Assembly: GCF_025753855.1 (NCBI RefSeq)
Contig: NZ_JAOWPT010000002.1
Coordinates: 1 to 64,000 of the forward strand
Origin: Mesorhizobium sp. ZC-5
Lineage (GTDB): Bacteria; Pseudomonadota; Alphaproteobacteria; Rhizobiales; Rhizobiaceae
Length of the DNA: 64,000 nt
Reading direction: 5' to 3'
Positions 1-64,000 of the stretch are shown one piece after another; within the stretch, counting starts at the first letter, position 1, and the number at the start of each line of letters is the position of its first letter. The notes under the pieces are model-generated. The model did no database searches. It had not been told where the DNA came from and saw nothing but the letters and a program-made list of their open reading frames with translations. The position numbers and the translations under genes were made by a program.

Positions 1-674
1 ACCGAACCGGCACCGTCGGCGCCGAAGGCAGGCGCTGCAAACAGCCCGGCGATCGCAGCCGCCGAGATGATCGCCGGATTGAGGCCATCGCCGTCGCCGC
101 CAAGCCCGGCATTCGATTCATCAAGCAGCGCCGATGCCGTCACCCCGGCAACAGCCGTCGCGTTCGGGCCGTCGTCCTCGAAGCTGATCGCCAGCCCGTT
201 GACGCTGGTCGCCGTGTCGGTGTCGCCGTCGCCGTCGGTCACCGTCTGCACCACCCGGATCGCCGCCGCCGCCGACAGCGTCAGCGCGTCGTCATGCGCT
301 CCACCCTCGGGACCGTCGACCCCATGCTCCAGCGTCGCCGCCTGCGTCACCGTCACCTGGCCGGTCGCCGCGTTGATCGAGATGGTGAAGGCGAGCGTGC
401 CGCCGGCGCCGCCGGCGCGGCCTTCGAACACCGTCGCCGACACCTGCACCAGCAGGATCTCGTTGGCCGCGCCCGACTGGCCGGTCAGCCACAGGCCGGT
501 CGCCGCACCAGCCGTCGCTGACAGCGTGTAGCCGACCGAACCGGCACCGTCGGCGCCGAAGGCAGGCGCTGCAAACAGCCCGGCGATCGCAGCCGCCGAG
601 ATGATCGCCGGATTGAGGCCATCGCCGTCGCCGCCAAGCCCGGCATTCGATTCATCAAGCAGCGCCGATGCCGT
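1..674 (-). repeat. Tandem 534-bp coding repeats in the adhesin
   Basis: Bases 1-140 and 535-674 are identical, a direct repeat with a 534-bp (178-codon) period inside the adhesin frame. The copies diverge abruptly after base 140/674. More copies probably lie to the left of the window. The DNA identity implies recent duplication or gene conversion, and makes this stretch prone to assembly collapse. Confidence 0.9.
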
Positions 675-2528
675 GACACCCGCGACAGCCGTGGCGTTCG
701 GCACATCATCGATGATTTCGACGTCCAAAGTTGCGGTGGCGCTGGAGCCATCCTCATCCGTTACGACGACTGCAAACGTATCGAAGACGCCACCGTTCTC
801 GCCATTGTTGGCCGGCCCATGTGCCAATGTGTTATCGGTCAGATGATAGGAGTAGCCGACGGTGCCGCCGACAACCTCGCCAGCCGCGATCACCGGCGTG
901 AAGCTTGTGATCGTGAGAATACCCGTTGGTGTGCTGATTGTGCCACCAACAAGAACCCCACCCACGACGACCGTGACACCGTCGATCGTTATCGTATCCA
1001 GCCCGTCGACGGTCGAGAGCGTGAAGGTTCCAGATTGAGTGAGCGCTGCTGCGTCGGGTGAAGAGCCTTCGGCAAGATTATCCTCATCGACTCTCAGCTC
1101 GCCGCCGACCACATCAAGACCAGTAATGGTCACGCCATCATCAGCGCCGAGGATCGTAATCGTCAGCGTTGTCGTCGATGTATCGCCGTCGCCATCCGTC
1201 AAAGTATATGTAAAGACATCGGTCAGCTGTTCGCCAGCGCTTAGACCCTGGACGCGGGGATCGTTGCCAAGGACATACTGATAGCTGCCATTCGATTGCA
1301 GGATCAGCATCCCATAGACGCCCGTGACGGAGGCGCCGATGTTTCCATTGGCGCCCGTCGTAGTCCCAGCCACAACCCCTGTCACGGACGCACCATCGGC
1401 GCCAGCGGTGTCATTGGTCATGACCGAGCCGATGGCGGTCAGCGGACCGTCTTCCGTAACGCTGTTAAGGTCATGGACGGCAACCGGACCGTCATCGCTG
1501 ATAAGAATGGAGAAATCGTCGCTCGCGGTATCACCGTTGCCATCGATCACTGTCACGATGAAATTGTCGAACACCGGATCAGCAACGCCGGTCACCCCCG
1601 GGTTCTCGTGATCGTTGGTGTTGGAGGTCAACACATACTCAAAGTGGAGTTCGCCGTCGGCACCGCTCCGCGTGATGATCAGTGTTCCATAGAGACCCTG
1701 AATGATGCCGCCATTGGTGATGTCGACAATATCTCCAGCTTCGTTGCGAATGGTGATAGAAGCAATCCCATCGTCGCCGGGACTAACATCAATGACCCCC
1801 GCTGCGGTGGTGCTACCGCCGCCCGAGCCGATTGAGGTCGGGGTTTTCAAGGCCGACTCGTTAACGATGCCTTCGTCAGCGTCCAGGATGACGCCATCCC
1901 GAATAACCTCGACGTCGATCTTCGGGAAATCATTGCGGAGATCGGGGTACAGTTCAGGTTCGTCCAGCCTGCCAAAGGCAAGAGCTGTCGGCGGCAGCAG
2001 ACCAAGGATTGGGCCTGCGTCGCCAATGCCGGGATTTGGATTGCCAAAATTGCCGCCGTTGCTCTGGGCTTCACCAGCGACCGCCACAAGAATACCGTCG
2101 GGACCTGCTGCAACATTAATGCCGTTTGCTTCGAGTGCTGCGGTCAAGGCGATCTGGGGAATTTCGACGTCGTCGATCCAGAAGGTTGGAATGTTGAGCG
2201 CCGCGTTCTTGACGATAACGACCGAACCATCGGGCTGCTCAAGCACCAGGTCGCGGCCTTCAATCTTGATCTTTTCGATCGATACACCTTCAGGAAGGTG
2301 AACGGCATTGCCCTCTCCGACGATGGCAATCTTCACAGGCTGCGGCGCGGCCGAACTGGCAGCGCCTTCGCCGAGTTGTTGGCCAGTGCCCGCATCGACG
2401 GGAGCGGGTTCGCTGTTGTCCTGTGCCACGATCACCGCTGCAGGTGCCGCATCCGGCTGCACCACCTCTGCAGCGTTCATCGCTTCGCTCGCGGCGTTGC
2501 CTGCGACGTCAAAATCTTCCATTGCCAT
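1..2528 (-). CDS. Giant repeat adhesin (VCBS/DUF5801-type), N-terminal part
   Basis: This is an open minus-strand frame of about 842 codons starting at the ATG at 2528 and leaving the window at base 1, so the C-terminus and any RTX secretion signal are outside. Residues 1-65 are acidic and Ala/Pro rich. About 66-150 is a compact domain containing HLPEGVSIEKIKIEG and ending in INVAAGPDG. From about 230 onward it has Asp/Gly/Thr-rich beta-sandwich repeats with DGDGDT motifs typical of VCBS/DUF5801 adhesins. The last visible repeats have a 178-residue period. There is no Sec signal, as expected for a type I substrate. The TolC-ABC-HlyD operon at 4782-9791 is the likely exporter, and the divergent cysteine peptidase at 2834 may release the protein. 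A second ATG at 2522 could be the true start. Frame and family type are secure; the exact role (biofilm or root attachment) is inferred. Confidence 0.85.
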   Translation of the reverse strand, partial: MAMEDFDVAGNAASEAMNAAEVVQPDAAPAAVIVAQDNSEPAPVDAGTGQQLGEGAASSAAPQPVKIAIVGEGNAVHLPEGVSIEKIKIEGRDLVLEQPDGSVVIVKNAALNIPTFWIDDVEIPQIALTAALEANGINVAAGPDGILVAVAGEAQSNGGNFGNPNPGIGDAGPILGLLPPTALAFGRLDEPELYPDLRNDFPKIDVEVIRDGVILDADEGIVNESALKTPTSIGSGGGSTTAAGVIDVSPGDDGIASITIRNEAGDIVDITNGGIIQGLYGTLIITRSGADGELHFEYVLTSNTNDHENPGVTGVADPVFDNFIVTVIDGNGDTASDDFSILISDDGPVAVHDLNSVTEDGPLTAIGSVMTNDTAGADGASVTGVVAGTTTGANGNIGASVTGVYGMLILQSNGSYQYVLGNDPRVQGLSAGEQLTDVFTYTLTDGDGDTSTTTLTITILGADDGVTITGLDVVGGELRVDEDNLAEGSSPDAAALTQSGTFTLSTVDGLDTITIDGVTVVVGGVLVGGTISTPTGILTITSFTPVIAAGEVVGGTVGYSYHLTDNTLAHGPANNGENGGVFDTFAVVVTDEDGSSATATLDVEIIDDVPNATAVAGVTASALLDESNAGLGGDGDGLNPAIISAAAIAGLFAAPAFGADGAGSVGYTLSATAGAATGLWLTGQSGAANEILLVQVSATVFEGRAGGAGGTLAFTISINAATGQVTVTQAATLEHGVDGPEGGAHDDALTLSAAAAIRVVQTVTDGDGDTDTATSVNGLAISFEDDGPNATAVAGVTASALLDESNAGLGGDGDGLNPAIISAAAIAGLFAAPAFGADGAGS
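2103..2114 (-). other. Candidate di-alanine cleavage site in adhesin
   Basis: Adhesin residues 139-142 read VAAG. LapG-type peptidases cut LapA-like adhesins at an N-terminal di-alanine within motifs such as TAAG, at about residue 107-110. The position and the AAG core fit, but the surrounding domain does not obviously match the classical LapA retention module. The site is only a candidate. Confidence 0.3.
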
Positions 2529-2833
2529 GGATTTCAAGCCCCATTCCCGATGATGGGATCCAAGCCCTCAAACTCTGACATTATCAAGTCTTTGTTAACG
2601 ACGTTCATATAACTGGATATTCGGGCGTCCCAGTTTTTTATAAATGGTTAATATAAGCATATAATCAGATATGCCTATCTTCCCTTGTAGCCATGCGGCT
2701 CCGAAATAGAGGGTCAGAAAGTACAGTTTCTAAAATTTTAGAAGAAAAGGTAACTGTAAGTAAATCAAGTCATTTAAGCGATATTTCAGACCGATATATT
2801 AGAATTTCCCTTAGTCAAGGGAGATCGTGTGCG
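2529..2833. promoter_or_regulatory. AT-rich divergent promoter region
   Basis: About 300 bases between the adhesin start (minus) and the peptidase start (plus), with no convincing gene. Composition drops sharply to AT-rich from about 2560 to 2860, unlike the GC-rich flanks, with runs such as ttaatataagcatataat. It must hold promoters for both genes. No specific operator was recognised. Confidence 0.55.
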
Positions 2834-3814
2834 GTGAGTATTTTTAAAATAAGCCGAAAATACTGCGAACAAATAGTCGCGAATTCCTGCTCAATCTTCG
2901 TGGCATTACTTGCCATGGTGGTGGTAGGACATGCTGGACCGGCGCAGGGCACCGTCGATCCGCACATCGATGTCCAGTTCTGGCCGGCATCCTGGTCGTT
3001 GCCAACCATTCATCCCGACCACGTCTCAAGCCCCGATGACGATTCAGCAAACCCAACGCCCGCTCTCTGGCGCTATGTCACGCTTAGTCATCATTTGAGT
3101 GACGCCACATCTGCCACCGCCCGGCAAGAACGGATACAAACAAACACCTCGACAGCCGGACCGTTCGGATCGGTCCTGCTCCGCATCGCCAGTCCGCCCA
3201 CCCTAGGTCGGTGGGGCCCGATTTCTGAACAAGTCGCAATCAGCCCGGTAGATACCTGTTCGCAGGCCAATGGCTGTTCACTTATCGAACGGCGCCTCGC
3301 CGCCGCTATAGCGATGGCGAAAGGGGTCGGCTTCGCGCAGCGCCTTGCCATCATAAATGCAAAGGTCAATCAGCTGATTCAATATGAATCCGACTATTCC
3401 GCTTATCGGGTTGCCGATCACTGGGCCGGGCCAGGTGAAACGTTGGCCAGGGGCCGGGGAGACTGCGAAGACTACGCTATTTTGAAAATGGCCGCCCTGC
3501 GGGCCGCCGGCGTGCCGGTCAAAAGTATGTCGATGGTTGTGCTCTTGGACCGCCAGCGTAACCTCTTTCACGCTATTTTGTTGGTAAGCACCGATAAAGG
3601 CCGCTTCGTGCTCGATAATCTTCGTAACACCGTCGCGATGGACACCGAGTTTGCGGATTATCAACCGCTCTTTTCGATGAGCGAGGATCGGGCGTGGATC
3701 CACGGGGTCAAGAAAGGCTCGAGCCTAACCGTTGCCGGCAAGATGGACTTCGTGTCGGTAGCGCCCGGAACAGGTGCTGCGGCGGAGAGCCCTGCCCCAC
3801 ACCGCAGACCTTAA
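2834..3814 (+). CDS. Transglutaminase-like cysteine peptidase (BTLCP, LapG-like)
   Basis: A 326-residue periplasmic cysteine peptidase of the BTLCP family (PF06035), the fold of LapG, which clips surface adhesins. The Cys-His-Asp triad is visible: C211 in RGRGDCEDYAIL, H246 in NLFHAILLV and D261 in RFVLDNLRN. The N-terminus is an export signal with a basic start (FKISRKYCEQ) and hydrophobic core (SIFVALLAMVVVG). I chose the GTG at 2834, preceded by AAGGGA at 2817-2822. The open frame continues upstream to an ATG at 2693, but those codons are AT-rich and unlike coding sequence. It is divergent from the adhesin and next to the type I exporter, so the adhesin is its probable substrate. Family assignment is strong; substrate is inferred. 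Confidence 0.85.
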   Translation: MSIFKISRKYCEQIVANSCSIFVALLAMVVVGHAGPAQGTVDPHIDVQFWPASWSLPTIHPDHVSSPDDDSANPTPALWRYVTLSHHLSDATSATARQERIQTNTSTAGPFGSVLLRIASPPTLGRWGPISEQVAISPVDTCSQANGCSLIERRLAAAIAMAKGVGFAQRLAIINAKVNQLIQYESDYSAYRVADHWAGPGETLARGRGDCEDYAILKMAALRAAGVPVKSMSMVVLLDRQRNLFHAILLVSTDKGRFVLDNLRNTVAMDTEFADYQPLFSMSEDRAWIHGVKKGSSLTVAGKMDFVSVAPGTGAAAESPAPHRRP

Positions 3815-4149
3815 GGCCGGTGCTGCTATCGGCAAGAACATGGACAGGTCCGTCCGGTGGAAGCTGGCGATCATGCCGTCGGGTTTGAGATTGCCGCTCG
3901 CCTGCACCATGACCGCCGAACGATCTGTGCACCAAAGCCATCGGAACGGGCTTGTTCGTCTCAAAGCTGCGTCGGACATATAGGCGCGCCTCCGCGCAGG
4001 CGGTACCACCATTGAGTATAGCTTCCAGTTGGACGATAGCCTCGACTGCCTGGATACCTATCTGTAATCCGACCACAATGCCGGGACACCGTTGCAACAG
4101 GGCACGTTGCAGCAACCGCGGCGACCATGGACACACTTCCCGCCATCGA
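3815..4149. other. Intergenic stretch without a recognisable gene
   Basis: This stretch lies between the convergent ends of the cysteine peptidase and the RHH/PAS gene. A minus-strand open frame of 142 codons crosses it (3708-4136), but overlaps the peptidase gene by over 100 bases and matches no family I know. I see no convincing gene, repeat or terminator here. Confidence 0.4.
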
Positions 4150-4785
4150 TCAACTCGACGAAACGTATCCCAGTATGATCGTCTGAGCTTTCGATGGTGC
4201 GATGACGGCGTTCAGGCGGCCGCGAACCCTTTGGTCTTCCACTGCCAGGATAAAGCCGGTCGATATGGGCCGGTTCCCATTCTCTTTGAGGGTTCGAACA
4301 AGTTCTTGAATTTGAACCTCCAGCGAAAGCCGCAGTCCCGGGCCCATCGTGCCTGCACTCACTCTTGGAAATTTCGACTGAATGAAAAGCAGAAACGGCT
4401 GGTTGGAATAAAGAATCCGCTTGTCTTCAGTGAGAGCAAATGTCGGCACGGGCGATACCTGAACGAGGCTATCGATGACGTGGACGCCCAGCTGACTTTG
4501 AGCTGCGTCGAGTTGCGCGCGCAGCCATTGCAGGCACAGGACGCGCAGAACGGATGTGATGTTGGCGCCTTCTCGAAACTCGGCCTCCGATTGATGGACA
4601 ATATCACCAAGCGTTCGCCCTTCGGCGACGCTAAGTTCCTTCAGCACGTTCCAGTAGATCTTTTCGAGCCTGATACCGCGTCGATCCGGCCCAACCTTAA
4701 CCGCTCGAAAGATAGGCGTGTAGTCACCGACTCGGGCTTGATCAGAGCCGCCCACGTCGGACGAGGTCTCAGGCAGGACGGTCAT
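4150..4785 (-). CDS. Ribbon-helix-helix protein with PAS-like C-terminal domain
   Basis: A 211-residue protein, last gene of the type I secretion operon. Residues about 26-90 (FRAVKVGPDRRGIRLEKIYW onward, then a helix GRTLGDIVHQ) match the RHH_4-type ribbon-helix-helix domain common in alphaproteobacteria. Residues about 105-210 look like a PAS fold: VSPVPTFALTEDKRILYSNQ is the typical opening of a PAS domain, and GLRLSLEVQIQELVRTL and the final strand TIILGYVSS fit the rest. The start ATG overlaps the stop of hlyD (ATGA at 4782-4785), so the two are translationally coupled. A DNA-binding plus sensory protein here suggests feedback control of the adhesin or exporter. The RHH call is good; the PAS call and role are inferred. 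Confidence 0.7.
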   Translation of the reverse strand: MTVLPETSSDVGGSDQARVGDYTPIFRAVKVGPDRRGIRLEKIYWNVLKELSVAEGRTLGDIVHQSEAEFREGANITSVLRVLCLQWLRAQLDAAQSQLGVHVIDSLVQVSPVPTFALTEDKRILYSNQPFLLFIQSKFPRVSAGTMGPGLRLSLEVQIQELVRTLKENGNRPISTGFILAVEDQRVRGRLNAVIAPSKAQTIILGYVSSS

Positions 4786-6062
4786 CGTTCGCGCAGGGCC
4801 TCGTCTTTTGCCTTGTTGATCGGTTTCAGCAGATAATGAAGGATCGTCTTGTGTCCGGTCATAATGTCGACCGAGGCGATCATTCCCGGAATTATCGCAT
4901 AGGTGCGGCCATCTTTGACCAGTTCCGATTTCGCGGTTTTAACGCGGACCTGATAGAACGTTTCGCCCGAGTTCTGGTCGACAAGACTGTCGGCCGTAAT
5001 GTTCGACACTTCTCCTTCGATGCCACCATAGATGGAGAAGTCATATGCGCTGATCTTGACCAGCGCCGGCTGCCCTGGCCGCACGAAGGCAATGTCACGC
5101 GGCGAAACCCGGGCCTCGACCAGCAAGGTTTCGGACGTGGGCACAACGCCGCCGATCACCGAGCCGGGCTGCACATAGGCGCCAATGGTGTTCACGTCGA
5201 GCGTGTTGATGACACCATCCACCGGTGATCGAATATCGGTTCTCGCCACGCGGTCCGAGGCGCCGCGGATGGTTTCCTCGATGACGGAAAGTTCTGAAAG
5301 CGCCTGGGTTTTCTCGGCCAGCGCTTCCTGCTGAAGCTGCAGCCCCAGTTCGTCCACCTGCAGAGAGGCTTCGCTTATGGCCGCTTTGATGCGATCGATG
5401 GACTCCTTTGCGAGCTGAAGTTGACCGGTTACCTCAGTCAATTCCTTCTGCACACGAATGAGGTCTGTCTGAGCCACAAGCTTGCGTTTGGCCATCGGCG
5501 CAATCAGATCCTCTTCGCGCTGCGCGATTTTAAGGTTCTCCTCCAGGCGTGAAATATTGGCATGGGCTTCGTCGAGTTCTTTCATGCGCTGCTGGCGCCG
5601 CTCCTCAAGCACGGACAGCTTGTTGCGGAAATTGTCGCGCCGGGCACGCAGCAACTGATTTTCGTTCTCACATATCTGCGGTGACGTCTTGGCAATGGCT
5701 TCAGGGCAATCGAGGTCGGACTTGAAATCTCCCGCCATCTCGATTTCGAGCCGGGCAATCTGCGTCTGGAGCGCGCGCGAGCGGGCAACCGATTCCCCTA
5801 GCGACGCCGTTGTGGAGGTATCATCGAGCCTGATGATCAGGTCGCCCTTGCTCACCACTTGCCCCACTTGAACGGCGATCTCCTGGACTACACCAGGCTC
5901 GGTCGACTGAACGATCTGTGTTTTCGAGACCGGAATCACCTTGCCGTCCCCACGGGTTATTTCATCTATCTCCGTAACGGCAGACCAGGCGATGAAAGAA
6001 CCAATGAGGAGGATAATCACCGCGAGGGCGAGCCTCGCAAAGAGCGGAGGCCTCTCAATCAT
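4782..6062 (-). CDS. HlyD-family type I secretion adaptor
   Basis: A 426-residue membrane fusion protein bridging the inner-membrane ABC exporter and outer-membrane TolC. There is one N-terminal membrane helix (residues about 8-30, LALAVIILLIGSFIAWSAV), then a split lipoyl domain (GVVQEIAVQVGQVVSKGDLI at about 57-76). A long alpha-helical coiled coil spans about 90-270, and the closing lipoyl half DIRSPVDGVINTLDV is followed by a beta-barrel with the family motif PGMIASVDIMTG. The length fits LapC/HlyD adaptors. GGAGG lies 6 bases upstream of the ATG. It follows the ABC gene by 67 bases and overlaps the RHH/PAS gene, forming one operon. Confidence 0.92.
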   Translation of the reverse strand: MIERPPLFARLALAVIILLIGSFIAWSAVTEIDEITRGDGKVIPVSKTQIVQSTEPGVVQEIAVQVGQVVSKGDLIIRLDDTSTTASLGESVARSRALQTQIARLEIEMAGDFKSDLDCPEAIAKTSPQICENENQLLRARRDNFRNKLSVLEERRQQRMKELDEAHANISRLEENLKIAQREEDLIAPMAKRKLVAQTDLIRVQKELTEVTGQLQLAKESIDRIKAAISEASLQVDELGLQLQQEALAEKTQALSELSVIEETIRGASDRVARTDIRSPVDGVINTLDVNTIGAYVQPGSVIGGVVPTSETLLVEARVSPRDIAFVRPGQPALVKISAYDFSIYGGIEGEVSNITADSLVDQNSGETFYQVRVKTAKSELVKDGRTYAIIPGMIASVDIMTGHKTILHYLLKPINKAKDEALRER

Positions 6063-6129
6063 AGGAGACCTCCGTCGTCATGGCCGGCAGGCAATGACCG
6101 AAATGTGTCAAACGATCGCGGCTGCGACA

Positions 6130-8277
6130 TCAGCTTGTAGCCATCACTTTCTTCTGAAGTTCCTCGATCACCGTCCTTTTGGGGCCGTCAGCAACCACTC
6201 GTCCTTGGTCGATGACGATGAGGCGGTCGACAAGCTCAAGCATGCTGTATCGATGCGTGGAAATTACCACCGTGGTGGTGCGGTCGAAAGCTTGTGAAAG
6301 CTTTCCAATCAACGCCTTTTCGCTCGCCAGGTCCATCGCGCCGGACGGCTCATCAAGAAACACGATCTTGGGATTGGCAAGCAGCAGTCTGGCAATGGTG
6401 ACGGCCTGTTTTTGTCCACCTGAAAGGTTGTTCCCCCGTTCACCGACCGGCATGTCATAGCCTCGCGGGTGCCGCGATACAAAATCGTCGACGCCCGTCG
6501 CTCTGGCTGCCTCAACGATCTCGCTGTCGCTTGCCCCGCTTCGACCCATAAGCAGATTTTCTTTGACCGTACCCGAAAAGAGGTCGGTTGACTGTCCAGC
6601 AACGGCCACCGCTGCACGGATGACGGCAGGGTGATATTGCCTGGCATCGATGCCGTCGATTGTAAGCATCCCGCCGGTTGCTGGATAAAGCCCGCCGAGC
6701 AGGCGGCCGATGGTTGTCTTTCCCGACCCAATGCGGCCGATGATGCCAACGCGTTCGCCGGGCGATACCGAAAAGTTCAGACCGTTGAGGACCTTGTAAT
6801 CGGAACCCGGATAGACAAAATCGACGCCTCTGAAGCCAAAACTTCCTGCGGTGATCTCTCGGTTGACGAAGCCGACGGTGTTCGGCCGGTCCTCGGGCTG
6901 TGCCATGATGCCATTGAGGATGCGCAGGGAGAGATTTGCCTGTCGCAGGCGAGCCAACGTCAGAGCGATCTGCCCCAGCGGCGCCACCGCCCGGCTGGCA
7001 AGCATGACGGAGGCGATGATCGCCCCGGTCGAAAGGTTGCCTTCCGAAAATTCATATGCGCCCCCAACGACAATTCCCACCGCCACCAGCTGCTGGACCA
7101 GCTGCGTCCAGTTCCCGGCACTGGACGATAGCTGCTTTATGTCTTCGGAGGTGCGCGCGGCGTTTTTGGATAGTTCCCGCCAGCGTCGGAGCAACTGCGC
7201 CTCAGCACGCAACGCCTTGACGGTCTCGATCGTCGAAATCGTTTCAACAAGTAGCGATTGTCTTTGCGCTGCCTCGTTGGCGGCCGCGGCGACGCGGCGC
7301 CCAATCCTGAACTGCGCGATCAACCCGATAAACAACGAAACCAAAAAGGCGACGGCGGGAATGGCAACCAGCCAGCCCGCCAGAACGTAAATGACGATTA
7401 GAAATATGAACACAAAGAAGGTGTCGATCAGCACGGAAATAGTATTCGAGGTGAAAAACTCCCGAACAAATTCATACTGGGTCACCCTGCTGGCGTATTC
7501 TCCGGTCGACATGGGCCGTGCGCTGAGCGAGGTGTTGAGGACTTTCTCAAACAACAAATAGGACAATCTCAAGTCGGCTTGGCGGCCTGCATAGTCGATC
7601 AGCGCCGCACGGGCAGTCTTGAGCAGGAGGTCAAACAGGATGGCCAGCGCCACGCCGCTCGCCAGCACCCATAGCGTTGAGACGGCCTTGTTGGGCAGCA
7701 CCCGATCATACACGTTCATCGTGAAGAGCGGCGATGCCAGCGCCAGCAGATTGATGAACAATGCCGCGAGCGCCACCTGGAGATAGGTTCGCCAGAACGG
7801 TACCAACGTATCGACAAGCCAGTGCCGCCGCTCGATCTGCGGCGCCGTGCCTGACACAGCACCATCGCCCACATTCAGGTAAACAACGGAAAACGACAGG
7901 ACGGCTCGGATGTCCAATCTGAGAAGATCGGCAATGTTCGCCTTTTCCGGCGAATCGAGCAGCGTAACAAAAGACCCGTGCTCGGTTCGATCGAGAAGCG
8001 CGATCGCGTATCCATCCGCAAGCAACAGGAGTGCCGGCAGCACCAGGCGGCCCGTGACCATGTCGTTGATGCGCTGTTGCCGCGTGTCCAATCCAATCTT
8101 GTCAGCCAGATGACTGACGTCTTCGATTGTCACGGCCGTTTCATCGAACGGCACGCCTGAAAAAAGCGCTGTGGGCGAACTCGGGCGCCCAAGGAAGACC
8201 GCTATCTTCTGGAATGCTGACTTGAAATCTTCAACAGCCGGCCCGCCACCGCGCCGCGCTTCTGAATAACCCACCAA
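6130..8277 (-). CDS. Type I secretion ABC transporter (LapB/HlyB type)
   Basis: A 715-residue fused permease-ATPase that powers export of the adhesin. Residues about 20-140 form a C39-peptidase-like domain without the catalytic cysteine (GVPFDE where C39 enzymes have the QxxxxxC motif), as in exporters of RTX proteins that are not processed. About 165-440 is the six-helix membrane domain. The nucleotide-binding domain has Walker A GRIGSGKT (514-521), signature LSGGQ (618-622), Walker B IVFLDE (638-643) and the H-loop H675. The start appears to be TTG at 8277 (or the adjacent GTG), as no ATG lies near the domain start. The gene sits 26 bases after the tolC-like gene, in the same operon as hlyD. 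Confidence 0.93.
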   Translation of the reverse strand: MVGYSEARRGGGPAVEDFKSAFQKIAVFLGRPSSPTALFSGVPFDETAVTIEDVSHLADKIGLDTRQQRINDMVTGRLVLPALLLLADGYAIALLDRTEHGSFVTLLDSPEKANIADLLRLDIRAVLSFSVVYLNVGDGAVSGTAPQIERRHWLVDTLVPFWRTYLQVALAALFINLLALASPLFTMNVYDRVLPNKAVSTLWVLASGVALAILFDLLLKTARAALIDYAGRQADLRLSYLLFEKVLNTSLSARPMSTGEYASRVTQYEFVREFFTSNTISVLIDTFFVFIFLIVIYVLAGWLVAIPAVAFLVSLFIGLIAQFRIGRRVAAAANEAAQRQSLLVETISTIETVKALRAEAQLLRRWRELSKNAARTSEDIKQLSSSAGNWTQLVQQLVAVGIVVGGAYEFSEGNLSTGAIIASVMLASRAVAPLGQIALTLARLRQANLSLRILNGIMAQPEDRPNTVGFVNREITAGSFGFRGVDFVYPGSDYKVLNGLNFSVSPGERVGIIGRIGSGKTTIGRLLGGLYPATGGMLTIDGIDARQYHPAVIRAAVAVAGQSTDLFSGTVKENLLMGRSGASDSEIVEAARATGVDDFVSRHPRGYDMPVGERGNNLSGGQKQAVTIARLLLANPKIVFLDEPSGAMDLASEKALIGKLSQAFDRTTTVVISTHRYSMLELVDRLIVIDQGRVVADGPKRTVIEELQKKVMATS

Positions 8278-8303
8278 ACCCCACCAGTTCGCTTAGATAG
8301 CCC

Positions 8304-9791
8304 TCAGTTCTTTTTCCTTATCGGCGCAAGCAGATCGAGCGGCAGTTCGTTGGTCTGCCTGGTCGGCAGGCGCCGGTATGTCTCCGTCGGAGCCGTTTCG
8401 GGTACGTCGAATTCCGTGCGCGCATACGCCTTGCTCTGTTTTGGCCCCTCCAGATTGAAGGTGCTCAGGAGCTGACCGGTTGCTGCAAGTATGCGGTACT
8501 CCGCAAAGCGTGACGCATACTGGGATGTCTTGGCCAGCACATTGACGTTGTAGCGAGTGTTTTGCGCACCAAGCACGTCGAGCAACGACCGTTGGCCGAC
8601 CACCATCTGTTCCTGGTAGGAGCTGACCAATCCGGCATTTGCATTCGCCTGGGCACGAAACGTCTGTGCAAGGTCGGCCTGCTTGATCCGGCGGTCCCAG
8701 GAAATACGCACCGCTTCCTCGACCTCCCGGTACATCTGATGCAGCACAAGACGCTGTTCACTCGCACGCCGAATCTGTTCCTGCTCGTTCGCGACGTCTA
8801 TTCCACCGCGATAAAGGTTCCAGCGGGCAACCAACCGCGCCTCGAAATCGTTGGTTCGACCGATGGAACCGTCAATGTCGTTGCCGACCTTCGCGCGTCC
8901 TTCCGCGAACACTTCCGGGAAATAGCTGGAACGGGCGGCATCGACCTGTGAATCGGCCGCATCGATGTCAGCGTTTGCCACATGAATCCGTGGATTGTTT
9001 TGGCGGGCAATTCCAATTGCCTGGTCCAGCGAGTCCGGCAACCGCGACAGCACGGATGCCGGCATCTGTGGATCGGTCAGCGGCTTGCCGACCAACTTGT
9101 AAAAACGAATCCGGGCTGCTTCGATCTCTTCGGTCGCTTCCTCGAGTCGAGCATTGGCGGCCAGAAGCCGCTCCTGCGCCTGTAGGCGGTCGGCTTCCGT
9201 CAGGGTTCCGCCGGCGATCAGCGATCCGATGTCATTTGCGATCTTTTGGTGAGCACTGACGTTGCGGCGAGACTCCGCGACGATTTCCGCCTGCAGCATG
9301 AACTCGAGATACTCGCGCACAACCTGAAGGCCGATCGCCTCCGAACGTTCCAATATACGGAACGACGCACCGTCAACCCGCGACGCTTGACGCTCGAGTT
9401 CAGCGCGGCGACCTCCCCCGTCGAACAATTTTTGCGTCACGCTGACGCCGATGTCCGTCGGATAAAGCGGGTCGTCCTCTATGCCGATGGCGCGACGGCT
9501 CAGATTGTCGAGACCACGCGCTCCGACCGAACCCTCTAGGTCAACACTGGGAAGATAAAGACCCCGCGCCTGACGCAATTCAAATTCAATCGCTTCCCGG
9601 TTCTCCACGGCCTGGCCGATTTCCGGGTTCGCCTCAACTGTGACGGCAAGCGCCTCCTTGAGTGTCAAAGCAGAGGCGATCTGCGGCGCGGTTATTATTC
9701 CAACCGTTAGACATGCTGACTGCAGCAAACGCTGTTTGCTCATGCCCCATCCCACCATTACAAGCCCCATTTTCTTCTTGGCCGCCTTCAT
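8304..9791 (-). CDS. TolC-family outer membrane exit duct
   Basis: A 495-residue outer membrane efflux protein and first gene of the secretion operon. The N-terminus is a signal peptide (LLQSACLTVGIITAPQIASA) followed by LTLKEALAVTVEANPEI, the usual opening of TolC proteins. The two OEP repeats contain the expected YNVNVLAK/YRILAATGQLL type helices near the end. The C-terminal 60 residues are a polar, Pro/Thr-rich tail. The ATG at 9791 is the longest start. An internal ATG at 9743 (MSKQRLLQ) puts a normal-length signal peptide at the N-terminus and may be the real one. It would form the channel through which the ABC-HlyD complex exports the adhesin. Confidence 0.9.
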   Translation of the reverse strand: MKAAKKKMGLVMVGWGMSKQRLLQSACLTVGIITAPQIASALTLKEALAVTVEANPEIGQAVENREAIEFELRQARGLYLPSVDLEGSVGARGLDNLSRRAIGIEDDPLYPTDIGVSVTQKLFDGGGRRAELERQASRVDGASFRILERSEAIGLQVVREYLEFMLQAEIVAESRRNVSAHQKIANDIGSLIAGGTLTEADRLQAQERLLAANARLEEATEEIEAARIRFYKLVGKPLTDPQMPASVLSRLPDSLDQAIGIARQNNPRIHVANADIDAADSQVDAARSSYFPEVFAEGRAKVGNDIDGSIGRTNDFEARLVARWNLYRGGIDVANEQEQIRRASEQRLVLHQMYREVEEAVRISWDRRIKQADLAQTFRAQANANAGLVSSYQEQMVVGQRSLLDVLGAQNTRYNVNVLAKTSQYASRFAEYRILAATGQLLSTFNLEGPKQSKAYARTEFDVPETAPTETYRRLPTRQTNELPLDLLAPIRKKN

Positions 9792-10029
9792 ATACCAAGA
9801 AACCTAATATTCTGGAATTCTTAATATGCCAAGTTGCAGCCCCGAATCCATACTTTTCGTAAAACAATGGTCGCGATCAGGGGATGGTATGGAGAAGAAG
9901 CAGCTTTATTCGAGCTTGTTGCAGATGGGCAACAGCCCAGCTATCTGAAATACCGCGTCGCAGTTTTAGGCCAATATCGGCAGCTGGCGCATTAAGCCCA
10001 GATTAATACGATCCAAGTATTCTGGGCGC

Positions 10030-10548
10030 ATGGAACATTCCGTCCGCCGAATGGCAATGCTTCTTGCGTTTCCGGGATTCTTCTTGGCTCTCTTTCTTAC
10101 AGAAAGGCTGGCTACCCACGCGCTCGCGCTGTACCCGGCAAGCCCATTCCTGTGGCGCGCCTCGCTGGAATTGCGGGCCCTGTACGGGGAGTTTTCAAAT
10201 CGTCTCGATCTTCTCAGCGGCTATACGTTGTGGATTCAAATCGTTTTCATAAGCGCGCTGTTTCTCTCGCTCTTTCTTGTCGCGCAAACAAAACGGGGCC
10301 CGGCCGTCTGCTTCCTGGCCAATCATGTGCTGGTGCTTGCAGGGGCATTTGCAACTCTGATTGCCAACAACTTCATGGTGGCAAGTTTTGACGTGGCGGG
10401 GCAGACACCTGATTCAGTGTTCTTTGCCTTGGATTTTCACCTCAATCTCCCTCAAGTCGTCGTGCTGGTGACTGGAATTGCCGGATCTCTGTACTCGCAC
10501 GTCGTTGTCCTGTCTGCCGCTCGCAGAGATCAAAAAATCCGCGCTTGA
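10030..10548 (+). CDS. Small four-helix membrane protein, unknown function
   Basis: A 172-residue hydrophobic protein that I do not recognise. Four membrane segments are predicted at about 8-24, 65-85, 92-115 and 140-162, with a basic tail (AARRDQKIRA). The loop between helices 1 and 2 is about 40 residues. It is transcribed away from the secretion operon and convergent with the GGDEF gene. Coding character is good: high GC at third positions and a hydrophobicity pattern consistent with a real protein. A link to adhesin export is suggested only by position. Confidence 0.6.
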   Translation: MEHSVRRMAMLLAFPGFFLALFLTERLATHALALYPASPFLWRASLELRALYGEFSNRLDLLSGYTLWIQIVFISALFLSLFLVAQTKRGPAVCFLANHVLVLAGAFATLIANNFMVASFDVAGQTPDSVFFALDFHLNLPQVVVLVTGIAGSLYSHVVVLSAARRDQKIRA

Positions 10549-10670
10549 GGCGGTAGCTGCAACCGTGCTGGGATACTCAGGGCTGACGGTTCCGGCCAAC
10601 TTCCATCTTGGAAAGAACCTGACGCAAAGGGCCCGCGCACTTGACCCCGCGCCGTGTCGCATCCCCATCG

Positions 10671-11456
10671 TCAATGCAGTCCGGCGGACCCCGTAACCTG
10701 GCTGACCGGAGCGGCATCGTACTCGATGCGGTCGCCTCCGCTGAGCTTTGCTTCATCCAGTTGGTGATCGGCAGCCATGATGAGCTTGTCGAATGCAACG
10801 GGATGCTCGAAGAACGCCACTCCGCCGCTGATTGTGAGCGTCACGGGATTACCCTCGGGTTCAAATACAACCCCGGTCACGGCACGGCGTATCCGTTCGG
10901 TCACATCCTTGGCGTTCTCTACGCTTGCTCCGGGAAGGAATACAGCGAACTCGTTACCGCTGATGCGGCCGACGATGTCACCCAGTCGTACCGATGACCG
11001 GATAGCGCTGGCGATGATTCGCAGGGCCTCATTTCCCCATTCGTGCCCGAAGCTTTTATTGATCGCCTTCAGACCGTCGGCGTCGAGCACAACAAGCGCT
11101 CCCCCCGTCCGAATCCCCCTGCGCTCGCGCTTGCTGAAATCCTCGACAAACGTTGCGAAGGCAGTGCTGTTGAGGGTCGATGTCAGGCTGTCGAGCGACA
11201 CGGCTCGGTTGAGTTGCTGTTTGAGCCGCGCGATCTTGCGTGTTGCCAAGGTAATCGCCGAAAAGAGCGGAACGCCAAGAACAATCGGCACCAGGATGGC
11301 GCTGATCAAGCTTTGGCGAAACGGATTGACGTCTTCGCGGAAGAACAGGAGGTAATGCGCGAGGACCGAAACGGCCAGGCAGGCGGCTGTTCCCGCGACA
11401 ACGAAAAGCACGCCGTGCAAACGATCGCTGCGGAGGAATTGCAAAACGTTGATCAT
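10671..11456 (-). CDS. Membrane GGDEF protein with degenerate active site
   Basis: A 261-residue protein with two N-terminal membrane helices (about 14-36 and 52-70) and a cytoplasmic GGDEF domain (about 85-250). The signature motif reads SGNEF (166-170). The acidic residue that binds metal at the third position is Asn, and the usual IND motif is INK, so cyclase activity is doubtful. The inhibitory I-site RLGD lies exactly five residues before the motif, as in PleD, so it could bind c-di-GMP as a receptor. I prefer the ATG at 11456; the frame stays open to 11528. It lies between the secretion operon and the second BTLCP gene. Family is certain, activity is inferred. Confidence 0.85.
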   Translation of the reverse strand: MINVLQFLRSDRLHGVLFVVAGTAACLAVSVLAHYLLFFREDVNPFRQSLISAILVPIVLGVPLFSAITLATRKIARLKQQLNRAVSLDSLTSTLNSTAFATFVEDFSKRERRGIRTGGALVVLDADGLKAINKSFGHEWGNEALRIIASAIRSSVRLGDIVGRISGNEFAVFLPGASVENAKDVTERIRRAVTGVVFEPEGNPVTLTISGGVAFFEHPVAFDKLIMAADHQLDEAKLSGGDRIEYDAAPVSQVTGSAGLH

Positions 11457-11606
11457 GCATCTGCCCCGATTTGAAAAGCAGATATGACGTATCGGTTTCG
11501 TATGAAACGAGCGTTGCGCCAAACCCATGCATTTGAATGATCCGGCCCGAAGTCGAATTTCACTTCCGTCCGGAATGACCGGAGACGTGACCGCATCAAG
11601 CTTCGA

Positions 11607-12260
11607 CTACCGAACAATCACTTTTGTTCCAATCTGGACTTGGTTGAAAAGCTCAACGATATCATCGTTCGCCATGCGGATGCAGCCGGAGGACACAGCC
11701 TGACCGATCGACCATGGCTGATTCGTTCCATGTATTCTAAACAGGGTTGACCCAAGATAAAGCGCGCGCGCGCCAAGTGGATTGTCTGGGCCACCTTCCA
11801 CGTAGCTGGGCAGGGTGCGCCCGTTGGCCGCTTCCCTGTCAATCATCTCGGGAGGCGGCGTCCAGCCGGGCCATTCTGCCTTTCGCGAAATCCGTTCCGC
11901 ACCGCGCCAGGTAAACCCTTCTCTACCGACGCCTATCCCGTAGCGGATTGCGGTTCCGTTTCCCAAGACGCGATAAAGCCTCCTTGCGTCCGTATCTACG
12001 ACGATCGTGCCAGCGGACAGGTTTTCGGAGAATGGGACGATCGCTGGCACAATTGGCGAGGCGTTCGAGCGCAGGGCTCTGGGTTTGATTGCAACGCTTC
12101 GTTTTACCCATTTGCCGGTTGCGGGATCGAATTGCCGGACTGTTTGTGAGGCACTCGTTGCCGGCGTTGACCAGACAGGCAAGCTTAACGCCACCAGAAG
12201 CAGCAACACTCCTGACTTGAGGCGCGACTTCCGATGGTTCAGACCCATGTTTGATGACAT
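11607..12260 (-). CDS. L,D-transpeptidase (YkuD/ErfK family)
   Basis: A 217-residue periplasmic L,D-transpeptidase that cross-links peptidoglycan or attaches proteins to it. The catalytic motif is H177-G-T followed by SSGCIRM with nucleophile C193, the typical YkuD HxT...SxGCxR arrangement. The signal peptide is GVLLLLVALSLPVWSTPATS after a basic start. The ATG at 12260 has GGAGG five bases upstream; open frame extends further to 12308. The basic linker VKRSVAIKPR precedes the catalytic domain. It is transcribed in the same direction as the second BTLCP gene upstream of it, but a hairpin and 160 bases separate them. Rhizobial genomes carry many such paralogues, so the precise role is unknown. 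Confidence 0.9.
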   Translation of the reverse strand: MSSNMGLNHRKSRLKSGVLLLLVALSLPVWSTPATSASQTVRQFDPATGKWVKRSVAIKPRALRSNASPIVPAIVPFSENLSAGTIVVDTDARRLYRVLGNGTAIRYGIGVGREGFTWRGAERISRKAEWPGWTPPPEMIDREAANGRTLPSYVEGGPDNPLGARALYLGSTLFRIHGTNQPWSIGQAVSSGCIRMANDDIVELFNQVQIGTKVIVR

Positions 12261-12377
12261 TCCCGCCTCCGAGTTCATCCCAGAGCGTAGCGCTGCTGCG
12301 ACACGCACTCATCGTGAAACCCGATTCTACCGGACGAAGTGGCTGTTCGACAATGGAAGCCGCAGGCGCTGATTTTT

Positions 12378-12416
12378 GGGACTGTCCTAGAAGTCTCAAT
12401 CTCCTAGGACAGTCCC
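12378..12416. repeat. Perfect 13-bp inverted repeat
   Basis: GGGACTGTCCTAG (12378-12390) and its exact complement (12404-12416) are separated by 13 bases. It lies five bases past the stop of the second BTLCP gene on the minus strand, so it is placed as a terminator. However, no U-run follows on the minus transcript; the T-run (12372-12377) lies on the plus strand just before it. It is either a terminator without U-tract or a protein-binding palindrome. Confidence 0.5.
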
Positions 12417-12420
12417 GAAT

Positions 12421-13284
12421 TTAGATGGAATTGCTTCCATTATGTACCGATCTGCCGGTTTGCTTTGATATTCGCGATCCGTAGATCCAGGATCGGTCGT
12501 TGCTAAAAGAAACCAGCGGCAAATAATCGGCAACCTCGCGATCCTCCCGGATCACATTTGTCACGCTGTCCAGTACAACGTTTCGCGCGTCTGTCCGCAC
12601 GATCAACACCGCGTGGAAGACCTGTCGGCGTTCGTCCCTCAACAGGAGGAGGGTGAGGTCACGCGTGTCGAAGCCGAGCTTTTGCAGCAGGAGCATCTTC
12701 GCTATGGCAAGATCCTCGCAATCGCCGGCACCGATCGCCAGCGTCTGATCAAGGTCGGCCCAGTGGTCCGGCTTGCGGTAGAGTTGCTCATCGGCGACGT
12801 AATTTACCAACCCGTTTATCCCTGAATTCACCAGACCGATTTGCGACGCGACGCCCTCACCGGCGGCCTGTTCAATCAGCGCTGCCGCCGAACGGATGGT
12901 TTTATTGGGGCACAAATGGCGCTCCAAACAAGCGTTGAATTGCGCCATTGCCTCCGGGCTTCGTACCCTGTCCCAGGAACGGCCTTGCACGGGCGATGAG
13001 AGAGGAAGTGCCACCGCGTTGAAAAAAGCGGCCCGCGTTTCATGGGCTACGGGTTCGTTGGCTGCGAGATCGAGCGTCACCCTTGGCATTGCTTGCGGAT
13101 CGATCGAGCCTCGCAAGCCATCAACGGTCGCTATCGATCCGGTGGTGAATGGGCTTGGGGGCGTACTGGTGACACACCCCGCTGGCCCGGCTGCGATGGC
13201 GAGAACCTGAAGCCCTTTTACGATCTGTCGTATCGGGAAATGCCGGCAGCCCCACCGGTTCTGGCCCACAAACCAAAAACTCAT
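12421..13284 (-). CDS. Second transglutaminase-like cysteine peptidase (BTLCP)
   Basis: A 287-residue paralogue of the BTLCP at 2834-3814. The triad is C189 (GAGDCEDLAIAK), H224 (QVFHAVLIV) and D239 (NVVLDSVTN). The region LVNYVADEQLYRKPDHWADL before the Cys is diagnostic for PF06035. The N-terminus has a short hydrophobic stretch ending AAGPAGC at Cys37, a weak lipobox, so it may be a lipoprotein rather than a soluble periplasmic enzyme. Two paralogues within 13 kb of one adhesin raise the question whether they divide substrates or act in sequence. It heads a minus-strand group with the transpeptidase and GGDEF genes and is divergent from the hybrid kinase. Confidence 0.85.
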   Translation of the reverse strand: MSFWFVGQNRWGCRHFPIRQIVKGLQVLAIAAGPAGCVTSTPPSPFTTGSIATVDGLRGSIDPQAMPRVTLDLAANEPVAHETRAAFFNAVALPLSSPVQGRSWDRVRSPEAMAQFNACLERHLCPNKTIRSAAALIEQAAGEGVASQIGLVNSGINGLVNYVADEQLYRKPDHWADLDQTLAIGAGDCEDLAIAKMLLLQKLGFDTRDLTLLLLRDERRQVFHAVLIVRTDARNVVLDSVTNVIREDREVADYLPLVSFSNDRSWIYGSRISKQTGRSVHNGSNSI

Positions 13285-13553
13285 TGTTCACAAACATCCA
13301 GCGTCTGCCGAAGCGTAAGTGCGCTGAATTGAAATTTAGTGAATGAGCACGATTTTGCGTTTGGAAACAGGCAGATGAAAGTCCGGCGGTATGGTCGGGG
13401 GTAGGCGCCTGGTAGAATTGGCTATAGCTGAGAAACAAACGAGTAGGCATCTCTGCCAACCGCGCGCTCAGGAGGTCTAGGCACCGGATCGCACACATTT
13501 TCTTAATGTAAATAAGGCGTAATCGCGATTGCTAAAATGCGGGTAATGAGGCT

Positions 13554-15944
<2,391 letters not shown>

Positions 15945-15963
15945 CGGCCATTCGGCAGGCCAC

Positions 15964-16818
15964 TTACCGGTTGCGAAGCACGACGCAGGCGCCGCCGGCG
16001 CCGCGCAACTTCTGGCAGATGACATCGGCTTCCTTGCGTGAATCGGCACCGATCCTGACCGCATAGATACCGCGCCGGCCCCTCGGCGTCCGCACCCGGC
16101 TCACCACCGGCTCATGGCTTGAAAGCAGTGCCGGGAACCGTGCCCTCGCCCGCTGCCATTGCCGGAATGCGGCGGCGCGGCGGAAACTGCCGGCCACCTG
16201 GACGCCCCACGGCTTCACATTGATGCGCGCCATCGGCACCGTGGCCGCCATGATCACCGGCAGCTTGCGGCAGGCCTTGCGAAAATCGAGTTTCGCATCG
16301 AGCGGCTGCACGGTTCCCTGGTAGCTGGCGGTGGAGAAACTGTCCGCCGGCTCGCCCATGATGTCGAGCACGTAGTCTTCCGTTTCCAGCGGCAGGAACC
16401 CGCCCGACGAAAGCCAGCGCGACACGCGGCTTTCGCCGGCATTGTAGGCCGCGGCCGCCAGTCCGAGATTGCCGAAGCCGCGTTTCAGCTCGCCGAGATA
16501 TTTCGCCGAAGCGGGCAGCGCCTGCTCAACGTCGAAAGGATCGGCCAGCCCGCGCATCTTCGCCGTTCCCGGCATGAACTGCGCAATGCCCTCGGCGCCG
16601 ACCGGACTTTCGGCGCCGGGGTCGAAGCGGCTTTCCTTCCAGATCAGCCGGGCGAAGAAATCGCGCGGCAATTGGTGCACGTCGGCCTGCGTCTCGATCA
16701 GATGGCAGATGCGGCCGATGGTGACCGGCCTCTCGCTTCGGCCGGGCGGATCGGCCAGCGCAGGCCCGTACCAGGCAAGCCCGCAAAGCAGCAGCGCCGC
16801 TTTCCGGAACGCCGGCAT
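15964..16818 (-). CDS. Lytic transglycosylase (SLT domain, SPOR-like C-terminus)
   Basis: A 284-residue periplasmic murein lytic transglycosylase. The signal peptide is KAALLLCGLAWYGPALA. The goose-lysozyme-like SLT domain spans about 33-160, with catalytic E62 (IWKESRFDPGAES), GAEGIAQFMPGTA and AAAYNAGESRVSRWL. The C-terminal 70 residues (RGIYAVRIGADSRKEADVIC...GGACVVLRN) resemble a SPOR peptidoglycan-binding domain. It starts two bases after the ispG stop, so it is probably cotranscribed with ispG, a common arrangement in rhizobia. It cleaves glycan strands with formation of 1,6-anhydromuramic acid, by family knowledge. Confidence 0.9.
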   Translation of the reverse strand: MPAFRKAALLLCGLAWYGPALADPPGRSERPVTIGRICHLIETQADVHQLPRDFFARLIWKESRFDPGAESPVGAEGIAQFMPGTAKMRGLADPFDVEQALPASAKYLGELKRGFGNLGLAAAAYNAGESRVSRWLSSGGFLPLETEDYVLDIMGEPADSFSTASYQGTVQPLDAKLDFRKACRKLPVIMAATVPMARINVKPWGVQVAGSFRRAAAFRQWQRARARFPALLSSHEPVVSRVRTPRGRRGIYAVRIGADSRKEADVICQKLRGAGGACVVLRNR

Positions 16819-16820
16819 CG

Positions 16821-18074
16821 CTATTCCGCCGCTTGCCTGCCGCCGCGGCCGAACCGCTGCTCGATATAGGCGGCGACCATCCTCTCGAATTCCTCGGCGA
16901 TATCCGGACCGCGCAGCGTCGCCGCCTTCTTGCCGTCGATGAACACCGGCGCCGTCGGCGTCTCGCCCGTGCCGGGCAGCGAGATGCCGATATCGGCATG
17001 TTTCGATTCGCCCGGCCCGTTGACGATGCAGCCCATCACCGCGACCTTCAGTTCCTCGACACCCGGATATTGCTCGCGCCAGACCGGCATGTTCTTGCGC
17101 AGATCGTTCTGGATGTTCTGAGCCAGTTCCTGGAAAACCGTCGAGGTAGTGCGCCCGCAGCCGGGACAGGCCGCCACGATCGGCACGAATTGCCGGAAGC
17201 CCATCGTCTGCAGCAGTTCCTGCGCCACCTGAACCTCGCGGGTGCGATCGCCGTTCGGTTCCGGCGTCAGCGAAACGCGGATCGTGTCGCCAATGCCCTG
17301 CTGCAGCAGGATGCCCATCGCCGCCGAAGACGCCACGATGCCTTTCGAACCCATGCCCGCTTCCGTCAGGCCGAGATGCAAGGCGTGGTCGGAGCGTTTG
17401 GCAAGTTCCGCATAGACCGCGATCAGGTCCTGCACCTGGCTCACCTTGGCGGAGAGAATGATTTTTTCACGCGGCAGGCCGATCTCTTCGGCGGCCGCCG
17501 CCGACAGCAGCGCCGACTGCACGATCGCCTCGCGCATCACCTGGTTAGCGGTCAGCGGAGATCCCTGCTTCTGGTTGTCGTCCATCAGCCGGGTCAGCAG
17601 CTCCTGGTCGAGCGAGCCCCAGTTGACACCGATCCGCACCGGCTTGTTGTAGCGGATCGCCATTTCGACGATGGCGCCGAACTGCTTGTCCTTCTTTTCC
17701 TTGAAGCCGACATTGCCGGGATTGATGCGGTATTTCGCCAGCGCCTCGGCGCAGGACGGATGGTCGGCCAGAAGCTTGTGGCCGATGTAATGGAAGTCGC
17801 CCACCAGCGGCACGTTGATGCCGAGCCGATCGAGCCGCTCGCGGATGCCGGCAACGGCGGCAGCGCTCTCGTCGCGGTCGACGGTGATGCGCACGATCTC
17901 GGAGCCGGCCTTCGCCAGAGCGGCCACCTGCGCCACCGTCTGGTCGACGTCGGCGGTGTCGGTGTTGGTCATCGACTGCACGACGACCGGGGCATTGCCG
18001 CCCACCATCACGCCGCCGACATCGACGCCGACCGAATGGCGGCGGTCGAAGGGAGAGGAAAAATATCCGGTCAT
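16821..18074 (-). CDS. ispG: 4-hydroxy-3-methylbut-2-enyl diphosphate synthase (IspG/GcpE)
   Basis: A 417-residue 4Fe-4S enzyme of the non-mevalonate (MEP) isoprenoid pathway that converts MEcPP to HMBPP. The TIM-barrel N-terminal part opens [20 protein letters not shown]. The cluster cysteines are C303 and C306 (CPGCGRTT) and C349 (GCIVNGPGE), and the conserved Glu follows in NGPGE. The length fits the usual 370-430 of the bacterial flavodoxin/ferredoxin-dependent enzyme. It is followed two bases later by the lytic transglycosylase. Housekeeping gene; assignment is secure. Confidence 0.97.
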
Positions 18075-18168
18075 CGCCGGGTGCCTTTCTGGCCGAATGA
18101 TCCGGCTTTCAGGTGGCGGAGGAGCAAGGCGATGTCAAGGCGGCGCAGCGAAGCAGATGGCGCCTGAC

Positions 18169-18354
18169 CTTCTCCCTTTGTGGGGGAGGTGGATCGGCTC
18201 GAAGCGCCGAGACGGATGAGGGGTGTTCGACGAAGCGTTATCTTGCTGAAATGCAGCACGAAGCGGGGAGGCTTGGGGAAGCATTGCGTTTCTTCCAACA
18301 CCCTCATCCGCCTTCGCTGCGCTCAGGCACCTTCTCCCCCTTCGGGGGAAGGTG
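18169..18354. repeat. Palindromic intergenic repeat, family A
   Basis: A mosaic of inverted repeats. CTTCTCCC...GGGGGAGG-type arms lie at 18169-18192. CGGATGAGGGGTGTT (18213-18227) pairs with AACACCCTCATCCG (18297-18310). The hairpin CCTTCTCCCCC/GGGGGAAGG lies at 18330-18354. The same building blocks recur at 43890-44030. This is typical of dispersed palindromic elements of Mesorhizobium-type genomes; it has no coding potential. Confidence 0.7.
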
Positions 18355-18519
18355 AGTCCCGTCCGTGCCGCCCCGCTGAGGTGTGGATAGAATCACCCGA
18401 TTTCCCGCCCTTCTCCACCTCAATCAAAGATTCTTCATAGCAATTTCAATGGCTTGTACGATTGTTGAAAAAAAATCGTCTGTCCACACCCTTCGCGGCC
18501 TCCCGCATAATGACCGTGT

Positions 18520-18780
18520 TGTTCTCTGTGGGGGTCTGGGTGGCCACCGGGTTGACCAGGGAGAACAGCGGCGTCGGGACTGGCCTCGCTCCGGATTGGC
18601 GAGGTTGGAGGTCATGCTCCAAGGTTCCGGCCCTCGACGTACGGTGAGCCTACGGCCTTCTGGCACAGGGCGAGCCGGGCGGGGCAGCAACGCCGGCGGT
18701 GCGCGTCTTTCGGGCATCGTTACTGAAAACAGCGCTGTCGGTCCGTCCGGCAGGCGCGCACCGCCTCCCCCACATTTTTT
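18520..18780 (+). ncRNA. Candidate structured noncoding RNA
   Basis: A GC-rich non-coding stretch in the ispG-bdhA gap folds extensively. TGTGGGGG (18527-18534) pairs with CCCCCACA (18767-18774), and a run of six T follows at 18775-18780, like an intrinsic terminator. GGCGGTGCGCG (18695-18705) pairs perfectly over 11 bp with 18755-18765. Shorter hairpins include TGTTCTC/GAGAACA (18520-18526/18561-18567), CCTCGC/GCGAGG and TTGGAG/CTCCAA. Pairing of 5' and 3' ends and internal hairpins recall 6S-type RNA, but at about 250 nt it is longer than usual and I cannot identify the family. It matches none of the RNase P, SRP or tmRNA signature motifs I looked for. Confidence 0.4.
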
Positions 18781-18853
18781 ACACGGGAGGCAAGACAGCC
18801 TCCCAATGGCCAGGGCGGATTTCCGCAGCGTGGCAACGGAGAAGCATGGCTAT

Positions 18854-18892
18854 CCCTCCCCCTGAGGGGAGGGTGGCGGGCGAAGCCCGCCG
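18854..18892. repeat. Palindromic intergenic repeat, family B
   Basis: Two adjacent hairpins, CCCTCCCC-ctga-GGGGAGGG (about 18854-18873) and GGCGGGC-gaa-GCCCGCC (18876-18892). The first hairpin recurs at 48541-48564 upstream of the LysR gene. This is a dispersed repeat, not a gene. Confidence 0.65.
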
Positions 18893-18935
18893 GGTGGGGC
18901 CGCATCGGCAGTACGGGACGCCCTTCGCATTTCTG

Positions 18936-18965
18936 CTGCAAAGCAGTACATATATTGCACTGCAA
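18936..18965. promoter_or_regulatory. Candidate PhaR/AniA operator upstream of bdhA
   Basis: CTGCAAAGCAG (18936-18946) fits the CTGC-N3-GCAG pattern reported for PhaR-type regulators of polyhydroxybutyrate metabolism. It is followed by TTGCAcTGCAA (18955-18965). Both lie 27-56 bases upstream of the bdhA start. The pattern match is seen; binding is inferred. Confidence 0.4.
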
Positions 18966-18991
18966 CAAAGACTGCGAAAGGACCAGCGACC

Positions 18992-19777
18992 ATGACAACA
19001 GGGAAAAAGACCGCCATCGTCACCGGATCGACCTCGGGAATCGGCCTGGCGATTGCCCACGCTCTGGCCGCCGAAGGCTGCAACGTCGTCGTCAATTCGT
19101 TTTCGAACACCGACACGGATCATGCCGTCGCCAAGGAGATCGCCGCGAAACACAAGGTCGAGGCGGTCTATGTCCAGGCCGACATGTCGAAGGGTGATGA
19201 TTGCCGGGCGCTGGTGGGGAAGGCCGCCGAAAAGTTCGGCACCGTCGACATCCTGGTCAACAATGCCGGCATCCAGCACGTGGCGCCCGTCGACGAGTTC
19301 CCGGTCGAGCAGTGGGACCGCATCATCGCCATCAACCTCACCTCGGCTTTTCACACCACCGCTGCCGCCCTGCCGTTGATGAAGGCGAAGAAATGGGGCC
19401 GCATCGTCAACATCGCCTCGGCACACGGCCTGCGTGCCTCGCCGTTCAAGTCGGCCTATGTCGCCGCCAAGCATGGCATCCTCGGCCTTACCAAGACGGT
19501 GGCGCTGGAAGTCGCGGAACAAGGCATCACCTGCAACACCATCTGCCCCGGCTACGTGCTGACGCCGCTGGTCGAGGCGCAGATCCCGGACCAGATGAAG
19601 GCCCACAACATGGACCGCGACACCGTCATCCGCGAGGTCATGCTCGACCGCCAGCCGACCAGGCAGTTCGCCACCGTCGAACAGATCGGCGCCACAACCG
19701 TGTTCCTCTGCTCCGAAAATGCCGCGTCGATCACCGGCACGCCGATCTCGGTCGACGGCGGCTGGACCGCGCAGTGA
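18992..19777 (+). CDS. bdhA: 3-hydroxybutyrate dehydrogenase
   Basis: A 261-residue short-chain dehydrogenase that oxidises D-3-hydroxybutyrate to acetoacetate with NAD in polyhydroxybutyrate and ketone-body use. The cofactor motif is TGSTSGIG (11-18) and the NNAG motif is at 90-93. The catalytic set is S143, Y156 and K160 (YVAAK). Diagnostic BDH features are the substrate region NIASAHGLRASPFKSAYV and the segment CPGYVLTPLVEAQI with an extended lid (QMKAHNMDRDTVIREVML). The C-terminus SVDGGWTAQ is typical. It is followed four bases later by a patatin-like phospholipase, probably in one transcript. Confidence 0.95.
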   Translation: MTTGKKTAIVTGSTSGIGLAIAHALAAEGCNVVVNSFSNTDTDHAVAKEIAAKHKVEAVYVQADMSKGDDCRALVGKAAEKFGTVDILVNNAGIQHVAPVDEFPVEQWDRIIAINLTSAFHTTAAALPLMKAKKWGRIVNIASAHGLRASPFKSAYVAAKHGILGLTKTVALEVAEQGITCNTICPGYVLTPLVEAQIPDQMKAHNMDRDTVIREVMLDRQPTRQFATVEQIGATTVFLCSENAASITGTPISVDGGWTAQ

Positions 19778-19781
19778 TCTC

Positions 19782-20906
19782 ATGACGACCAACGGCAAGC
19801 GTGACAAGAAACCAGTCAACATCGCGCTGCAGGGCGGCGGCTCGCATGGCGCCTTCACCTGGGGCGTGCTCGACCGGCTGCTCGAAGATGGCCGCCTCGA
19901 TTTCGCGGCGGTTTCCGGTACCAGCGCCGGCGCCATGAACGCGGTCGCCATGGCCGACGGCTGGGTGCGCGGCGGCCCAGACGGAGCACGGCGGAAGCTT
20001 GCCGATTTCTGGCGGGCAGTCGGCCGCACCGGCCGGTTCAGCCCGGTGCAGCGTTCGCCCTGGGACGTGCTATGGGGCAACTGGTCGGTCGAGAATACGC
20101 CGGGTTATCTCTGGTTCGATTCCATCTCGCGGCTTCTGTCGCCCTATCTCGCCAACCCCTACAACATCAATCCGCTACGCGATGTGGTCCGCGCCGAGAT
20201 CGACTTCGACAATGTGCGGGCCTGCAGGGCGCTGAAGCTGTTCCTGTCAGCCACCAATGTCGAGACCGGCCAGTTGCGCGTCTTCGAGACCGGCGAAATC
20301 AACGAGGATGTGGTGATGGCGTCGGCCTGCCTGCCACTGATCTTCCAGGCTGTCGAGATCGATGGCGCGCCCTACTGGGACGGCGGCTACGGCGGCAATC
20401 CGGCGCTTTATCCATTCTTCTATGTCAATGCCGCCGAGGACGTGCTGCTCGTCCAGATCAACCCGGTGGTCCGCGAAGGCGTGCCGAAGACCGCCAACGA
20501 GATCCAGAATCGCATCGACGAGATCACCTTCAATGCCGCCTTGCTGCGCGAGTTCCGCGCCATCGCCTTCGTCAAGGAGTTGATCGCCTCGGGCCGCATT
20601 CCGCATGGCGAATACCGCGATATCCGCATGCACCGCATCGATGCCGACGAGGCGTTCAAGGATCTTTCGGCGTCGTCGAAGGTCAACGCCGAATGGGCCT
20701 TCCTCGAATATCTGCGCGACCTCGGCCGTTCGGCCGCCGGCGATTGGCTGGACGAGAACTACGACAAGGTCGGCAGGGAGCCTTCGCTCGACCTCTCCGA
20801 CATGCTGGTACCGGGCATGCTGCCGAAACGTCCGCACGGCGCCGGCAGCCGCGTCCGCGAATTTCTGGCCAACCGCTCGAAACCGGTGGCGGCCAGAAAG
20901 CGGTAG
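19782..20906 (+). CDS. Patatin-like phospholipase
   Basis: A 374-residue lipid acyl hydrolase of the patatin family. The oxyanion-hole motif is GGGSHG (18-23), the nucleophile elbow is GTSAG with S48, and the catalytic Asp is D200 in WDGGYGGN, the Ser-Asp dyad of the family. No signal peptide is seen, so it should be cytoplasmic. The ATG at 19782 lies four bases past the bdhA stop, and the frame extends upstream only through bdhA. Linkage to bdhA is common in rhizobia and suggests a role in polyhydroxybutyrate granule or lipid turnover, but the substrate is not shown. Confidence 0.9.
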   Translation: MTTNGKRDKKPVNIALQGGGSHGAFTWGVLDRLLEDGRLDFAAVSGTSAGAMNAVAMADGWVRGGPDGARRKLADFWRAVGRTGRFSPVQRSPWDVLWGNWSVENTPGYLWFDSISRLLSPYLANPYNINPLRDVVRAEIDFDNVRACRALKLFLSATNVETGQLRVFETGEINEDVVMASACLPLIFQAVEIDGAPYWDGGYGGNPALYPFFYVNAAEDVLLVQINPVVREGVPKTANEIQNRIDEITFNAALLREFRAIAFVKELIASGRIPHGEYRDIRMHRIDADEAFKDLSASSKVNAEWAFLEYLRDLGRSAAGDWLDENYDKVGREPSLDLSDMLVPGMLPKRPHGAGSRVREFLANRSKPVAARKR

Positions 20907-20936
20907 GCGAATGCCACCGACCGACGGCCCCGGAAG

Positions 20937-21560
20937 CTACGGCTTCAGCACCATGTCGATGACGCGGATCAGTTCGCGGGCGCCGGCCCGTTGGCCTTCC
21001 GCATCGCGCACCCGCATCTTCATCCCCTCCAGCCCGTCGAGCAGCAGGTTGGCGAGTCCGGTGGCCGAGAGGCCCCTCGCCGCCAGGTCGACGCCGGCGC
21101 CGGCGGCTTCGGTGGCGATCGCCTCCGCCAGTACCGCGACCAGATCGTTGCGCCACACCAGCGCGATATCGCCGGCAAGGCTGTTCTTCATGTCGAGCAG
21201 TTCGGCGCCGTGCGGCGATTCCGAAATCTGCCGCATCATCGAAATCAGCGCCGTCTCGATCGCCGTTTCCAGGCGTGCAGCCAGCGGTCCGTCGGCCGAC
21301 AGGGCGCTGCGGGCTCTCTCCACCGAGTTTTTCAGGAACATCTCGGCGATGGCGCGAAAGATGTCCGCCTTGTTCTTGAACAGCAGGTAAAGCGCTGGCC
21401 GCGATATTTCCGACGCCCGCGCGATATCGTCCATCGTGGTGCGGGAATACCCGTAGGCAAGCGCCAGCTTCATGGCGCCTTCGAGAATGCGGGCGCGCTT
21501 CTGCTCTTCCTGTGTCTGCGGCGTATCGTTCACGGTCCGGACTCGTTCTCCGATCCTCAA
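20937..21560 (-). CDS. TetR-family transcriptional regulator
   Basis: A 207-residue repressor. The N-terminal HTH (about 20-66) has the family pattern RILEGAMKLALAYGYSRTTM, then IARASEISRPALYLLFKNKADIF. The C-terminal ligand domain is Ala-rich and matches no named subfamily I recognise. It is divergent from the molybdenum hydroxylase genes, with a perfect TTGACAAA/TTTGTCAA palindrome immediately upstream of its start. It therefore probably represses both itself and the hydroxylase operon. The inducing ligand is unknown, possibly an N-heterocycle or aldehyde substrate. Confidence 0.9.
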   Translation of the reverse strand: MRIGERVRTVNDTPQTQEEQKRARILEGAMKLALAYGYSRTTMDDIARASEISRPALYLLFKNKADIFRAIAEMFLKNSVERARSALSADGPLAARLETAIETALISMMRQISESPHGAELLDMKNSLAGDIALVWRNDLVAVLAEAIATEAAGAGVDLAARGLSATGLANLLLDGLEGMKMRVRDAEGQRAGARELIRVIDMVLKP

Positions 21561-21585
21561 TTGACAAAATAACAGAATTTGTCAA
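21561..21585. promoter_or_regulatory. TetR operator palindrome
   Basis: TTGACAAA (21561-21568) and TTTGTCAA (21578-21585) are separated by nine bases, directly abutting the tetR start codon and 70 bases upstream of the divergent 2Fe-2S subunit gene. The position and symmetry fit an autoregulatory TetR site. Confidence 0.6.
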
Positions 21586-21654
21586 TATGTCTTAAGGTCA
21601 TGTTGAGCGTGACCCATCATCGTCGGGCAATGGACGACAACGAAGGGTATCCCC

Positions 21655-22116
21655 ATGCGCCTCACCGTCAACGGCAACGCCATTGATATTGACGCCGATC
21701 CCGACATGCCGCTTTTGTGGGCGCTGCGCGATCTCGCCGGGGTGCTTGGCCCGAAATTCGGCTGCGGCATCGCCGCCTGCGGCGCCTGTACAGTGCATAT
21801 CGACGGCACGCCGGTGCGTTCTTGCGCGCTGCCGGTCGGCGAAGTCGATGGCGATATCCTGACCATCGACGGCCTCGCCACGGACGGCAAGCTGCATCCC
21901 GTGCAGCAGGCATGGCTGGAGGAGCAGGTGGCGCAATGCGGCTACTGCCAGGCCGGGCAGATCATGAGCGCGGTCGCCCTGCTCGACGAGATTGCGAACC
22001 CCACAGACGAGGACATCGACAACGCGATGGGCGGCAATCTCTGCCGCTGCGGCACCTATCCGAGGATCCGCTCGGCCATCAAGCGGGCCGCCGCGCTCAA
22101 GACGGCGGGGATCTGA
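21655..22116 (+). CDS. 2Fe-2S subunit of molybdenum hydroxylase (IorA-like)
   Basis: A 153-residue iron-sulphur subunit of a xanthine-oxidase-family dehydrogenase, closest in type to isoquinoline 1-oxidoreductase alpha or aldehyde dehydrogenase small subunits. The plant-ferredoxin cluster ligands are C37, C42, C45 and C57. The second cluster on the C-terminal helical domain uses C95, C98, C130 and C132 (CGYCQAGQ...LCRCGTY). It passes electrons from the molybdopterin subunit encoded two bases downstream to the cytochrome at 24392. No flavin subunit is present, as expected for the IorAB type. Confidence 0.93.
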
Positions 22117-22118
22117 CC

Positions 22119-24395
22119 ATGGCCAGCATCGGCAAGATCGCCCGCCGCACGTTCCTCATCGGCGCGGTTGCAATCGCCGGCGGCGTCGCCGTCGGCTATT
22201 ATTATTACCGCAAGCCCTATCCCAATCCGCTCGAAGACGAACTGGCCGACGGCGACGCCACCTTCAATCCCTATGTGAAGATCGCCGCCGACAGTACGAT
22301 CACCGTCATCGCCCCGCGCGCCGAAATGGGCCAGGGCGTGGCGACGACGCTTGCCGCCTTGGTCGCCGAGGAACTCGACGTTCCCCTCGACAAAATCAAG
22401 GTCGAGCATGGGCCGGCCGCCTACGCCTATTACAATTCGGAGATGCTTTCTGAAGGTGGTCCCTTCGCCTTCTACAATGAAGGCGTCGTCGCGGAATCCA
22501 TGCGCACCGCCATGGGCGCTGTGGGCAAGGTCCTCGGCTTCCAGGGTACCGGCGGCTCGTCTTCCACGCGCGACGGCTTCGACAAGATGCGTCAGGCCGG
22601 CGCCGCCGCGCGGCACATGCTGATTGCCGCCGCCGCAGTCAGGCTTGGAGTGCCGGCCAGCGAACTCGACACCCAGGACGCGACGATCGTCCACAAGACC
22701 ACAGGAAAATCGCTGACCTATGGCGAGGTTGCCGCCGATGCTGCGGCCTCCGCCCCGCCTTCCGAACTGCGGCTGAAGGACAAGGCCGACTGGGTGTTGC
22801 TCGGCAAGCCGCAGATGCGGACCGACATGCTCGCCAAGGTGACCGGCGCGCCCATCTTCGGCGCCGATGTCAGCCTGCCGGAGATGCTTTACGGCACCGT
22901 CAAAATGAGCCTGCGCTTCTGGTCGAAGCCGGTGAAGGCCGATCTTTCCAAGGCTGAGAAGATGCCCGGCGTCGTCAAGATCGTGCCGATCGACACCAGC
23001 TACGGCCACGGCTTCGGCGTCATCGCCGAGAACACATGGGCGGCGTTCAAGGCCGCCGAGGCGATCGAGGTGGAATGGAGCGATCCCGAATATCCGGCCG
23101 ACACCGCCGCCATCTTCAAAGCCTTGCAGGACGCACTCGCCTCGCCCGACGGTTCGGCGCTCCGCGACGACGGCGATGTCGACACCGCTTTTGCCGACAT
23201 ACCGCGCGAAAGGCTGGTCAAGGCGGATTACGAAGTACCCTATCTCGCCCATACCTGCATGGAGCCGATGAACGCCACGGCGCGCCTCAGGGATGGTGTG
23301 CTGGACATCTGGTCGCCGAACCAGATGCCGACCATCACCCGTCAGCTTTGCGCCAGTGTCGCGGGCGTCGAGCAGGACAGTGTCAACGTCCACACGACCT
23401 ATCTGGGCGGCGGTTTCGGCCGCCGCGGCGAGATGGATTTTTCGATGTTCGCGGCTGTGCTTGCCAAGGAGACGGGTGGACGCCCGGTCAAGGTGATCTG
23501 GACGCGCGAGGAGGACACCCGCCACGACACCTACCGTCCGGCGGCGGCGGGCCGCTTCCGCGCCCGCATCGGCGACGACGGCCTGCCCGTCGCTGTCGAC
23601 ATGGCGATCGCCTCCCCATCGGTCATCGCCAGCACGTTGCGGCGGACGTTCCCGTCGATTTCGCCCCTGGGTCCCGACAAGAGCATCATCGAAGGCTCGT
23701 TCGACCAGCCGTACACGATCCCCGACTATCGGGTGACGGCGATCCCGGCGGCGCTGTCGATCCCGGTCGGTTTCTGGCGCTCGGTCGGCAATTCCTACAA
23801 CGGCTTCTTCCACGAAAGCTTCATGGACGAGATTGCCGCTGCCGGGAAAATCGATCCTGTCGAGATGCGGAAAAAGCTTATGGCCGCCTATCCCGCCGCG
23901 GTGAAGGTGGTCGAGAAGGTCGCCGAAATGGCGAAATGGGGCGAGCCGCTGCCGGCCGGCAAGGCGAAGGGTTTCGCCTTCACGCTGTCCTTCGGCAGCT
24001 GGGTCGGGGAAATCATCCAGGTCGCCGACACGCCGTCCGGCATCCGCCTCGAAAAGATGTGGATCGCCGCCGACGTCGGCACCGCGCTCGACCCCGGCAT
24101 CATCGAGGCGCAGTTGACCTCGGGCGCCGTCTACGGGCTTTCGGCGGCGATAGGCCAGGAAATCACCTTCGCCGACGGCATGGTCGAACAGTCGAATTTT
24201 CACGACTACGACGCGATGCGCATCTTCCAGTGCCCGCAATTCGAGGTGGCGATCCTCGAGAACTACCACAAGATGGGCGGCGTCGGCGAAGTCGGCACGC
24301 CCCCGGCGCCCCCCGCGCTCGCCAACGCAGTCTTCGCCCTCACCGGCAAGCGCATCCGCAAGCTGCCTCTGAACAAGGAGGTCTCGTTCGCATGA
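22119..24395 (+). CDS. Molybdopterin subunit of molybdenum hydroxylase (IorB-like)
   Basis: A 758-residue catalytic subunit of the isoquinoline 1-oxidoreductase/aldehyde dehydrogenase group. The N-terminus has a twin-arginine-like export signal (RRTFLIGAVAIAGG), so the complex is probably exported folded with its cofactor. Molybdopterin motifs are AEMGQGVATTLAALVAEELD, the repeated pterin region LGGGFGRRGEMDF and the catalytic glutamate E724 in GVGEVGTPPAPP. The substrate (N-heterocycle or aldehyde) cannot be read from sequence. It is coupled to the upstream iron-sulphur gene (2-base gap), and its stop overlaps the cytochrome start. Confidence 0.92.
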   Translation: MASIGKIARRTFLIGAVAIAGGVAVGYYYYRKPYPNPLEDELADGDATFNPYVKIAADSTITVIAPRAEMGQGVATTLAALVAEELDVPLDKIKVEHGPAAYAYYNSEMLSEGGPFAFYNEGVVAESMRTAMGAVGKVLGFQGTGGSSSTRDGFDKMRQAGAAARHMLIAAAAVRLGVPASELDTQDATIVHKTTGKSLTYGEVAADAAASAPPSELRLKDKADWVLLGKPQMRTDMLAKVTGAPIFGADVSLPEMLYGTVKMSLRFWSKPVKADLSKAEKMPGVVKIVPIDTSYGHGFGVIAENTWAAFKAAEAIEVEWSDPEYPADTAAIFKALQDALASPDGSALRDDGDVDTAFADIPRERLVKADYEVPYLAHTCMEPMNATARLRDGVLDIWSPNQMPTITRQLCASVAGVEQDSVNVHTTYLGGGFGRRGEMDFSMFAAVLAKETGGRPVKVIWTREEDTRHDTYRPAAAGRFRARIGDDGLPVAVDMAIASPSVIASTLRRTFPSISPLGPDKSIIEGSFDQPYTIPDYRVTAIPAALSIPVGFWRSVGNSYNGFFHESFMDEIAAAGKIDPVEMRKKLMAAYPAAVKVVEKVAEMAKWGEPLPAGKAKGFAFTLSFGSWVGEIIQVADTPSGIRLEKMWIAADVGTALDPGIIEAQLTSGAVYGLSAAIGQEITFADGMVEQSNFHDYDAMRIFQCPQFEVAILENYHKMGGVGEVGTPPAPPALANAVFALTGKRIRKLPLNKEVSFA

Positions 24396-24991
24396 GAGGA
24401 CCTGCCCTTGTCGCGGCGTCGATTATGCTGGTCGTCGCGGCCGCCGCCATCGCGCATTCCCAGGAGACGCAGCCGGCGCCGGCGCTCGCCGTCGACACAG
24501 CCACGGGCCTGCCCGAATGGGAGAAGGTCTACGCCGTCTTTTCGCATCCGCGCTGCGCCAATTGCCATGTCGATGACAATCGGCCGCGCTGGTCGGGTCC
24601 GGAATTTCCGATGGCGAAGGTGCATGGTTTCAACGTGCAGGGCGGCGCCGACGGCTCCGGCTTCGGCAATCCGGGACTGCGCTGCACGACCTGCCATTTC
24701 GCAACCAACTCGCCGATGCGCCACGGCCCGCCGGGAGCGGAAAGCTGGCATCTGGCGCCGCCGGAGATGGTCTGGTTCGGCAAGTCATCGGCGGAAATCT
24801 GCGCACAGACCAAGGATCCCGAGCGCAATGGCGACCGCACGCTTGAGGAGATCGCCACCCATGTTCGCGACGACGGCCTGGTCGGCTGGGGCTGGGATCC
24901 GGGGCCAGGCCGGCAGCCGGCGCCGGGTTCAGCCGAACAGACATTTCTTGCAATCCAGCGTTGGGCGGCCGCGGGAGCACCATGTCCTTGA
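24392..24991 (+). CDS. c-type cytochrome partner of the molybdenum hydroxylase
   Basis: A 199-residue exported protein with an N-terminal signal (ALVAASIMLVVAAAAIA) and two haem-binding CxxCH motifs, CANCH (residues about 54-58) and CTTCH (about 95-99). It should carry two haems in the periplasm and accept electrons from the hydroxylase. The start overlaps the iorB-like stop by four bases (ATGA), so translation is coupled and the three genes form one unit. The C-terminus ends FLAIQRWAAAGAPCP. Cytochrome subunits are a known feature of periplasmic members of this enzyme family. Confidence 0.88.
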   Translation: MRGPALVAASIMLVVAAAAIAHSQETQPAPALAVDTATGLPEWEKVYAVFSHPRCANCHVDDNRPRWSGPEFPMAKVHGFNVQGGADGSGFGNPGLRCTTCHFATNSPMRHGPPGAESWHLAPPEMVWFGKSSAEICAQTKDPERNGDRTLEEIATHVRDDGLVGWGWDPGPGRQPAPGSAEQTFLAIQRWAAAGAPCP

Positions 24992-25028
24992 GAACGATCG
25001 AAACCGCCCCCGGGCAATGTGTCGCTGC

Positions 25029-25050
25029 TCCTGACAAACCATTGTCAGGA
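25029..25050. promoter_or_regulatory. Perfect 9-bp inverted repeat downstream of cytochrome gene
   Basis: TCCTGACAA-acca-TTGTCAGGA, lying 38 bases after the cytochrome stop and 175 bases before the RND adaptor start. There is no U-run after it, so a terminator is weakly supported. It shares the TGACAA/TTGTCA half-sites with the TetR operator at 21561, so it could be a second TetR-type site controlling the efflux operon. Confidence 0.4.
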
Positions 25051-25224
25051 TTGGCCGATACATGAAAAATTATGACTGTTTCGCAAGGCGAACTTAGTAT
25101 AGAAACCCCCGCCGGGCCGATATTCGGCAGGCTAAACGATTGAATCCGGCATCACTCGCCCCCATATCGACTTCGCGCCCGACGCACGGCAGCGGATCAT
25201 GCCGGACCTACATGGATAGAAACT

Positions 25225-26361
25225 ATGCCACGGATTAGGTTCCACAAGCTTGCCGCTTTGGTTGTGTTCGTCGCTTTTGCCGCATGGATGGGCACCGGCA
25301 CATTCTCCTCTGTTGGCAGTGCGTCGGCCGAGACCGAGGCTAAGCCGGCGGAAGCGGCCGAACAGCCAAAGGCACCGGCGCGCACCGTCGCGGTGCTGGC
25401 GCCGCCACGCATCCAGCACGCGCGCGCCATCCGCGTCTCGGGACAGACCGAGGCCGACAAGCGCGCTGTGCTGGCGACGCGCGCGGCGGGGATCATCGCC
25501 GAACTGCCCGTGAAGCAGGGCGACCACGTAAAACAGGGCGACCTGATCCTCGCGCTGAATGCCGAAGACAAGCCTGCCGCCGTTGAAACCGCCAAGCAAG
25601 TGGTCAAGCAGCGCGAGGCCGAGCTTGTCGCCGCCCAGCGGCTGGCCAAGAGCGGCAACCTCGCGACCCTGCAGCTCGATACCGCCGTATCCGCCGTCGC
25701 GTTGGCCAAATCGCAGCTCGAACTGGCGCAGGCTGAGCTCGACCGGACCCGCATCTTCGCGCCGTTCAACGGCGTCGTCGACAAGGTTCCCGTGGAGCTC
25801 GGCAGTTCCGTCATGCAAGGCGGCGAGGTGGCGACATTGCTCAGCCTCGACCCGGTTCTGGTGCGCGGCGAAATCAGCGAGCGCGACCTGACCCACATCA
25901 GGACCGGCGACAGCGCCGAGGCGCTGCTGGTCAATGGCGGCAAGGTCGAGGGAACGGTACGCTATATTAGCCGCGAGGCTTCGGCGACGACCCGGACCTT
26001 CCGCATCGAGATCGCCATTCCCAATCCGGACAACCGCATCCCCGCCGGCATGACGGCAGAGATCACGCTGCGCTCGGCACCAGTCGACGCCGTGGCGCTG
26101 CCGCGTTCGGTCGTGACGCTGAGCGATGATGGCGATCTCGGCATCCGCGCCGTCGATTCCAGCAACAAGGTGGCGTTTTTCCCAATCGACCTCGTCGAAG
26201 ACCTGCCGAGCGGGCTGGTGCTTGGCGGCATACCGGCCGATGCCCGGGTGATCGTCGCCGGTCAGGATCTGGTCAAGGAAGGCGACGAGGTGAACCCTGT
26301 TCCCGCCGACGCCGAGTTGGTCAAGAAGCTCGCGGGCGAAGCCGCCAGCGGCATCAACTAA
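25225..26361 (+). CDS. RND efflux periplasmic adaptor (membrane fusion protein)
   Basis: A 378-residue MexA/AcrA-type adaptor. The hydrophobic N-terminus (KLAALVVFVAFAAWMGTGTF) anchors or exports it. The lipoyl halves are AGIIAELPVKQGDHVKQGDL and RIFAPFNGVVDKVPVELGSS, with a helical hairpin between them. The beta-barrel follows (VEGTVRYISREASATTRTFR) and the membrane-proximal domain is at the end. It pairs with the RND pump 21 bases downstream. No outer membrane factor is encoded beside it, so it probably uses a TolC elsewhere. Confidence 0.92.
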   Translation: MPRIRFHKLAALVVFVAFAAWMGTGTFSSVGSASAETEAKPAEAAEQPKAPARTVAVLAPPRIQHARAIRVSGQTEADKRAVLATRAAGIIAELPVKQGDHVKQGDLILALNAEDKPAAVETAKQVVKQREAELVAAQRLAKSGNLATLQLDTAVSAVALAKSQLELAQAELDRTRIFAPFNGVVDKVPVELGSSVMQGGEVATLLSLDPVLVRGEISERDLTHIRTGDSAEALLVNGGKVEGTVRYISREASATTRTFRIEIAIPNPDNRIPAGMTAEITLRSAPVDAVALPRSVVTLSDDGDLGIRAVDSSNKVAFFPIDLVEDLPSGLVLGGIPADARVIVAGQDLVKEGDEVNPVPADAELVKKLAGEAASGIN

Positions 26362-26382
26362 GAACTCCAAAACGGGTCTGTC

Positions 26383-29300
26383 ATGGATATCGTCAAGCTT
26401 GCAATCAACAATGCGCGCCTGACGCTGTCGGTGCTGCTGTTCCTGCTTATCGCCGGGGCACTGGCGTACCAGGCAGTGCCGAAGGAGGCTGAGCCGGACG
26501 TCGCCATTCCGATCATGTACGTTTCGCTGATCTATGATGGCATCTCGCCGGAGGACGCCGAGCGTCTTCTGCTGCGGCCGGTCGAGCAGCAGCTCAAGAA
26601 TCTCAAGGGCCTCAAGGAGATGAAGTCGAACGCCTTCCAGGGCGGCGCGAACGTCATCGTCGAATTCGACCCTTCCGTGGATCTGGGCGACGCGCTCATC
26701 GAGACACGCAACAAGGTGCAGGACGCCAAGCGTGATCTGCCGACCGGCGTCGAGGAACCCACCGTCAATGAAGTGAACCTGTCCGAGTTCCCGGTGGTGT
26801 TCGTGACCTTGTCGGGCGAAATCCCCGAACGCGCCCTGACCGCCGCCGCCAAGGAGCTTCAGGACCGCGTCGAGGAGGTGCCGGGCGTGCTGGAGGCCCC
26901 GATCCAGGGTGCGCGCGACGAAATGGTCGAGGCCGTGATCGACCCGATGAAGCTCGCCTCCTACAACATGCGCCTCGATCAGCTCATCAATGGCATCGGT
27001 GCTTCGAACAATCTCGTCGCGGCCGGTTCGATCGAAGGCTCCGCGGGCAAATACGCCATCAAGGTGCCGGCACTGATCGAAACGCCTGAGGATGTCGCCA
27101 ACCTTCCCGTGGTCGCCGGACCGAATGCCGTGGTGCGCGTCCAGGATCTGGCCACCGTGCGCTCGACCTTCGAGGATGCCGAGACGATCGCCCGCCTCGA
27201 CGGCAAGCCGGCCATCGTCCTGGAGGTCAAGAAGCGCATCGGCGCCAATGTCGTCGAGACGATCGAAGGCGCAAAGAAGGTCGCGGATCAGTTCGTCGCC
27301 GACAGCAAGAAAACCCTGCCCGACTTGAAGGTGACCTACACCCAGGACAAGTCGACCTTCGTCAACCAGCTGCTGAACGACTTGCAGAACCACGTCCTCA
27401 TCGCGGTCATCCTGGTCTTCATCGTCATCCTCTACGCGCTGTCGGGCCGCGCCTCGATGCTGATTGGCCTGGCGATCCCGGCATCCTTCCTGATGGGCAT
27501 CCTGGCGCTCGCGATGATGGGCTACACCATCAACATGATCGTGCTGTTCTCGCTGATCCTGGCGGTTGGCATGCTGGTCGACGACGCGATCATCGTCACC
27601 GAGTATGCCGAGCGGCGGATGTCGGAAGGCATGCCCAAGGAGCAGGCGTTCGAGGAAGCCGCCAAACGCATGGCCGGCCCGGTCATCGCCGCGACGCTGA
27701 CCCGCATCGCAGCCTTCTCGCCGCTGCTGTTCTGGCCCGGCATCGTCGGCGACTTCATGAAATACCTGCCGATCACCCTGATCGTCACGCTGGCCGCGTC
27801 GATGGCCTATGCGCTGATCTTTGCGCCGTCGATCGGGGCGATCATCGGCAAGGCGCCGCTGCATACGGAAGAAGACCGCCGCGACGGCCTTTATATGGCC
27901 GTGGTGAAGAAGGCCGTGCACTATCCGATCACGGCTCTCATGCTAACCTTGGCGCTGCTCGGCGGCGGTTTCTACGCCTATGTGCAATACGGCAACGGCG
28001 TCGAGTTCTTCCCCACCGTCGAGCCGGACTACGGCCTGCTCTACGTCCATGCCCGCGGCAATCTTTCGCTCGAAGAGATGGATGTCGCCACGCGCGAAGC
28101 GGAACGCCGCATCCTCGGTTGGCCGGGCATCAAGTCGGTCTACACGCGCGTTGGAAAGACGCGTGGCGGCCAGGACATTCCGGAAGACGTGGTCGGCGTC
28201 ATCAACTACGAATTCATCGATTGGCGCGAGCGCAAGTCGGCGCACGATATTCTCGACGATCTGCGTGTCGCCATGGCCGGCATTCCGGGAGTCGACGTCG
28301 AGGTTCGCGTGCCGGATGCAGGTCCCCCCACCGGCAAGGCGATCCAGGTCCAGCTTGCCGCCGCCGATCCCGCCGGCTTGAACGATTATGCCAAGCAGGT
28401 GGCCAACGCGGTCGCCAAGGTGCCCGGTGTCATCGACCTCTCGGATGGCCTGCCGCCGCCCGGTGTCGACTGGGCGCTGGAGGTCGACCGCTCGAAGGCC
28501 GCCCAATACGGCGTTAGCCCGTTGGCTGTCGGCACCGTCGTGCAGCTGGTGACCACCGGTCTCAAGCTTACCGAGTATCGGCCGGCTGGCGCCGACGACG
28601 CGGTCGACATCCGGCTTCGCCTGCCGCAGGACCGGCGCACGCTGGCCGCGCTCGACCAGTTGCGTGTCGAGACGGCGGAAGGCTCGGTGCCGATCTCGAA
28701 CTTTGTCACCCGAACGCCTGAACGCACCGTCGGTATCCTCAACCGCATCGACGGCAAGCGCACCATCACCATCCAGGCCAACGTCGCCAACGGTTTCCAG
28801 GTCGCAGAGGTCCAGGCGGCGGTCTCCAAGGTCGTCGGCGAGATGGCCAAGCCGGGAGTCGACTGGAAGCTGGCCGGCTCCAACGAGGACAGTGCCGAGG
28901 CGGCCGCCTTCCTGACCAATGCCTTTGGTGCGGCCATGTTCCTGATCTTCATCGTTCTGCTCGCGCAGTTCAACAAGTTCACCAGCGTCATACTCGTGCT
29001 CACCTGCGTGGTGATGGCCATCGTCGGGGCCCTGCTGGGCATGCTGCTCACCGGCCAGACATTCGTCATCGTCATGTCCGGCATCGGGTTCATCGCGCTG
29101 GCGGGTGTCGTCGTGAACAACAACATCGTGCTGATCGACACCTACGACCGGCTGCGCGAGGAGGGCTGGAACAAATACGACGCGGTGCTGCAGACCTGCC
29201 GCGAGCGTGCCCGCCCGGTGGTGCTGACCGCCGTCTCCGCCATCCTCGGCGTGCTGCCGATCGCCTTCGGCCTTGGGCTGGAAATCTTCCACCAGGAGAC

Positions 29301-29565
29301 GACGATCAACGCGCCGTCGACGCAGTGGTGGATCGCGCTCTCGTCGGCAATCGTCTTCGGCCTGTCCTTCGCCACCGTGCTGACGCTGATCGTGACGCCG
29401 TCGATGCTGATGGTATTCACCCGCGACAAGCGCAAGCCGGGCCATGTCGGTTGGCTGGGCCGGTTGAAGAACCGGCTGTTCCGGCGCGGCACAAAGGACG
29501 AGCCGGTGCTCGATCCTCAAGGTCCGCCCGAGCCGGCGATCGCCTATCCGAAAGCCGCCGAATAG
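26383..29565 (+). CDS. RND-family efflux transporter permease
   Basis: A 1060-residue inner-membrane proton/drug antiporter of the AcrB/MdtB-like group. It has twelve helices in the usual two halves with two large periplasmic loops. The first helix starts LAINNARLTLSVLLFLLIAG. The proton-relay acidic pair is in AVGMLVDDAIIVTEYAERR on helix 4, and the matching second-half helix is AGVVVNNNIVLIDTYDRL. The porter segment PSVDLGDALIETRNKVQDAK is typical. The cytoplasmic tail is basic and Pro-rich. Substrates cannot be read from sequence. An intrinsic terminator follows at 29602. Confidence 0.94.
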   Translation: MDIVKLAINNARLTLSVLLFLLIAGALAYQAVPKEAEPDVAIPIMYVSLIYDGISPEDAERLLLRPVEQQLKNLKGLKEMKSNAFQGGANVIVEFDPSVDLGDALIETRNKVQDAKRDLPTGVEEPTVNEVNLSEFPVVFVTLSGEIPERALTAAAKELQDRVEEVPGVLEAPIQGARDEMVEAVIDPMKLASYNMRLDQLINGIGASNNLVAAGSIEGSAGKYAIKVPALIETPEDVANLPVVAGPNAVVRVQDLATVRSTFEDAETIARLDGKPAIVLEVKKRIGANVVETIEGAKKVADQFVADSKKTLPDLKVTYTQDKSTFVNQLLNDLQNHVLIAVILVFIVILYALSGRASMLIGLAIPASFLMGILALAMMGYTINMIVLFSLILAVGMLVDDAIIVTEYAERRMSEGMPKEQAFEEAAKRMAGPVIAATLTRIAAFSPLLFWPGIVGDFMKYLPITLIVTLAASMAYALIFAPSIGAIIGKAPLHTEEDRRDGLYMAVVKKAVHYPITALMLTLALLGGGFYAYVQYGNGVEFFPTVEPDYGLLYVHARGNLSLEEMDVATREAERRILGWPGIKSVYTRVGKTRGGQDIPEDVVGVINYEFIDWRERKSAHDILDDLRVAMAGIPGVDVEVRVPDAGPPTGKAIQVQLAAADPAGLNDYAKQVANAVAKVPGVIDLSDGLPPPGVDWALEVDRSKAAQYGVSPLAVGTVVQLVTTGLKLTEYRPAGADDAVDIRLRLPQDRRTLAALDQLRVETAEGSVPISNFVTRTPERTVGILNRIDGKRTITIQANVANGFQVAEVQAAVSKVVGEMAKPGVDWKLAGSNEDSAEAAAFLTNAFGAAMFLIFIVLLAQFNKFTSVILVLTCVVMAIVGALLGMLLTGQTFVIVMSGIGFIALAGVVVNNNIVLIDTYDRLREEGWNKYDAVLQTCRERARPVVLTAVSAILGVLPIAFGLGLEIFHQETTINAPSTQWWIALSSAIVFGLSFATVLTLIVTPSMLMVFTRDKRKPGHVGWLGRLKNRLFRRGTKDEPVLDPQGPPEPAIAYPKAAE

Positions 29566-29601
29566 AAGCCGGCAAAACGCCGGCAGGCGGCGAAATGACA
29601 G

Positions 29602-29630
29602 AGCCCGCGGGAACTTCCCGCGGGCTTTGT
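29602..29630 (+). terminator. Intrinsic terminator of RND operon
   Basis: AGCCCGCGGGAA and its exact complement form a 12-bp stem around a single C (29602-29626), followed by TTTGT, 36 bases after the RND stop. Confidence 0.8.
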
Positions 29631-29673
29631 GCATTGTCGGAGTATTGAAAAACTGTTTTCAAGGGGAATTTCG

Positions 29674-29832
29674 ATGACGCTCGGTACCATCCTGATCATC
29701 ATTCTCATTCTGATCCTGCTTGGCGCCATTCCCGCCTGGCCGCATTCGGCTGGCTGGGGTTATGGACCGTCCGGCATCGTCGGCGTGATCCTGGTCGTTC
29801 TGCTCATCCTGGTCTTGATGGGCCGAATCTGA
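29674..29832 (+). CDS. Small DUF3309-family membrane protein
   Basis: A 52-residue protein almost entirely hydrophobic. Helix 1 is TILIIILILILLGAIPAW and helix 2 is IVGVILVVLLILVLMGRI, joined by the Gly/Pro-rich turn PHSAGWGYGPSG that is the hallmark of DUF3309. AAGGGGAA precedes the ATG by about seven bases. It stands alone between two intrinsic terminators, so it is a monocistronic unit. The function of the family is unknown; such proteins are often stress-induced. Confidence 0.85.
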   Translation: MTLGTILIIILILILLGAIPAWPHSAGWGYGPSGIVGVILVVLLILVLMGRI

Positions 29833-29854
29833 CGAAGGCTCGATGCCTTCACGA

Positions 29855-29883
29855 AACGCGCCGCCAAAAGCGGCGCGTTTTTT
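29855..29883 (+). terminator. Intrinsic terminator after DUF3309 gene
   Basis: ACGCGCCGC/GCGGCGCGT stem (29856-29864 and 29870-29878) with a caaaa loop and a run of six T (29878-29883). Confidence 0.9.
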
Positions 29884-29921
29884 CAAGGGACTTGTTCGAA
29901 GTGAGTCGCGGTTTTCCGAAA

Positions 29922-31112
29922 TCAGATCGGCACCGGATCCTTCACCGTATCGTGGTTGAGATCGGCGGCGCGCGTCAGCCCCGACATCAGGAACACGAGG
30001 CCCAGGAGCAGCGCCACCGCGACGTAGACGGGCGAGAAGCCGACCTTGCCGCCGACGAAACCGATCAGCGACGGTGCCACCAGGATACCGGAATAGCCCA
30101 TTGTCGTGACCACGCTCATGCCGGTGCCTGAAGACACGCCCGGATGGTTGCCGGCCGCCGAAAACAGGATCGGCACCATGTTGGCGATGCCAAGCCCGCA
30201 GAACGCGAACGCCGCGATCGACAGCCACGGCCACGGCGTGAGCCCCGCCACCAGCATGCCGGCGGCCGAGATGATGGCCGAGACCCGGAACGTCTTGACC
30301 GCGCCGTAACGGTTGCGGATGCCGTCGCCGGCGAAGCGCATGATCGCCATCGCGCCGGAAAAAAACGCGAATGCAAAGCCCGCCGTCGCGATATCCGTGC
30401 CGAGTTCCTGGCGCAGGTAGAGTGCCGCCCAATCCAGCACCGCGCCTTCCGAGTTCATGCAAAGCAGCGCCATGAAGCCGAGGACATAGATCATCGGGTC
30501 GCGCGGCAGCGAGAATTTCTGCTGCTCCTGGACTGCGGGCTGGTCGTCGGCGATCACATGGCGGAAGGCCACGCCGATGCCGACCAGCGCGATCAGCGTG
30601 ACAAGGAATGCATGGTTGAGGTGGCCGAAATTCTGGATCAGGATGCCGCCCATGCCGCCGCCGGCGAAGCCGCCAAGGCTCCAGAAGCCGTGCGAGGACG
30701 ACATCACGGCGCGCGCCAGCTTGCGCTCCACCACGACGGCATTGGAGTTCATTGAAACGTCCATCGCGCCGATCGATCCGCCGAACAGGAAGAGCGCCAC
30801 CGCCGCCACCGGAACGGTGGGGGCCAGCGCGACGATCAAAAGGCCGAAGATCGCCACGATGGCGAATATCCGCAGCGTGGTCTGCGAACCGTAGCGGGCG
30901 ATGAGATGGCCGGCCGCAACCATGGCGACGACCGCGCCGAGGCCGAAGCACAGGATCAGGAGGCCGAGCGTGAACTCGCTGATGGCGAGCCGCGTGGCGA
31001 ATTCGGGAATCTGCGGCGCCCAGCTGCCGAGAATGAAGCCGTTGATGAAAAACATCGCGGCGACGGCCCAGCGGCCGCGGATGGCCGCTTGAGTGGCATT
31101 GGTGGCATCCAT
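29922..31112 (-). CDS. MFS transporter
   Basis: A 396-residue major facilitator with twelve predicted helices. It begins RGRWAVAAMFFINGFILGSW. The A-like motif GHLIARYGSQTTLR follows helix 2, and the segment MDVSMNSNAVVVERKLAR is characteristic of the YbjJ/FucP-like group of MFS proteins. I chose the ATG at 31112, with AGGA about nine bases upstream; the frame stays open to 31151. The substrate is unknown. It is convergent with the DUF3309 unit and lies downstream of pyc on the same strand. Confidence 0.88.
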   Translation of the reverse strand: MDATNATQAAIRGRWAVAAMFFINGFILGSWAPQIPEFATRLAISEFTLGLLILCFGLGAVVAMVAAGHLIARYGSQTTLRIFAIVAIFGLLIVALAPTVPVAAVALFLFGGSIGAMDVSMNSNAVVVERKLARAVMSSSHGFWSLGGFAGGGMGGILIQNFGHLNHAFLVTLIALVGIGVAFRHVIADDQPAVQEQQKFSLPRDPMIYVLGFMALLCMNSEGAVLDWAALYLRQELGTDIATAGFAFAFFSGAMAIMRFAGDGIRNRYGAVKTFRVSAIISAAGMLVAGLTPWPWLSIAAFAFCGLGIANMVPILFSAAGNHPGVSSGTGMSVVTTMGYSGILVAPSLIGFVGGKVGFSPVYVAVALLLGLVFLMSGLTRAADLNHDTVKDPVPI

Positions 31113-31208
31113 GGACAGAAATCCTGACACGAAATAACTGGTAGCAAACAACTAAATCGATTGAATCCGTAGTCAATCGCCGCTGCCGCGGATTCCGTTG
31201 AGCCAGCT

Positions 31209-31240
31209 TCTCCTGCGGGACACTTCGTGTCGCAGGGGGA
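31209..31240 (-). terminator. Possible hairpin downstream of pyc
   Basis: CCTGC..GACAC-ttc-GTGTC-GCAGG forms a bulged stem just past the pyc stop. There is no U-run on the minus transcript, so terminator function is uncertain. Confidence 0.3.
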
Positions 31241-31249
31241 AATCTTCCG

Positions 31250-34711
<3,462 letters not shown>

Positions 34712-34840
34712 ACTCCAGCTACTGTTTTGGCAGGGGTCGGCTAATCAATAGCCAGAAAATGCTGCAGTGCAAACTAATAAGCAACGAAACTCAATCGATT
34801 TAAATAGGACAATGGAGCAAGACTGAAACCCGTCCTGCCA

Positions 34841-34870
34841 AAGAAAATGCCCGGCGCGAGGCGCCGGGCA
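34841..34870 (-). terminator. Intrinsic terminator of the liv operon
   Basis: TGCCCGGCGC-gag-GCGCCGGGCA (34848-34870), a perfect 10-bp stem followed on the minus strand by TTTTCTTT (34847-34840), 25 bases after the livJ stop. Confidence 0.88.
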
Positions 34871-34895
34871 CTGACTTGTCTACACTGAAGAGAGA

Positions 34896-36014
34896 TCAGG
34901 ACTTCGGGACGTAGGTGTACTTGCCGTCGTCGCCCTTCTTCCATTCGTACATGACGTAGCCTGGAAGCTTCGGGTCGCCCTTCTCGTCGAAGCCCATGTC
35001 GCCGAGCGCGGTCGGGAACGGACCCTTTTCCTTCATCGCCTTGGCGACTTCCTGCGGATCGACCGAGCCGGCCGCCTTGGCAGCCGCGGCGATCACCTGC
35101 ATCGCAGCGTAGGAGTAGAGCGTGTAGGCTTCCGGCTCGAAGCCGGCGGCGCGGAACTTCTCCACCAGATCCTTGTTGGCCGGGTTCAGGCGCGGATCGG
35201 GACCGAAGGTGTTCAGCGTACCGGCAACCGCGTCACCGGCGATCGAGGCGAGCTCGTTCGACACGATGCCGTCGCCGGAGATCAGCGTCGCCTTCAGGCC
35301 CTGGTCGGCCAGCTGGCGGATGATCAGGCCGGCTTCGGTGTGCAAGCCGCCCCAATAGACGATCGAGACGCCGGCTTCCTTCATCTTGGCGATGAGGGCC
35401 GAGAAGTCCTTGTCGCCGACATTGACGCCTTCATACATGGCTTCCGTGACACCAGCGGCGTTCATGGCCTTCTTGGTCTCGTCGGCAAGGCCCTGACCGT
35501 AGGTGGTCTTGTCGTGCACGACGGCGATCTTGGCGTCCTTGAAGTTTTCAGCCAGGTACGCACCGGCAATGCCGCCCTGCTGGTCGTCACGGCCGCAGGT
35601 GCGGAACGTGTTCCACAGGCCGCGCTCGGTGAAGGTCGGGTTGGTCGCGGCAGGCGTGATCTCGAGAATGCCGTTCTCGGCGTAGACTTCCGAGGCCGGG
35701 ATCGAGACGCCCGAGTTGAAGTGGCCGACGACGAACTTGACGCCGTCCGCGACGAACTTGTTGGCAACCGAGATGCCCTGCTTCGGATCCGAAACGTCGT
35801 CACCGACGACGACCTTGACCTGCTCGCCGTTGATGCCGCCGGCGGCATTGATGTCGGCTGCGGCCTGCTCGGCGCCCTTCTGGAGCTGGGCTCCGAAAGC
35901 GGCATTCGGACCCGTGACGGGGCCGGCGACACCGATGATGATATCCGCCCAGGCGCTGCCGCTGAACGCGACGAGCGCGGTCAGAGCAACTGCGGACAAC
36001 AGTGACTTCTTCAT
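34896..36014 (-). CDS. livJ: Branched-chain amino acid ABC transporter substrate-binding protein
   Basis: A 372-residue periplasmic binding protein of the LivJ/LivK family. The signal peptide [20 protein letters not shown] is cut before [13 protein letters not shown], the classic mature start. Family motifs are [31 protein letters not shown] and [17 protein letters not shown]. The disulphide region [13 protein letters not shown] also fits LivJ proteins of rhizobia. It is the last gene of the liv set, after livH-livM-livG-livF and a DUF6867 gene, but a 13-bp hairpin and 160 bases separate it, allowing separate expression. The substrate is probably Leu/Ile/Val or a broader amino acid range. Confidence 0.93.
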
Positions 36015-36109
36015 TGATAACTCCCATTAAACAGGGTGAGTTTGGACAACCCGTTCTTGCGACCCACCCATAGCGCAGACGGGATAGATTGCCGATTTTA
36101 CGGCAGTTG

Positions 36110-36139
36110 TCACGCCGATTTGTCCCCAAATCGGCGTGA
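36110..36139 (-). repeat. Hairpin between DUF6867 gene and livJ
   Basis: TCACGCCGATTTG (36110-36122) and its exact complement (36127-36139) form a 13-bp stem with a four-base loop. It lies 36 bases after the DUF6867 stop and 95 bases before livJ. There is no U-run on the minus strand, so it may be a leaky terminator, an RNA-stability hairpin or an operator. Confidence 0.55.
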
Positions 36140-36175
36140 ATGGTGAATGCGGGCAAGCCGCGGGCAAGTTCGTGC

Positions 36176-36523
36176 TCAGGCCTTCGGCTTCCACGTCAGC
36201 AGCGAGGCCCGCTCATAGAGCCAGCTGTACTGGGTCACCATCTGGTTGGCCCGCGTGTAGCGGTAGCCGAGCGTGCCGATGATGAGCAGTATGATCGTGT
36301 CGACCACGTAATACTGCAGGGTGAACATCGTGCCGTCGAACAGCGCATGATGGATAAAGCGCACCGCGATCCCGAGCAGAAGCAGGTAGACGACAAGCCC
36401 CGCATAGGGACGCCAGGTCTGCGCGCAGGCCCGGCCGGTCATCCACGCGGCCCAGCCGCCGAGCAGGCAGGTAACGAAGAAGAACTGCAGGATCGAGGGT
36501 TCTTCGTAGAGAATTCCCTGCAT
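36176..36523 (-). CDS. DUF6867-family membrane protein
   Basis: A 115-residue membrane protein with three predicted helices (about 13-31, 41-60 and 70-87) and a soluble C-terminal tail YERASLLTWKPKA. It matches what I know of DUF6867, a family encoded within liv-type transporter operons of alphaproteobacteria, and has no known function. It follows livF by 19 bases and is probably cotranscribed with it. A role in assembly or regulation of the Liv permease is plausible from context only. Confidence 0.75.
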   Translation of the reverse strand: MQGILYEEPSILQFFFVTCLLGGWAAWMTGRACAQTWRPYAGLVVYLLLLGIAVRFIHHALFDGTMFTLQYYVVDTIILLIIGTLGYRYTRANQMVTQYSWLYERASLLTWKPKA

Positions 36524-36542
36524 TGTCGTTGTCTCCCAACTT

Positions 36543-37271
36543 TCAGTGACGGCCGCCCTCGAGATACGCCGCGCGCACCTCGGGGTCGGCGAGCAGCTCC
36601 TTGCCGGTGCCGCTCATCGTCACATTGCCGTTGACCATCACATAGCCGCGGTTGGCGAGCTTGAGGGCGCCGAAGGCATTCTGCTCGACCAGGAACACGG
36701 TCAGGCCCTGCGTGCGGTTCAGTTCGCGGATGGCGTCGAAGATCTGCTTGACGATCAGCGGCGCAAGTCCAAGCGACGGCTCGTCCAGCAACAGCAGCTT
36801 CGGCCGCGCCATCAGGGCGCGGGCGATCGACAGCATCTGCTGCTCGCCGCCGGACAGCGTACCGCCGCGCTGGGCGATACGTTCCTTGAGCCGCGGGAAC
36901 AGCGTGAAGACCTTTTCGACGTCCTCATCGAAATACTGCAGATTGTCTAGGCTGGCGCCCATCTGCAGGTTTTCCTTGACCGTCATGCGCGGGAAGATGC
37001 GGCGGCCTTCCGGCGACTGCGCGATGCGCAGGCGCGCGATCTCGTGCGTCGGCATCTGGGTGATGTCGGTGCCGGCGAAGACGATCTTGCCGCTGCGCGC
37101 GCGCGGCGTGCCGAAGATGGTCATCATCAGCGTCGACTTGCCGGCGCCGTTGGCGCCGATAAGGGCGACGATCTCGCCTTCGTTGACGGCGACATCGACG
37201 CCGTTCAAGGCCCGGATGTTGCCGTAGTAGGTTTCGACGCCCTGGACCTGGAGCAGCGCTTTCGCGGCCAT
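36543..37271 (-). CDS. livF: Branched-chain amino acid ABC transporter ATPase LivF
   Basis: A 242-residue ABC ATPase. Walker A is GANGAGKST (about 38-46), the signature LSGGEQQMLSIARALM, Walker B LLLLDEPSLGLAP and the H-loop VFLVEQN. The segment QGVETYYGNIRALNGVDVAV and the C-terminus ADPEVRAAYLEGGRH are typical of LivF. It overlaps the end of livG by one base and works as a heterodimer with LivG on the LivHM permease. Confidence 0.95.
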   Translation of the reverse strand: MAAKALLQVQGVETYYGNIRALNGVDVAVNEGEIVALIGANGAGKSTLMMTIFGTPRARSGKIVFAGTDITQMPTHEIARLRIAQSPEGRRIFPRMTVKENLQMGASLDNLQYFDEDVEKVFTLFPRLKERIAQRGGTLSGGEQQMLSIARALMARPKLLLLDEPSLGLAPLIVKQIFDAIRELNRTQGLTVFLVEQNAFGALKLANRGYVMVNGNVTMSGTGKELLADPEVRAAYLEGGRH

Positions 37272-38986
37272 TATTTACGCCCCCCGCGCTTCGCCGCGGC
37301 GGGCTTCGTTGCGCCCTGCTTCGCCAGCTCCTTCGCCTGCCTCATCCAGTCTTCCCGTTCTATCCGGCCGTCGAAGGCAAGGTAGGCCTCGGCGGCTTCG
37401 ATGTCGGCCTTCTTCCATGCCGCGATCTGGTCGAAATGGTAGATGCCGTGCTGGTTCAGCTTCTTCTCGTTCACCGGCCCGATGCCCTTGATGAGGATCA
37501 GCCGGTCGGCCTTGCCGCCGCGCGGCGCCTTCAGCGTGTTGGAAAGCGCCGGCGCCTTCTTCGCGGCGGCCGGTTTCTTCGCATCCGCCTTCGGCTTTGC
37601 CGCAGCAGCCTTGGGGGCTGCGGGCTTGGCGGCGGCCGGCTTCCCGGCGACGCTCTTTGCCGCTGCTGGCTTCGCTGAGGCCTTCGGCTTCGCCGGGGCA
37701 GCCTGGGCTACGCTGGGTTTCGCGGCGGCAGCCTTGCCAGACTTCGCGGCCGGAGCGGGCTTGCCTGAAGTCACCGTTCCCGTCAGCCCATAGGCCGGCG
37801 CGGCCTTTGTCGCAGGCCTGGTCTTTTCCGCCGCGGTCGGCCTCGATACGTTGGTCGCCGGCTTCGCCGAGGCTGCCGGTTTCACCGTTTTCGCCTTGCC
37901 AGGTGCCTTCGCCACCTTCACGGGTTCAGCCGTAACCGGCGGCGTCGAAGCGGCCTTGGCGGCGCGCCGGTCGACCTGATCGGCCTTCGAGGCACTGCGC
38001 GAAACGGTGATCCGCTCGCCGTAATCGTCGCTGTGGCTGATCGTGTCGGAAACCGAGCCTGCCATCATCGACGACGAATCGCTGGGGCCATGCGCCCTGT
38101 CGGGTTCGGCATCCAGTTGCTCGATCACCTGTTCGTCGCCGACCTCGACGAGGACTTCCTCGACCTCCTCGTCGTCGACGCCGAGGTAAGCGGCGATAAC
38201 GCGCGGGTCGGCTTTCACCGAAATCGGGTCACCGTCCGAAATCTTGCGGCCGTATTCGAGCACGACGACGTGGTCGGAGATCTGCATGACCACCGACATG
38301 TCGTGCTCGATCAGCAGGATCGACGCGCCGCTGTTTTCCTTGATGTCGTTCAGCATCAGGTTGAGGGCGGCGGATTCGCGCGGGTTGAGGCCCGCCGCCG
38401 GCTCGTCGAGGCAGAGAAGCTCCGGCTCGGTGCACATGGCGCGCGCGATTTCCAGCCGCCGTTGCGCGCCGTAGGAGAGGTCGCCCGCCGGGTCGTCGGC
38501 ACGGTCGACGAGGTTGGCCTTTTCCAGCCAGAACTTCGCCAGTTCGATCGATTCGGCCGACGCCGCCTTGTAGGTGCCGAGGCCAAGCAGGCCGAGCACG
38601 GTGAAGCCGGAGGCCAGCATCAGCTTGTTGTGCTGCGCGACCAGCAGGTTCTCCAGTACCGTCATGCCCGAGAACAGGCGGATGTTCTGGAATGTGCGCG
38701 CGACCTTCGCCTTGGCGGTGATGCGGAAGTCCGGCATCCGCTCCAGCAGCAGCTGCTCGCCGCCCTTGCGGGTCAGCGTGATCATGCCCTCGGATGGTTT
38801 GTAGAAGCCGGTGATGCAGTTGAACACCGTCGTCTTGCCGGCGCCGTTGGGGCCGATCAGCGCCGTGATCTCGCCGCGCCTGGCCTCGAAGGAGAGGTCG
38901 CCGATAGCAACCAGACCGCCGAACTTCATCGACAGGTGCTCGACCTTGAGGATCGGGTCGTTCATGGAGTGCGCCGCCTCGTCCAT
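37271..38986 (-). CDS. livG: LivG ATPase fused to Ala/Lys-rich linker and NuoE-like HhH domain
   Basis: A 571-residue protein. Residues 1-275 are a normal LivG ABC ATPase: Walker A GPNGAGKTT, signature LSYGAQRRLEIARAM, Walker B LLCLDEPAAGLNP, H-loop LIEHDMSVVM and C-terminal DPRVIAAYLG. Residues about 276-320 are acidic (DDEEVEEVLVEVGDEQV). About 320-490 is a low-complexity Ala/Lys/Pro linker. About 493-557 is a helix-hairpin-helix-type domain: LILIKGIGPVNEKKLNQHGI, then FDQIAAWKKADIEAAEAYL and GRIEREDWMRQAKELA. This closely resembles the C-terminal extension of rhizobial NuoE. Normal LivG is about 250-300 residues. The frame is continuous and codes cleanly, so this is not an obvious error. 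What the extra domain does is unknown. Confidence 0.92.
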   Translation of the reverse strand: MDEAAHSMNDPILKVEHLSMKFGGLVAIGDLSFEARRGEITALIGPNGAGKTTVFNCITGFYKPSEGMITLTRKGGEQLLLERMPDFRITAKAKVARTFQNIRLFSGMTVLENLLVAQHNKLMLASGFTVLGLLGLGTYKAASAESIELAKFWLEKANLVDRADDPAGDLSYGAQRRLEIARAMCTEPELLCLDEPAAGLNPRESAALNLMLNDIKENSGASILLIEHDMSVVMQISDHVVVLEYGRKISDGDPISVKADPRVIAAYLGVDDEEVEEVLVEVGDEQVIEQLDAEPDRAHGPSDSSSMMAGSVSDTISHSDDYGERITVSRSASKADQVDRRAAKAASTPPVTAEPVKVAKAPGKAKTVKPAASAKPATNVSRPTAAEKTRPATKAAPAYGLTGTVTSGKPAPAAKSGKAAAAKPSVAQAAPAKPKASAKPAAAKSVAGKPAAAKPAAPKAAAAKPKADAKKPAAAKKAPALSNTLKAPRGGKADRLILIKGIGPVNEKKLNQHGIYHFDQIAAWKKADIEAAEAYLAFDGRIEREDWMRQAKELAKQGATKPAAAKRGGRK

Positions 38987-40389
38987 CAGCCGTGCCCTTC
39001 CTTGGTGAAGGCACTGGAGACGGCCTTTCGCTTGTAGAGGAATGCGGTGGGTTCACGGCTGCCGACGAAGCCGCGCGGCTTCCAGACCATGACGACCACC
39101 ATGGCGAGACCGAACAGCAGCATGCGGTAGAGTTCCGGCGTGAAGCTTGGTCCGAACACCAGCTTGAGGAACTGCATTTCGCGCAGGATCTCGGTGCCGC
39201 CGATCATCACCGCGGCCGCGATCGCGATGCCGGTCAGCGACCCCATGCCGCCGAGCACGACGATGGCAAGGATGACCGCCGATTCCAGGAAGATGAACGA
39301 TTCCGGGCTGACGAAGCCTTGCCGCGCCGCAAAGAACGAGCCGGCGAAGCCACCGAACATCGCGCCGATCGCAAAGGCGGTCAGCTTGGTGTTCGTCGTG
39401 TTGATGCCAAGCGAACGGCAGGCGATCTCGTCCTCGCGCAAGGCTTCCCAGGCGCGCCCGACGGGCATGCGGCGCAGCCGCATCGTCACAAAGGCGGTCA
39501 GCAGGCAAAGCAGCAGGATCAGGTAGTACAGGAAGATCTTGTAGTAGACGCCCGACGTCGGGATATCGAAGACCTTGGCGATGTAGTTCGGGTCCGAGAC
39601 GTTGAAGGTGAACAGGCCGAAGAAGCTGACCTTGGGGATGCCCGAAATGCCGGAGACGCCGTTGGTCACTTCCCGCCAGTTGATGAGCACCAGGCGGATG
39701 ATCTCGCCGAAGGCAAGCGTGACGATCGCCAGATAGTCGCCGCGCAGCCGGAGCACCGGGAAACCAAGAATGATGCCCCACATGGCCGCCATCGCACCGG
39801 CGGCAGGCAGCAGGATCCAGAACGACCAGCCGAACTCGGTGCCGAGCAGCGCGTAGCAATAGGCGCCGACCGCATAGAAGGCGACATAACCGAGATCGAG
39901 CAGGCCGGCGAGACCGACAACGATGTTCAGCCCCCAGGCCAGCATCACATAGATCAGGATCTGGATGCCGAAATTGTCGATCCATTTCAGCGAGCCCTGC
40001 AGGCCGCTGGTCATCACGACGATCACCGGAAACAGGAACAGGAAGACCAGCCCGATCGTATTCAGGTTGCGCTTAAGGAACGACTCTTCGTCCGACACAG
40101 CGACCGGCGCGGCAGCTTTAGCCCTCCGCCTCCGTTCGATCTCCGGCACCAAATAGGCGATGTAGGCGAAGCGTCCGACGGCGGCGATGGCGACCATGAT
40201 CGCCAGCAGGCCCCAACGCTGCACGATCACGAGTTCGTTGCGGATGTTCTGGTCGGTCTTCAGCCCGACCAGGAGCACGAACAGGCCGAAGGCGATCAGG
40301 CCAGCATAAAGCCCTTCGCGGATGGCATTGTTGAACACATTGCTGGTGGCATTGGCGGCTTTTTCCGAGCCGGTGGTGTTGACGGCCAT
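38986..40389 (-). CDS. livM: Branched-chain amino acid ABC transporter permease LivM
   Basis: A 467-residue membrane permease. It has an extra N-terminal pair of helices before the conserved core, which includes [40 protein letters not shown] and the EAA-like loop [20 protein letters not shown]. The C-terminus is [18 protein letters not shown] plus a short tail. It pairs with LivH encoded four bases upstream and overlaps livG by one base. Confidence 0.94.
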
Positions 40390-40393
40390 CGGC

Positions 40394-41296
40394 TTAAACC
40401 TTTTCGACTTCCGGCCGGCCCATCAGGCCGGACGGTAGGAAGATGAGCACGATCGCCAGGATCGAGAAGGCGGCGACATCCTTGTAGTCGATCGAGAAAT
40501 AGGCCGACCACATGCTTTCGATGAAACCGATCAGCAGCCCTCCGAGCACGGCGCCGGGGATCGATCCGATGCCGCCGAGCACCGCCGCGGTGAAGGCCTT
40601 CACGCCGGGAACGAACCCATCCGAAAAGACGACGACGCCGTAATACATGAGGTAGAGCGTGCCGGCGACGGCGGCGAGCGAGGCGCCCATGATGAAGGTG
40701 ATCGAGATCGTCTTGTCGACGTCGATGCCGAGCAGCGCCGCCATCTTGCGGTCCTGCTCGCAGGCCCGCTGCGCGCGTCCGAGCGAGGTCTTGTTGACGA
40801 GATACCAGAAGATGACGAGCAGGGCGGTGGTGACGACGACGATGACGATCTGCTTGGCCGAAATCGAGATGCCGAACACGTCATAGACCTTGGAGATCAT
40901 CGGCGGGATCGGCTTGTTGCGCGGGCCCTGCGTCACCTGCACGAAATTCGACAGGGCGATCGACATGCCGATCGCGGTAATCAGCGGCGCCAGCCGGAAC
41001 GAACCGCGCAGCGGCCTGTAAGCCACCTTCTCGATGGTCCAGTTGTAGAGGCTGGTGAGCAGCATCGCGACGATCATCATCACCAACAGCGCCACCACCA
41101 CCGGCACCGAATAGAACAGCCCGACGAGCACGAGGAAGGTGATGAGGGCACCGAAGGCACCGACCATGAAAATATCGCCATGGGCGAAATTGATCATGCC
41201 GATGATGCCGTAGACCATCGTGTAGCCGATTGCGATCAGGCCATAGATGGACCCCAGCGTCAGCCCGTTGATAAGCTGCTGGACGAAATATTCCAT
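40394..41296 (-). CDS. livH: Branched-chain amino acid ABC transporter permease LivH
   Basis: A 300-residue permease with eight or so helices. Conserved LivH segments include [35 protein letters not shown] and the cytoplasmic EAA-like loop [20 protein letters not shown]. The C-terminus [15 protein letters not shown] is typical. It is the first gene of the livHMGF-DUF6867-livJ set, with 334 bases of non-coding sequence upstream that should hold the operon promoter. Confidence 0.95.
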
Positions 41297-41630
41297 ATGA
41301 ACGCGGCTCCCCGGGAATGTCGCCCCTGCGGGGTCGCATTCCTTTTGATCTTTCCCCTAGTCCTAAAGCGTGGAGACTGGATTGCAATGTCCTTTTGCGT
41401 CACGGACGGCGTCGCTGGTGCCGTTCTGAAACGCATTGCTTTTTGTCCGATCTCCCAATTGGACCACGCGGAAGCTAGCACTGGCACAACGCAATGTCTT
41501 TGACTAATCGGCAGATTTTTGTGGACCCGACCGAACAAATTCGCGTTACGCCGACGGATTGTGACGGATTCTTGCGTTCCAGAAACGACTCTTCCAACCT
41601 CTGGTCGGCAATCTTTTTCCTCCATGGCGA
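41297..41630. promoter_or_regulatory. Upstream region of the liv operon, no gene
   Basis: It lies between livH (start 41296, minus) and the stop of the hydroxyproline epimerase gene (41631, minus). No open frame with coding character is present. It should contain the liv promoter and possibly the terminator of the hydroxyproline operon, but I see no clear hairpin or operator. Confidence 0.4.
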
Positions 41631-42632
41631 TCAACCGACGACGAATCCGTGCGCGAACGGATCGCGGTCGTCGATGAAGATCGTGTTGTAGCCGGTCAGC
41701 CTGGCCCAGCCGCCGACGGACGGGATGATAGCGGTCCGGCCGGCGACGCTGGTCTCGCTTTCTACCCTGCCTTTGAACAGCGACCCGATGATCGATTCAT
41801 GCACGAAAGCATCGCCCGCCTTCAGCCTGCCCTTGGCATGAAGCTGCGCCATGCGCGCCGAGGTGCCGGTGCCGCAAGGCGACCGGTCTATGGCCTTGTC
41901 GCCATAGAACACCGCGTTGCGGGCGGCGGCCTCGGGCTGCGTCGGCGAGCCCGTCCACAGGATATGCGACAACCGGTTGATGCCGGGGTTTTCCGGGTGG
42001 ACGAAGCTGTAGGCGTCGTTGAGCCGCTGGCGTAGCACCGGACTCCAGGCAATTAGCTCGCCGGCGGAATGGTCGGCCATGTCGCGATAGTTTTCCTGCG
42101 GGTCGACGATGGCGTAGAAATTTCCGCCATAGGCGACATCGACGGTGAGCGGCCCGAGGACCGGGCACTCCACGGCCAAGCCTTCGGCATAGAGGAAGGA
42201 CGGCACATTGGTGATGCGCACCTCTTCGACATACTCGCCAACTTGTTTGTATTCGGCGACGACCAGGCCGGCCGGCGTGTCGAGCCTCAGCACGCCCGGC
42301 GTCTTCGGCTTCACCAGCCCGTGTTCGATCGCGAAGGTCACCGTGCCGATGGTGCCGTGGCCGCACATCGGCAGGCATCCCGACGTCTCGATGAACAGGA
42401 TGCCGATGTCGCAGTCCGCGCGCGTCGGCGGGTAGAGGATCGAACCGGACATCATGTCATGTCCGCGTGGCTCGAACATCAGCCCGGTGCGGATCCAGTC
42501 GTACTCTGCGAGGAAATGCGCCCGCCGTTCCATCATCGTCGCGCCGTTGAGCAGCGGTCCGCCGCCGGCGACCAGCCGCACCGGATTGCCGCATGTATGC
42601 CCGTCTATGCAGTGGAAGGAATGCCGCGCCAT
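41631..42632 (-). CDS. 4-hydroxyproline 2-epimerase
   Basis: A 333-residue proline-racemase-family enzyme that converts trans-4-hydroxy-L-proline to cis-4-hydroxy-D-proline. Both catalytic cysteines are present: C90 (LPMCGHGTIG) and C253 (RSPCGTGTSAR). This separates it from the trans-3-hydroxyproline dehydratases, which have Thr in place of one Cys. The N-terminal HSFHCIDGHTCGNPVRLV is the family signature. I chose the ATG at 42632 because the open frame upstream belongs to the preceding gene read in another frame. It lies 17 bases after the D-hydroxyproline dehydrogenase gene in a three-gene operon. Confidence 0.93.
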   Translation of the reverse strand: MARHSFHCIDGHTCGNPVRLVAGGGPLLNGATMMERRAHFLAEYDWIRTGLMFEPRGHDMMSGSILYPPTRADCDIGILFIETSGCLPMCGHGTIGTVTFAIEHGLVKPKTPGVLRLDTPAGLVVAEYKQVGEYVEEVRITNVPSFLYAEGLAVECPVLGPLTVDVAYGGNFYAIVDPQENYRDMADHSAGELIAWSPVLRQRLNDAYSFVHPENPGINRLSHILWTGSPTQPEAAARNAVFYGDKAIDRSPCGTGTSARMAQLHAKGRLKAGDAFVHESIIGSLFKGRVESETSVAGRTAIIPSVGGWARLTGYNTIFIDDRDPFAHGFVVG

Positions 42633-42649
42633 CGCGCCGATGCTCCGGA

Positions 42650-43882
42650 TCAGAACCGTTGTGGGGAAAAGGGTGAGAGGTCGATTGCCGGAGCCTGGTC
42701 CAGGACCAGGTCGCGCACCAGGCTTCCGGTCGCCGCCGATTGCGTCAGGCCGAGATGTCCGTGCCCGAAGGCATAGAGGATGTTGGCATTGCGTTTCGAC
42801 CGTCCGATCACCGGCAGCGAGTCCGGCAATGACGGGCGGTATCCCATCCATTCGCGGCCGCCTCCGGTCTTCAGGCCGGGCAGGAACTGTTTTGCCTTTT
42901 CGAGCATCGCCTTCGACCGGGCATAATTCGGCGGCCGGTGGATGCCGCCCAACTCGACGGCTCCCCCGACACGAATGCCGGTGGCGAGCGGCGTGACGAC
43001 GAAGCCGTGGCCGGAAAATATGAGCTGGCGTTTGATGTCGAAGGCGCCGGGCGGCAGCGTGGTGTTGTAACCGCGTTCGGTTTCGAGCGGGATCTTCTCG
43101 CCCAATTGCCGCGCAAGCAGATGCGACCATGCGCCAGCGGCAATCACCAGATGCCGCGCCGACAGTGTCCGGCCCTGGCGCAGCTGGATCGCCACCGTGT
43201 CGCCGCGCGGCAGGATCAGCCCGACATCGCCGTGGACGAAACCGGCGCCTTGGCGTTCCGCATGCGCCCATATCGCCTTGCCGAAATCCTTGGGGTCGCT
43301 CACCGTCTTCCAGCCGGGCACGAAGGTCGCCGCCGTGAACCGGTCGGACAGTCCTGGCTGATAGCCGGAGAGTTCCGCCCGATCGAGATGGCGGTAGCCG
43401 ATGCCGAAGCGGTCGCGCGCCGCCCAGCCCGGCAGCGAAGCCTGGAACTCGGCGTCGCCCTCATAAAGTTCCAGCGATCCGTCCTCGCGCAGCATCGGCA
43501 AGGTGCCGGAGCGCTCCATCAGCGCCATCCACTCGCATTCCGCGAGCTTCATCATCGAGGCTTGCGCCGCAAGGCTTGCCTCGAATTTTTTGAAATTTCC
43601 GGCCCGCCAGAAACGGTATAGCCAAGGTACAAGTTTCGGAAAATAGCCGGGCGGGATGGACAATGGTCCGAGCGGGTCGGCCAGCCATTTCGGCACGTTC
43701 GCCATCATGCCCTTGTGCGCGAGCGGCAGGATGTCGGAGAAGGCGAGTGCCGCAGCATTGCCGGAACTGGTTTCCTCGCAGATGCCGGTGCGGTCGATCA
43801 CCGTCACCTGCCGTCCGGTTTCCGCAAGCTGCGCCGCCACGCAAATGCCGACGATACCGCCGCCGATGACAGCGATGTCCAA
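42650..43882 (-). CDS. FAD-dependent D-hydroxyproline dehydrogenase (DadA-like)
   Basis: A 410-residue flavoprotein of the D-amino acid dehydrogenase/DAO family. The FAD-binding motif IAVIGGGIVGICVAAQLAET is at the N-terminus and the C-terminal RPSLPDSLPVIGRS is typical of the group. Context (epimerase next, deaminase before) makes D-hydroxyproline the likely substrate, giving pyrroline-4-hydroxy-2-carboxylate. The start is probably TTG at 43882, with GGGAG just upstream. Longer frames back to 43987 would translate the palindromic repeat (43890-44030) and are unlikely. Confidence 0.88.
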   Translation of the reverse strand: MDIAVIGGGIVGICVAAQLAETGRQVTVIDRTGICEETSSGNAAALAFSDILPLAHKGMMANVPKWLADPLGPLSIPPGYFPKLVPWLYRFWRAGNFKKFEASLAAQASMMKLAECEWMALMERSGTLPMLREDGSLELYEGDAEFQASLPGWAARDRFGIGYRHLDRAELSGYQPGLSDRFTAATFVPGWKTVSDPKDFGKAIWAHAERQGAGFVHGDVGLILPRGDTVAIQLRQGRTLSARHLVIAAGAWSHLLARQLGEKIPLETERGYNTTLPPGAFDIKRQLIFSGHGFVVTPLATGIRVGGAVELGGIHRPPNYARSKAMLEKAKQFLPGLKTGGGREWMGYRPSLPDSLPVIGRSKRNANILYAFGHGHLGLTQSAATGSLVRDLVLDQAPAIDLSPFSPQRF

Positions 43883-43889
43883 GGTGCTC

Positions 43890-44030
43890 CCTTCTCCCTG
43901 TTCACGGGGAGAAGGTGCCCGAAGGGCGGATGAGGGGCGTGTCCCGGCACCTGCATTTGATACTGCCATCGAGACGCTGTCCCTCATCTGGCTGCCGCCA
44001 TCTTCTCCCCGTGAGCGGGGAGAAGAATCC
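43890..44030. repeat. Palindromic intergenic repeat, family A, second copy
   Basis: CTTCTCCCtgttcacGGGGAGAAG and CTTCTCCCCgtgagCGGGGAGAAG hairpins flank a centre with the GGATGAGGGGCGTGTC/CCTCAT element. It is the same architecture as 18169-18354. It fills the gap between the deaminase and dehydrogenase genes of the hydroxyproline operon. Confidence 0.7.
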
Positions 44031-44034
44031 AGGA

Positions 44035-44928
44035 TCAGAATGCAGGCAGCTTCAGCCTGACCGCAAGCGCATCCTTGACGATTTTCTCGACAGCCTTGCG
44101 GCGCTCGCCTGAAAGCGGCTGGCGCGGCATGCGCACCCGGTCGTTGGTGTCGATGGCGTGCACTTCAGCCAGCTTGATGTTCTGCACCAGATAGGTCGAG
44201 ACGTCGAGGTCGAGCAGCGGCCGGAACCAGCGATAGATTGCCAGCGCCTCGTCGCGGCGGCCCTGTTTCATCAACTGGTAGATGGCGACCGTCTCGCGCG
44301 GGAATGCCGTGACCAGACCTGCCACCCAGCCGATGGCGCCGACCGACAGCGCCTCGAAAGCGAGATTGTCGACGCCGGTGAACAAGTCGAAACGGTCGCC
44401 GAAACGATTGATGATCTCGGTCGAGCGGCGAATGTCGTCCGATGATTCCTTGATGGCGACGAATCGCGAATCCCTGGCCAGTTTCTCCATGTCGTCGCAG
44501 GTGACGTCGACACGGTAGGCGAGACGGTTGGAATAGATCATCACCGGCAGGTCGCCCGCTTGCGCGACGGCGGAAAGGGCAGCCACCGTCTCTTCCGGAT
44601 TGGTGTGGTAGATCGGGCTCGGCACCACCATCAGGCCGTTGGCGCCTTCCTTGGCGGCGCGCTTGGCGATTGCCGCCGCCTCGCGTGTCCCAGGCTCGTT
44701 GACGGTGAGCAGCACCGGCCTCTTGCCGGCCACCTTTTGCGCCGTCTTCAGCACCTCGATCTTCTCGTCATGCGAGAGCATCGGGCCTTCACCCAATGAG
44801 CCGCAGACGATGATGCCGTCGCATCCCGCTTCGATCTGCAGCGCGAAGCAGCGCTCCATCTCCGCATGGTCGAGGCGGTCATCCTCGGTGAACTTGGTCG
44901 TGACTGCCGGAAAAACTCCGCTCCACAT
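44035..44928 (-). CDS. Pyrroline-4-hydroxy-2-carboxylate deaminase (DapA family)
   Basis: A 297-residue class I lyase of the dihydrodipicolinate synthase family. Schiff-base Lys is K160 (FVAIKESSDD), the catalytic Tyr is Y132 (VMIYSNRL) and the carboxylate-binding loop is CGSLGEGPM. The position as first gene of a hydroxyproline operon points to the deaminase that makes alpha-ketoglutarate semialdehyde, not to lysine synthesis. Start ATG 44928 has GGAGAG just upstream. The final enzyme, alpha-ketoglutarate semialdehyde dehydrogenase, is not seen nearby. The GntR gene is divergent. Family is secure, specificity inferred. Confidence 0.88.
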   Translation of the reverse strand: MWSGVFPAVTTKFTEDDRLDHAEMERCFALQIEAGCDGIIVCGSLGEGPMLSHDEKIEVLKTAQKVAGKRPVLLTVNEPGTREAAAIAKRAAKEGANGLMVVPSPIYHTNPEETVAALSAVAQAGDLPVMIYSNRLAYRVDVTCDDMEKLARDSRFVAIKESSDDIRRSTEIINRFGDRFDLFTGVDNLAFEALSVGAIGWVAGLVTAFPRETVAIYQLMKQGRRDEALAIYRWFRPLLDLDVSTYLVQNIKLAEVHAIDTNDRVRMPRQPLSGERRKAVEKIVKDALAVRLKLPAF

Positions 44929-44941
44929 GGCTCTCTCCATC

Positions 44942-45018
44942 TGATATATCAATGATATATTACAAGATCGAAGCGACTGTCAATCGCCGAAGCCGCGTGA
45001 TATATCAAAAATATATCA
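44942..45018. promoter_or_regulatory. Paired GntR operators in divergent promoter
   Basis: The perfect palindrome TGATATATCA occurs at 44942-44951 and again at 44998-45007. Each is followed 11 bases later by a similar half-matching copy: TGATATATTA at 44953-44962 and AAATATATCA at 45009-45018. The two doubled sites are 56 bases apart and lie between the deaminase and GntR starts. Such AT-rich palindromes are typical FCD-type GntR operators. Confidence 0.65.
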
Positions 45019-45029
45019 TTGGAGGCCGA

Positions 45030-45686
45030 ATGCGGGACGAAGCTGAAAGGGCGGCGGTCGAGCCAGTCACCGCAAAGGCGTATCGTGTGCTGGAGCGGCT
45101 AATCGTGACGCTTGAGCTGGCGCCGTCCACCACGACCACGGAAGGCGCGTTGATCGAACGGCTCGGCCTTGGCCGCACGCCGGTGCGCGAGGCCATCCAG
45201 CGGCTGGCGTGGGAAGGGCTGCTCGAGGTGCGGCCCCGTGCCGGCATCGCCATCGCCCCGCTGCACGCCGGCGACTGGCTGCGTGTGCTTGACGCGCGGC
45301 TGGGCGTCGAGACCATCCTTGCCCGCTCCGCCGCCCGTTTCGTCACGCAGGGCGCCGCCGAACTGTTCAAGCAGGCCGGCAACGCGATGCAGGAGGCGGC
45401 GGCCAGCGGCAATGTCGTCGCCTTCCTCGAAGCCGACAAGGCGCTCGACGACGCGCTGGCGCTCGCTTCCGACAATGCTTTCGCTGCCCGCCTTGCCGCT
45501 CCGCTGCAGACGCACAGCCGGCGTTTCTGGTTCCGCTACAAGGCCGATACCGGCCTGGCGGAATCCGCCGGACACCACATCGGCCTGGTTGGCGCCATTC
45601 TGGGCGGCGACGAAGACGGTGCCGGAGAAGCCGCCGGACGCCTCATCACGATGCTGCGATCGAACGCGGAAGCGGCCTTGCGCTAG
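45030..45686 (+). CDS. GntR/FCD-family regulator of hydroxyproline genes
   Basis: A 218-residue regulator. The winged HTH spans about 15-80, with LIERLGLGRTPVREAIQRLA and EGLLEVRPRAGIAIAPL typical of GntR. The all-helical C-terminal FCD domain follows, with candidate metal ligands in the HHIGLVGAILGGDEDG segment. GGAGG lies five bases before the ATG at 45030. It is divergent from the hydroxyproline operon and flanked by two doubled TGATATATCA palindromes. It probably represses the operon and itself until a pathway intermediate binds. Confidence 0.9.
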   Translation: MRDEAERAAVEPVTAKAYRVLERLIVTLELAPSTTTTEGALIERLGLGRTPVREAIQRLAWEGLLEVRPRAGIAIAPLHAGDWLRVLDARLGVETILARSAARFVTQGAAELFKQAGNAMQEAAASGNVVAFLEADKALDDALALASDNAFAARLAAPLQTHSRRFWFRYKADTGLAESAGHHIGLVGAILGGDEDGAGEAAGRLITMLRSNAEAALR

Positions 45687-45801
45687 GGTCGAGCGCCTGA
45701 TGCATGTCGCCCGAAAGTATCCTCGGTTTCCGGATAACGACATGCATCAAATCAAGGAATCTGAAGCGCGGCCGTCGAAACCCTGTTCGGCGCGACGCGT
45801 T

Positions 45802-46101
45802 TCAGGCGTCCGGCAGCGCCGCCAGCACGTTGGTTTCCCAGCCTTCGCCCGACGACAGTACGCAACTCTTGCCGTCGGTGTCGCTTGCGATGATCGTCCA
45901 GGTGCCGTTCTCCGACACGAAGACTTCGACCACCGCGTCCTGGTTGACGACCCCCACGGATTGTGGGGTTTCCTTGAACTCTTCGGAGAGTTTTTTGACG
46001 ATCTCATCGCGGGAGCCGCACGGAACGGCGGCGAATGCGGCGCTGGAAAAGAGCGGCAACATCGCGACCGCGGTCGCGCATGCGAGGAACTTGCGTGTCA
46101 T
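45802..46101 (-). CDS. Small exported protein of unknown function
   Basis: A 99-residue protein with a clear signal peptide (KFLACATAVAMLPLFSSAAF, cleavage after AFA). The mature part of about 75 residues has two cysteines (PCGSRDEIVKKLSEEF and GKSCVLSSGEGWE) that could form a disulphide. The alternating strand pattern VEVFVSENGTWTIIASD resembles small periplasmic proteins common in rhizobia. I do not recognise a named family. It stands alone between the GntR and DoxX-like genes. Confidence 0.7.
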   Translation of the reverse strand: MTRKFLACATAVAMLPLFSSAAFAAVPCGSRDEIVKKLSEEFKETPQSVGVVNQDAVVEVFVSENGTWTIIASDTDGKSCVLSSGEGWETNVLAALPDA

Positions 46102-46447
46102 GCGACACCTCCTGTAGCCCGCGCAAACGGCACCCCGGCGACAATCGCACCGCAGACACCGCGCTCAAGCATGTTTCCAGTTTCCGGCAGGCAGTCCCCA
46201 GCCGCACGCCGATATCAATCAAAGCGCAACGCGTCGAATTGGTTCCATCGAACATCGGCGTCTTTCGTGGCCGTCAGCGCGACAGGGCAGCCGCCAATCG
46301 CTGAACGGGGCGAGCGACGACCGTTCGCCGCGTGTATCCTTGTCCGCATTCGCAACCGGCCTTCAAATTTTTTGTCGCTCGATGTCGGAACAGAACCGCC
46401 ACGCACGTCCTTCGTGGCATCTCGTCAACCTTGGAGGGAATTTTGAG

Positions 46448-46834
46448 ATGAGTGAAACAACGATGACACGGATCGGCTACGCGCTGTCCGGGCTTTTTGT
46501 CCTGTTCATGCTCGGCGCCTCGGTGTCGCCGAAATTGCTCGGCATGCCCGTCGCCGAAGAGATCATGGCTACTCTCGGCTGGCCTGCCGGCTATGCATTG
46601 CCGATCGGGATCCTGGAGCTGATCCTGACGCTGCTTTACATCTATCCCCGCACCAACGTGCTTGGCGCGGTCCTGTTCATGGGATTGTTCGGCGGGGCGA
46701 TGGCGACGCAGATGAGGGCCGGCAGCCCGCTGTTCAGCCACACGCTGTTCTCGATCTATCTCGGCCTGTTCATGTGGGGTGGCCTGTGGCTGCGCGATCC
46801 GGCATTGCGTGCAATATTCCCGTGGCGGCGATAG
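46448..46834 (+). CDS. DoxX-like membrane protein
   Basis: A 128-residue protein with four membrane helices (about 8-27, 43-62, 68-85 and 98-116). The pattern of short loops, with TLGWPAGYALPIGILELILT in the second helix, is that of DoxX/DoxX-like proteins. GGAGG at 46432-46436 precedes the ATG at 46448. Function of this group is unclear; related proteins are linked to redox or quinone metabolism. It is convergent with mmsA, and a shared terminator follows. Confidence 0.8.
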   Translation: MSETTMTRIGYALSGLFVLFMLGASVSPKLLGMPVAEEIMATLGWPAGYALPIGILELILTLLYIYPRTNVLGAVLFMGLFGGAMATQMRAGSPLFSHTLFSIYLGLFMWGGLWLRDPALRAIFPWRR

Positions 46835-46846
46835 TCCCGCGAAAAC

Positions 46847-46874
46847 AAAGGAGCAGCAAGAGCCGCTCCTTTTT
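46847..46874. terminator. Bidirectional terminator between DoxX-like gene and mmsA
   Basis: AAAGGAGC (46847-46854) and GCTCCTTT (46865-46872) form an 8-bp stem with a ten-base loop. There is a T-run on the plus side and an A-rich flank on the other, so it can serve both convergent genes. Confidence 0.75.
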
Positions 46875-46896
46875 CTGTCCAGGCCTGAAGCCAGAT

Positions 46897-48393
<1,497 letters not shown>

Positions 48394-48540
48394 CGTTCTC
48401 TCCCTGATCCTGATTGTTTGATGGCCCATTGTCCCGCTTCCGCAAGGAAATGGCAACGCGAGCGGAAAAGCACCCGTTGTGCGAAGAATCGATACCAGAT
48501 TGCAGCAGACGCGATTTAGTGCAAAGGTCGCAGTCGCGTC

Positions 48541-48564
48541 TCCCTCCCCCTTGAGGGGAGGGGA
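48541..48564. repeat. Palindromic intergenic repeat, family B, second copy
   Basis: CCCTCCCC-cttga-GGGGAGGG hairpin directly upstream of the LysR start, matching the first hairpin of 18854-18892. It may supply the purine-rich ribosome-binding region of the LysR gene (GGGGAGGGGAACGGAGG). Confidence 0.6.
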
Positions 48565-48579
48565 ACGGAGGCTGCTTCA

Positions 48580-49461
48580 ATGAACTGGGACGACGTCCGC
48601 ATCTTCCTCGCCGTCGCGCGTGCCGGCCAGATCCTCGGCGCCGCAAGGCGACTCGACCTCAACCACGCCACCGTCTCCCGCCGCGTCGCGGCACTCGAGC
48701 AGGCGCTCAACACGAAGCTCTTCCGCCGGCTCACCACGGGCAGCGAGTTGACGCCGGCCGGCGAGCGGTTCCTCGGCATCGCCGAGCGCATGGAGGTCGA
48801 CATGATCGCGGCGCGCGCCGAGGTGTCGGGCGATGGCGACGATGTGTCGGGCACCGTGCGTATCGGCGCGCCGGATGGCTTCGGCGTCGCCTTCCTGGCG
48901 CCCAGACTCGGCGAACTCACCGCCCAGTATCCCGACCTTGCCATCCAGCTCGTGCCGGTGCCGCGCTCGTTTTCGCTGTCGCGGCGCGAGGCCGACATCG
49001 CGATTACGGTCGAGCGCCCCACCGAAGGCAGGCTGGTCGCCGCCAAGCTGGTCGACTACGCGCTCGGCCTCTATGCCTCGCGCGCCTATGTGGACAAGCA
49101 CGGCCTGCCACAATCCACTGCCGACCTGCCGGCGCACAGGCTCGTCGGCTACGTGCCGGACCTGGTGATCAGCCCGTCGCTCGACTACGCCGCCGACTTC
49201 AGCGCGGATTGGCATGCCGGGTTCTCGATATCGTCGGCGCTCGGCCAGGTCGAAGCGGTGCGCGCCGGCGCCGGCATCGGCATCCTGCATGCTTTTATCG
49301 CGCGTGCGCACGCCGACCTCGTTCCAGTGGTCGCGATCCCGCAGATTCGCCGTGCCTACTGGCTGGTCTACCATGAGAGCGTCCGCCCGCTGCGCCGCAT
49401 CCAGACTGTCGCGGGTTTCATCGCCAAGACGGTGGAACGAGAACGCAGCCTGTTCTTGTGA
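48580..49461 (+). CDS. LysR-family transcriptional regulator
   Basis: A 293-residue LTTR. The winged HTH (1-60) reads MNWDDVRIFLAVARAGQILG, then AARRLDLNHATVSRRVAALE. The substrate-binding domain starts at about 90 (GTVRIGAPDGFGVAFLAPRL). GGAGG lies upstream of the ATG. The gene is divergent from mmsA across 186 bases containing a palindromic repeat, so control of mmsA is likely, as in many rhizobia. The inducer is not evident. Confidence 0.92.
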   Translation: MNWDDVRIFLAVARAGQILGAARRLDLNHATVSRRVAALEQALNTKLFRRLTTGSELTPAGERFLGIAERMEVDMIAARAEVSGDGDDVSGTVRIGAPDGFGVAFLAPRLGELTAQYPDLAIQLVPVPRSFSLSRREADIAITVERPTEGRLVAAKLVDYALGLYASRAYVDKHGLPQSTADLPAHRLVGYVPDLVISPSLDYAADFSADWHAGFSISSALGQVEAVRAGAGIGILHAFIARAHADLVPVVAIPQIRRAYWLVYHESVRPLRRIQTVAGFIAKTVERERSLFL

Positions 49462-49535
49462 CGGCCGCGATCGGCGCCTTTCGGCCGGCATGAGTTTTTT
49501 GCTATCGTCCCAAGCATTGCAGCGAGAGGGCGGAG

Positions 49536-50154
49536 TTGCTGTCACGTCCTTACGTCGAACTGCTGCGGCAGGCGCGCTGCATGGCGCGGCGCGCCGACGA
49601 GGCCGAGGACCTGCTTCAGACCATCCTGCTCGCCGCGGTCGAGGCGGGCCGCGCGGACCTGTCCTGTCCGCCGCTGGCTGCAGGGCGCGCTGAGGAAGCG
49701 GGCAGCCTTCGATGCCCGCTCCGCCGCCCGCAGGCGGCAGCGCGAAACGCACTGGTCCGAGAGAGACGCCCGGCAGGCCGAGTCGCCGGATTTCCCCCGG
49801 CGCTTCGTCGCTTCCCTGCCGCCGTCGCTGCGCACCACCGCGCTCCTCGCCCTTACCGGCCATACGAGGCAGGAGATCGTCTGGCTTCAGCGCCTGCCGG
49901 ACACCGCGTTCCGCCAGCGGCTCGCCGACATTCGCCGGCGCTGGCATGCCTTTGGCGGCGGCGATATTGCCGGCATGTCCGGCCTTTCCGGCACGCTGGA
50001 ATTCGGCCGCATCAGGCAATCGCTTCTGGCCGCCGTTCGTCACGGACAGGCAGTCCTCGCCAGCCACGATCCCGACGGGCATCTTTTTGTCATCGGTGGG
50101 CTCACAAAACCCACAGCCGCGGCAACGGGGAAGCGTACCAATCATCAGGAGTGA
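49536..50154 (+). pseudogene. Frameshifted sigma-factor-like gene
   Basis: Two plus-strand frames together make one RNA polymerase sigma-factor-like protein. From TTG 49536 the first frame gives a sigma region 2-like start (SRPYVELLRQARCMARRADE, then AEDLLQTILLAAVEAGRAD). At about 49660-49675 the homology moves to the +1 frame, which begins WLQGALRKRAAFDARSAARR at 49675 and continues to a TGA at 50152. That frame includes a region 4-like part (LPPSLRTTALLALTGHTRQE). The original frame runs on as nonsense. It is either a real one-base frameshift (pseudogene) or a sequencing error. It ends three bases before the VOC gene, suggesting an original operon. Confidence 0.65.
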
Positions 50155-50157
50155 AAA

Positions 50158-50547
50158 ATGTTCGGCAAATCCCAACTCGGCGCCGTCTGCTACTACGTGT
50201 CCGACATCGCCAGGACCGAAAAATTCTATCGTGACGTCCTCGGCCTCGACGTCGAGCGCATGGAGGATGACGGCGACGGCCACGCCTGGCTGATGGCCCG
50301 CACGGTGAATGAAATCGAACTCATCTTCTTCCAGCAGGATTCGCGGCCCGGCAATTCGCCGATCATCGTCTTCAGTATCGATGATGGCGGCATCGACGAC
50401 ATCGTTTCCGGTCTCGCCGAGAAAAGCGCGACCATCGTCACGCCGGTCAGCCACGCTCCCGGCGGCTGGTCGGCCGAGATCGCCGACCCGGATGGCCACA
50501 CTGTCTCGATGTATCAGTCGGAGGAAAAGCCGCGCTCGCTGAAATAG
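50158..50547 (+). CDS. VOC (glyoxalase/bleomycin-resistance fold) protein
   Basis: A 129-residue single VOC-fold protein. It has the paired beta-alpha-beta-beta-beta pattern: AVCYYVSDIARTEKFYRDVL in the first half and ATIVTPVSHAPGGWSAEIAD in the second, ending FADPDGH-type motif ADPDGHTVSMYQ. The family includes glyoxalases, dioxygenases and resistance proteins; the substrate here is unknown. AGGAG precedes the ATG. It follows the broken sigma-like gene by three bases. Confidence 0.88.
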   Translation: MFGKSQLGAVCYYVSDIARTEKFYRDVLGLDVERMEDDGDGHAWLMARTVNEIELIFFQQDSRPGNSPIIVFSIDDGGIDDIVSGLAEKSATIVTPVSHAPGGWSAEIADPDGHTVSMYQSEEKPRSLK

Positions 50548-50549
50548 CT

Positions 50550-51806
50550 TCAGCGGCCGTACCGGCTCAATCCCAGTTCGCGCGTATCGATCTCCGGCTT
50601 CTTGCCGGAAATGATGTCGGCCAGCACCTTTCCCGAGCCGCAGGCCATGGTCCAGCCAAGCGTGCCATGGCCGGTGTTGAGATAGAGGTTCGGGAATTTC
50701 GTCGGACCGATGATCGGCGGGCCGTCCGGCGTCATCGGCCGCAGCCCGCACCAGAAGCTCGCCTTGGACAGGTCGCCACCTTTCGGGAACAGGTCGCCAA
50801 CCGAATGTTCCAGCGTGTCCCGACGCGCCTGGCGCAGTTGCAGGTCGTAGCCGGAGATTTCCGCCGTGCCGCCGACGCGGATGCGGTTTCCGAGCCGGGT
50901 GATCGCCACCTTGTAGCTCTCGTCCATGATGGTCGACTCGGGAGCGCCGTCGGGGTCGGTAATCGGCACCGTGATGGAATACCCCTTGATCGGATAGACC
51001 GGGATCGAAAGCCCGAGCGGCCGCAATATCTTCGGCGAATAGCTTCCGAGTGCCACCACATAGGCGTCCGCCGTCAGCAGCCCGGCGCTGGTGGAGACAC
51101 CGGCAATCCTGCCCGCCTCCAGGACGATCCCGTCTATCTTGGTGTCGAAGCGGAACGTCACCCCACGCGCCGCCGCATGTTCCGCCAGCTTGGTGGTGAA
51201 CATCTGGCAGTCGCCGGTCTCGTCGCCCGGCAGTCTCAGCCCGCCCTTGAACTTTTCCCGCACCGAAACGAGCGCCGGCTCGGCGGCGATGCAGCCGGCC
51301 GGATCGAGCACCTCGTATGGCACCCCGAACTGTTTCAGCACCTCGATGTCGCCGCCGGTGCCGTCGACCTGTTTCTGCGTGCGGAAGAGTTGCAGCGTGC
51401 CCTGGCTGCGCTCGTCATAGGTGATGCCGGTGGATTGCCTGAGCGCCCGCAGGCAGTCGCGGCTGTACTCGGCGATCGGCACCATGCGCGCCTTGTTCAC
51501 CGCGTAGCGCGCCGACGTGCAGTTGCGCAGCATCGACAGGATCCAGGTCCACAGATGGCTGTCGAGCACCGGCTGGATCTTCAGCGGGCCATGCGTCATC
51601 AAAAGCCATTTGATCGCCTTCACCGGGATGCCCGGACCCGCCCACGGCGACGAATAACCGGGCGAAACTTCGCCGGCATTGGCGAAGCTTGTTTCGAACG
51701 CGGCCCCCTTCTGCCGGTCGACGACCTCCACCTCATGACCTGCCTCGGCCAGATAATGGGCCGTAGTGGTGCCGATCACGCCGCTGCCGAGAATGAGAAT
51801 TTTCAT
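50550..51806 (-). CDS. dadA: D-amino acid dehydrogenase
   Basis: A 418-residue FAD enzyme that deaminates D-alanine and other D-amino acids to oxo acids, feeding electrons to the respiratory chain. The N-terminal dinucleotide motif is [20 protein letters not shown]. DadA signatures are [20 protein letters not shown] and the C-terminal [20 protein letters not shown]. Length matches DadA. It lies downstream of alr on the same strand with a 207-base gap, forming the usual DadA/alanine racemase catabolic pair. It is convergent with the VOC gene (2-base gap). Confidence 0.95.
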
Positions 51807-52013
51807 GGTGCCTGCCCCTGCCGAAGCCGCATGGTTTCGCTTCGCCGCACAATAGGCGGTCCCGCCCGGCGCCGGTCAATGCCGAATCGAGATGGTGAGG
51901 CTTGATGACACGGGCCTGCGAGACACCTTCTCCTCTTGGGGTTGAGAAGCGCAGTGCAACCGCTTGCGGGTACAGGTCTTAGGTCGAGATCCGGGTATGG
52001 TACCGCCGAATTG

Positions 52014-53234
52014 TCATCCACCCACATACCGCCGGTGAAAGCGCCGCCCTAGGCTGGTCAGCACCTCATAGCCGATGGTGCCGGAAAAAGCCGCGACATT
52101 GTCTACTGTCTGGTGTTCGCCGATCATCTCGACCAGGTCGCCGGCATTCAACGAGCCCGTTGGCAGCGCGGAAATGTCGAGGATGATGCTGTCCATCGAC
52201 ACCCGCCCGGCAAACGGCAGCCGCACGCCGTTGAAGAAAGCGGCGCCGGAAGCGCGCCGATGCCAGCCGTCGGCATAGCCCAGCGAAATCGTCGCCAGCG
52301 CCAGCGGATTGGATGTGCGGAAACTGTATCCATAGCCGACACCGATGTCGGCGGCCACGTCGCGGGTCTGGATGACTTTCGCGTGAAGGCTGACGACCGG
52401 CAGCATCGGGTTGCTGCGTCCCGGCGTCGGGTTGACGCCATAGAGCGCCACGCCTGGGCGGGCGAGATCGTAGTGGTAGTCGTTGCCGAGAAAGTCGCCC
52501 GACGAATTGGCGAGCGAAGCCCGCACCGGCGGCAACTTTGCCCGCAGGCTGTCGAAATTCCGCCGCTGCAACGCATTGGCCGGATTGTCCGGCTCGTCGG
52601 CGCAAGCCAGGTGACTCATCACCAGGTCGACGGAAATGCCGTCGAGGGCATGGGGATCGGCGGCCAGCATATCGACCTCGGCCGGCGTCATGCCTAGCCG
52701 CGACATGCCGCTGTCGACCTGGATTGCCGCCGGCAGCCTGTCGCCGCGCGCGGTCGCCATCCGCCGCCAGGCCGCAAGCTGCTCCAGGCTGTTGATGACC
52801 GGCACGAGGCCGTGCGCTGCGCAATCCGTTTCGGCGCCGGGCGGGATGCCGTTCAGGACGTAGATCGAAGGTCCCGCCCCGAGCGCGCAGCGCAGCGCGA
52901 TGCCCTCGGCGACATGCGCGACGAAGAACGTGTCGCAGCCTTCCCTGGCCAGCGCGCGCGCCACCCGCGCGGCCCCCAGCCCATAGGCATCGGCCTTCAC
53001 CACGCCAGCGCATTCGGCCCCGCCGAGCAGCGCCTTCAGCCGGCGATAGTTTTCGCGGATGGCGCCGAGATCGATGGTCAGGACCGCGCCTGCCGCCGCT
53101 TCGGATATCTCGGCCGTGTCCGGAATCCTCACGCCGGACGCGATCTCCGTTTCGGAGCCGTGCCGGCCACCGGCACCGTCGGGAACATCGGGAAATGTCT
53201 TCACGTCGGATTGGTCATCGTTTCGGCCAGCCAA
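52014..53234 (-). CDS. alr: Alanine racemase
   Basis: A 406-residue PLP enzyme interconverting L- and D-alanine. The PLP lysine is in GVVKADAYGLGA (about residue 80) and the N-terminal strand is LTIDLGAIRENYRRLKALLG. The second-base Tyr region is GVGYGYSFRTSNP, and C-terminal VSMDSIILDIS and GDLVEMIGEHQTVD are typical. About 45 N-terminal residues precede the conserved core, so the true start may be internal. Pairing with dadA suggests the catabolic (DadX-like) racemase, although it may also serve cell-wall synthesis. Confidence 0.94.
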   Translation of the reverse strand: MAGRNDDQSDVKTFPDVPDGAGGRHGSETEIASGVRIPDTAEISEAAAGAVLTIDLGAIRENYRRLKALLGGAECAGVVKADAYGLGAARVARALAREGCDTFFVAHVAEGIALRCALGAGPSIYVLNGIPPGAETDCAAHGLVPVINSLEQLAAWRRMATARGDRLPAAIQVDSGMSRLGMTPAEVDMLAADPHALDGISVDLVMSHLACADEPDNPANALQRRNFDSLRAKLPPVRASLANSSGDFLGNDYHYDLARPGVALYGVNPTPGRSNPMLPVVSLHAKVIQTRDVAADIGVGYGYSFRTSNPLALATISLGYADGWHRRASGAAFFNGVRLPFAGRVSMDSIILDISALPTGSLNAGDLVEMIGEHQTVDNVAAFSGTIGYEVLTSLGRRFHRRYVGG

Positions 53235-53361
53235 TCAGTAGCCCCGCGCCCACGCCCCCGCAACAGGCTTGCCGAAAACGGCACGCGCCAGGCGCGACCA
53301 AGCCGCATTGCCGAACTGGGGTCTGGAGTTGCCAGTCGGGAGGCGGCCCCTCTGCGCATAC

Positions 53362-53425
53362 TAAGGCAAGTGCCTTAATCTTCTTGACGAGCGCTCCGAC
53401 TCACCTTACTAAGGCATATGCCTTA
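53362..53425 (+). promoter_or_regulatory. ArsR promoter with two 16-bp operators, start codon inside
   Basis: TAAGGCAAGTGCCTTA (53362-53377) and TAAGGCATATGCCTTA (53410-53425) are palindromes 48 bases apart that share the TAAGGCA/TGCCTTA arms. Between them lie a possible -35 TTGACG (53384-53389) and, 17 bases on, a -10-like TACTAA (53407-53412) that enters the second operator. The arsR ATG (53418) is in the centre of the second palindrome. Confidence 0.65.
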
Positions 53426-53744
53426 CCATTCCACCCCCCTCGACCTCGCCTTTCACGCTCTCAGCGACCCGACCCGCCGCGCGGTGGTGTCGCGGCTGGC
53501 TGAGGGCGAGGTGCCGGTCAGCGCCCTGGCCGAGCCTTTCGACATGGCGCTGCCCTCCTTCGCCCAGCATCTCAAGGTGCTGGAAGATTGCGGGTTGATC
53601 GCCAGCGAGAAGCGCGGACGCAGCCGCTGGTGCCGGCTGGTGCCGACGCGCTTCGACGAGGCGGCTGACTGGATGGAAGCGGAGCGCCGGCGTTGGGCCG
53701 AGCGGCTGGATCGGCTGGAAGTCTACCTGGACAAGACGGAATAG
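53418..53744 (+). CDS. ArsR-family repressor
   Basis: A 108-residue winged-helix regulator of the ArsR group that pairs with SRPBCC proteins. The core reads LDLAFHALSDPTRRAVVSRL, then VSALAEPFDMALPSFAQHLK and the wing IASEKRGRSRWCRL. No metal-binding ELCVCDL motif is present, so it is not an arsenic sensor. The ATG at 53418 is inside an operator palindrome, and only AAGG three bases upstream resembles a ribosome site, so the mRNA may be leaderless. The SRPBCC gene follows with a one-base gap. It probably autorepresses this two-gene operon. Confidence 0.92.
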   Translation: MPYHSTPLDLAFHALSDPTRRAVVSRLAEGEVPVSALAEPFDMALPSFAQHLKVLEDCGLIASEKRGRSRWCRLVPTRFDEAADWMEAERRRWAERLDRLEVYLDKTE

Positions 53745-53745
53745 G

Positions 53746-54237
53746 ATGATGAAGGATATGGCAAACCTGTTTGAGACCTGGTCGCTCGACCGCGAGATCG
53801 TTCTGGTCAAGCTGCTGAAGCACCCGCGCAGCAAGGTCTTCGCCGCCTGGATGGACCCCAAGGCGCTCGCCCAATGGTATGGCCCGGCCGGCCTCGCCAT
53901 CGAGAACCATGAGGCCGATATTCGCGAAGGCGGAGTATGGCGCTTCGACATGGTGGGCATGTTCGAGGGCAAGGAGCAGCGCTTCCCCAATATGATGCGC
54001 TTCCTCAAGATCGTCCCTGACGAACTGATCGTGGTGGACTACGGCACCCCGGAGCCTGATGATCCCGAGCGCTTCCACATGACGATTACATTCGACGAAC
54101 AGGCTGACGGCAAGACCGTGCTAACCATGCGCCAACTCCACCCCAGCGCCAAGCGGCGTCAAGCGGTCATCGGCTTCGGCGCGGTGGAATACGGGCTGCA
54201 GACACTGGACGGCCTCGCCGCCTGGCTGGACGGCTGA
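53746..54237 (+). CDS. SRPBCC (AHSA1-type) domain protein
   Basis: A 163-residue START/Bet v1-like fold protein of the AHSA1 group. Conserved features are the opening strand and HPRSKVFAAWMDPKALAQWY, then the WRFDMVGMFEGKE hairpin and the final helix VEYGLQTLDGLAAWL. Proteins of this group often form operons with ArsR repressors, as here, and may bind a small hydrophobic ligand. No catalytic function can be assigned. A second ATG at residue 5 could be the start. Confidence 0.88.
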   Translation: MMKDMANLFETWSLDREIVLVKLLKHPRSKVFAAWMDPKALAQWYGPAGLAIENHEADIREGGVWRFDMVGMFEGKEQRFPNMMRFLKIVPDELIVVDYGTPEPDDPERFHMTITFDEQADGKTVLTMRQLHPSAKRRQAVIGFGAVEYGLQTLDGLAAWLDG

Positions 54238-54278
54238 ACCCTTGGCCGCTCGGTGCTATCCCGTCATCACCGCCCCGC

Positions 54279-55361
54279 TCATGGCGACTCGCCAAAATAT
54301 TTGGTGTGCAACTCTTCCACGAGACCACGTTCATGTGCGCCTATGAGTTCGACAGTTAGCCGCCTGGTCAAGGGACTGTTGAGAGGAAGTCCAAAGCCGT
54401 ACTTATCCGGCTCGAAGACGCCTCCGATGACGTCGACACGTTGTTCGGCGTGCGTATGAGCATAATACTCGAGCACCGGGGCATCGCCGATGATCGCCGC
54501 GATGTCGCCGTCCAGCAAAGCCCTCACGGCTTCGTCAATGTTCGGGAAGGATTGCAAGTCGAGCCCCGAACCGCGGGCAAAATCTTCCGACACGCTCCCG
54601 GTGAATACCCCGACAGCCTTGCCTGGAAGATCGTCAAGACTGTTGATCTGGTTGGTCAGCGAGAGGGTCGTCATCACGCTCGCCACGGATGAGGTGACAA
54701 ATGCAAGTACGGCAATCCCGCATACCAGCCACAAACCCTGCCATACCCGCCCCACCCAACCAAGGATATTCCTTCGGCCGGATGATTTGCCTGCGACAAT
54801 CGACATGACGGAGAAGAAGCTCTCCGCCACGCCATCACGCCATCGGCGCGGAAAGTTGGGGTCAAACTTTCGGTCGAAGACGGTCAGCAGCACGGTCGCT
54901 GCCGCGACGACAAAGGCAAGCCATGCGTAGGCGCGAAGGAATCCTGAGTCCCTCAATCCCGCCAGGACCTCCAAAAATCCTGTGCCTTGACGTTCGTTGA
55001 CCATTATCCTCAGTCCGGCATCGAACCATGGATAGGTGAAATCGATGCGTTGCGCCCGGCCTTGCGTGATGGTGAGATTGGTGACGGCGACATCGATGTC
55101 GCCGTTCGCAGCAGCGTCGATCAGAGCACGGACCGTCGGGAGCGTGCGGTATTCGGTCTGAAGGCCTTGCGCTTCTGCGAGCGACTCCCAAAGCTCGACC
55201 GCCATCCCCGTGAAATGGCCTTGCTCTTGGGCGACAAATGGCGGGCTCAGATAAAGCCCGACCCTGACCGGTTGTTTGGCTTGAGGCGATTCTTGTGCAA
55301 CCGAACTGCCGACGGCCAGAAGGCTGAACAGCATGGCCAGGTGGAGAGCATTCTTTGACAT
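54279..55361 (-). CDS. Prokaryotic ionotropic glutamate receptor-like protein
   Basis: A 360-residue protein in which a family-3 solute-binding domain is split by an ion-channel module. Signal peptide 1-22. Lobe 1 (about 30-140) has PVRVGLYLSPPFVAQEQGHF and the ligand Arg region GRAQRIDFTYP. TM1 is 143-163 (YAWLAFVVAAATVLLTVFDR). A pore-loop candidate lies at about 176-196 (GVAESFFSVMSIVAG), and TM2 at 203-233 (RVWQGLWLVCGIAVLAFVTS onward) resembles the eukaryotic iGluR M3 helix. Lobe 2 (236-360) has the Asp region AAIIGDAPVLEYY. There is no TVGYG filter, so potassium selectivity is not implied. AGGAA lies six bases upstream of the ATG at 55361. It could instead be a chimeric sensor. Confidence 0.82.
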   Translation of the reverse strand: MSKNALHLAMLFSLLAVGSSVAQESPQAKQPVRVGLYLSPPFVAQEQGHFTGMAVELWESLAEAQGLQTEYRTLPTVRALIDAAANGDIDVAVTNLTITQGRAQRIDFTYPWFDAGLRIMVNERQGTGFLEVLAGLRDSGFLRAYAWLAFVVAAATVLLTVFDRKFDPNFPRRWRDGVAESFFSVMSIVAGKSSGRRNILGWVGRVWQGLWLVCGIAVLAFVTSSVASVMTTLSLTNQINSLDDLPGKAVGVFTGSVSEDFARGSGLDLQSFPNIDEAVRALLDGDIAAIIGDAPVLEYYAHTHAEQRVDVIGGVFEPDKYGFGLPLNSPLTRRLTVELIGAHERGLVEELHTKYFGESP

Positions 55362-55633
55362 GAAGAGTTCCTGATTGTCGCGGCCCTCACGATCGCGCCG
55401 CAAATACCCCATCAAGTTTTCAAGAGCGGCAAGGTGGCAGAGAATGCAAATGAGGAAAATGGATCGATCGAAATCGCGCCCACAAAATCAGGCGGCCACA
55501 AATCCCCAAACCTCTGACAGCGGACACTCGACATCGTCGTTCTTGGTTTCTGTGACTTAGATTGGAATCTCAATCTTGTACGGATCGCGGCGGTCACAGC
55601 AGTCGATGCATCGACTACAACCGGTCGCACTAC

Positions 55634-55813
55634 CTATAGATCGCCTGCCGCAGAAAACCACGGCGTGACCGCCACGTTATGGAAAGCCTCAATGCCCTGT
55701 CCGTCGCGCAGCCCGGCGCCGATCGAGGCAAGGCCGTCTCGCAGGTCCGAACTGAGCGAATAGCGGAAATAACCAACGCCCCAGCGATCGAGGTTTCGGC
55801 TGGGCAAAAAGCT
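55634..55813 (-). pseudogene. Remnant of a carbohydrate porin (OprB-like) C-terminus
   Basis: The minus strand encodes SRNLDRWGVGYFRYSLSSDL followed by DGLASIGAGLRDGQGIEAFH and NVAVTPWFSAAGDL, then a TAG stop at 55634-55636. This is characteristic of the last strands of OprB/carbohydrate-selective porins. An in-frame TAG at 55814-55816 cuts it off, and no start codon or upstream part is seen. It is a decayed fragment of about 60 codons. Confidence 0.6.
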
Positions 55814-55922
55814 CTATCGGGTTTGGATTGCGATGCGTCAGGCAAAGAGTGCCGGAACTCGCTGCCCCCTCGACATTGATGAACTCAACAGCCTAAATCC
55901 GGCAATAATCTTCCGCGCAATC

Positions 55923-57116
55923 TCATTCGGGATACGTCTCCGCGTCGTCCGGCCCCTGCTGGTTGAAAAGGATGAATACCAGCGGGTTGCCGGGCTCGGA
56001 CATGACGTCGCTGCGTTGGCCCGTCACCTCTCCGGTCACGCCGCTCGTATATTCTGCAACCACTTCGCCAAAACTGTTGCGCTGGATGGCCACCTTCTGT
56101 CCGGCCTCGACCTTGTCGTTGAGCTTGACCAGATGCTCAACGATCCCGCCCTCAGTTGCCAGGATCGGGAACGCACTGTTGCCGACAAAGACGGTAACGT
56201 CCTTGCCCGTGCGGCCCATTGGCCCGGCGATGATGCCGTGATGCTTGAGCACGTTCGTCGTGCCTTCCACGAACAGCGCGATCATCTCGAGGTCCAGGTG
56301 GCGGGCAGCCCCGATCTCCGGGCAAAAGGACGGGATGCCCGCGGCGTTAAACGCGTTATGGAGAACACTGGGATATGTAGGGTTGTTGAAGATCTGGCCG
56401 ACAGGGTAGAGGTCCGCCATCGCCTTGATCTCGGGCACGTCCATCTCGGCAATATTGAATGCGGCGACCTCGAATCCGGTCGTTCCGGTATGGAAGTCGA
56501 TCGCGAAGTCGGCGTTCGGCCGCAGCAGCCGGTTGAACAGCAGCCCGGCGTGCCGGCTGGGCGCGGTGATGTCGTTCTCGTTGCCGGGCCACACCCGATT
56601 CATGTCGACCAGGTCGATGCCCCTGCCCTGATTGGGCCATCGGCGCTGCATGCTTTCGAGGGCCGGGCGCGACACATCGGTAACGGCCATCACCGTGCCC
56701 GACATCTCAGCCGGATCGAGCTGGTTCATCACCGTCTGGACCGTATGGATGGAACTCATCTCATCGCCATGCACACCACTGGTCAGGACGCAGCGCTTGC
56801 CCGGCTTCGCCCCCTTGGCGACCATCACGGACACATACCAAAACTGCCCGGTGGGCATCTGAACGCCCTGAAAATACAAAAAGTGTTTCTGCCCCGGTTC
56901 CAGGTCGTTGACGTCGAGCGCGCTGACGACCTTTTTCCCCTGGATCACCTCGCCGGTGTAGGTCGTTCCCGATGACGCATCGGCTGGGGGCGCCGAGGTC
57001 TCCTGGGCATTCACCTCCTTCGAACCAGCGGCCAGTGCAACCGAAGCGCCGACCGTGGCAAACGATGCAATCATGAAATCGCGGCGAGCAAGGCCGCCCT
57101 TGGGTTCGTCAGGCAT
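55923..57116 (-). CDS. Succinylglutamate desuccinylase/aspartoacylase-family protein
   Basis: A 397-residue exported zinc deacylase-like protein (AstE/AspA, M14-related). It has a Tat-type signal ARRDFMIASFATVGASVALA. Zinc-ligand regions are TSGVHGDEMSSIHTVQ (H and E) and DFHTGTTGFEVAA (H). The C-terminal beta domain carries NDKVEAGQKVAIQRNSFGEV, similar to a biotinyl-like fold seen in this group. The ATG at 57116 opens MPDEPKG; the frame continues to 57143. The substrate is unknown. Related rhizobial proteins include ectoine/hydroxyectoine deacetylases, but no ectoine genes are here. Confidence 0.82.
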   Translation of the reverse strand: MPDEPKGGLARRDFMIASFATVGASVALAAGSKEVNAQETSAPPADASSGTTYTGEVIQGKKVVSALDVNDLEPGQKHFLYFQGVQMPTGQFWYVSVMVAKGAKPGKRCVLTSGVHGDEMSSIHTVQTVMNQLDPAEMSGTVMAVTDVSRPALESMQRRWPNQGRGIDLVDMNRVWPGNENDITAPSRHAGLLFNRLLRPNADFAIDFHTGTTGFEVAAFNIAEMDVPEIKAMADLYPVGQIFNNPTYPSVLHNAFNAAGIPSFCPEIGAARHLDLEMIALFVEGTTNVLKHHGIIAGPMGRTGKDVTVFVGNSAFPILATEGGIVEHLVKLNDKVEAGQKVAIQRNSFGEVVAEYTSGVTGEVTGQRSDVMSEPGNPLVFILFNQQGPDDAETYPE

Positions 57117-57327
57117 GACAAGCGTTCTCCACAGGGGTGACAACGGGTACCGAGACCCGCCTAGAATACCACCTTGGCGGTCAACTTAGCCCTCGACGCG
57201 AAAGAGTCATGGGCACAGAATCCAAATCCTGGGCAGTCTGTCCCGACTTTGAAGCGAGCCCCGGCATTTCCTTGACAACCGTCGCCTTGACGACTTGATT
57301 TCACACAAACGCGTCATGGAGGATATG

Positions 57328-57636
57328 ATGCATCGTCGGTTGTTCGCTTGCCTGGGTTTCGGTCTCACTCTTGCCATGCTGCCCATGACGCTGTCGACGC
57401 CAGCGCAAGCAGTCACGATCAACCTGACTATCGGCACCAGCCTGAACAATGGCCGGGCGATCACCTGTCGGGGTGGCGAGAGAATCCTGCGCAATCGTGG
57501 CTTTCGGGATATCCGGCGCATCGATTGCCGCGGCCGGTTCCTCATCTATCGGGCCTGGCGCGGCGGCAGCCGGTTCGAGATTGCGGTGAGCGCGCACAAT
57601 GGCCGTGTCGTCGATGTGCGTCGCATCCGAAGATGA
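57328..57636 (+). CDS. Small exported basic protein, unknown function
   Basis: A 102-residue protein with signal peptide LFACLGFGLTLAMLPMTLST (cleavage near AQA). The mature domain has the repeated motif GRAITCRGGERILRNRGFRD, then IRRIDCRGRFLIYRAWRGG and FEIAVSAHNGRVVDVRRI, rich in Arg and with two cysteines. The pattern is like small PepSY-type periplasmic proteins common in Mesorhizobium, but I cannot name a family with confidence. GGAGG (57318-57322) sits five bases before the ATG at 57328, which decides the start. Confidence 0.72.
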   Translation: MHRRLFACLGFGLTLAMLPMTLSTPAQAVTINLTIGTSLNNGRAITCRGGERILRNRGFRDIRRIDCRGRFLIYRAWRGGSRFEIAVSAHNGRVVDVRRIRR

Positions 57637-57777
57637 TGTGTTCGATATGATCCTGCCGCCGTTCAGAATGGAGAATTGGCGCTTCTCGATGCGGCGGGTA
57701 AGGTTGTGGCCCGCTTGGGAGAGCCCTGACGGGTCGACCTACCCCACCTCCCTTGCGCTAAAAATTGGACGCACTGT

Positions 57778-58842
57778 CTACGCGGTGAGCATACGGAGCA
57801 CTTGGCCAAGTGTTTGCGGGCTTTCAGATCGCTCCAGACTTTCGCGAGCGACGGCAAAGCCGTCGCTTGCCCATCCGATATCCCTGGCTTCTTTCGGCGA
57901 GATACCAAATTCGTGCCTGAACGTTCGGCTGAAAGCCGACGCGTCGACGAACCCCCACTGTCCGGCTATCCGGGATATGGATCGTCCATCCATGCTGTCG
58001 GACAGTGCGGCACGTATGCGGAGCAACCTTTGCCTTCGAATATACGAAGCGATCCCGCCGAGGGGCTCAAACAGCCTGTAGAGGCGGGAGCGCGACACGC
58101 CAAGGTCAGCGCACAGCATATCCGAATTAAGCTCTGGGCTCGTAAGTTTGCCGTCGATCAATCGACGCGCACGTCCCAACAGTGTCGCATCGATCGGGCC
58201 CTGGGCCTCCGCTAACCGATCTCGTGATGGCGCAAGACACGCAGCGACAAGGCTACGGGTGGCCTCGACGACATGGGGAACCTCCGCTGTCTGCAATTGC
58301 GGCAGTGAGCGGTCTAGGAGGAACAGATAGTCTGCAAGCAACTTCCCAAGGCCTCCCTCGAATTGGACGTCCAACATCCGATCGAGCACGACAGTCGAGG
58401 TGAACAGGTCATAAGGGATGAAAAGCATAAGCATGCCGTCATCGTCGACTTCAGTTTCCAATGAGGTGGCCAGACAGTGCAATTCGGGCATGGCCCCGTT
58501 ATGCCCACGGTCTGGCACCGACGGGCGAAATGGCAAATCGATATACCAATGATCAAGCGCGCGTTTGTTCAAGTGCTTCCGGCGGTGGGCATATCCTTTG
58601 CCAGGAAGCTTGGTTCGCGTGAACACCATTCTACCCAGGTCCCAAACCATTTGACTTGCGGGAAAGCGTTCGGCCTCACCGTCGACAAACGATATGTCCA
58701 TCACTTCTCGGTAGGAAGAACGGAAGGCATCGAATTGATCTTCAGCGGGAAATATGAGCGTAGTAAAGAATAGAGATTGCTTAAGTTGAGAATTTTGTCT
58801 CAGGTGTTCGTTATACGGCTGTAAGGCAGATTCCTGATACAT
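57778..58842 (-). CDS. AraC-family transcriptional regulator
   Basis: A 354-residue regulator. The N-terminal two thirds is a cupin-like AraC-binding-2 domain (FPASQMVWDLGRMVFTRTKL, then WYIDLPFRPSV). The C-terminal 100 residues hold two HTH motifs: LCADLGVSRSRLYRLFEPLG and ISRIAGQWGFVDASAFSRTF, ending RHEFGISPKEARDI, the AraC signature. I chose the ATG at 58842, with GGAA eight bases upstream; the frame stays open to 58908 through AT-rich sequence. It may act on itself through an AATTCCA/TGGAATT inverted repeat upstream. Targets unknown. Confidence 0.9.
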   Translation of the reverse strand: MYQESALQPYNEHLRQNSQLKQSLFFTTLIFPAEDQFDAFRSSYREVMDISFVDGEAERFPASQMVWDLGRMVFTRTKLPGKGYAHRRKHLNKRALDHWYIDLPFRPSVPDRGHNGAMPELHCLATSLETEVDDDGMLMLFIPYDLFTSTVVLDRMLDVQFEGGLGKLLADYLFLLDRSLPQLQTAEVPHVVEATRSLVAACLAPSRDRLAEAQGPIDATLLGRARRLIDGKLTSPELNSDMLCADLGVSRSRLYRLFEPLGGIASYIRRQRLLRIRAALSDSMDGRSISRIAGQWGFVDASAFSRTFRHEFGISPKEARDIGWASDGFAVARESLERSESPQTLGQVLRMLTA

Positions 58843-59209
58843 TAGGAATGTTCCATATAAACAGTCGACCCAATTAATTCCAATTCCTAATGTACTGGAA
58901 TTTTGCAATTATTTTATTTAGAGTCGCCGATGTTTAAACCCTGCCGTGAAAACCGACAATCCGAGCGCTAACCGGAAAATCCATGAATTTCTTCCCGATA
59001 GCGAGGGCAGGTTAGTCCGTCCATGGGTGATTGCTATGCAGTTTGTGCCATCGACAAGGTCCATCAATCGAAATCCCGGCGCCGCCGGGTCAAAAAAGAG
59101 ACATGGAGCACACCAGCAGGATTCCGGGCTGATTTCTTCGGGCGCTCGACGCCCTAAAATACGGGGCACCCTTACGCAGCCCTGATGGCTGCCTTCCGCA
59201 GGAGCCTCC
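58843..59209. promoter_or_regulatory. Intergenic region between AraC and DUF1269 genes
   Basis: No gene is seen. The part next to the AraC gene is AT-rich and holds AATTCCA (58876-58882) and TGGAATT (58896-58902), an inverted repeat with a 13-base spacer that may be an operator. The remainder is GC-rich, with no repeat or hairpin recognised. Confidence 0.45.
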
Positions 59210-59728
59210 ATGTCCGACCTGATCGTGATCGTTTACCCAACCGAATCGAAGGCCGAAGAAGTCCGCCAAACTCTGCTCGGACTGCAAAAGGAATATGTGA
59301 TCAAGCTCGGCGACGCCGTTATCGCCACCAAAACCGAAGCGGGGAAAATAAAGCTGAACCAGCTTATAAATACCACGGCAACAGGGGCCGTTTCCGGCAG
59401 CTTCTGGGGATTGTTGATCGGGGTTCTCTTCCTCAATCCGCTTGTGGGTGTAGCGGTTGGCGCCACCTCGGGTGCGCTCGGCGGCGCATTGACCGATGTC
59501 GGCATAAACGATGCTTTCATGAAAGACCTGTCCGCCAGCATAGAGCCGGGCAATGGCGCGCTCTTCCTGCTCGTTCAGGAGATGACTTCGGACAAGGTTC
59601 TGAAACAGATCCAGGGCTTTGGCGGTGTTGTCCTCAAGACGTCGCTCGACGAAGCCAAGGAGCAGGTTCTGCGCGATGCTCTTCAGCGTGCGTCGGAGGA
59701 GGCAAGCGATTCGACACCCGCGGCGTAG
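59210..59728 (+). CDS. DUF1269-family membrane protein
   Basis: A 172-residue protein matching DUF1269. The N-terminal ferredoxin-like part is SDLIVIVYPTESKAEEVRQT. A Gly-rich hydrophobic hairpin follows (AVSGSFWGLLIGVLFLNPLV and GVAVGATSGALGGALTDVGI), and the C-terminal domain has PGNGALFLLVQEMTSDKVL and ends in a helix. The GGAGCC region precedes the ATG. Function of the family is unknown; members are frequent in stress-related gene groups. It stands alone. Confidence 0.88.
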   Translation: MSDLIVIVYPTESKAEEVRQTLLGLQKEYVIKLGDAVIATKTEAGKIKLNQLINTTATGAVSGSFWGLLIGVLFLNPLVGVAVGATSGALGGALTDVGINDAFMKDLSASIEPGNGALFLLVQEMTSDKVLKQIQGFGGVVLKTSLDEAKEQVLRDALQRASEEASDSTPAA

Positions 59729-59934
59729 AACGGCATTGCCGTTTCCGCTCTCCAACTCCAGGAGAAAGTGATGGATGTCCCCGACCGAAGAACCGTGAGC
59801 GGCCGGAATGCTTGGAAGATATTCGAGATCCTGTTCCGGCATCCGAAGTGCTTCGACCAGGCGTGCCGGCGATCTAATGTCTGAATCAGAAATGGATTGG
59901 CGCATGAAAGGACACAACAGCACACCTGGATCGG

Positions 59935-61638
59935 ATGAGCTTTTGGGCCTTCGGCACAATGCGCCTGGCTAACTTCCAACCCCTTTTGACGGCGGAGGAA
60001 GATGTTGTTGCCCGGCTTCTCACCGGCGCCGTTGACAGGCTCGGCGACGGCTCATGTCCCGCCAAGCCAGATCCGAGCCGCGTGGTCCGGGCAGCTTTTC
60101 TGCGCTTCCTTATGCTTGGCGGCGAAGATGGATGTCGGCCCCACGAGAAAGGCGTCCGGATCAGCGGCGCCTGGATCACCGACGTTCTCGATCTAGAAGC
60201 CTGCCTGATCACCCGCGACATCGGCCTCAGCAATTGTCACTTCGAGGCACCACCGGTGCTCCGGGCAGCCATCATCAATCGTCTGTTTCTGGATGGCTCC
60301 TCCCTCCCCGGACTTGAGGCGGAACGGATGGAAGCTCGAGGCGGGGTTTATCTGCGTGGAGCGCAGGTTCTTGGCGAAATCCGCATTCCAGAGGCGCGGT
60401 TGGGCGGCAACCTGGAATGCGATGGCGTCACCGTTCGCGTCACCGGTGGCTATGCGCTGAATGCCGAAGCGATCGAGGTGCGAAGCATCTTTGCGCGGGG
60501 CAGCACGCTCGATGGCGGGATCAATCTGTCCGGCGCCAAGCTGGTTGCCGACTTCGACTGCACCGGAGCAGCAATTTCGCGGACAGATGGGACTGCGATC
60601 GCCGCTGCGGAGATGGAAAACCGCGGCGGAATAATACTCAAGAAAGTGCATATCGACGGAGAGACGAAGTTCACTGCCTCCAGGATCGAGGGAGACCTCG
60701 ATTGCACCGATGCGGTTCTGAACAATCCAGGCGGCAACGCTCTCGATATGAGCCGCATGGAAATCAAAGGTGCTTTCTTTCTGGACGGCGATGCGAGACC
60801 GAGTGGCGCATTGGTTCTGACCGGCGCTTCCATCGGCACGATACATGACAAGGAGGCCTGCTGGCCACGCAAGGGAGATCTCCTCTTGAACCGTTGTCGC
60901 TATGGCGGCTTTATCAACAGTCCGGTCGATGCCCGCAGCCGGCTAGACTGGCTGTCGCGCCAAACGCCCGAACGATGGGGAGAGGATTTCTGGCCGCAAC
61001 CCTATGAACAACTGGCGTCTGTCTTTCGCGAGATGGGGCATGTCGAAGACGCGCGAGCGGTGCTCATCGTCAAAGAGCGCTTGCAGCGCCGTGCCCGGCG
61101 TTCGCGCGCATCAAACCCGATATTGCGGGCGATATTGCTCGTACAGGACGTCGTTCTCGCCGCGACGGTTGCGTACGGACGCCAACCGCTGCTCGCATTT
61201 GTCTGGCTTTGCCTTTTCTGGGCGGCCGGCGTCGCGGTTTATGCCAACGCCGACCGGCTAGGCGCTCTCAAACCCAACAGTGCAGTAGTTCTGCGTTCGC
61301 CGGAATGGACCCTTTGCGGGGTTGACCGTTCGGAGCAACGTTTTCTGACCGTAACCCAACAGCTTGCAAACGGCAGAGCCGAGGCCGGTCAGTCGCAATT
61401 GGCCTGCTTTCGAGAACAGTGGGAAGTTTCCAGCTATCCCGAATTCAACGCATGGATGTACTCTTTGGACACGCTCCTGCCCGTCATCGAAATAGGGCAA
61501 AAGGCATTCTGGCGGCCCGACCCTCCCAAACCCGGAGGGACTTTGGCGATCAACTACTTTTACTTCCAATCGGTAATCGGGTGGGCATTGAGCCTGCTGG
61601 CCATTGCCGGATTTTCAGGTCTCGTGAAATCGCCGTGA
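59935..61638 (+). CDS. Beta-helix membrane protein of unknown function
   Basis: A 567-residue protein. Residues about 1-75 are a helical N-terminal part (LTAEEDVVARLLTGAVDRLG). About 76-310 is a repeated short-coil region resembling right-handed beta-helix or pentapeptide-like proteins, with units such as EARLGGNLECDGVTV, GSTLDGGINLSGAKLVADFD and ASRIEGDLDCTDAVL about 20-25 residues apart. About 350-390 is a helical segment (YEQLASVFREMGHVEDARAV). Two membrane helices follow at about 415-440 and 545-562, bracketing a loop with several Cys. Related rhizobial proteins are labelled only hypothetical or membrane-associated oxidoreductase. I see no oxidoreductase motif. The start could also be an ATG eight codons downstream. 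Confidence 0.8.
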   Translation: MSFWAFGTMRLANFQPLLTAEEDVVARLLTGAVDRLGDGSCPAKPDPSRVVRAAFLRFLMLGGEDGCRPHEKGVRISGAWITDVLDLEACLITRDIGLSNCHFEAPPVLRAAIINRLFLDGSSLPGLEAERMEARGGVYLRGAQVLGEIRIPEARLGGNLECDGVTVRVTGGYALNAEAIEVRSIFARGSTLDGGINLSGAKLVADFDCTGAAISRTDGTAIAAAEMENRGGIILKKVHIDGETKFTASRIEGDLDCTDAVLNNPGGNALDMSRMEIKGAFFLDGDARPSGALVLTGASIGTIHDKEACWPRKGDLLLNRCRYGGFINSPVDARSRLDWLSRQTPERWGEDFWPQPYEQLASVFREMGHVEDARAVLIVKERLQRRARRSRASNPILRAILLVQDVVLAATVAYGRQPLLAFVWLCLFWAAGVAVYANADRLGALKPNSAVVLRSPEWTLCGVDRSEQRFLTVTQQLANGRAEAGQSQLACFREQWEVSSYPEFNAWMYSLDTLLPVIEIGQKAFWRPDPPKPGGTLAINYFYFQSVIGWALSLLAIAGFSGLVKSP

Positions 61639-61864
61639 AGTTTGGAAACCGTTTGCAACAAACTCTGTCTGTCGGCTGGGTTACCGGCACCCGTCGGCCG
61701 ACAGGGTTGGATTCGGCCGATCCGGGCGATGCAGTCGATGCCGAAGAGGCGCCATTTTGACGCCCGTGCATATGGCCGAACAGATTGAGCTACGCGGTAA
61801 CTTAGAGGTGTAAAATGCCGCTCGACGCCGTATACGTGCCTCTCGGTACATTGGAGCATCGGCA

Positions 61865-62209
61865 ATGAAGAGAATTCTTGTAACGCTTTTCCTGTCAGCT
61901 TTTCTCGCCACCAGTGCATCCGCGCAGTTCGTGGGGCCAAGCAGTTCCAAGCATCTCAGCACGGTTGAACAGGCACGGACGGCGCGGCGGGGCCAGGACG
62001 TTACCCTCGAGGGCTACGTCGTCAAACACCTTCGCGGCACCTATTACATCTTTCGCGACGCAACCGGCGAGATGCGCACTGAAATCAATCGGCATCTCTG
62101 GCGAAATCGCAAGGTGACATCCAAAACCCCGATAAGGCTTATCGGCAAGGTGGACCGCGATGTCCGGGAACTCTACGTCAGAGCCGTTCGCCTGGAAATT
62201 CCAGAATAG
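61865..62209 (+). CDS. BOF-family (YgiW/YdeI-like OB-fold) periplasmic protein
   Basis: A 114-residue exported protein. Signal peptide KRILVTLFLSAFLATSASAQ. The mature domain matches the bacterial OB-fold family: TVEQARTARRGQDVTLEGYV, then YYIFRDATGEMRTEINRHLW and RLIGKVDRDVRELYVRAVRL, the five-strand OB pattern. Relatives (YgiW, YdeI) are stress-induced proteins for peroxide, metal or peptide tolerance. It is monocistronic. Assignment by fold pattern is good; role inferred. Confidence 0.85.
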   Translation: MKRILVTLFLSAFLATSASAQFVGPSSSKHLSTVEQARTARRGQDVTLEGYVVKHLRGTYYIFRDATGEMRTEINRHLWRNRKVTSKTPIRLIGKVDRDVRELYVRAVRLEIPE

Positions 62210-62365
62210 GTTGGCTGGGGCACTGGCAGTGACCTGCCACGGTTAGCCGTTTGATCCTGCATTTTGATGGTGCAATCTTTCTGATGATGGAGGATGCACT
62301 ATGGGCTAGGTTCACCACGGGGAGCGCCACGCTCTGCTCGCGACCCAGGTCGTCCTGTGGCCACC

Positions 62366-64000
<1,635 letters not shown>

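Follow-up and report, generated by a model that had tools for sequence, protein, structure and literature searches.

How are LapG-type proteases controlled in bacteria that have no LapD? The portion of the 2026 paper on the Dvh system that we cite states that functionally analogous systems in other bacteria still await identification (PMC13090378). The locus analyzed here bears on this question. It lies in a window of 64,000 nt of a draft genome (contig C2:1-64000), and the window starts at the contig end, inside the gene for a giant T1SS adhesin. We propose that the locus is probably a Lap-type module for adhesin display and release that works without LapD, in which an RHH-PAS protein would set transcription. 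If this is true, the promoter would be the point at which rhizobia switch surface attachment, instead of or besides the periplasm. For such control the locus offers a gene for a candidate regulator, an operator-like region of 70 bp and a protein that may bind c-di-GMP; the genera concerned count nitrogen-fixing root symbionts among their members.

Gene content of the locus

1..2528, minus strand: giant T1SS repeat adhesin, N-terminal part (Pfam DUF5801/Big_9)
2606..2623, no strand: operator-like palindrome site 1, adhesin-proximal (EM motif; 15.2 bits in the locus scan)
2658..2675, no strand: operator-like palindrome site 2, protease-proximal (18.0 bits; 52 bp from site 1)
2693..3814, plus strand: BT1, LapG-type BTLCP protease (PF06035, 79.7 bits)
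4150..4785, minus strand: RHH-PAS protein, predicted transcription regulator, fourth gene of the exporter operon (RHH_4 and PAS)
4782..6062, minus strand: HlyD-type periplasmic adaptor (TIGR01843, 380.7 bits; cut-off 208.65)
6130..8277, minus strand: LssB-type T1SS ABC permease/ATPase (TIGR03375, 782.7 bits; cut-off 693.1)
8304..9791, minus strand: TolC-type outer-membrane protein (OEP), first gene of the exporter operon (PF02321, 122.7 bits)
10030..10548, plus strand: four-TM protein of no assigned family (4 TM by hydropathy; Pfam match sub-threshold)
10671..11528, minus strand: two-TM GGDEF protein, motif SGNEF, I-site RLGD (Pfam GGDEF; motif reading; hydropathy)
11607..12308, minus strand: YkuD L,D-transpeptidase (PF03734, 86.1 bits)
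12421..13284, minus strand: BT2, second divergent BTLCP (PF06035, 59.8 bits)

By Pfam, every gene listed in a first-pass annotation (adhesin, BTLCPs, exporter and GGDEF protein) is present. The exporter operon had been described as complete; its TolC, ABC and HlyD genes are indeed there, but a fourth gene, that for RHH-PAS, had been overlooked and overlaps hlyD by 4 bp. The ABC protein scores above the TIGR03375 cut-off, as expected of the dedicated LssB-type T1SS of Lap systems, and the TolC-type protein falls slightly under the cut-off of TIGR01844 (214.6 vs 225.15). BTLCP, exporter and RHH genes occur together in ~40 of 49 loci. Since the window begins at the contig end, the adhesin is truncated. 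Its start is probably ATG 2528, the first start codon of the ORF being TTG 2537, and the real start of BT1 may be GTG 2834, ahead of a signal-like hydrophobic segment.

The adhesin and the BTLCP proteases

An alignment of 35 adhesin N-termini reveals a conserved domain, a helix and then NVAAGPDG, which includes a LapG-like AAG. The cleavage-like motif is AAG in 24 of these adhesins, AFG in 9, and AEG and AYG in 1 each; the source adhesin reads VAAG, as against the [T/A/P]AAG of Lap retention modules. In a weak AF2 model (pLDDT 59) with weak fold matches, AAG forms part of a short strand and not of an open linker. We count this placement, and the variation of AAG in 11 of the 35 adhesins, against Lap-type cleavage.

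Both proteases in the window exceed the Pfam cut-off for BTLCP (27 bits). In BT1, the triad (C258, H293 and D308) and the Ca2+-site residues (D257 and E259) are invariant in 20 of 20 aligned sequences, and a BT1 profile compared with solved chains at E values up to 0.01 retrieved LapG structures only (4u65, 7.1e-27; 4fgo, 8.7e-22). The LapG equivalog NF045674 gives BT1 and BT2 scores of 72.4 and 76.2, far under its cut-off of 320, so the earlier label of “divergent” is right for both. That annotation had counted two BTLCPs, and both are in the window, but the genome total is four. The remaining two are short proteins encoded elsewhere in the genome, with no T1SS genes beside them in the 3.5 kb covered. 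The other two genomes of the source's genus gave no close BT1 and no RHH-PAS match.

Search for LapD

The first-pass annotation saw no LapD in the window, and this holds genome-wide: the only match to LapD_MoxY_N (PF16448) in the whole source draft genome is a histidine kinase encoded on a different contig. The 47 relatives with the same protease gave two matches, both of them also histidine kinases. LapD was thus not detected in any of the 48 genomes with BT1, although a strongly diverged LapD could escape. Together with the recurrence of BTLCP, exporter and RHH genes, these results agree with the earlier suggestion of an alphaproteobacterial LapG-type adhesin module that lacks LapD. Across 385 genomes of the class, PF16448 had 12 matches in 11 genomes, none with an EAL motif in the sequence covered; for one of these, L241, this is 660 of 879 residues. 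A local EAL model, for which the 14 proteins used to train it served as the control, found 0 matches among 10,631 ORFs in 149 sequences near the loci; a degenerate LapD EAL domain could escape it. The source genome encodes 14 EAL proteins, and the 10 that were scanned have neither LapD_MoxY_N nor HAMP.

RHH-PAS and the paired palindromes

The RHH-PAS protein has an RHH_4 domain, with the corresponding fold present, and a C-terminal PAS domain. Among 296 family genomes, RHH-PAS and BT1 occur together in 42, RHH-PAS alone in 1, BT1 alone in 5 and neither in 248 (Fisher 3e-44, relatedness ignored). The RHH-PAS gene is on the same strand as hlyD and 3ʹ of it in all 39 loci that have both, and RHH-PAS accompanies BT1 even where the genes are unlinked (G059, G175 and G219). 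Five genomes have BT1 without RHH-PAS, and one of them (G293) keeps the exporter; we count these against the model.

In 34 of the 35 loci, an 18-bp palindrome (site 1) of at least 9 bits precedes the adhesin start by 71–85 bp, and in 25 of the 35 a second (site 2, at least 9 bits) lies 51–54 bp beyond it; base-permuted controls gave 5 and 3 of 700, respectively. The presence of site 2 follows BT1. It occurs in 25 of the 29 loci in which BT1 is divergent and the distance from the adhesin start to the end of the BT1 ORF is within ~450 bp, and in none of the six where BT1 is encoded on the same strand or lies over ~800 bp away. There are 67 sites of at least 15 bits in 830,852 bases, all between 450 bp upstream and 60 bp downstream of a module gene start; 59 of the 67 are at the adhesin, where the matrix was trained. 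Simulated sequence (304,696 bases) contained no site of this strength. All 19 loci outside the training set have a site of at least 13 bits, and 12 of them (11 Mesorhizobium, 1 Cohaesibacter) have a pair, always 53 bp apart. We infer from these patterns that RHH-PAS controls transcription of the adhesin and the protease at the palindromes.

Several observations count against this reading. Three of 47 named loci (L133, L153 and L178) keep a site of at least 15 bits near a module gene with no RHH match, six sites in 1.80 Mb adjoin no module gene, and in L131, L132 and L139 the sole site is centred on AAAATTTT and lies near BT1. Loci without RHH contributed hardly any adhesins to the sample, so negatives for the tie between operator and RHH are few. 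The exact pattern RYATAWNNNNWTATRY occurs at 2 places in the 6.34-Mb genome, one of which is site 2, and the reversed-pattern control also occurs at 2; we count the fact that the exact palindrome is no commoner than its control against the operator model.

The GGDEF membrane protein

In place of its catalytic motif the GGDEF protein reads SGNEF, and it keeps the RxxD I-site (RLGD) upstream. In 26 of the 48 genomes, such a protein is encoded no more than 16 kb from RHH-PAS. Of these 26 linked proteins, 22 have a degenerate catalytic motif, spelled in 15 different ways, and 4 keep GGEEF; unlinked copies are degenerate in 8 of 31 (Fisher 9e-6, relatedness ignored), a tally in which the GGEEF copy 2.4 kb from BT1 in G151, a genome without RHH-PAS, is treated as unlinked. 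The loss of the catalytic motif with retention of the I-site suggests that the linked protein may be a c-di-GMP receptor. RxxD is nearly as frequent in unlinked intact copies (29 of 31 unlinked copies, 26 of 26 linked), so retention of the I-site is weak evidence for a receptor.

The first-pass annotation had proposed that either this protein or the four-TM protein replaces LapD. The proposal stands in part for the GGDEF protein, which is often linked, mostly degenerate and has kept its I-site. However, hydropathy indicates two TM helices with ~16 periplasmic residues between them, which argues against LapD-like sequestration, and together with the lack of linkage in 22 of 48 genomes this means that the protein is not an architectural LapD. 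The four-TM protein, which has no Pfam or NCBIfam family above cut-off, does not hold up as a general replacement: its homologs occur in few loci, in Mesorhizobium where named.

A model for control of adhesin release

How might such a module work? In our model, which is read from sequence, the TolC-ABC-HlyD pump would export the giant adhesin, and the adhesin would be held by its N-terminal domain until periplasmic BT1 cuts that domain off and the cell is released. RHH-PAS would bind the palindrome pair, one palindrome at the adhesin promoter and the other at the divergent protease promoter, and its PAS domain would sense a cytoplasmic ligand or redox state. How much adhesin and protease is available would be set by transcription, either instead of the post-translational hold exerted by LapD or alongside it, and the membrane GGDEF protein may pass c-di-GMP input to this control. 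A broader proposal is that the LapD hold has been lost in Hyphomicrobiales and that a one-component RHH-PAS regulator has taken its place, setting the adhesin and protease promoters reciprocally or jointly from a dedicated two-site operator, with a catalytically dead membrane GGDEF protein that keeps its I-site giving c-di-GMP input. This would be a third way of Lap-type switching, and we put it forward as a speculation that may well be wrong.

An alternative explanation is that no receptor holds BT1, and that synthesis timing and Ca2+ alone set release, as for Caulobacter HvyA. The cited part of the HvyA work describes that protein as unstable, with control of both transcription and translation keeping it to G1 (PMC4241560), and both the retained Ca2+-site residues of BT1 and the dependence of site 2 on a nearby divergent BT1 are consistent with this scenario. 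However, HvyA functions in capsulation and not with a T1SS adhesin, and the linked GGDEF protein would be left without explanation; we regard a receptor-free BT1 as a credible idea that falls short of probable. Somewhat more doubtful is that the linked GGDEF protein substitutes for LapD and, once its I-site has bound c-di-GMP, steers the pump or the protease directly across the membrane. The linkage in 26 genomes and the decay of the catalytic motif beside an invariant I-site would fit, and a degenerate GGDEF domain with RxxD is stated to be a c-di-GMP site for PelD and CdgG in the cited section of one paper (PMC3032553). Nonetheless, with so short a loop the protein lacks a periplasmic domain by which a protease could be held, and the 22 genomes without linkage and the four intact motifs also speak against it.

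BT1 could also be held by an unlinked membrane c-di-GMP receptor with a large periplasmic domain, as has been proposed for DvhD and DvhG in the cited part of the Desulfovibrio study (PMC13090378). Two of the EAL proteins of the source genome, L013 and L250 (CHASE), are suitably laid out; L013 has, ahead of GGDEF-EAL, a region flanked by two hydrophobic stretches. Moreover, the LapG strand used in crosslinking to LapD is PVYS, and BT1 homologs mostly have PLYS or PLFS. Yet HD-GYP (PF13487) had no match in the source genome, where a divergent HD-GYP could escape, and among three proteins scanned L013 matches the LapD equivalog over GGDEF-EAL only (140.8 vs a cut-off of 1020). We consider an unlinked receptor unlikely. 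We are similarly skeptical that RHH-PAS is a passive passenger of the operon and that the palindromes serve another regulator. A TGGTTAA element lies between sites 1 and 2 in many loci, so other factors may use the region, but RHH-PAS co-occurs with BT1 across the 296 genomes, even in the unlinked cases, and two exact genomic sites are fewer than one would expect for a global regulator.

Relation to known systems

The module that we propose resembles the Lap system of Pseudomonas fluorescens (LapA, LapG, LapD and LapBCE) in its giant T1SS adhesin, whose N-terminal region is conserved, its LssB-type exporter, and a BTLCP in which the triad and Ca2+ residues are the same. It differs in that LapD was not detected, RHH-PAS is in the exporter operon, and paired palindromes lie between the divergent adhesin and protease genes; in addition, V or I rather than T/A/P precedes AAG, and AAG is not invariant. 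The Dvh system of Desulfovibrio vulgaris (DvhA, DvhG and DvhD) is likewise Lap-like without LapD. DvhD is a dCache-PAS-HD-GYP receptor encoded in the same operon, whereas the candidates here are a cytoplasmic RHH-PAS protein and a two-TM GGDEF protein, and PF13487 found no HD-GYP in the genome. HvyA is also an alphaproteobacterial periplasmic BTLCP without LapD control, but its gene is in a capsule export locus and it has no known adhesin partner.

PelD and CdgG have, like the putative GGDEF receptor described here, lost GG(D/E)EF and kept the RxxD I-site. PopA is another c-di-GMP receptor with a degenerate GGDEF domain and a kept RxxD I-site. The domain layouts of PelD, CdgG and PopA are unlike that of the GGDEF protein here. 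Rhizobial adhesin genes beside T1SS and BTLCP genes have already been reported as DDxP clusters (Di Nocera and De Gregorio 2020; PMC7730722). The cited portion of that survey says that clusters of a similar sort in Bradyrhizobium and some Mesorhizobium include LapD-like genes, and makes no mention of RHH-PAS, operators or a degenerate GGDEF protein. We count the LapD-like genes against a LapD-free model.

The second BTLCP, BT2, does not form a separate ortholog group in the 296 family genomes, and its best matches elsewhere are BT1 proteins. The YkuD L,D-transpeptidase beside it is a recurrent neighbor, with the family present in 10 of 49 loci including the window. The BT2, YkuD and GGDEF genes share a strand, with gaps of 112 and 78 bp, and possibly form an operon in the source genome.

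Gene content and distribution of the module

The window covers the first 64 kb of contig C2 in a draft genome of 6.34 Mb and 68 contigs. The genes that the first-pass annotation had listed beside the giant adhesin are present as it described them, and the exporter operon gains a fourth gene that was absent from its list. This gene encodes RHH-PAS, a ribbon-helix-helix (RHH) protein with a C-terminal PAS domain, and a predicted regulator. The locus is laid out as follows.

window start, open at the contig end, minus strand: giant T1SS adhesin, ~842 N-terminal residues visible
2693-3814, plus strand: BT1, a BTLCP, divergent from the adhesin
exporter operon, read leftwards, minus strand: TolC, ABC, HlyD and the 4150-4785 gene, convergent with BT1
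4150-4785, minus strand: RHH-PAS, last in the operon, its start overlapping the hlyD stop
right of the exporter operon, plus strand: four-TM protein
right of the exporter operon, minus strand: GGDEF protein, YkuD and BT2 (second BTLCP, 12421-13284), with intergenic gaps of 78 and 112 bp

Several relatives likewise have a contig end a few kb beyond BT1 towards the adhesin, which would be expected if assemblies break at adhesin repeats. Two short BTLCPs lie outside the window (C5:80596-81072 and C2:388640-389116), with no T1SS genes seen within 3.5 kb.

Relatives of BT1 (E<=1e-20) occur in 48 of 298 genomes of the family, spread over 24 of 109 genera; both counts include the window's own. Over 49 loci, namely the window and 48 others of which two come from one genome, ORF families were found for BT1 in all 49, ABC in 42, HlyD and TolC in 40 each, adhesin and RHH in 39 each, GGDEF in 23 and YkuD in 10. 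A second set, the best 80 of 581 relatives, duplicates at least eight loci of the first; its genera include Mesorhizobium, Sinorhizobium, Rhizobium, Neorhizobium, Nitratireductor, Aminobacter and Cohaesibacter, and RHH is present in 33 of the 80 loci. Many sphingomonad loci have the protease and exporter with no RHH match among the matches listed. The adhesin-T1SS-BTLCP cluster of rhizobia is known in outline from a published survey (PMC7730722); among the matches listed from open-licence literature, there was no earlier description of the RHH-PAS link, the palindromes or the GGDEF decay described below.

BT1 and the search for LapD

The sequence and active site of BT1 mark it as a LapG-type protease. 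The only solved chains that a profile of 20 homologs matched at E<=0.01 were the LapG structures 4u65 (7.1e-27) and 4fgo (8.7e-22). C258, H293, D308, D257 and E259 are invariant across the 20-homolog alignment, and alignment with LapG and DvhG predicts triad or Ca2+-site roles for them. BT1 scores 72.4 bits against the NCBI LapG equivalog (cut-off 320), and is too distant for that family. V205 and Y206 of LapG, which were used for crosslinking to LapD (PMC4359373), fall on PVYS by our residue count; at that place PLYS or PLFS is the usual form in BT1 homologs, and PLFS the form in the window's BT1. The candidate AAG cleavage site reads AFG in the adhesins of L055, L056, L058, L076, L078, L081, L085, L092 and L094, and AEG in the Rhizobium-group loci L072, L126, L128, L129, L134 and L135.

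The first-pass annotation saw no LapD, and this held across the rest of the genome: PF16448 (LapD_MoxY_N) matches once, in a HAMP histidine kinase. It matches in two of the 47 other BT1 genomes, both histidine kinases, and 12 times in 11 of 385 genomes of the class, with an EAL motif seen in none, although an output domain diverged beyond the Pfam model could escape. The ends of these proteins read as kinases, with the exception of L241, which is hybrid-kinase-like and was seen over 660 of 879 residues. A local EAL model, which was controlled on its own 14 training proteins and might miss a degenerate EAL, matched none of the 10,631 ORFs in 149 stretches that surround BT1 and related loci, window included. 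Ten of the genome's 14 EAL proteins were scanned with Pfam and had neither LapD_MoxY_N nor HAMP; no HD-GYP was found in this genome. The weakest of the 14 EAL matches are a tandem pair of short genes (L018, L019) at C12:40791-42667. A 2020 survey refers to LapD-like genes within certain rhizobial clusters (PMC7730722).

Paired palindromes as putative operators

A motif search of the 260 bp upstream of 35 adhesins, with palindromic symmetry imposed, yielded an 18-bp palindrome, approximately RYATAWNNNNWTATRY. With anchored scoring (>=9 bits), site 1 (2606-2623 in the window) is present at 34 of 35 loci, 71-85 bp upstream of the start assigned to the adhesin. Site 2 (2658-2675), by the same scoring, is present at 25 of 35, spaced 51-54 bp from site 1. 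Base-permuted controls gave site 1 in 5/700 and site 2 in 3/700. Adhesin and BT1 are divergent at 32 of the 35 loci. Where BT1 is on the same strand (three loci) or more than ~800 bp away (L068, L071, L072), site 2 is found in none of the six, whereas it is found in 25 of the remaining 29 (absent from L079, L083, L087 and L088). Hence, we infer that site 1 serves the adhesin and site 2 the protease. A TGGTTAA element between the two palindromes is also conserved.

At >=15 bits there are 67 sites in 830,852 bases, all no more than 450 bp upstream of, or 60 bp inside, the start of a module gene, and 59 are at the adhesin; this enrichment is partly circular, since the matrix was trained at adhesin upstream regions. 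Simulated sequence (304,696 bases) contained no such site. All 19 non-duplicate loci outside the training set have a site of >=13 bits, and 12 have the pair, always at 53 bp; these 12 are 11 Mesorhizobium and one Cohaesibacter, and hence few independent lineages. The exact pattern occurs at two places in the window's genome, the same as its reversed control, and the weight therefore falls on position and cross-species conservation.

Among the RHH loci in the best 80 of 581 relatives, 27 of 33 have a site of >=15 bits, duplicates included, and the six without one have no visible adhesin N-terminus. In L131, L132 and L139, all RHH loci, the sole site is a AAAATTTT-centred one near BT1. As counter-evidence from the same 80 loci, a site is found close to a module gene at three of the 47 loci without RHH (L133, L153, L178), and six sites in 1.80 Mb have no module gene beside them. 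Some loci of Mesorhizobium, Neorhizobium, Sinorhizobium and Aminobacter carry a distinct palindrome, centred on AAAATTTT, close to the start of BT1. Genome G075 has RHH-PAS without BT1, and an operator-like site (L215 10324) ~200 bp upstream of a sugar epimerase ORF. This site could mark a second RHH-PAS regulon or be a chance match.

Decay of the GGDEF protein

The window's GGDEF protein has two hydrophobic helices ~16 residues apart. A family profile (E<=1e-45) over 50 genomes, the 48 with BT1 and two sister genomes, found 57 proteins in 37 genomes. Copies within 16 kb of the RHH gene have lost GG(D/E)EF in 22 of 26 cases, with 15 spellings, compared with 8 of 31 other copies (Fisher 9e-6, uncorrected; seven of the 22 share GPASF, and some degenerate "unlinked" copies, located on different contigs, may represent the same gene). 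In G151, a genome without RHH-PAS, a copy 2.4 kb from BT1, tallied as unlinked, has an intact GGEEF. RxxD is kept in 26 of 26 linked copies and 29 of 31 others. RxxD is stated to be the c-di-GMP site in the degenerate GGDEF proteins PelD and CdgG (PMC3032553). Its retention in a degenerate protein is suggestive of c-di-GMP binding and is not proof, because RxxD is also common in intact copies.

How is the adhesin controlled? The likeliest reading is a Lap-like display and release of the adhesin in which BT1 takes the part of LapG and control has shifted wholly or partly to transcription, with RHH-PAS acting at the paired sites. c-di-GMP may enter this control through the GGDEF protein. The first-pass annotation proposed that another component, such as the GGDEF protein or the 10030-10548 membrane protein, replaces the LapD step; LapD was indeed not found, but the replacement it named is only partly right. 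There are two precedents: DvhD stands in place of LapD in Desulfovibrio (PMC13090378), and HvyA is a BTLCP independent of LapD, under transcriptional and translational control (PMC4241560).

Elsewhere in the window, a 567-aa ORF (59935-61635) matches no Pfam family at 1e-5, and ordinary genes encode GcpE (16824-18074), a patatin-like phospholipase (19719-20903), an AcrB-type RND pump (26383-29562), pyruvate carboxylase (31253-34711) and a RecQ helicase (62369-63994).
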